This document shows, one piece after another, positions 1 through 30,273 of a stretch of DNA of 30,273 nucleotides. Positions within the stretch are counted from its first letter, which is position 1, and each line of letters begins with the position of its first letter. The stretch is from positions 1 through 30,273 of IMG/VR virus record IMGVR_UViG_3300022937_000104; one strand, written 5' to 3'. Source of the stretch: a virus. The notes beneath the pieces are model-generated. The model saw nothing but the letters and a program-made list of their open reading frames with translations. It was not told the origin of the DNA and searched no databases. The position numbers were made by a program, and so were the translations under genes.

Positions 1-10
1 CATATGCCAT
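1..10 (-). CDS. Start of a further late gene, cut by the window edge
   Basis: An ATG on the minus strand at 10-8 opens a frame reading Met-Ala-Tyr before the window ends. It is preceded by a clear Shine-Dalgarno GGGAG (21-17) with a 6-base spacer, and it lies 12 bases after the stop of the 200-aa gene, the same tight spacing as the rest of the operon. Only three codons are visible, so the product cannot be named. By context it is probably another late virion or baseplate gene. Confidence 0.55.
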
Positions 11-22
11 TGTCTACTCCCG

Positions 23-625
23 TTACCCTGCTAAACTCTGAATACGCACTGTGTAGTCTATTTGAATAAGTCTATTCAAACTCTTCTGCACAGGATGAAA
101 AATAACATGAGTGATTAGTCTGCCGTCACCTGAAGAACTGTAGCTTCTTAACCCTAGTTCATCAAATACATATGCATCATCTGTATTTGTTGCTGTGTCA
201 AATGCAAGTTGGCCGCTCGGCTCACCATAATCAAGCAAACAACTAACTATAACATCAGTATAATTAGTTCCGCTTACGTGTCTAATTTCTGTATAGTTAC
301 GTGCAGGATCTAGATTGTTAACGCTACGATCATCAATTACTTTTGTAAAAGTTTGATTGTATAGTGTAGCGTTTGTACCTGTTGAGTTTGGTGTTAGGTA
401 TGTAATAATACCACTATCGTCAACACTAGTACCTCCATTACCAAAACTCATTTCGTAAATAAATCCTTCGCCAGCATTAGACAGGCTTTCAGCTAATGCT
501 ATACTCATATTCTCATAATGAATAGCATTACGCTTATCTACGTAAATTTCTTTTGTTTCAGGGTCACTTATTTTTATGTGTCCTTGAACTACTACTCCGT
601 TTTTATCATGCATAATTTCGCTCAT
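23..625 (-). CDS. Probable virion structural protein, 200 aa, downstream of the giant protein
   Basis: This encodes a 200-aa soluble protein with no signal peptide or membrane segment. It has short beta-like segments and a Gly/Asn/Ser-rich stretch near residues 60-90 (EMSFGNGGTSVDD). I recognise the pattern IHYENMS...FGNGG...LYN from small proteins that follow the baseplate genes in T4-like marine phages, where they are usually called virion structural proteins, but I know no assigned function. The start is chosen at ATG 625-623 because AGGA (636-633) lies 7 bases upstream. It begins 19 bases after the stop of the giant gene and has its own late-promoter-like element, so it may be made in higher amount than the giant protein. 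A tail-fibre attachment or short-fibre adaptor role is possible but unproven. Confidence 0.6.
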   Translation of the reverse strand: MSEIMHDKNGVVVQGHIKISDPETKEIYVDKRNAIHYENMSIALAESLSNAGEGFIYEMSFGNGGTSVDDSGIITYLTPNSTGTNATLYNQTFTKVIDDRSVNNLDPARNYTEIRHVSGTNYTDVIVSCLLDYGEPSGQLAFDTATNTDDAYVFDELGLRSYSSSGDGRLITHVIFHPVQKSLNRLIQIDYTVRIQSLAG

Positions 626-641
626 TGTTTTTCCTACACTG

Positions 642-649
642 TATTTATT
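642..649 (-). promoter_or_regulatory. Putative gp55-dependent late promoter for the 200-aa gene
   Basis: The minus strand reads AATAAATA, a seven-of-eight match to the T4 late promoter TATAAATA. By T4 spacing the transcript would start near 636 and give a leader of about 11 bases that begins with the AGGA ribosome site of the 200-aa gene. The element contains the TAA stop codon of the giant gene. AT-rich DNA yields chance matches, so the position relative to the gene is the main support. Confidence 0.5.
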
Positions 650-3600
650 CTGGTAGCGCAGTTGTTCCTGCTCTCAAGAAATATCCTATGTCATTTTGTG
701 TTTCACCTAATGTTGTTCCAGGTTCTGACCATAATTTACCAATTTTCCTTACAACAACTACTTTTTCAGCTTCACGAGGTATACTTTGCAGGACAATAGT
801 ACTACTTAAAATATTACCCTGTTCATCAATACTATTATCTAATCTAAAATCTGCAGGTAATACAAAATCACCTTTACTACTATCAAGTGCTTTAGTTGGA
901 TCAAATACTACTTTTTCATTTTTATTAAGACGTCTTCCTCCAACAAACACTTCAAATTCATTAACAGAATTTGCTATAAAATTAAGATCAACAGTATTAG
1001 TTCCGTATGTAACTTCTTCCTGTATTTGAGTTATGTCTTTATAAGGAATTGTTTTACTAATACCTTGGTCATAAACTCCTGTTCCTGCAGGATTTATATC
1101 TTTAACACCTGTGCCTAATGTACCTCTACGTAGTTGACGCAACATATTTTCTTCTTTAACAAAATATTCAATTCTTTCGCCATTAATAAAAATAACTCCC
1201 GGAATATTAGAATACTTGTTAGGTTCTGGCAATCTGCTTGCATCATCTACTTCAATTCTTAAATCATAATAATTTAAATCTTTTACCAATTTTGCTTCAG
1301 GGGAATCAAGTCGCTTAAAGTGGGTTCTATTAAGCATATCTTTAAATTGTCTAAATGCAAATTTTGGTCTGTTTACTTCTCCAGCAAAATGTACAATATC
1401 TATAACGTCATTTTGATTTGGTTTCTTAGATAAAATTACAGTTGTTTTATCATCACTTAACCTATAATCTCCACTAGGCGATAGTAACTCTCCGTTAACT
1501 GATACCCAAACATATTGAGTATCATGTGCAGGTTTACGTAATTTAATTTCGCCCACAGTTAATCTTTGATATGTAACATACTGAATGTCTTCTTCAAGCA
1601 AAATATCTCGAGTAATTACATCATAATTAATTCTTTCAAAAGACTGTATGTTGTGATTACTGAATTTAAATACTTCTACAGATTCATTTTGCGCAGGAGC
1701 TACATTAAGTACTAATCTATCACCATTAATTTGATATTCACCGTCAGTAACTACAAACACTTCTAATATATCACCTGCATTAGCAATACCTTCAGAAATT
1801 TCAATACTGCTAGTAAAAATATCAATCCTCCAATCAACAGGGGTTGAAAGTTCTTTTCCATTTAAAAACACTCTTAAATCACTTGCTTGTAATGCATTTC
1901 CAGGTTGTTGGAATGTTTCTAATTCAAATACTTGTAGTGTTGATTGTGTTACATCAAACTGTATACTATATCCTGCATTTAATATTCTATTACCTACTTT
2001 AACTAAAACATTATATGCTGTAGGTTCACTATAAAATGGTGCTGCTGATAACGTATATTCAACATTATTTCCGTTACCAACAAAACTGTCTTTTGTTACT
2101 TGACTATAATTAATCTCATCACTATTATTAAAGGCTGAATAATGTATTACCTTACCTTCTTCAGGAGTAATTTCAAACAATATTCCTACTCTTGTAGAAT
2201 TAGGAATTTGTTCTATATAAACAGGAACTTTAACACCGTCTAGTGTTACATGAACTTGCATATCTTCTACATATTCTAAGTTTGTTTCATAGAATGCCGT
2301 AGAACCATCTGCTATAGTTTTTCCAAAATCAAGTATATCTTGGCCGGTTCTTTCAATTGCTACAATATTAAGCTCTGATGGTGTTAAAGGATTTTCAATT
2401 GTTACAGTATTATTTTTCCAATTAATAGTATAAGTATTTTCAGATAAAATTACGTCATTAAGTTTAACTATTACAGAAGGATTACTTCCTGGAGTAATAC
2501 CCAATTTGTAAGTTAATTCTGCTGGACCTGTACCATCTAAGAAATAATTTTGACATTCTATTCTAGCAGTTCCGCCTGACTCTCTAGTGTAAACTTTAAT
2601 ATCTACCGTATCACTAACGTGTCCCGGAACAAACTCTTCCGGGCCGCCTGAAGTTGTTGGTGTTACAAAGCCGTCACCGTCAACTATTATTTCTTCTGCA
2701 TTTACACCTTTAGCACTTGCATACGCAAGTGTGCCGCCGGTAAGTTGTGTATCATAACTTTCGGGATCTGGAATAAAACTACCATCACTTGTATTCTTAC
2801 GTACTATTAATACATCATTATCTAATAATGTTATGTCATCTGCGCCCAAATCTAATACAGTTGTAACACCGTCACCGGTAATACTTTGCATTAATGCATT
2901 TGGGTTATTTATAGTATTAGATGTTCCGTAATTAGGATCGTCAACTCTGATTGGAACAAGTTCTCCTGAACGCTTAATATAAACATTATAAATTACATCT
3001 TGTTCAAACGGTTCTGGTAATTCAATAGCAGTAGTAGATCCATCAAATGTGAAAACATAATCTTCGTAACTATTATCAAATTTGTCCCAAGTATCTGTAT
3101 ACCATCCATCTGTATCCCAGCCAGCTGGACCACCAAAATCAAAACTTGTTATTTCAACTCCGCCATAGTCAATCCCAGACATAAGCTGTGCTAAATCTTT
3201 GCCAAACATATTGTCTAAAGGATCGTACCCATGATTAATTCTATCAGATGCTGTTAACATTGAAAGTGGCTTTTTATATTCAACTCTTATGTTAGCCAAG
3301 TATGCAGGTGGTGACGTAAAATTAATCTGTCCTTGAGATCTAGTATAACCTGCATCTTTGTTAGTTACGTTTTTAAAATTATAACTACTTCTTAATTGTT
3401 CTACATCATCAATATATACAATTACACTGTCGTTACGTAAATCCATTGGCCATTCTAAATCAAATTTAGTATTTAAATTGGTTCCGGTGAATTCTTCAAT
3501 TTGTGCTAATGTTTCAATAAAATAACTTCCTGAAACTCTATCAAATTTAATAGTAACACTTGGATTTCTAACTACGCCTTTTCCTAAAACAGGAAATGCT

Positions 3601-6600
3601 TTTGCAGGGGTGCCGCCATCTTGTATTGCACCTTCAATAATGATTGTAGGAGCAGTTATGTATCCAGATCCCTCATTAGTAACTTTAATACTAGTAACTT
3701 TGCCATATCCTAAATATGCTTCTGCTGTAGCGCCAGTGCCGCCACCGCCTTCAATTTTAACAACAGGTTTATAAGTATATCCATTACCGCCATCAGTAAC
3801 ATTTATACTAGTCACTTTATAACCACTATTATCTAACCAGTGCTTACGAGGATATATTTTTATATTCTCATCAACATCAACAATTTGAGATCCATTTACT
3901 TTTGCAATTGACGGATTAATTGTTTTAGTAATATCGTCATATGCAGGAGCAAGATCAAAATCAGTTATAGAACTATTTGTATTATCAAGAGATTCGTAAG
4001 AACTTACAAATTCTCTAATAACTGTTTTATAAGGTTTTACTTCTTCAATATATGATTTATAACTATCAAGTGTATCTGTATTGAAGGTTACATCTTGTTC
4101 TAGGTATCCTAAATTATGTTTTGCTTTTACAAAACTTGTTTTAAATGCCCAATCAACATAAGGCTGTTCTGCAAATACATAGCGTAAACTTGCTAAGAAC
4201 AGCTGATTATATTCTACTTTTAATTTATTAATAAAAATATTTTCTTTAATTGCTTTAAAAATAATTCTTAATTCGTTAATAGGATTATTATCATAGAAAT
4301 AACTATCAAAACTTCTATTATCATATCCTACTGTATTTTTAGAATAATCATATAAAGAATCGTTAAATTGTAAAGTACCATTCTCTCGACCTATAGTTTC
4401 ATAGTTTACTGTATAGTCTTCGGTATCTTCATCTGCAATTTTTCTAAGTAATAGCCAACCACCTGTTCCGACGTTATTAATTTTTACAATGTCTGTAATC
4501 ACATCGTTAACAGATTGTAACTGATTAGATTCTTCTATAATAAAGTCAGGTATTGTAAATTCATTATAACCGTCAGCATACCAATCAATGTAAGACCAAT
4601 ATCTCGAAACATCATAATCTTGAATACTTTTTCTATACCATTCTTTTTTAATTTGATCCCAAGAATAAAGTGCCCATTTGCCTAATACTTCATTATCAGA
4701 ATTAACCAATACTGTAAACGGCCTTACACCTATAGTTGTTTTACTGTCGTAACCTTTTCCTGAATTGTTTATTGTAATTTCAGATATTTGTCCTAAATTA
4801 TTAATAGAAACTGTAAACTCTGCTTCAACACCAGTACCATAAATTTTATAGCTTGGCGGACGTTTATATCCTCTACCAGGGTCAGTTATTTTTACACTAA
4901 CAAGTTTGCCATTGTTAATTATAGGAGTTAATTTTGCAGGTGATATTTTATTTGTTCCAACAAATCTTAGTTCTTCAATAGTATCAACAGTAACATCAAA
5001 TTCATTTGTTACTTCGTTTGGAGCAAGTTCTTTACTGTTTAACAAACTAATATTATATTCATCAACAATTATATTTTCTTTTAATACAATATTAATACGT
5101 TCAATTGCTTGTTTTAACGCTTCGAAGCGATTTATAAACATACTTTGACGTGGACGGTTTTGAACTCCATACTTTTGTTTAACAGTTAATTCAGGATTAG
5201 GAACTTGTCTGTAATTAGTATCATAACCGATTAAACTATCTAACCACTTACGTTCAATATCAGGATGTATTTCGCTTGTTGACAACCCATCACTCATAAT
5301 GTAATATGCATTATGTACATTTTGTCCTAATTTAGGACCGGTTGAATAACGAACATTTAAAACAATATCATCATTATAAATTAAACTGTCGCAATTGTTT
5401 AAAATAAATCTATTATCGCCTGCAAAACTAATGTGTCTATATCCTTGTTCTCTAGGCTGTGCAATTAATCTTGCAATATCATATACACTTAATGATCTAT
5501 TTTCAACATCTGGAATAGTTAATTTTCTTTCAACCCAGAAATAATATTTTGAATTAAAAGTTTGAGAAATATCATCATAAGTAAACTTTCTAGAATATTG
5601 TGCATCGCCATAAACACTTGTTCCGCTTACTCCGGTTTTCATTCCTATTTCAGTATCAGCTATTTCGTCCCACTGACTAGGAAGTAAACTACTTTCAACC
5701 CATTCATATACATCAATACTTGCACCTGGCTGTAACTCATTCCAATGTGCTTTCTGATACTGTATGTCTCCTTGGTAGGGATATACAAAACGAGCAGTAC
5801 TTAAATTCCACCAAACTTCACCTACATGCTCTTCAGCCCAAAATACATCAGTGTCTAAACCAGTATATGTACTAATATTATATTTTGCAGGATCGTATCC
5901 TACTTTATGAGTAATTTCTTGTTCTGCGGGACCCGCAATTTTGCCTTGTATTGGATCAATGTAATCCAAATAAGTTACAATTTGATTTTGTCTTTTATTG
6001 TAAAGGAATGCACCCCTAAGTCTTGAAACATCAACCGGTGGCACTAATTCTCTAATTCTATTCCAAGCAAGTAACCCTTTACCTTTTCTGTAATCTACTA
6101 CTGTACCTACAGAATCTGTTACTTGATTTCTTGGCATTCCTACATACACATGATTATTATTTGCTAACAATGTTTCGCCAAACATTAATTCTGCTGAAGG
6201 ATATCTAAAAGACTCTGAGAATACTAATGTATCTTCAATATTTTCATAGACGTAAACAACACCAGTGTCTTTAATAATATTTCTAAATTCTGTAAAGCCT
6301 AGATCAAACGTAGTTTCATTTTCGTAGCTTATATCAAATGTTGTTGGAATTTTCATATCTCCGTTGAGACTAGAAATAACTAAGTTATCAGAACTAAAAC
6401 TTATACTTGATCCAAATTTTTCGCTTTCTTCGTTGTTTGGAGACTCTAATGTTTGATAAAACACAAATGCTCCGTTAACTTGTTTATAAATGTGGACTTG
6501 ACCTTGGTTTATTTTAATATCGTCGTTTGAAGGTTCACTAATAGCAATTACTGTACCTTGAGGATTGATTTTTACACTATCTGCAAATTCTGTTAAACTG

Positions 6601-9600
6601 TCACTGCCGTCAATTATTTGGCTAACAGAGTATTTGTCGCCGTCAAGTCTATAAATAACAACTTGTTTTCTAGTAGAACCAGCAAAACTACTATCAGTAT
6701 CATCTAAAATACTCACTACTACTAGTATAGATCCGTCTAAACTAACATCAAAAGTATGACTAAATTTACTAATATTGTCTGCAGGATCATATACTGTCTC
6801 GTCATAAAACGCATTACCAGTTAAATTCGGCAAATAACCTAAATAATCTAATTCAGATGTAATGAGGGTCCAGTCATTTAAACTTAAAGTACTATTTGCT
6901 GCAATGTTAGTCTTTGCTTTATACAATCTACCATCAATGTTTACTACAGAATTAATAGCATATGCTTGCGTATTATTATATTCTCCTCTGTAATATTGAT
7001 CTTTACCTGATTTCCAACTAATATTAATCCATTTAGTAGTATCAAATATAGAATTAGTAGTTTGATCTGCTGCTGTTATATCTTTAAGTGCAACATAATA
7101 GTCATTAACATGTTTTACAATATTGTTTTGACTATAATCATTTAAAGAATTCCAATCTCCGGCAAAATCTTCTTCATCTGTATAACCGTGTTTAAAAATT
7201 TCAATAGAACCAGGATCTTCTCTAGTACCATTTCCTTCACTAGATATTAATAAAGTGTACAACCCGTCTTTTTTAACAAATTGTACTTTTGACCCAAACT
7301 GTCTATTATTAGTAGTGTATTCACTAGTTAATATCTTTGTGAGTTGATATGTTCCATTTGATATTTTAACATAAATTGCAACAGCGCCTTCATTATTATA
7401 GCCGCTGGCTACACCATATGTGTCTCCCGGAATGTGATATACTTGTGTATAGTCCTTACTTAATGCGTTTGGAGGATTTGCACTTCTAGCAGCGCCTGGA
7501 ACATTTGTTGCTTCTTTAAAGAACCAGTACTCTTCGTCTGCTATTGGTACAACTTCATTCCAAACAGTTGTAGAATCAAAAGATGAACTTGCTTCAAATA
7601 CTGCTAATTTACCAGCAGGGCTTGTTGGTCGATTATCGAGAACCACACTATTATTAAAGTTTTCAATAGTTCCCATTGTACGGTCAACATCGTTATTACC
7701 ACGGATGCTAGGATTAACAGTATTATTTGCTCCTGATTTTCTACGTAACTGAATTTTTCCAATATTATTAAGTTCTACCCAGTTACCTGTTATATTTTTA
7801 ACGTAAACTCTTACAGTATTAAAATTTCTTTGATAAAATACAACTTCAGCAGTACTTGTAGAATAACTTGTTTGAGCAAGGCCGCCAAACTCGTCAAATG
7901 GAGTTTGAATATCTTCAATTATATCTCCAATTGCTGGCTCAAATACATTTCCTTGGAAATCAAATTCTGTAAATTCAAAGTCAATATATCCATCCCATAA
8001 ATCAATAATTGTTTGATTTTTATTTAAAAGCTCATATGTAAATCCAGAACTAGCTACATCAATTGTTCTATTATCCAAATTATATAAATTAAAATCAATA
8101 TTAGTTAATCCTGATTCAATTAAATCATCAAAGTCTCTAGATACTCTAGCTACCCATTTATTACTAGGATATGGTTGTTCAATTCCGCCAGCGTCACCAA
8201 AATAACTTAGATGCGTTATAAAACTTGCTCTATTATTGTTTGTAATATAAGAACCAATTTCACCTACAGTACTTTGTACGTTATAGTACTCGAAAGAATC
8301 CCTTGTTTCGTCTGCCCTCAATACATCAACATACACTAGTCCTCGGCCTATATCATAATTTACTCCAGCATTATAATGAAGAGGTGCTGAAATTTTCCAG
8401 AAACCGCCCAAATCTTCTGATAGATTATAAGTATCTTCTTCGGTATATAGACTTATAAATTCATTGTTTAAGAAAAGTTCACCCGAAATATCAAACACAC
8501 CAGTAACATTATTGATATAAACCACACCAGAATCTCTATCTGATTCAACATATGCAACCTGTCCTGAACCTGTATCGGTTGTGATCAAATCACCTATTTG
8601 AGGAAGTGCTAGATATGCAGGTAATCTAAATACATGATCTATCTTCTCCTGTATTGTATGTAAATCGTTAATATAACTTACTGTAATTTCAGGTATTTGT
8701 TGATCAAATGGATAATAATTGTCAAGTGTTGGATATGCATAACTTCTTATGTTCCAATAAAGTTTTATTTTATCACCAACTGCTGTACCTAGGTACATAT
8801 CTTTTGGTGCTCTAACAAGTATATGATCGGCTCTAGTTTCTGGTAATCCTGAATTACCTGCTACTAATAATCTAATACTTGTAGAATCTGCATCAGTTCC
8901 ACTAGCAATATTTGTATACGTATCAAAAGTCGAAAATGGTTGGCTTCCTATTTGTGGTAAAATCTCTCTATTTGCTCTCCACAAACTTTCTCTATATTTT
9001 ACAATATCACCTTTAACGTAAGATGCTGGATTTTCTTCGGTACCGTTGGGTCCAAAACTATTAAACAATCCTTTAAATTTAGTTTTTACATTACTTGCAT
9101 TTGGTATGCTAACTGCTAAGTATTGTCCATCTTTAGAAACAGAAACACCTTTACCAAATTTTGCATTCTCTATTTCAAAGTAATCTTCCGGAATGCTAAT
9201 TATAGGATCTTGTACAAAAGGATTAACGTCTCTAGTACGTCTATAATGGTAAACTTCGCCATTTCCTTTTTCTGGAATACCAAAAAACAAATTGTTGTTA
9301 TCATCAGTAACTGACATTATTTCGCCAAAGCGATGCAAGTCGTCATTTATTTCAACTGGATTATTGAATTCATAATTTTGAGAGTATACTGGAGTATTTT
9401 TAAATACTCCCCAAGAATCTTCATTATAATTATCTACCCAAACTGTTTGATTGTCATATACTTTTTCTTGTACAATAGTATTCAAACCGTCAAGTGTTTC
9501 TACTCTAACTTCTCTTAGTTTAATTAATACGTAGTTTTCTTGATCAAACTCAATTGCTTCGTTGTTAACAGGCAATTCAATTTGTATTGTTGCACCGCTT

Positions 9601-12600
9601 ATATTATAAATTTTGTACATACCATTTAGTGCAAAATCTTGTGCGCCTTTAACTGCAACAATATCTCCTATGTTTAAAATAGGAGCAGCCCATTTATCAA
9701 GTGTTAGTGTAAATAATGATTTTCCTCCCGGTGATGTTGTTTCATTATCAGTTAATGTAGTAACATTTGCAATACTGTTTGAAATTTGATAAACTTTCCA
9801 ATCGTCGGTAACAGTTCTAGCCAACCAAATGTATTCTCCAATTGAAAGTTGATTTATATCTCCGCTATTTAAATCTTCAATTGATCCTGCTTTATATTCA
9901 ACATCGTCATCATGTACATATCCGCCACTTACAACGTATTCTTTAAGTTTAGTTGTTGGGAAAGGTTTATGATCGTAACCTTCTGGTTTATCATAAACTT
10001 CATCAGGCTTAATTCTAAATATTTTATCAAACGATTCTTTAGGAATAGTATTAACAAGTTCGACACATTGTGGAGATTCTTTAATATCATCTTCTTTAAT
10101 TATGTATTCAACTTGTTCAATATCGTTTGTTGCGCCATAACGTCCGACTTGAATTGCCCAATCTTCATAAAATTCAATACTGTCTTTATTTGCACTGCTT
10201 AATGGATCAAATAATTTAGTAATAGCATTTTTAGTACCTTTGTCCTGTATAAATCCTTGATAAAACTTATACTGGCTTACATCATCTGTAATAATATTAG
10301 CAAGGTAATTGCGCTTTTGATAACCTATTAAATGCTGAGCCATACGCTGTTGTTCAGCATCAAAATTATCGCTATCTAAATCATAAAAATCAGCAAACTG
10401 ATTAATTCTATAGTCAAAGTTAGTAAGTAGTTTTGGTTCAGGTTTTTCAGAAAGTCTATACCAGTATGTACTAACAAATTCTTCAGAACCAGGAACTTTG
10501 TATGTTGCTACATAATAAAATTGTTTATGTTTAACAAGATCACCGATGTTGTAATCTTTCCATGATTCCCATTCTGTAATTAAAGCTGAATCATAAACAA
10601 AACCAGGAATGTTTAATCCGCCATTCCAATTGTCTGAGCGGTAGCCTAAAACCTTAATACGTTCTTGTCTATATCCAGTCGAAGGATCATAAATTAAATC
10701 ATTAAATACTGTTTTATTATCAATTAATAACACATGTTCTTTCTGTACTAGCGGCATTGACAAGTTGTATATGCCATCATCCGAATTAACTGATGTTAAG
10801 TTAAAACTATTATCTTCTCTAAAAATAGATATATTTTCCTTTGGCAAAACTCTTCCATCAGATTTAAATAAATCATAAGAATAAAACTCATCAAATATAT
10901 CATCAACTACGCTATATTTTGACTGTAAAAATAATTGTTTTGATGCAGGACTTAATGATATTGTTGTTCCGGCTGACCATCCTTGTGTAGTCCAGAATAA
11001 AAATTCTCTAGCAGCATGATCCCAATTTTCTACATAGTTAGTTTCTGTATTAAAGAAATCAAATTGTAAACCTTGCGATTTTAAAAATTCTTCATGTCCT
11101 AGTAAGAAGTCTACAACAGCTTGAGAATTTTTTAACGAAGTGCCGTATGGTAATTTTTTAATACTAGATTTTAAAAAATTACGTCTAAAAATGGCTCTCT
11201 TGCCACCTACAATTGGTAGCTCAGGCAATATAGCTAAATTATCTGTTTCAAAACTAGTTCCGCTAGTAAAGTTTTTAATAACTCTATAGTATTTGAAATT
11301 ATTTTCTACTACTTGACCTTTAAAATAATCTTTATCTTCTTGCCATGTTACTGTACTTTCAGAAATGCCTCCGACAGTTATAGCAACATCAGATGAAGTT
11401 GATTTTGTTTCAAAATATTCAAAGTACGGAGTTGCTTCATTATAACCTCTAATAACAAACCCGCTAGGTTGTTTTTCAACAATAACACCACTATATACTA
11501 ATGTTTTAACAGGAGAACTAGTATTTAAAAATAGCTTATAGTTTTCTTCTGGAACGTATATATTGTTTTCTTGAGTCGTTAGTGGAGTTCTACTATCTAA
11601 AATTAGTTTGAATTTAGTCTTATCACTAAATCCTCCAATTTTTATACCTAATTGATTAGTAATAGATTTTAAATTTTCTCTATAATCATTATAAACGTTA
11701 AGTTGATTACTTGCTACTAAGTTGTATACAAAATTTACTAATCCAGAAGTAATAATACGAGAAGAATCTTCAACAGTATTAGGCATACGTAGTTGATCTA
11801 GTTTTATATTTTTAGCTGTAGTAGAATAAACATACTGCCCTGCTAAATTCTTTGTAATCCTAGATTTATCAAATCCTAAACCCATAACTTTTGCAGGTTT
11901 GTTTAGTAACCATGCTCTCAATAATGCAAATGGGTATTCAGAACTTTTCCTCCAAGCACTTTCTACAGGACTATAATCACCAAATACAAACCCTGCAGGA
12001 GTATTTCTAAAAAATGGGTTTTGTGCGTAGTTTGATTCAATAGGATGCTTTAAATTACCTTGACCGTCTACAGGAACAAAGTTAGCTAACCCAGGTCTAA
12101 TATAGTTGTTTAATACTCTTATTTGTTTGCCAGGTTCTTTAACATATCCATTTTCTAAATCGCTCCACATGTTAAGGTTATTACCTGTGTAAGGAGCAGG
12201 ACCATATACTTCATTCCACCAACTAGGTTTAATACTAAAGCCTAACATTTCCCAAGGATGTGTGTGTGGACGATCTGTATCGTAAACTTCTTTATAAACT
12301 CCTCGCCAAAATCCTGGTAGATATTCACCGTCTACTACGCTGTTCATTTTAGCATAGTTAAATGTAAACGGATTAGTTCTATCATAAAAATTATTTAAAG
12401 TGTAGTCATTGTCAACTAGTTTTAACCACTGAATAAAATCTTTTAATAGTGTGTTATTAATTTGTGTTCTTGTATAATCTGTTTTTCTAAATTTGCTTGG
12501 AACAAAATTATCAATATCAAGATAAGATTTGTCATATTTAGATTTAATGTTGTTAAATATCCTGCTTTCAAATTCTAAAAGCAAGTTATCTCTATAATCT

Positions 12601-15600
12601 TTCCATGCTTTAACTAAACTTCCATCATGCCCTTGTATCATTGCTATACCAGGAACATGTTCTTCATAATCAAAAGTATCTTGCCCGCCTAGAGTAGTTC
12701 CAGTTACAGGGGCATAAAAAATCTTATTCAATCCTTTAAATTGTATTTTAATACTTAAAGAATTTGTATCAGCGTTTTCTGCTTGTTTTTTATTGTTATA
12801 TAACGGATAAAACCAACCAGACTTTCCAACTTGATCACTAAAAGTATCAATTTCTCCATATACTTTAAAAGGGCTAGATGTTGTATTAGCATCTGTTGAT
12901 ATAAAAGTATCATTAATAACTATCTGTGGTTGAAATTTAGGATACAACCCTAGTTTGGTTGGAGTAGGTGGAATATAACTACCATCAGTGTTGCTATATT
13001 CATAAATTTCAATTATATCACCTTCTTTCTGGTAGCTTTCGATTATTACAAATCCACCATTATCAAACGTATAATCAATTTCGTTTAATAATTGTTTACC
13101 GTTTAAGTAAATTAAAACACTTTGAGCTGTAAGTTCAGTTAATGTAAATTTTTCTGATAATGCATAATATTTTGTTCTAGGATCTAAAACTTCATATTCA
13201 ATTCTATTTTTTAAATTTCCAATTGGAAGCATATCAGAAAAATAAAATGGTTGTGTTTTAATTTTATCTTTATTAATTTGTTTTAATATATTATCAACAT
13301 GAATCCTAGTAGGACCATCAAATCCTAAATTAGTTGCAGTTTCTACAAATACTCTTTTAAATCTCGAATATTCATTTTTACTATTTTCGATTGCCTTAAC
13401 AATGTTATACTCTTTATTTGTAACATGATAAAGAGGTAAATTATTTGGGCCGCTGTGTTTTACAAAACGTTTACCAAATATTCCTACATTTCCTAAATCT
13501 CTAATATTACTAACACCGGGATGTATTCCATTAAATCCTGGAATATCTTCTATCATAGTATTAACATGATCAATAACACTACCTAATGTAAATTCAGTAA
13601 TTTCTTCATTAAGAGGATTGCGTTCATGGTTTATTGGAATTTCATAATGTCCATTTACATTTTTAGGCTGACTACTAGTTGTCTTTATAATAACTATATC
13701 ATCAATTTCGGTATCATTATTAAATGTTATAAACGCACGTTTGTTTATTCTATTAATTTCATAATCAATATTGCTAATTTGGAATTTACCGTTTAGAAAA
13801 ACCGATGTTTTTAAATCAATTAATTCACCTGCGTTTTCATATACATCAATTTCAAAATTGTTATTAATTTCTGCTGTTGAAACATACTGGCGTAAAACCT
13901 TTTGAGTAGTTTCAACAGGAATACTTGACCAACCGTTAACCCAAGTGTATGTATTAAGATCAGAATATTTTCTTAAATTTGATGTATCAGTACTAATTTC
14001 AATTGTGTCATCATCTTGCTGGATTATAAATTTATCTGTTAGTAGATTAAATTCAAATACAATATCACCACTATTTTCTAAATTTCTATAAGTTAATGGG
14101 AATCCTAATTCTGTATCAGAAACACCTGATCCTTCTTTATAAGAAAAAATCTTAGTTCCGCTAAATGTAGTACTATCGAATATTGTAGGATCAGCATATT
14201 CGTTTCCTTGAGGACAGCACAAATCAAACATAGGTGGCTGATTTGTTTTAGTTTTTATTTGCGAAAGTTTCCATTCACTACCTGTATAATGGAAAGTTTT
14301 TCCAGAATAATTAGAACCTTGTTTAACAAATACAACCTCATTTTCAATTGGATCTGTGTCGGCTGTTTCTATTAAACTTAGTAATGAATCGTTGCCAATA
14401 GTTATACGTTTTACAGTATAAATTTTTCCTTTAACTAATATATCTGTGTCAGCAGTAAATAGTACTCTCATACCTTGAGCAAGTTCTACACCGTCAACAT
14501 TATAACCTAATGCTCCTTCAATTGTACTAAAAACATCTTTAGTAGAAGTGTCAATAAGATCTACATCTTGTTTTGACCCTGTACCATAGTTATATAACTT
14601 TAACCCTGCTTCAAATTCAATAATAGGTCTTCTTGCACGGTGATTTTCATCAACTGCAACAGGTTGATTGTTAACTTTTAATGCATATTCAATTATGTCT
14701 CTATGAAACCATCTATTGTATCTAGTCCAAGGATTTCTATCTTGACTTGCTCTGTTAATAACAATGTAATCTCTAGTTCCAGGATATGCACTAGCATTTT
14801 CAAAAGGTAGTACATCGTATTCATTATTTCCATAAGGTACTAAATTAGGATCAGTATATGTGGCAGGAATTACTAAGTCGTTTTCGTTAATAAGTTGAAT
14901 TTCTGTTCCAACACCTTCAACATAATAGTATCCATTTTCGTATTTTGCCGGTGCAGTATTTCCTTGGAACTCAACTTTCATTCCATTTGAAAGTTGTACT
15001 CCGTTTGCACTTTTGTATGTTTTCTTGCCAATAATATCTGATTCTACATCTAAGAAAGTATTTTCTTCAATATCATATATTTTTACTCTGCCGCTAACAT
15101 CAACATCGTTGCGACTAATATAGAATAAATTGTTAGGTGCATTTACTGGAATAGTAAATTCAATTACACCTTTTTCAATATAAACGTTTGCAACTTCTTC
15201 TCCTGCTTCGCCTAATTTTCTAATTCCATCAGGATAAAGAGTTGAAACATTTTCATCTTCATCAAATGTTACGCTGCCGCTGCTAGGTAGTACAATGTAC
15301 TCACCTGTATCGTAGTCGTTGCCGTAAAGTTGTGCATCAAATAAACCCGGGGCCTTTACACCTTCAGACCCTGCAACAATTATTGCATTTCCTGGCGTAA
15401 ACGATCTCGAAATTGCAAACGCCATAGGGTGTTCAGGAGTGTCAATTTCAAAACGATATGTTTGGCCTCTATAAAGTTTTAGTGTTGGGTTTGCTGTTTT
15501 TCCATCAGGTGTAAATAGATAAGAAACATTGTCTCCATTATCTACCAAAGTTACTGTATATGTACTAACAACTTCTCTTCCTTGGCCTCTAACAGGAACA

Positions 15601-16067
15601 CTTAAAGGACCAGTGGGCATCCAATAGTATTCACGGAAATTAGCAAACTTGTCCCAATCAATATGAGGGTTCCATGGATACGAAATTTGATTGTTTATTT
15701 TACTGTGATCTTCTGTATTAGCACCAAAATTTGTGAGCTGATTAATATAATCATTGTAATCTTTATAAAACGTTACATTGTCTAAGTCATCTTTAATTAC
15801 AACAGCAGGTTCAAACTGGTATGCTTGTCGCTGATCTGTAACATCATTTACATAAGTGTCGCCCACTTTATAAGCCTTAGCAATAGTCCTGCCAAAGAAG
15901 CTATTAATTTTTTCAGCTACACCAGGTTGTACTAATTGATCTAATGTAGATTGTAAGAATTTTTTATTTGCTTCTGTTCTAAAGAAACGAGGTAACAAAT
16001 CTGAAGAAGCTCTTTTATTATTTCCTGGAGTTGGTAGAGCTGATTCTGTTTGATTTATTTGAGACAT
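645..16067 (-). CDS. Giant 5140-aa virion protein in the gp7 position of the baseplate block
   Basis: A single uninterrupted frame of 5141 codons starts 2 bases after the gp6 stop; GGAGG (16084-16080) lies 12 bases before the ATG. The N-terminus (residues 1-170: LLPRFFRTEANKKFLQ, PWNPHIDWDKF, YYWMPTGP) matches a family of very large structural proteins that I recall from T4-like marine phages. Visible parts: a cupredoxin-like beta segment with YRGQTYRFEI near 200; a vicinal Cys617-Cys618 in an otherwise cysteine-poor chain; repeated LNGK...DY beta modules near 760, 985 and 4210-4990; five CBM5/12-like units near 1575, 1830, 2350, 2970 and 3030; FG-GAP-like propeller blades spread over about 2240-3310; and G-x-GY repeats near 3710-3790 and 4085-4150. 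There is no signal peptide, membrane helix or long coiled coil, so it is not a tape measure. Its position after gp25-gp6 suggests a wedge or arm protein replacing or enlarging gp7 and its neighbours. The exact role is unknown. Confidence 0.85.
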   Translation of the reverse strand: MSQINQTESALPTPGNNKRASSDLLPRFFRTEANKKFLQSTLDQLVQPGVAEKINSFFGRTIAKAYKVGDTYVNDVTDQRQAYQFEPAVVIKDDLDNVTFYKDYNDYINQLTNFGANTEDHSKINNQISYPWNPHIDWDKFANFREYYWMPTGPLSVPVRGQGREVVSTYTVTLVDNGDNVSYLFTPDGKTANPTLKLYRGQTYRFEIDTPEHPMAFAISRSFTPGNAIIVAGSEGVKAPGLFDAQLYGNDYDTGEYIVLPSSGSVTFDEDENVSTLYPDGIRKLGEAGEEVANVYIEKGVIEFTIPVNAPNNLFYISRNDVDVSGRVKIYDIEENTFLDVESDIIGKKTYKSANGVQLSNGMKVEFQGNTAPAKYENGYYYVEGVGTEIQLINENDLVIPATYTDPNLVPYGNNEYDVLPFENASAYPGTRDYIVINRASQDRNPWTRYNRWFHRDIIEYALKVNNQPVAVDENHRARRPIIEFEAGLKLYNYGTGSKQDVDLIDTSTKDVFSTIEGALGYNVDGVELAQGMRVLFTADTDILVKGKIYTVKRITIGNDSLLSLIETADTDPIENEVVFVKQGSNYSGKTFHYTGSEWKLSQIKTKTNQPPMFDLCCPQGNEYADPTIFDSTTFSGTKIFSYKEGSGVSDTELGFPLTYRNLENSGDIVFEFNLLTDKFIIQQDDDTIEISTDTSNLRKYSDLNTYTWVNGWSSIPVETTQKVLRQYVSTAEINNNFEIDVYENAGELIDLKTSVFLNGKFQISNIDYEINRINKRAFITFNNDTEIDDIVIIKTTSSQPKNVNGHYEIPINHERNPLNEEITEFTLGSVIDHVNTMIEDIPGFNGIHPGVSNIRDLGNVGIFGKRFVKHSGPNNLPLYHVTNKEYNIVKAIENSKNEYSRFKRVFVETATNLGFDGPTRIHVDNILKQINKDKIKTQPFYFSDMLPIGNLKNRIEYEVLDPRTKYYALSEKFTLTELTAQSVLIYLNGKQLLNEIDYTFDNGGFVIIESYQKEGDIIEIYEYSNTDGSYIPPTPTKLGLYPKFQPQIVINDTFISTDANTTSSPFKVYGEIDTFSDQVGKSGWFYPLYNNKKQAENADTNSLSIKIQFKGLNKIFYAPVTGTTLGGQDTFDYEEHVPGIAMIQGHDGSLVKAWKDYRDNLLLEFESRIFNNIKSKYDKSYLDIDNFVPSKFRKTDYTRTQINNTLLKDFIQWLKLVDNDYTLNNFYDRTNPFTFNYAKMNSVVDGEYLPGFWRGVYKEVYDTDRPHTHPWEMLGFSIKPSWWNEVYGPAPYTGNNLNMWSDLENGYVKEPGKQIRVLNNYIRPGLANFVPVDGQGNLKHPIESNYAQNPFFRNTPAGFVFGDYSPVESAWRKSSEYPFALLRAWLLNKPAKVMGLGFDKSRITKNLAGQYVYSTTAKNIKLDQLRMPNTVEDSSRIITSGLVNFVYNLVASNQLNVYNDYRENLKSITNQLGIKIGGFSDKTKFKLILDSRTPLTTQENNIYVPEENYKLFLNTSSPVKTLVYSGVIVEKQPSGFVIRGYNEATPYFEYFETKSTSSDVAITVGGISESTVTWQEDKDYFKGQVVENNFKYYRVIKNFTSGTSFETDNLAILPELPIVGGKRAIFRRNFLKSSIKKLPYGTSLKNSQAVVDFLLGHEEFLKSQGLQFDFFNTETNYVENWDHAAREFLFWTTQGWSAGTTISLSPASKQLFLQSKYSVVDDIFDEFYSYDLFKSDGRVLPKENISIFREDNSFNLTSVNSDDGIYNLSMPLVQKEHVLLIDNKTVFNDLIYDPSTGYRQERIKVLGYRSDNWNGGLNIPGFVYDSALITEWESWKDYNIGDLVKHKQFYYVATYKVPGSEEFVSTYWYRLSEKPEPKLLTNFDYRINQFADFYDLDSDNFDAEQQRMAQHLIGYQKRNYLANIITDDVSQYKFYQGFIQDKGTKNAITKLFDPLSSANKDSIEFYEDWAIQVGRYGATNDIEQVEYIIKEDDIKESPQCVELVNTIPKESFDKIFRIKPDEVYDKPEGYDHKPFPTTKLKEYVVSGGYVHDDDVEYKAGSIEDLNSGDINQLSIGEYIWLARTVTDDWKVYQISNSIANVTTLTDNETTSPGGKSLFTLTLDKWAAPILNIGDIVAVKGAQDFALNGMYKIYNISGATIQIELPVNNEAIEFDQENYVLIKLREVRVETLDGLNTIVQEKVYDNQTVWVDNYNEDSWGVFKNTPVYSQNYEFNNPVEINDDLHRFGEIMSVTDDNNNLFFGIPEKGNGEVYHYRRTRDVNPFVQDPIISIPEDYFEIENAKFGKGVSVSKDGQYLAVSIPNASNVKTKFKGLFNSFGPNGTEENPASYVKGDIVKYRESLWRANREILPQIGSQPFSTFDTYTNIASGTDADSTSIRLLVAGNSGLPETRADHILVRAPKDMYLGTAVGDKIKLYWNIRSYAYPTLDNYYPFDQQIPEITVSYINDLHTIQEKIDHVFRLPAYLALPQIGDLITTDTGSGQVAYVESDRDSGVVYINNVTGVFDISGELFLNNEFISLYTEEDTYNLSEDLGGFWKISAPLHYNAGVNYDIGRGLVYVDVLRADETRDSFEYYNVQSTVGEIGSYITNNNRASFITHLSYFGDAGGIEQPYPSNKWVARVSRDFDDLIESGLTNIDFNLYNLDNRTIDVASSGFTYELLNKNQTIIDLWDGYIDFEFTEFDFQGNVFEPAIGDIIEDIQTPFDEFGGLAQTSYSTSTAEVVFYQRNFNTVRVYVKNITGNWVELNNIGKIQLRRKSGANNTVNPSIRGNNDVDRTMGTIENFNNSVVLDNRPTSPAGKLAVFEASSSFDSTTVWNEVVPIADEEYWFFKEATNVPGAARSANPPNALSKDYTQVYHIPGDTYGVASGYNNEGAVAIYVKISNGTYQLTKILTSEYTTNNRQFGSKVQFVKKDGLYTLLISSEGNGTREDPGSIEIFKHGYTDEEDFAGDWNSLNDYSQNNIVKHVNDYYVALKDITAADQTTNSIFDTTKWINISWKSGKDQYYRGEYNNTQAYAINSVVNIDGRLYKAKTNIAANSTLSLNDWTLITSELDYLGYLPNLTGNAFYDETVYDPADNISKFSHTFDVSLDGSILVVVSILDDTDSSFAGSTRKQVVIYRLDGDKYSVSQIIDGSDSLTEFADSVKINPQGTVIAISEPSNDDIKINQGQVHIYKQVNGAFVFYQTLESPNNEESEKFGSSISFSSDNLVISSLNGDMKIPTTFDISYENETTFDLGFTEFRNIIKDTGVVYVYENIEDTLVFSESFRYPSAELMFGETLLANNNHVYVGMPRNQVTDSVGTVVDYRKGKGLLAWNRIRELVPPVDVSRLRGAFLYNKRQNQIVTYLDYIDPIQGKIAGPAEQEITHKVGYDPAKYNISTYTGLDTDVFWAEEHVGEVWWNLSTARFVYPYQGDIQYQKAHWNELQPGASIDVYEWVESSLLPSQWDEIADTEIGMKTGVSGTSVYGDAQYSRKFTYDDISQTFNSKYYFWVERKLTIPDVENRSLSVYDIARLIAQPREQGYRHISFAGDNRFILNNCDSLIYNDDIVLNVRYSTGPKLGQNVHNAYYIMSDGLSTSEIHPDIERKWLDSLIGYDTNYRQVPNPELTVKQKYGVQNRPRQSMFINRFEALKQAIERINIVLKENIIVDEYNISLLNSKELAPNEVTNEFDVTVDTIEELRFVGTNKISPAKLTPIINNGKLVSVKITDPGRGYKRPPSYKIYGTGVEAEFTVSINNLGQISEITINNSGKGYDSKTTIGVRPFTVLVNSDNEVLGKWALYSWDQIKKEWYRKSIQDYDVSRYWSYIDWYADGYNEFTIPDFIIEESNQLQSVNDVITDIVKINNVGTGGWLLLRKIADEDTEDYTVNYETIGRENGTLQFNDSLYDYSKNTVGYDNRSFDSYFYDNNPINELRIIFKAIKENIFINKLKVEYNQLFLASLRYVFAEQPYVDWAFKTSFVKAKHNLGYLEQDVTFNTDTLDSYKSYIEEVKPYKTVIREFVSSYESLDNTNSSITDFDLAPAYDDITKTINPSIAKVNGSQIVDVDENIKIYPRKHWLDNSGYKVTSINVTDGGNGYTYKPVVKIEGGGGTGATAEAYLGYGKVTSIKVTNEGSGYITAPTIIIEGAIQDGGTPAKAFPVLGKGVVRNPSVTIKFDRVSGSYFIETLAQIEEFTGTNLNTKFDLEWPMDLRNDSVIVYIDDVEQLRSSYNFKNVTNKDAGYTRSQGQINFTSPPAYLANIRVEYKKPLSMLTASDRINHGYDPLDNMFGKDLAQLMSGIDYGGVEITSFDFGGPAGWDTDGWYTDTWDKFDNSYEDYVFTFDGSTTAIELPEPFEQDVIYNVYIKRSGELVPIRVDDPNYGTSNTINNPNALMQSITGDGVTTVLDLGADDITLLDNDVLIVRKNTSDGSFIPDPESYDTQLTGGTLAYASAKGVNAEEIIVDGDGFVTPTTSGGPEEFVPGHVSDTVDIKVYTRESGGTARIECQNYFLDGTGPAELTYKLGITPGSNPSVIVKLNDVILSENTYTINWKNNTVTIENPLTPSELNIVAIERTGQDILDFGKTIADGSTAFYETNLEYVEDMQVHVTLDGVKVPVYIEQIPNSTRVGILFEITPEEGKVIHYSAFNNSDEINYSQVTKDSFVGNGNNVEYTLSAAPFYSEPTAYNVLVKVGNRILNAGYSIQFDVTQSTLQVFELETFQQPGNALQASDLRVFLNGKELSTPVDWRIDIFTSSIEISEGIANAGDILEVFVVTDGEYQINGDRLVLNVAPAQNESVEVFKFSNHNIQSFERINYDVITRDILLEEDIQYVTYQRLTVGEIKLRKPAHDTQYVWVSVNGELLSPSGDYRLSDDKTTVILSKKPNQNDVIDIVHFAGEVNRPKFAFRQFKDMLNRTHFKRLDSPEAKLVKDLNYYDLRIEVDDASRLPEPNKYSNIPGVIFINGERIEYFVKEENMLRQLRRGTLGTGVKDINPAGTGVYDQGISKTIPYKDITQIQEEVTYGTNTVDLNFIANSVNEFEVFVGGRRLNKNEKVVFDPTKALDSSKGDFVLPADFRLDNSIDEQGNILSSTIVLQSIPREAEKVVVVRKIGKLWSEPGTTLGETQNDIGYFLRAGTTALPE

Positions 16068-16069
16068 TG

Positions 16070-19000
16070 TTAGTATGAACCTCCGCTAGAACTTTGTACT
16101 CCACTAGTACTGCTTGATACGCTTGTAATTACAGTACCGCTTGACTGTAAGTTTGATGCTGTGATTTCGTCAACTATTTCAACGTCTGCTACAGTTGCAG
16201 CGTTGATGAATATTTCATCAGATTCTGATTTTATTTCAAACAAACTACCAAAAGTTTGACTTGTTTGTTTTGGAACAATTACTATGCTGACTAGTTCTGG
16301 TGATAAGCTATTCATTACATACGCACTAAGTTCTTGGAAATAAAATGTATCTCCAAAATTCCAATATTCAATACTAAAAAATCTATTAACTGAATCGATA
16401 ACGTTTGCTTTTAATTCATTGTTATTAATAGTTAGTCCTGGATTTTTTACTATTTTAAATGTAACTTGTAAATCTTCTCTAGCTTTACTTCCAAACAGCA
16501 TTTTATACTTAACTGGATGATAAATTACTTCATCACTAATTGATTTGATTTTCGCAATATCACTTCCGTAACTTCTATACAATTGATCACTGCTAGGAGG
16601 TAATGGTTTTGTAGGTATTGTGCCGTTTAAATATTTTCTATATTGTGTATCATAATTCTTAGTTAACAGGTATACATCAATAATATTTGAAGATCCTGGA
16701 TCAATTCTGTAATTACTATCGGCAACATGCACATAATGAAATTTTAATCCACTACGTCCAGTAAACGCTTTATATTCGCTTGTAATGTCTATACTATTAT
16801 TAACTTTGTCTATTTGTTTAAATACTGCTTCATCAACTAGATAAAATACTTGATTATTATTATCATATAACGTCCAAGAACCTATAGTTGATTCATTTTG
16901 TTTGATAATAATTTCGTTATTAGAATTATCAAAATATTTGTAATCTTCAACACCGTCTGAAGTTGTATATCTTTGTTGGAAGATTATTTTACTATTAGGA
17001 CTAACTGTTGGAGCTACTATGTCATCAAATAGATCAGGATTATCAATTATACCGTCATCGTCTTGATCAAAGAACTTAACTTGTATTTTTCTAGTGTCAA
17101 CATAACCATCTGCATCTCTATAAGCATCTGTTATAGACCATTTATAATCTTGAGTAAATGGGTTAAGACTATCTGGTGCTCTGTTAATATTTAATACTTC
17201 AATTTTGTCTTTAATAAGTTGACCAGATTTTGGATCATAAATTTTGTCAGCACTATCAAAGAAAAATCTTATTTCATCTTTACTTTCAAATATGTATCTT
17301 AAACCTCTGTAAGTAATAGTGTAAGTATCTCCATTGGTTTTAAAATAAAGCAACCAACTTGAATCTAAATTTTGTCCATTTGTATCGCCTGCCTTACCTA
17401 CACTAAAATCATTATTTGTGTTAATATTTTCTGCTGTTATTAACTTCCACTGTCTGTCTGACTGATCATATCGTAAAGCATAATCTTTGTATGCAAATGT
17501 TCTATCAATAATTTGTGCTTTAATATCGTCTATTAAAATTCTTGATAGTTTCGGTATTAGTGATGATAATATAGCACCTTCAGGAATATAATCATTAAAC
17601 ACTACTGGGCCCGAACCATTGTTTTCTAAAGTTGTTCCGTCACTGTATACACTTATTACTTTAGACCATTTATATGTACTAATACCTAGCAAAGATGCAT
17701 CAGTTGTTAATGAGCCGTCTTCTTTAAAATATTGTACATTTCCTGATGAGTCAACAGGTGCAATAAATTTACACAATGTACCTGGTTCAAAAAATCTTAA
17801 ACTATTTGCAGTATAAGAGCCTAACGTAAATTTAATACCTTCATTGTGGAAAAATCCAGTTGTTCTATTTGTAGCAGATGTTGTTAAATTCCACGCTGCT
17901 CCTAAATCTTCAACAATTACTTTATTGTATTTTGACAAGTAAAAATTCATTGTATCTGTATTTGAAAGTAACGGTTCAATTATATTGTAAATTGCTCCTT
18001 CAATATCACTTTGTGTTACAAAACTAAAACTTGTTTTATTTGTATATTCTTCTTTATATACAATTCCGTCATCAGCAAACAAACTTGTGTTAGAATATTT
18101 TCCGCTAGGATCTTTAAGATCATAGTATCTACTAATTCCGCTTGCAATTCTATTGACAGATTTTGTTTTAATGATATCTTGACTAATACCTAAAGGACCA
18201 ATATTATAATCTTCTGCTGTTATTAATCTATTTTGAGTATAATATGTTGCAGGTGCATTTTGTTTAACGTCTATATCAGATTCAGTAGTTGTTCCATTAC
18301 TTACAGTTTGTTTTAAACTTAATCCAATTGTAAGAACTTCTGCTGTATTATTTTTACTAATATAAGGTATTTCAATAGAAATGTTAGTTAATGAACTAGG
18401 ATTAATAATAATGTTTCTATTTGCACTAGTTCTATAATATATTTTAAAGTTACCAGACGGTAAGTTGCCAAAGATACCGTCGCTGAATACAAGATTAATT
18501 CTGTCTTCAATTCTAGATGTTACAGCATAAACATTTCTTACACCCTTAAACAAACTATTATAGATAATGTTATTACCTTCGACTGCTTCTAGTTTATTCC
18601 AAAGTGCATTTTCAAAACCATTTGAATCTACACTATAAAGCCAAACATCTGAATTGTTAATGTTTATTGAATCAATTGCTACTGTTTGGTTTGGTGTTGG
18701 ATTGTCTATTCCAAATGTTCCGGTATCTAAACGTCCTTGACGGAAATGCATAAAAAATCCGCTATTAGATGAACCTGCTCCTTGACCGTTGTCTCTGTAA
18801 AGTATAGTAGGATTATTACCAGGCAATGGCGGCTCTTCGACGATATTTCCATTTTCAATATTTGAACTAGTAACTTCAAAACGTGTGCTTACACCTTCTA
18901 CATTTCTTGTAAAAGGAAATATAGGTACATCAGTATTAGTTGCATTAAAACGGTATACTTCTGTAGAAACACCAGAAATTACTTCTGAGTTAACCGGGCG

Positions 19001-19513
19001 GCCAAATGTTCCATTTACAGGAAGTGCAGCATTCATAATTTTAATAAATTGTTCAAGATAGTTAGTGTTTGATCTATCATTCCATAAAATTGTTAAACCT
19101 GCTAAATTTAAACCAGTACTATCAATTACAGTTTCAGTAGTTTTAACTGTATCAACTTTTAGTAAACCGTTTGCTGCTTGGTTACGTGTTACATTATAAG
19201 ACAACAAACGTGCAAGACGTAGTATACTTTCTCTACGTTCTGCTGTTTCGAGGAAGTTTTCTCTAGCGTTTAAATCAATACGGAATGATAAGTTTTGCCC
19301 GAGGAAAGCAATCATATCAATTAGTGCAAGATATTCACTTGACTCAATGTAATCGTTAAAATCTTCTGGATAGTTTTGACGCAGATAGTTAATCATCGTG
19401 CGACGAAGGTTGTCAAAATCGTAACTCTGGAAATCAGCGTTACGGAAAGATTGGTAAATTGCTTTCCAATCTTCTGTTACTAAAAGTCTTGATTGTCTGT
19501 CAGTTGAAGACAT
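16070..19513 (-). CDS. 6: Baseplate wedge protein gp6, enlarged (1147 aa)
   Basis: The N-terminal 130 residues (LLVTEDWKAIYQSFRNADF, YLALIDMIAFLGQNLSFR, NARENFLETAERRESILRLA, LLSYNVTR) are the characteristic start of the T4 gp6 / J-like wedge family. gp6 forms the continuous inner ring of the baseplate and rearranges on sheath contraction. At 1147 aa it is far longer than T4 gp6 (660 aa). The extra length lies in beta-rich middle parts and includes an EF-hand-like loop at residues 816-827. The C-terminus is a Ser/Gly/Thr-rich tail. The ATG at 19513 has GAGGAAACGGAAT just upstream. The gene lies 57 bases after gp25 and has its own late-promoter-like element; the giant gene follows after 2 bases. 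Identity is firm for the N-terminal domain and inferred for the rest. Confidence 0.9.
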   Translation of the reverse strand: MSSTDRQSRLLVTEDWKAIYQSFRNADFQSYDFDNLRRTMINYLRQNYPEDFNDYIESSEYLALIDMIAFLGQNLSFRIDLNARENFLETAERRESILRLARLLSYNVTRNQAANGLLKVDTVKTTETVIDSTGLNLAGLTILWNDRSNTNYLEQFIKIMNAALPVNGTFGRPVNSEVISGVSTEVYRFNATNTDVPIFPFTRNVEGVSTRFEVTSSNIENGNIVEEPPLPGNNPTILYRDNGQGAGSSNSGFFMHFRQGRLDTGTFGIDNPTPNQTVAIDSININNSDVWLYSVDSNGFENALWNKLEAVEGNNIIYNSLFKGVRNVYAVTSRIEDRINLVFSDGIFGNLPSGNFKIYYRTSANRNIIINPSSLTNISIEIPYISKNNTAEVLTIGLSLKQTVSNGTTTESDIDVKQNAPATYYTQNRLITAEDYNIGPLGISQDIIKTKSVNRIASGISRYYDLKDPSGKYSNTSLFADDGIVYKEEYTNKTSFSFVTQSDIEGAIYNIIEPLLSNTDTMNFYLSKYNKVIVEDLGAAWNLTTSATNRTTGFFHNEGIKFTLGSYTANSLRFFEPGTLCKFIAPVDSSGNVQYFKEDGSLTTDASLLGISTYKWSKVISVYSDGTTLENNGSGPVVFNDYIPEGAILSSLIPKLSRILIDDIKAQIIDRTFAYKDYALRYDQSDRQWKLITAENINTNNDFSVGKAGDTNGQNLDSSWLLYFKTNGDTYTITYRGLRYIFESKDEIRFFFDSADKIYDPKSGQLIKDKIEVLNINRAPDSLNPFTQDYKWSITDAYRDADGYVDTRKIQVKFFDQDDDGIIDNPDLFDDIVAPTVSPNSKIIFQQRYTTSDGVEDYKYFDNSNNEIIIKQNESTIGSWTLYDNNNQVFYLVDEAVFKQIDKVNNSIDITSEYKAFTGRSGLKFHYVHVADSNYRIDPGSSNIIDVYLLTKNYDTQYRKYLNGTIPTKPLPPSSDQLYRSYGSDIAKIKSISDEVIYHPVKYKMLFGSKAREDLQVTFKIVKNPGLTINNNELKANVIDSVNRFFSIEYWNFGDTFYFQELSAYVMNSLSPELVSIVIVPKQTSQTFGSLFEIKSESDEIFINAATVADVEIVDEITASNLQSSGTVITSVSSSTSGVQSSSGGSY

Positions 19514-19538
19514 ATTCCGTTTCCTCGTTTATATTAGA

Positions 19539-19546
19539 TATTTATC
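19539..19546 (-). promoter_or_regulatory. Putative late promoter for gp6 and the giant gene
   Basis: The minus strand reads GATAAATA, close to the T4 late promoter TATAAATA. It lies in the largest gap of the late operon, 25 bases ahead of the gp6 ATG. By T4 spacing transcription would start near 19533, leaving a leader of about 20 bases with the gp6 ribosome site. It follows directly after a stem-loop at the end of gp25, which suggests a transcript boundary here. Confidence 0.6.
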
Positions 19547-19553
19547 TGATATG

Positions 19554-19571
19554 ATAAAGTGCTAACTTTAT
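19554..19571 (-). terminator. AT-rich stem-loop between gp25 and gp6 (weak terminator or processing site)
   Basis: A perfect 7-bp inverted repeat, ATAAAGT and ACTTTAT, encloses a 4-base loop. On the transcript strand the stem begins within the gp25 stop codon. Only one of the seven pairs is G-C and no uridine tract follows, so it is unlikely to be a strong intrinsic terminator. It could protect the 3' end of the upstream transcript or reduce read-through before the late promoter at 19546-19539. Confidence 0.4.
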
Positions 19572-20008
19572 TATTTAAGGCCAGCAGCCTGATCAAAACG
19601 GAATAAAAGTTGTTCTGAAATATTGTATGGCAAATATGAAATAGTACAGTCTACAGTTATTCCTGACTCGTAAGTATCTACTAAAATCTGTTCTACATTT
19701 ACCCTTGGATCATAGTTTACAATATCAGTAACATTTTTAATTATAGCATCTCTAATATTATTAGTAAAAGGTTCGAATAACAAATCCCAAATAATACATC
19801 CAAAAGTTGGATCACTTAATTTTTCACCTTGGCGTATATGAAAATGATTAATAATGTCTTGCTTAATTAATTCAAAGTCATAAAGTGCAAAACCTTCACT
19901 ATTTTCGTTACTACTAGAAAATCCTCTGTATGCTCGACCGCTTGTTGCTTGTTGCGGACCACTTGATACAGTTACTCGTTTATAAAGATTTTTTTCTAAT
20001 GTGCTCAT
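19571..20008 (-). CDS. 25: Baseplate wedge protein gp25
   Basis: The 145-aa product has the gp25 / GpW-gp25 signature: a Gly-rich, Ser-rich N-terminus, then YDFELIKQDIINHFHIR, LSDPTFGCIIWDLLFEP and RVNVEQILVDTY. T4 gp25 is 132 aa. gp25 forms the core bundle of the wedge with gp6 and gp53 and is thought to start sheath polymerisation. The gene is 15 bases after the gp5 stop and its ribosome site is weak (AGGG, 10 bases before the ATG), so translation may depend on coupling to gp5. gp25 next to gp6 is the arrangement conserved across contractile injection systems. Identity is secure. Confidence 0.93.
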   Translation of the reverse strand: MSTLEKNLYKRVTVSSGPQQATSGRAYRGFSSSNENSEGFALYDFELIKQDIINHFHIRQGEKLSDPTFGCIIWDLLFEPFTNNIRDAIIKNVTDIVNYDPRVNVEQILVDTYESGITVDCTISYLPYNISEQLLFRFDQAAGLK

Positions 20009-20023
20009 ACTGTATTTACCCTA

Positions 20024-22753
20024 TTACTGTGCGCCGCCGCCGTCGCCTGCAACATCTGTATCTTTTGTCTCTCCTTGTTGCGGTTCAATTTCTTCTGGTA
20101 ATAACGGTATTTGTCCGTTCTTAAGTCCAGGCACTGTACCGTTTTCATTTGTTGCTTTACTAAAGTGCATAGCATCATCTAATGAACGCCAATCTCCGCC
20201 CCAGCCTAGGCCATACTTTTTACACAATGCACGTACTGCTTCAACCGGCATATCTGTTATAGGTGCGTTTGGTGGACGAGGTTTAAAGAATCCGTTTGGT
20301 CTTCCATTCATTACATTGTCAGGCCAGTTAATATCAATGGCGCCGCCGGATGCGTGTACAGACCAACTTGTGCCACTAACTGTTCTACGTTTACTGTAAC
20401 CACCGAGTTTCTTAATTTCGTACCCAGTTGCTTCAAGTTCGTTAATAAAGTTTTGGAAATCATCAGCAAATACTGCTGCAACCTGTGTGCTTTTTCCAGA
20501 AGCAGATGTAATAGTAGCTAGAGGACCATCTGTTCCGTCTGGGTTAAAGGTTGCTGTTGTTTCTGCTTTGCGTCCTGGAGGTGCTCCAGTAATTCTAGGA
20601 CCAGTAGTTGTAACACTTGATTGATCGTCTTGGGCTCTAATACCGTCTCCAGTTGTACCTGTAAACGAACCAGCAGTATACGCACTACTTTGAACAAGAT
20701 TACTAGTTGCAATACCATCTAAGTTTTTACGGAATGAGTCAACTGTTAGTACACGGTCATTGAGTGGAAGCACACCTGGTTCTTCTCTGTCAGTTTCTTC
20801 AGGTTTAAATCCATAAGGATTAGCATTTTCATGGTGCGGCCAAGGCTCGTGCTGTGGAGCTCGTGTTAGTATACTTTCAAAATCAACTGCTGTATGTGCG
20901 CCTGGTAAAATATAAGGTAAAGTGATCATTCTTAGAGGTTCAACAGGCGTTGCAGGTCCTGCTGGAGTTGCTGTTGTTGAACGTAATGCTTCAAGAGGAT
21001 CTACTGGAACTCCGCCTTCACTTGCTGGCGAACTAGCACCATTGTTCCATTCAATAGCAGCAGAGTCTGCTGCTATTAAACTACCGCCTTGAATATTAAC
21101 TGTACCAACTGCATTATGAAAGGAGTCTGCGCCAGCAATAATATGATGACTTGCTGCTGCTGCATGATGTATATCTTCAGCAGACAGTACAACATATTCT
21201 GCTGCGGATTTATGTCTAATATTTGATTCTGATGTTAAATGTACTTCGCCGGTGATCTTTGTATGACTATAACCGTCAACAGTAGTTTCAGTATTTCCTT
21301 CGACATAAGAATGACTGTTGCCGCCGCCTTCAACTCGTGTTTGCATGCCAGTATTTGTTAAAAAATGTATACCGGCAGCAATATCATAAATGTTAGCATC
21401 TGAACGTCTGTAAAAACTATTACCCGATGTATGATGTGTTGCTTTAGTTGACGATTGATAAATGTTGTTATCGGTATTCAAATGATAATCTCTATCAACT
21501 GTTGTTCTCATGTCTTTATGAACAACGGTATGACTATAATCTTCTACAGTTAAATGGTAGTCTTTGCCAACGTGCATATGAGTATTAAATGCACTTTCAA
21601 TTGTTACTCTACCAGAATCTTTACCGTTATCAGTTTGTTTTTTATCTGAATATCGCGCCGTAGCCCTCATATTAATATTGCGGCCTGCATCAAGATTAAT
21701 ATCTCTACTAGCAGATAAATTAAGATCATTGTCTGAAAATACACTTACACTATCTTTAGCATAAATGTCAATTTTACCATCACTGGTCATTTCTAACCAA
21801 GCAGTGCCTCGACTATTTCCAATATAAATTAAATCTTCAGAATTGTGTAGTAGAATTTGGTGACCTGTTCTAGTACGAATGCGTGTTAATTCGTTTTGCG
21901 GAACAGTTTCGTCACCGCCAGTTTCGCCTGCTTCTCGGTTAATATAAATTGGCGGGCCGTCGGCAGCATGTGTATTTCTAATAAATTTATCATCACCGTC
22001 GTCCATAACAAAACTAGAACCGCCTAGTCTATTAAACGGAACATTAGCAGCACCTGTGCTAGTACCATATTTTGCTTTTGGATTGCCGTTACGTTTATCT
22101 AAAGGTCCTGGTGTTGAAATACCAAATACCATACTTGGAGTTTCTCGTCTAGCACTAGTAGTAGTTGTACCTCTTGCTTCGTCGAGTATTAAACCTTGTA
22201 CTTCTAGTATTTCTGTAAAGTCTTTGTTGTAGGGTTTTTCAAATAGTGTAGGATCTATTTTAGATCCTGATTCTATTAACTTATTATATTCACCTACTGG
22301 TAGTTTTGTACCTTTTAAATTATCAGGTGTACCGGGCGTAGTATTTTCTGTAACGGCACGACCATCCGGTAACATAAAGTTCATACCAACGTCTTGGATA
22401 CAACCTATCCAATAACCGTATGCTGCGCTACCTTCTGCAAATATTACAAGTACTCTTGTTCCGACATCTGGAGGAACAGCCCACATGCCGTAACTTTTCT
22501 GGGTAAATTCGTATCCGTCATTAGGTGTTAATCCTTTATTTGGTGTGACACCGTAAAAAGGACTTAGGTATCTAACATTAACAAGTTGACCGCTACGTTC
22601 AGGTGTGCCTGAAGCACCGTCGTACTTCAATATTTCAACTTCTAACGTACCCATGTACAATGGGTCAAGATGACTTACAATGATTGCCTCATAAGGACCA
22701 CGGTCTCTTATTTTAGATTCTTTAACTCTTGTTCTTGTATATTGGTTTGCCAT
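20024..22753 (-). CDS. 5: Baseplate central spike gp5-like with C-terminal M15 peptidase
   Basis: The product is 909 aa. Residues about 15-150 form the gp5 / VgrG-type OB-fold (YEAIIVSHLDPLYMGTLEVE, GYWIGCIQDVG). Residues about 288-571 are short repeated beta strands typical of the trimeric spike beta-helix (DGKIDIYAKDSVSV, INLDAGRNINMRA), with many histidines from about 390 onward. Residues about 745-880 are an M15-type zinc peptidase: His800 and Asp807 in SVHASGGAIDI and His863 in DDAMHF supply the expected ligands, with Asp860 in the catalytic acid position. The M15 family cleaves peptide cross-links or stems in peptidoglycan, so the domain probably opens the cell wall during injection. 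T4 gp5 instead carries a lysozyme domain between the OB-fold and helix. Here the lysozyme-like domain is in the preceding gene, 18 bases upstream. The ribosome site is weak (GTAGAAAC). Confidence 0.9.
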   Translation of the reverse strand: MANQYTRTRVKESKIRDRGPYEAIIVSHLDPLYMGTLEVEILKYDGASGTPERSGQLVNVRYLSPFYGVTPNKGLTPNDGYEFTQKSYGMWAVPPDVGTRVLVIFAEGSAAYGYWIGCIQDVGMNFMLPDGRAVTENTTPGTPDNLKGTKLPVGEYNKLIESGSKIDPTLFEKPYNKDFTEILEVQGLILDEARGTTTTSARRETPSMVFGISTPGPLDKRNGNPKAKYGTSTGAANVPFNRLGGSSFVMDDGDDKFIRNTHAADGPPIYINREAGETGGDETVPQNELTRIRTRTGHQILLHNSEDLIYIGNSRGTAWLEMTSDGKIDIYAKDSVSVFSDNDLNLSASRDINLDAGRNINMRATARYSDKKQTDNGKDSGRVTIESAFNTHMHVGKDYHLTVEDYSHTVVHKDMRTTVDRDYHLNTDNNIYQSSTKATHHTSGNSFYRRSDANIYDIAAGIHFLTNTGMQTRVEGGGNSHSYVEGNTETTVDGYSHTKITGEVHLTSESNIRHKSAAEYVVLSAEDIHHAAAASHHIIAGADSFHNAVGTVNIQGGSLIAADSAAIEWNNGASSPASEGGVPVDPLEALRSTTATPAGPATPVEPLRMITLPYILPGAHTAVDFESILTRAPQHEPWPHHENANPYGFKPEETDREEPGVLPLNDRVLTVDSFRKNLDGIATSNLVQSSAYTAGSFTGTTGDGIRAQDDQSSVTTTGPRITGAPPGRKAETTATFNPDGTDGPLATITSASGKSTQVAAVFADDFQNFINELEATGYEIKKLGGYSKRRTVSGTSWSVHASGGAIDINWPDNVMNGRPNGFFKPRPPNAPITDMPVEAVRALCKKYGLGWGGDWRSLDDAMHFSKATNENGTVPGLKNGQIPLLPEEIEPQQGETKDTDVAGDGGGAQ

Positions 22754-22771
22754 CTATGTTTCTACTTTACA

Positions 22772-24661
22772 TTAATTATTTTTAAACGTAACCACCGGTG
22801 GTACTGTTTGATAGTTTGTTGTATAAGTTCCGCCTTTTAAATCTACACCAGATTGCTTTGCTGTAGCTTTGGTTTCGTCAATTTCATTTAGTTTAGATTT
22901 CAACTGATTTACTGATTGTGTATAACTTGTTTTATTTTTTACTCTATTACTAACCGAGTTAATTGTAAGTCCATATGGATATCCCATATCAATTTTACTT
23001 TCTATAACTTGTTTTGCTGATTCATTTGTAAATAACTGTCTTTCTAACTGTACAATTTCGTCACTTCCCGGATCAGAGATTTTAAGTTCTTCAATTCTGT
23101 CGTACAATACAACTCCTTCGTTAGTTAATTCTAATAACCGATCATCTAGTTCTTGCTTGTACACTAACGGTTCGTCATCAACAATTTGTTTTAATGTTGC
23201 TGATAAATTATCAACACTTTCTTTCTTTGTGTCTAAACTATCTTGTAACTCTATTGTGCGTGACTTTAATAAATCATTAACATCACTTGCAAGATCATTA
23301 TTTTGCGGAGCAGTACTTAATCCAGATTTTGCCGGTGCCGGTGCAGATATTGTTGCTGGTGGTTTTAAACTTCCTAACCCTGACTTACCTAACCCTGTAG
23401 GTACTCCTTTTGAATCAAAATCTAAAGGATTAGGTATTTTCTTAATAGGTGATAATTTTCCTGACAGTCCGTCGGCGCCGCCACCGCCTCCGCCGCCACC
23501 ACCACCGCCTGCTCCTCCGCCTGCTCCTCCGCCGGCAGAACCTCCTGTGCCACTAGTTGATCCTGTTACAGTATTAGTTGAAGTCGGTAACCCCGGTGTG
23601 TCGCTATATCGACCTGCTTGTGTAGAGGAAGCATCTCTGCTGTCGAGTATTTCATTAACTTGCTGCATTGTAAATGTTTCTGGATCAACACCTTCGTTAC
23701 CTGCTACACCTAAATCACCTCCAGGAGTACTTGTGCTTCCAGGTGCATTTTCTTGTACTGACATTGTGCCGTTTTCTAATAATCTAGCAACTTTTTTACC
23801 TGTTCTAAAATCATAACGATCATCTAATGGGTCAATTATTTCGTATTTGTAAACATCTGTTGCATCCGGTAAATTATTAGGTAATGCAGGTCGATTTCCT
23901 GATCCGCCTGTAACTCTCGAACCTCCGCTTCCAAAATTTCTCATTCTAGCTTCAGGAGTATTTCCTTCTTGGCGATACCCGTCGCTACCAACAGGTGCAG
24001 TAGGAATTGGAGTTTCAGTTCTACCTTCAGCGGCTGCGTTGCCTTGTGCAGTTGGAATTGTTTCAATTTCTCCAGGTCCTCCACGATAGATATCAATTAG
24101 TGCAGATAAAAATTGATCTGCATCGTGGTGCGACTTGTTTAGTCCGTCACCTGCATAAAAACTTTGACCTTTTGTTAAGTTACGCTTAGGATGACTACTA
24201 GAAACAATAGATGAACCTGCAGGCATATCATACGGAACTGGACAGCTTGCCCATTCTGCTGCAAGATATTCCATAAACTTTTGGCTGTTTTCAATTTCCT
24301 TTTGTGCAGGATCTGGATTTGTCGAAAGCTCTCCGGCTTTCCATTCGTTATATTTGCGTTGTGCTTTGATTTTATCAAGCATCATAATATCTTGAACTTC
24401 TGCTGTATAACGAACTTGTGTAGGATCAAATCCTGAACGACGGCAACTTTCTTCTACAACTGCTTTAAGCATTTGATATTTGCCAACTGCCGACGAGCGC
24501 CAGGTTTTCATGTACGAATTCTGGAACTGTAAAACTTCACCAATAAGCATTTGAGTTAATGGGTGTGTTTCTCCGCCATATATCATGTCATAAGTTCCTG
24601 CTTCGTGTTTCGCAACAAGACGCAGAAGTGCTTTATCTTGATCAGTTATCTCATATGACAT
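22772..24661 (-). CDS. Lysozyme-like baseplate protein with polyglycine linker and coiled-coil tail
   Basis: The 629-aa product begins with a lysozyme/transglycosylase-like domain (residues about 1-200): LLRLVAKHEAGTYDMIYGG with Glu20 as the likely catalytic acid, LTQMLIGEVLQFQ, and SSAVGKYQML (56-65), the pattern seen in phage muralytic domains of the GH104 or related class. Residues 200-370 are a Pro/Gly/Thr-rich linker and 371-398 are almost pure Gly with some Ala and Ser. Residues about 450-580 are Leu/Asp/Glu/Lys-rich and probably coiled coil. The N-terminal activity probably cuts glycan strands while the C-terminal part attaches to the hub or spike. No signal peptide or holin-like neighbour is present, so a virion-associated role is favoured over an endolysin. 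GGAGGAG (24679-24673) precedes the ATG by 11 bases. It lies between the hub gene and gp5. Confidence 0.75.
   Translation of the reverse strand: MSYEITDQDKALLRLVAKHEAGTYDMIYGGETHPLTQMLIGEVLQFQNSYMKTWRSSAVGKYQMLKAVVEESCRRSGFDPTQVRYTAEVQDIMMLDKIKAQRKYNEWKAGELSTNPDPAQKEIENSQKFMEYLAAEWASCPVPYDMPAGSSIVSSSHPKRNLTKGQSFYAGDGLNKSHHDADQFLSALIDIYRGGPGEIETIPTAQGNAAAEGRTETPIPTAPVGSDGYRQEGNTPEARMRNFGSGGSRVTGGSGNRPALPNNLPDATDVYKYEIIDPLDDRYDFRTGKKVARLLENGTMSVQENAPGSTSTPGGDLGVAGNEGVDPETFTMQQVNEILDSRDASSTQAGRYSDTPGLPTSTNTVTGSTSGTGGSAGGGAGGGAGGGGGGGGGGGADGLSGKLSPIKKIPNPLDFDSKGVPTGLGKSGLGSLKPPATISAPAPAKSGLSTAPQNNDLASDVNDLLKSRTIELQDSLDTKKESVDNLSATLKQIVDDEPLVYKQELDDRLLELTNEGVVLYDRIEELKISDPGSDEIVQLERQLFTNESAKQVIESKIDMGYPYGLTINSVSNRVKNKTSYTQSVNQLKSKLNEIDETKATAKQSGVDLKGGTYTTNYQTVPPVVTFKNN
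23467..23549 (-). repeat. Glycine-codon tract (GC-rich low-complexity repeat)
   Basis: About 83 bases consist mostly of GGN codons, encoding Gly with a few Ala and Ser (residues 371-398 of the lysozyme-like protein). The tract is a sharp G+C-rich island in an AT-rich region. The third bases vary (GGT, GGC, GGA), so it is an imperfect trinucleotide repeat and not a homopolymer run. Such tracts act as flexible linkers and can change length by slippage. Confidence 0.85.
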
Positions 24662-24664
24662 TTA

Positions 24665-27600
24665 TTAACCAGCTCCTCCGCTTTGTGCTGCTCGTCTAGC
24701 CTGTCTTCTTAGATACGCTTCACTATATTGACGACCTTCTGTTCTATTTACAGGAGGACGGGTGCCAGCGGCTTGACTTGTGGCCGCTGAAACTCCAGCA
24801 ATTGCTGCTTCTCTTGCTCTAAAACTTGCTTGAGCTGCTGCTTGTGCTGCTTGTGAACTAGCGTTCGCTGCGGCAGCAAGTGCAGGATCAACTTGCCCTG
24901 CTTCAAACCCTAATTTTAACGGAAACACTCCCTGAACTGTATCTCTTACAAGACTTGTTCTGTCACCTTTAGTGCTTTGTGCTACAAATTGTCTTAATTC
25001 AGGATTTGCTTGTATAAAATCTGATACATTTGAAACTTTTCCAGCTACTAATTCTTTTACACCTTCTTCAATTTTTCCTGTTATTAGCAATTCTTGCGTT
25101 CGAACTACATCTGGTCCAGACGTAACTGCATTAACTGTATTAGTTACTATAGATTTAATTTCCGATACAGCAGATTGAGCTGCTTGAGATGCTTGAGCTG
25201 CTGCCAAATCGCTAGGTGCGCTTGCTGCTGCTCCGCCGCTGTCTAAACGTTTTTCTTTAGAAGCTAGAATAATTGGTGTTTTATTTCCAGTTGTGCTTTC
25301 GTCGTTTTGTCCTTTCATACGTATCATTTTAAGCGTTTGTTTAAATTGTCCTCCTGCAAAATTTGATTGTGCGCTAATTACTCGATACAATCCACTAAAC
25401 TGTGGAACTAACACCGGAAAATCCATTAATGATCCTGCGACTTGATAGTCTAAAGGAGATTTAAAGTTTAAAAGTATGTAAACTTCGTTTCTCATAAATT
25501 CCATTGCACCATCAGCATTTATAGTAGGATCTTGAGGAGCTGCACTATAGTTTCCTAAATCTGTTGGTAAAAAATACGGATCTCCCCATATTTCTATCTC
25601 AGCACTAATCATATCAATTTGACTGTTTACTAATCTTTCATGGAACATTTGAGCAATACGTGCTTCTGTACCGTGTGCTGTAGGTTTAGGAGCGCCGCCA
25701 GAACTAGGTGCACCAGGAGAGGTAAATTCTGCGGGTCCTGTAGGATCATTAGTTGAACAAGGGGCTTTTGGACGAGCAATTTCAGAACCTTGTTGTTGTC
25801 CGCTATTTGTAGTTTCTTGATTTATGCTTTCTCTACCTTGTGCCATATCAGCACGTAGACTATTAAAAAATGCATTATTAAAGTTAATATCAAAATTTAA
25901 TACATCTTCATTTTTTCCAGTGTAAATGTAGTTGTATTCTTTTTTTACCATAGATTTCAAAGAAGAAACACTCGACGGACGTTCTCCTGCGCTTAATGTA
26001 GTAGCTTCGTGAGGAGTAAAAGGTTGAACACAATACACATAAGTTCTTCTAGGTCTACCTAATTCACATTCCATTGTTTTATCATTGTCAATAAATGTTA
26101 AGGTTTCAATTCTAAACCATTTCTTAAAACCCTGGACGCTTTCTTCTTTTGCAACGTCTCTTGCGTATGCAGAGTTGAGCATCACAGTTTCAATAATATT
26201 TGTAATTTTATCATTTTGGCTAAATTGATAACTTCTAGCTTTATTTGCTGTTTGGCTTTCGTTGTTTTGTCTTTGATTTGTTTGGGTTTCTTCATTATTA
26301 ACACTAGATGCATCTGGCATAGGTTGTGGTGCACCGTCTCTAGAGTCTTCTAATAATAAACTTCTACCTAATTCATTCATATTATTGATATCAGAAGCAT
26401 ATGCTTTTAGATACAAATAAGTATTTGGTGCATTAGAACTAATTACAGGAATAGCACTTTCTTCAGTGTCGGGATCAGATAAATCTCTTTGTTCAGCTTG
26501 TCCTTGACGTATTCTTTCTTGTTCCTCTGCCTTCATTGTAGCTCTTAATGCACTTAGGTCTACATTTTGGTTTTTTATCGCATTTACTAAGCCATTCTTG
26601 TCCTTAGGAAATGCAATTAAATATCTGTCATATCCTTTGATTAAGTTCTTGTTTTCTAATTCTTCAATACGGTCATTAAGAATATTTGCAACAGAATTTT
26701 TTCCAGATTCTAACACTTCGTGAACACTAGATCCTGATGCATTAATAGAAACTTGTGCTTGGTTTGCAGTATCTGTTAAACCTGTCTCGTTATAAGGAAT
26801 AGCTTTAGTTCTATATACACTGCCTTGATTTGTTACTTCAAAATCAGTGTTAGTAAATTTTATTGGGATATAAAAAGGTTTAATTGATGAAGACACATCA
26901 TTGCCGTTATCGTCCCAGCCTACAAATTCAAGTTTTAAACAAAACGGAGCATCAACATAATTTTGGTAGCCTGCCTTTTGCGATGCAAGTAGCAGTGCCT
27001 CAATGTATTTTCCCATACTATAAGGTTCTGTTACAGTAAATTCGATATTAGTGCCTAACGCAGTACCGGTATTTGAGTTTGGAGAAAGTATTGCTTTAAT
27101 ATCAATGTCGTCAATATAATATTCTGCATCGTTATCAGGTAATTCATCTCTTGTTTTAACTCTTGTGCTGTATCCTGTTGTTCTTAATCCGCCACCTGAT
27201 TTTACAACAAAGTATTTAAAATCTGCACCGTTTCTATAACTAGTAGGATTATTATATTGAGACGAATCAAGTATTCCTAATGTAGCAATATAATTATACG
27301 AATTAAAATTCCTTAAAGGATTTGGAATTCTATTACCTGTTTGAGAAAGAGAACCTCCTGACGAATTGCTAGTAATTGATGAGCCAAGGAGACCTCCTAA
27401 AAAACTTAGTGGATCATTTTCGAGTTTAACTCCTTCGATGTATGATTTAGCTCTATCAAATTCGCCGCCAATAGCACCGGCTAGTTCTTGAAAATTTTGA
27501 CTTACAAGTTTTATAGGATTAAATGCACTAATAGAATCTGCAAATGTTCCTGAACTAAACGTGCCGCCTGAAGAAAAACTTGTAAAACCTAAACCGTCTA

Positions 27601-28006
27601 ACTTAGAACTTAGTGCTGAACTAATTTTATTAGGATTAACACTTAAATCTGAAAAATTTCCTAATGCACTACTAACTCTATTAAATGATGCGTTTAAGTC
27701 TCCAGCTAGTGCAGAAGCATTAATATTCCCACTAGATAGAGTATTGTTTAATGATCCACTTAATTTATTTAATGTTGCAGAGATATTACCACTAGCTAGT
27801 GAAGAATTTAATTGATTTCCTAAGCTGTTAACTCCACTAGTTTGTAAATTTAAAGAAGATATTCTATTGTTTAATTGTGATGCAGCAGAATTTGCATTTC
27901 TTAAAGATGAATTAAGACCATTCGAAAACTGAGAATTTAGTGATTTAGAAAAATCATTGAGTCCTGTATTAACTGCCTTAGAAATGCTTGACAATGTCAA
28001 TGCCAT
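24665..28006 (-). CDS. Large probable baseplate hub protein, 1113 aa
   Basis: Residues 1-215 are Ser/Asn/Leu-rich with regular Leu spacing (SSISKAVNTGLNDFSKSLNS), probably helical or coiled. Residues about 235-430 form a beta-rich domain (YNYIATLGILDSSQYNNP, FTVTEPYSMGKYIEALLLAS, APFCLKLEFVGWDDNG). Residues about 800-935 resemble the end of hub/gpD-type proteins (EIEIWGDPYFLP, SGLYRVISAQSNFAGGQFKQ). The last 130 residues are Ala/Gln-rich helix. Hub proteins of the gp27 class join the tail tube to the spike. The place between gp53 and the lysozyme/gp5 pair fits that role. I recognise it as a structural protein of T4-like marine phages, but the gp27 equivalence is inference. It starts 1 base after the gp53 stop, with AGGAG 6 bases before the ATG. 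Confidence 0.7.
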   Translation of the reverse strand: MALTLSSISKAVNTGLNDFSKSLNSQFSNGLNSSLRNANSAASQLNNRISSLNLQTSGVNSLGNQLNSSLASGNISATLNKLSGSLNNTLSSGNINASALAGDLNASFNRVSSALGNFSDLSVNPNKISSALSSKLDGLGFTSFSSGGTFSSGTFADSISAFNPIKLVSQNFQELAGAIGGEFDRAKSYIEGVKLENDPLSFLGGLLGSSITSNSSGGSLSQTGNRIPNPLRNFNSYNYIATLGILDSSQYNNPTSYRNGADFKYFVVKSGGGLRTTGYSTRVKTRDELPDNDAEYYIDDIDIKAILSPNSNTGTALGTNIEFTVTEPYSMGKYIEALLLASQKAGYQNYVDAPFCLKLEFVGWDDNGNDVSSSIKPFYIPIKFTNTDFEVTNQGSVYRTKAIPYNETGLTDTANQAQVSINASGSSVHEVLESGKNSVANILNDRIEELENKNLIKGYDRYLIAFPKDKNGLVNAIKNQNVDLSALRATMKAEEQERIRQGQAEQRDLSDPDTEESAIPVISSNAPNTYLYLKAYASDINNMNELGRSLLLEDSRDGAPQPMPDASSVNNEETQTNQRQNNESQTANKARSYQFSQNDKITNIIETVMLNSAYARDVAKEESVQGFKKWFRIETLTFIDNDKTMECELGRPRRTYVYCVQPFTPHEATTLSAGERPSSVSSLKSMVKKEYNYIYTGKNEDVLNFDINFNNAFFNSLRADMAQGRESINQETTNSGQQQGSEIARPKAPCSTNDPTGPAEFTSPGAPSSGGAPKPTAHGTEARIAQMFHERLVNSQIDMISAEIEIWGDPYFLPTDLGNYSAAPQDPTINADGAMEFMRNEVYILLNFKSPLDYQVAGSLMDFPVLVPQFSGLYRVISAQSNFAGGQFKQTLKMIRMKGQNDESTTGNKTPIILASKEKRLDSGGAAASAPSDLAAAQASQAAQSAVSEIKSIVTNTVNAVTSGPDVVRTQELLITGKIEEGVKELVAGKVSNVSDFIQANPELRQFVAQSTKGDRTSLVRDTVQGVFPLKLGFEAGQVDPALAAAANASSQAAQAAAQASFRAREAAIAGVSAATSQAAGTRPPVNRTEGRQYSEAYLRRQARRAAQSGGAG

Positions 28007-28007
28007 A

Positions 28008-28304
28008 TTATGCTCCTAATATTTCTCTAAGATGTTGTCCTTGTGGCAAATATATCTTTGTACCTGCTACAAAATCATATATAGGATCTTTTATAATATC
28101 CATATTACGCTGTGCAAACACCCACCAAAGTTCTCTTTTTCCGTATAAGTCGTGTGCTAACAAATCTGGTCGGTGTGTATAAGCTGGCAAAATTTCGTAA
28201 AGAATATCATTTTTAGATTCCGGAACTGGACGTATTTTTAATAAATCTAGATATCCTGACTCTAATAATTTTGTATTAGCATATGGTCCGAATTTAGATA
28301 ACAT
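28008..28304 (-). CDS. 53: Baseplate wedge protein gp53-like, short form (98 aa)
   Basis: The pattern HRPDLLAHDLYGKRELWWVF, then IKDPIYDFVAGTKIYLP, is the conserved core of gp53 and of LysM-like wedge proteins of contractile tails. In T4, gp53 (196 aa) clamps neighbouring wedges by binding gp25 and gp6. This protein has about half that length and seems to keep only the LysM-like core. Its ATG overlaps the stop of the upstream gene in TAATG, a one-base overlap typical of translational coupling. A GGAGG sequence lies about 9 bases upstream, inside the previous gene. The assignment rests on the core motif and the position. Confidence 0.83.
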   Translation of the reverse strand: MLSKFGPYANTKLLESGYLDLLKIRPVPESKNDILYEILPAYTHRPDLLAHDLYGKRELWWVFAQRNMDIIKDPIYDFVAGTKIYLPQGQHLREILGA

Positions 28305-29260
28305 TATACAAAGCCCTCCGGTTTATTAACAAAATCACCTTTTGCAAACGATTTAAGATCAAATTTAGATACAGCTCTCCTTGAGTAGTTTGGTGAAACT
28401 GTAACTGTTATAGTACTTCTAGTAGGAACATAATTTGGTTTTGGATCTCCTGATATCGTCGCTGGAATATAATCAATGTCAGAACCTAATTCAATTTGGA
28501 AGTTTTTAATTAATACAGGAATATCGTTTAATACGTATTTTCCGTATCCGTTAAGACGCGACAATAAAGGTGGATTTCCGATATGGGCGCCGTTACCATA
28601 AAACATCTTTGTCATTGTTCTTAAAAAATGTACACACGCTAACCAGTATAATGCATCACTTGTATTTTCAATATAAAACTCTCCCATAAGAGTAATGTCA
28701 TCAACTTTGCTACTCTGGTAAGCATGGAAAGCATAATTACTATGTGTAGGAGCAATTTCACTATAGTTTGCACTGTGTTGTAACATAACTGTTGGCGTGA
28801 AAGGAAATACCATTCGTTGTCCAGTTTCTCTTAATGGAGCAAGAACCATACCTTCTTGTATTTGTGTAGGAACAGACAAGCTAACTCGCCAATCGTTTTC
28901 ACCTGCAACTGAATTTGATGAAACTGTTGCTTGTGTAGGTTGTGGCTTGCTAGGATTTGCACCATCAGTTACACCTTGTAGTGCATTGCCTGCCATCCTA
29001 ATAGATGACCCTACATTAAAGGCAGAACTAGTATTTTGAAATATGTTATCTATGTTTGATAACGCACTGCTTGCTAGTCCAACAGCAGAACCTAAAGGAG
29101 TTGATTTTAAAAAACCGCCAATACTAGAGGAACCGACAGATGATAGTGTTTGGTTTAAATTTCTTGAAACTGAAGAAATGGTAGACGACACATTTGAAAA
29201 ATTTTGTGTTGCACTACTTACTGCGTTTGCAAGATTGTTAAATGCTCTGAATAATGCCAT
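28304..29260 (-). CDS. Baseplate/tail-tube junction protein (gp48/gp54-like), 318 aa
   Basis: The first 100 residues are Ser/Asn-rich and probably helical. Residues about 120-300 form a beta-rich tube-like domain: DWRVSLSVPTQI, MVFPFTPTVMLQHSANYSEI, DDITLMGEF, NTSDALYWLACVHFLRTMTK, and YVPTRSTITVTVSPNYSRR. This pattern belongs to T4-like proteins that cap the hub and start the tail tube (T4 gp48 364 aa, gp54 320 aa). The length is closest to gp54, but I cannot separate the two by eye. It is the first gene of the late baseplate operon. Its ATG at 29260 follows AGGAG with a 7-base spacer. A late-promoter-like CTAAATA lies 16 bases upstream. Confidence 0.72.
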   Translation of the reverse strand: MALFRAFNNLANAVSSATQNFSNVSSTISSVSRNLNQTLSSVGSSSIGGFLKSTPLGSAVGLASSALSNIDNIFQNTSSAFNVGSSIRMAGNALQGVTDGANPSKPQPTQATVSSNSVAGENDWRVSLSVPTQIQEGMVLAPLRETGQRMVFPFTPTVMLQHSANYSEIAPTHSNYAFHAYQSSKVDDITLMGEFYIENTSDALYWLACVHFLRTMTKMFYGNGAHIGNPPLLSRLNGYGKYVLNDIPVLIKNFQIELGSDIDYIPATISGDPKPNYVPTRSTITVTVSPNYSRRAVSKFDLKSFAKGDFVNKPEGFV

Positions 29261-29276
29261 AGTAATCTCCTACTAG

Positions 29277-29283
29277 TATTTAG
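29277..29283 (-). promoter_or_regulatory. Putative late promoter of the baseplate operon
   Basis: The minus strand reads CTAAATA (ACTAAATA with the base before), a partial match to TATAAATA. By T4 spacing the transcript would start near 29271, at the A of the AGGAG ribosome site, giving an 11-base leader. The same short arrangement is seen before the 200-aa gene. It directly abuts the -35 box of the divergent sigma factor promoter. Confidence 0.5.
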
Positions 29284-29312
29284 TTGACAAAATTAACTGC
29301 ATATATTATAAT
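29284..29312 (+). promoter_or_regulatory. Consensus sigma70 promoter for the late sigma factor gene
   Basis: TTGACA (29284-29289) and TATAAT (29307-29312) are separated by exactly 17 bases, a perfect match to the host housekeeping promoter. Transcription would start near 29319 and leave a leader of about 18 bases with the GGAG site of the gp55-like gene. This fits early expression by host RNA polymerase before phage factors accumulate. Confidence 0.88.
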
Positions 29313-29336
29313 AACTATATTATTAACGGAGATACC

Positions 29337-30155
29337 ATGAGACCAAGGAATTATCTAAACAACAAAGACATTTTACTCGAAATACACAGATCAAAAAATA
29401 AATTTTGCAGTTATACTGACGAACAATACGCTAATTATGATATAATTTTACCTGATATTGAAAAAATTAACATCAGGACTATTGCCGAAGCAAAACGAAA
29501 CAAAGCTAAACGTCTTAGTACTTCTGATTACGAAAGACGAAAAATGGCAGGAGAAAAGGTAAAACAAGCAGACTGCGAAGTTGATTATAAAAGTATTACA
29601 AAAGAAGAACTTATTTTTCGAATTATGACGTTTGATCACATTCCAGAAGAGCCCGGTCGTAAGAAAAATCCTAAAACAGAAGCAGATCGTAAAACAAAAC
29701 TTAACTTTCCTCCATTTCATCATTACAAATTTAATGATGATGGTGAACTTGAGTTAGTTGGAAAAAGTCATTGGATTGGCGGTATGGAAAACGGACATTT
29801 TTCTAAAGATCACGGTAAAGCAACTGATAAACTTGCAATGATGTGGATGAAATTAGTAGATCGTTATGCAACTCGCGGCAATGTTCGCGGTTATACGTAC
29901 AACGACGAAATGAAAGGGCAAGCAATATTGCAACTTGCACAAATTGGATTACAATTTGATGAGTCTAAAAGCCAAAACCCTTTTGCTTACTATACAGCAG
30001 CAGTTACAAACTCATTTGTACGTGTTATCAACATTGAAAAACGCAATCAAAACATTAGAGACGATATCCTCGAAATGAATGATTTAAATCCATCGTTTAC
30101 AAGACAACACGCCGGAGAATGGGAAGCAAGTCTAAAAAGAAACTCTGAGTCATAA
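29337..30155 (+). CDS. 55: Late-transcription sigma factor, gp55-like (272 aa)
   Basis: The C-terminal half has the T4 gp55 family core: RGYTYNDEMKGQAILQLAQI (region-2-like helix) and NPFAYYTAAVTNSFVRVINI, EKRNQNIRDDILEMNDLNP and PSFTRQH. gp55 replaces the host sigma factor and directs RNA polymerase to TATAAATA-type late promoters, acting with the gp33 co-activator and the gp45 clamp in T4. The N-terminus (YLNNKDILLEI) also matches the family. At 272 aa it is longer than T4 gp55 (185 aa); the extra part is a basic, Pro-containing segment around residues 60-145 (EEPGRKKNPKTEADRKTK). The ATG has GGAG with a 5-base spacer. It is transcribed away from the baseplate operon, and the gp47-like gene follows 63 bases downstream. 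Confidence 0.9.
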   Translation: MRPRNYLNNKDILLEIHRSKNKFCSYTDEQYANYDIILPDIEKINIRTIAEAKRNKAKRLSTSDYERRKMAGEKVKQADCEVDYKSITKEELIFRIMTFDHIPEEPGRKKNPKTEADRKTKLNFPPFHHYKFNDDGELELVGKSHWIGGMENGHFSKDHGKATDKLAMMWMKLVDRYATRGNVRGYTYNDEMKGQAILQLAQIGLQFDESKSQNPFAYYTAAVTNSFVRVINIEKRNQNIRDDILEMNDLNPSFTRQHAGEWEASLKRNSES

Positions 30156-30162
30156 TTTTCGT

Positions 30163-30191
30163 TTGACATTTAAAAATTAAGGTGCTATAAT
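30163..30191 (+). promoter_or_regulatory. Consensus extended -10 sigma70 promoter for the gp47-like gene
   Basis: TTGACA (30163-30168) and TATAAT (30186-30191) are separated by 17 bases, and TG at 30183-30184 adds an extended -10. All core positions match the consensus. It starts 7 bases after the gp55 stop codon. The expected start is near 30198, 21 bases before the TTG start codon. No terminator separates it from gp55, so the next gene is probably also reached by read-through. Confidence 0.88.
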
Positions 30192-30218
30192 AATAGCAAT
30201 TAGTAGAGGAATCTTATT

Positions 30219-30273
30219 TTGTTTAAAAAAGCGGCAGTCTTTACAGACATACACTTTGGTCTAAAAGGCAACA
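30219..30273 (+). CDS. 47: Recombination endonuclease subunit gp47/SbcD-like, 5' end only
   Basis: An open frame begins at TTG 30219-30221, 8 bases after AGAGGA (30205-30210), and reads FKKAAVFTDIHFGLKGN to the window edge. The Asp-x-His with a following Gly (FTDIHFG) is the first metal-binding motif of calcineurin-like phosphoesterases at the start of SbcD/Mre11/gp47 proteins (T4 gp47 begins with LGDWHLG). With gp46 it processes DNA ends for recombination-dependent replication. Only 18 codons are visible. TTG is chosen because no ATG or GTG is in frame between the promoter and the motif. Confidence 0.75.
   Translation, partial: MFKKAAVFTDIHFGLKGN

Follow-up and report, generated by a model that had tools for sequence, protein, structure and literature searches.

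The baseplate locus

The window analysed here, that is, the whole stretch of 30,273 nt, comprises positions 1-30,273 of the IMG/VR virus record IMGVR_UViG_3300022937_000104. It contains a run of baseplate genes, which, like all features described below unless stated otherwise, lie on the minus strand. An ORF at 20024..22753 encodes a gp5-like central spike protein of 909 aa with a C-terminal M15 peptidase (phrog_13211, E 6e-46; Pfam matches to M15_4, an OB fold and DUF2345). The next gene upstream (5'), separated from gp5 by 18 bases, encodes a 629-aa protein with a lysozyme-like domain, hereafter called the partner (22772..24661; phrog_90, annotated as endolysin, E 1.4e-19). It is followed by an ORF for a protein of 1113 aa at the position of gp27 (24665..28006; phrog_11190, E 2.6e-24). 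As hhalign detected no match between this protein and T4 gp27, and a comparison with the PDB gave no match either, it is named hub-like by position only. The context is fixed by a neighbouring gp25 baseplate wedge protein (19571..20008; PF04965, E 2.8e-9), and a gp53-like baseplate wedge protein is encoded at 28008..28304 (phrog_7145, E 6.7e-25). Thus, gp5 lies among baseplate genes, with relatives of gp53, gp25 and gp6 adjacent. The order gp53 - hub-like - partner - gp5 - gp25 - gp6 is found in the window and in many relatives, and the partner is placed after gp5 in some of them.

Several minor features of the region were also recorded. Two short motifs, G(Y/F)xxGQ(V/I)DPALA and DPRGxDQ, are repeated across the relatives, in the C termini of hub-like proteins, in partners and in the linkers of gp5, and the hub-like protein of the window (24665-28006) contains such a repeated short motif at aa 1037. 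A 5140-aa ORF after gp6 (645-16067, minus strand) has weak tail-fibre-like, FG-GAP and carbohydrate-binding matches only. A gp55-like late sigma factor (29337-30155, plus strand; phrog_12791, E 6e-79) is transcribed away from the baseplate run.

The spike protein and its C-terminal peptidase

The N-terminal part of gp5 is an OB-fold region (aa 17-120; 22394..22705), in which aa 86-119 match PF04717 at E 0.0018, a match below the family cut-off, and the modelled fold aligns with the OB fold of IF-1 (Z 8.8 over 68 residues). It is also through its N terminus that gp5 is assigned by PHROGs to phrog_13211, which is annotated as 'baseplate hub subunit and tail lysozyme'. A beta-helix occupies aa ~311-569 (21047..21823), as indicated by a DUF2345 match at aa 317-365 (E 2e-5), beta-solenoid matches and regular strands that extend to aa 569 in the structural model. 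The gp5 alignment reveals a further conserved segment, the spike tip, at aa ~606-677 (20723..20938), which ends in ...VDSFRKN, also the end of gp5 proteins that carry no enzyme. In particular, the tip motif HEPWPHHEN (aa 635-643; 20825..20851) is present in 74 of the 79 gp5s of the first dereplicated set, which includes PA5oct and SCTP-2, both ending at HEPWPHHEN, and is found almost never in shuffled sequences.

The tip segment is joined to the enzyme by a flexible linker of ~65 aa (aa 678-742; 20528..20722), which is weakly conserved and has pLDDT values below 50 up to aa 733. Among enzyme-bearing gp5s, the distance from the motif to the enzyme ranges from 70 to 281 aa, and the intervening stretch is rich in G, S, T, N, P and Q. 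Since enzyme-less gp5s stop at HEPWPHHEN...DTFxK, that is, at the tip segment, the enzyme can be regarded as a module appended behind a conserved tip. One relative (L171:8995-11287) has its gp5 divided between two overlapping ORFs, of 318 and 475 aa, owing to a frameshift or to an error of assembly. The model of the whole window gp5, calculated as a monomer only, has a mean pLDDT of 50.8, with aa 571-733 below 50; such a poor single-chain model is expected if, as is likely, the spike is trimeric, and by analogy with T4 gp5 is probably a trimer. Only the M15 domain, the helix and part of the OB fold were used from this model.

The M15 peptidase domain spans aa 746-885 (20099..20518) and is well defined in the model from near aa 741 (pLDDT 77-90 over aa 741-790). 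PF13539 matches aa 794-865 with an E value of 1.7e-12 and 48.1 bits against a cut-off of 25. All 17 aligned homologues have H800, D807 and H863, and D860 is kept in nearly all of them. The M15 profile matches L-alanyl-D-glutamate peptidases, namely Ply500 (PDB 2vo9, E 0.001) and 8q2g (E 0.003); the HxxxGxAxD and DxxH motifs of gp5 are in register with those of the matched enzymes, and the zinc ligands align with those of Ply500. By family, the domain would thus be an endopeptidase of the L-Ala-D-Glu type. A lysozyme hidden in gp5 was looked for, and no match to a glycosidase or lysozyme was found by Pfam, PHROGs or six profiles (LYS, LT, VG3, GH24, GH19 and SleB types).

A preliminary description of this DNA had proposed that gp5 lacks a lysozyme domain and ends in an M15 peptidase with His800, Asp807 and His863 in place, and both statements are borne out by these searches and by the alignment. 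The same description had placed the enzyme at the end of the beta-helix and asked how it is positioned relative to the membrane-piercing tip. The enzyme is indeed C-terminal of the helix, but does not follow it directly, as the tip segment and the linker lie between them. In outline, this answers the question of placement: the enzyme of gp5 would be tethered behind the tip and would not itself form the tip.

The partner protein and its candidate docking motif

Lambda lysozyme is a lytic transglycosylase. The N-terminal domain of the partner (aa 1-206; 24044..24661), the part that is matched by phrog_90, has no match in Pfam, and a profile built from 19 homologues matches lambda lysozyme weakly (E 0.015). 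Glu20, which is invariant in these 19 homologues, is aligned opposite the Glu of 'WSEGT' in lambda lysozyme. The domain is modelled with pLDDT values mostly of 80-96. A plain Foldseek search with the partner model returned nothing significant, probably because one third of the model is disordered; VIA re-alignment of Foldseek candidates did give matches, the best of which was to the A-1(L) baseplate hub, in its lysozyme domain (8kea_A, Z 11.7), followed by lambda lysozyme (1am7 and 3d3d, Z 10.0 over 137-139 residues), with the next families at Z 4.7 or less. The partner 'lysozyme' therefore appears most like a lambda-type lytic transglycosylase, not T4 lysozyme. The claim that the upstream neighbour of gp5 encodes a lysozyme-like domain accordingly stands.

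Residues 207-330 of the partner are predicted to be disordered except near the motif DRYDFRTGKKV (aa 281-291; 23789..23821), a candidate docking motif. Its general form, DRYDFxTGxK, is present in 24 of the 28 partners that have the lysozyme-like (LYS) domain and in 30 neighbouring proteins that lack it. Three hub-like proteins (L200, L202 and L214) carry the motif at their C termini, and it occurs almost never in shuffled sequences. The motif is not universal, as it was not seen in CHAP partners of the more distant lineages (L216). Because it is kept when the enzyme is gone and can be fused to the hub-like protein itself, it is suggested that the partner is a component of the baseplate hub, in which DRYDFxTGxK probably anchors it. 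The C-terminal half of the partner contains a long poly-glycine stretch and a conserved region (aa ~441-629) that is common only to close relatives.

Exchange of enzymes behind a conserved spike

Scans with gp5 and partner queries yielded 388 complete related gp5 genes, which were dereplicated to 147 representatives. Enzyme classes were assigned with profiles seeded in this analysis and checked with Pfam where possible. Among the relatives, the spike and the gene order are conserved, and the region behind the spike tip is variable. Here gp5 carries M15a (the window type), M15-like b, M15-like c, a VgrG3-type muramidase (PF21277, E 1e-34), a T4-type GH24 lysozyme (PF00959, E 1e-17), the LYS family of the partner, a transglycosylase-like (LT) domain, GH19, Hydrolase_2 (SleB type) or no enzyme; a trypsin-like domain is found in Atu_ph07. 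The M15-like b, gp5 GH19 and LT classes are assigned on weak or indirect matches. Type b has few PDB matches, and it is called M15-like since these are led by M15 enzymes (E 0.03-0.09) and both HxxxGxAxD and HxD are present; hhalign found no match of type b or c to M15a. PF00182 matches the gp5 'GH19' weakly, and the class profile matches GH19 endolysins at E 1e-12. The trypsin-type (TRYP) assignment on Phosso gp5 was not confirmed by Pfam.

The enzyme family of gp5 changes at least 21 times on a tree of gp6. Moreover, the families are not confined to one protein. The partner's LYS family is found on gp5 itself in L203, L386, Atu_ph07 and Phosso, and hub-like proteins ending in M15 occur in L049, L110, L200, L386 and others. 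L386 represents a reciprocal swap, in which gp5 bears LYS and the hub-like protein bears M15. In a clade of the gp6 tree (L336-L373), gp5 ends at the tip segment and no recognised wall enzyme is seen in the hub region. A PAAR match was found in one of 12 relatives' records, the 330-kb one, the other records being fragments.

Pairing of glycan and peptide cutters

In 72 loci, enzymes are carried by both gp5 and another baseplate protein, and in 71 of these one is a predicted glycan cutter and the other a predicted peptide cutter. With the class on gp5 given first, 40 loci are glycan/peptide, 31 are peptide/glycan, one is peptide/peptide and none is glycan/glycan. Where gp5 bears an M15-type peptidase, another protein of the baseplate region bears a glycan cutter, either LYS alone or LYS together with GH19. 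Where gp5 bears a glycan cutter, it is accompanied by a hub-like protein ending in M15, by a CHAP peptidase partner, or by no second enzyme that could be seen. In the lone same-class locus (L211), an M15-like gp5 lies beside a CHAP domain (L211:11126-12202) that lacks the catalytic Cys and His. These residues have also been lost in the CHAP of L275 (6390-7691), which is found beside a Phage_lysozyme2 and M15-like protein, and both are present in the aligned CHAPs that accompany a glycan-cutting gp5. A further CHAP without catalytic Cys and His was noted at L213:4958-6028, in a locus that also has an M15-like peptidase.

Two enzymes are not obligatory, since a glycan cutter occurs alone in 28 full loci (23 of the VgrG3 type) and 18 full loci have no recognised enzyme. 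As read from the genes, the pattern is that no two intact enzymes of the same class reside on separate proteins, rather than that there are always two. The preliminary description had assigned wall attack to two proteins, the spike with its M15 peptidase and a lysozyme-like protein apart from it. Both domains were found, and relatives with enzymes on two separate proteins nearly always pair a glycan cutter with a peptide cutter; the division over two proteins is one of several arrangements among the relatives.

A model of wall penetration and its alternatives

It is likely that the locus encodes the wall-penetration module of a T4-like myovirus tail, in which a conserved central spike is combined with interchangeable enzymes, an M15 peptidase tethered behind the tip and a lambda-type transglycosylase on a partner protein. 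The model starts from the observed domains, catalytic residues and gene order and from the enzyme swapping and glycan/peptide pairing among relatives; from these, we infer the activities, the location in the virion, docking by the motif and an order of events. The spike would consist of the OB base, the beta-helix and the conserved HEPWPHHEN tip segment, with the M15 domain hanging behind the tip on its flexible tether. The partner, with its putative lambda-type lytic transglycosylase, would sit in the baseplate hub via DRYDFxTGxK. The spike would pass through the outer membrane as the tail contracts, M15 would cut the stem peptides and the transglycosylase the glycan strands, and a hole would open for the tube.

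An end-of-cycle lysis endolysin that merely resides in the baseplate operon, leaving gp5 M15 as the only enzyme acting at entry, would account for the endolysin annotation of the partner's best PHROG match and for its fold, which is that of the lambda endolysin. However, baseplate genes flank the partner in many relatives, its motif is common to enzyme-less partners and hub-like C termini, its domain family sits on gp5 itself in the four relatives named above, and the closest solved fold is a domain of a baseplate hub; together, these observations make an endolysin role unlikely. The spike-borne M15 might in turn act as a protease in processing or assembly, or have become an inactive remnant, as the Asp before the last His is replaced by Asn in 11 of 95 gp5-borne M15a domains (counted before dereplication). 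Such a role is still more improbable, given that the domain matches peptidoglycan L-Ala-D-Glu peptidases with its zinc ligands conserved and that unrelated wall hydrolases replace it at the same spot of gp5.

The origin of the pairing is harder to judge. The swapping of enzymes could be real and the combination of glycan and peptide cutters nevertheless inherited by descent, not selected. Large clades share one arrangement, and switches of gp5 between the peptide and glycan classes with a known complement amount to 3-4 independent pairs on the gp6 tree, all compensated or neutral, which are too few for a phylogenetic sign test to reach significance. On the other hand, many unrelated family pairings stay mixed in class despite the frequent changes of gp5 enzyme family. 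When the classes of the other protein were informally re-dealt over 12 distinct family pairings, which share ancestry, an all-mixed outcome was obtained in 1 of 495 deals. Furthermore, CHAP catalytic residues have been lost in both lineages that also have an M15-like peptidase. We consider inheritance by descent a serious possibility, though on this evidence a doubtful one. An explanation by selection is offered in the form of a hub with two sockets, one behind the spike tip and the other on the hub or a DRYDFxTGxK-docked partner. Selection might keep one glycan and one peptide cutter, families might swap freely within a class and even move from one socket to the other, and where a second cutter of one class is redundant, it would lose its catalytic residues, as in the CHAPs of L211 and L275. 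This proposal is plausible but tentative.

Relation to known systems

T4 gp5 carries a GH24 lysozyme between its OB fold and its helix. It shares the OB fold and beta-helix spike with the window protein, which is likewise neighboured by relatives of gp53, gp25 and gp6; however, T4 gp5 ends without the HEPW tip, and the window gp5 has no lysozyme between OB fold and helix. T4 gp5, to which the protein had initially been compared, is not the best yardstick, because C-terminal gp5 enzymes are common in jumbo-phage relatives such as CBB and Atu_ph07. With its lysozyme between OB fold and helix, T4 is the odd one.

The evolved VgrGs of type VI secretion systems, in which gp27- and gp5-like parts are fused, carry hydrolases behind the helix and serve bacterial competition. 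The window gp5 resembles them in bearing a wall hydrolase (M15, aa 746-885) after a gp5-like beta-helix, and relatives of the window carry the VgrG3-type PF21277 domain as well. In the window, unlike in the VgrGs, the hub-like protein has an ORF of its own (24665-28006), and the apparatus as a whole belongs to a phage tail. Ply500 and lambda lysozyme (gpR) resemble the two enzyme domains of the window in fold and catalytic residues, but they are free endolysins for exit and not parts of a baseplate.

Among phages, baseplate hub enzymes have been described in Anabaena phage A-1(L), whose hub protein gp15 contains lysozyme, endoglucanase and peptidase domains, the latter two of which lysed host cells (PMC10966104; PDB 8kea). 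In structure, the partner N-terminal domain matches the lysozyme domain of this hub best. All enzymes of A-1(L) are part of one hub polypeptide and its spike is bare, whereas in the window they are divided over two ORFs, one for the spike and one for the partner. A jumbo-phage relative, Pectobacterium phage CBB, has a gp5 (CBB_240) with a neighbouring lysozyme gene, CBB_239 (PMC5259590). CBB gp5 combines an OB fold and a beta-helix with a C-terminal GH24 lysozyme and a possible central M23 domain (a weak match); it differs from the window protein in its enzyme families and in that one chain carries enzymes of both the peptidase and the lysozyme type, and no DRYDF partner was seen. The gp5 of Agrobacterium phage Atu_ph07 carries the same LYS family as the partner together with a second type of enzyme (Trypsin_2, E 6e-17), but both are located on one chain, and a serine-protease-like domain takes the place of M15. 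Both cultured relatives fit the pairing, with GH24 and a weak M23 in CBB and LYS and Trypsin_2 in Atu_ph07.

Spikes that bear a wall enzyme, and baseplates that combine two types of enzyme, are thus already known. In the literature searched, which left most subscription journals outside, no description was found of the division of M15 and LYS over two proteins, of enzymes repeatedly changing sockets, of their near-exclusive pairing or of the candidate docking motif. Entry through the wall is usually told one phage at a time, and a conserved spike with exchangeable enzymes provides a natural replacement series in one scaffold. It makes testable the need of a contractile tail for both a glycan and a peptide cutter, tethering behind the tip and docking through a short motif. 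Moreover, it corrects the notion that gp5 means lysozyme: the annotation 'tail lysozyme' is wrong for many such proteins. The M15a or LYS families were also noted in cultured cyanophages, S-H38 (L223:1632-5222), Syn19 (L224:3748-8394) and P-TIM40 (L225:3709-7578), on hub-region proteins of 1200-1550 aa that are annotated as hypothetical or endolysin.
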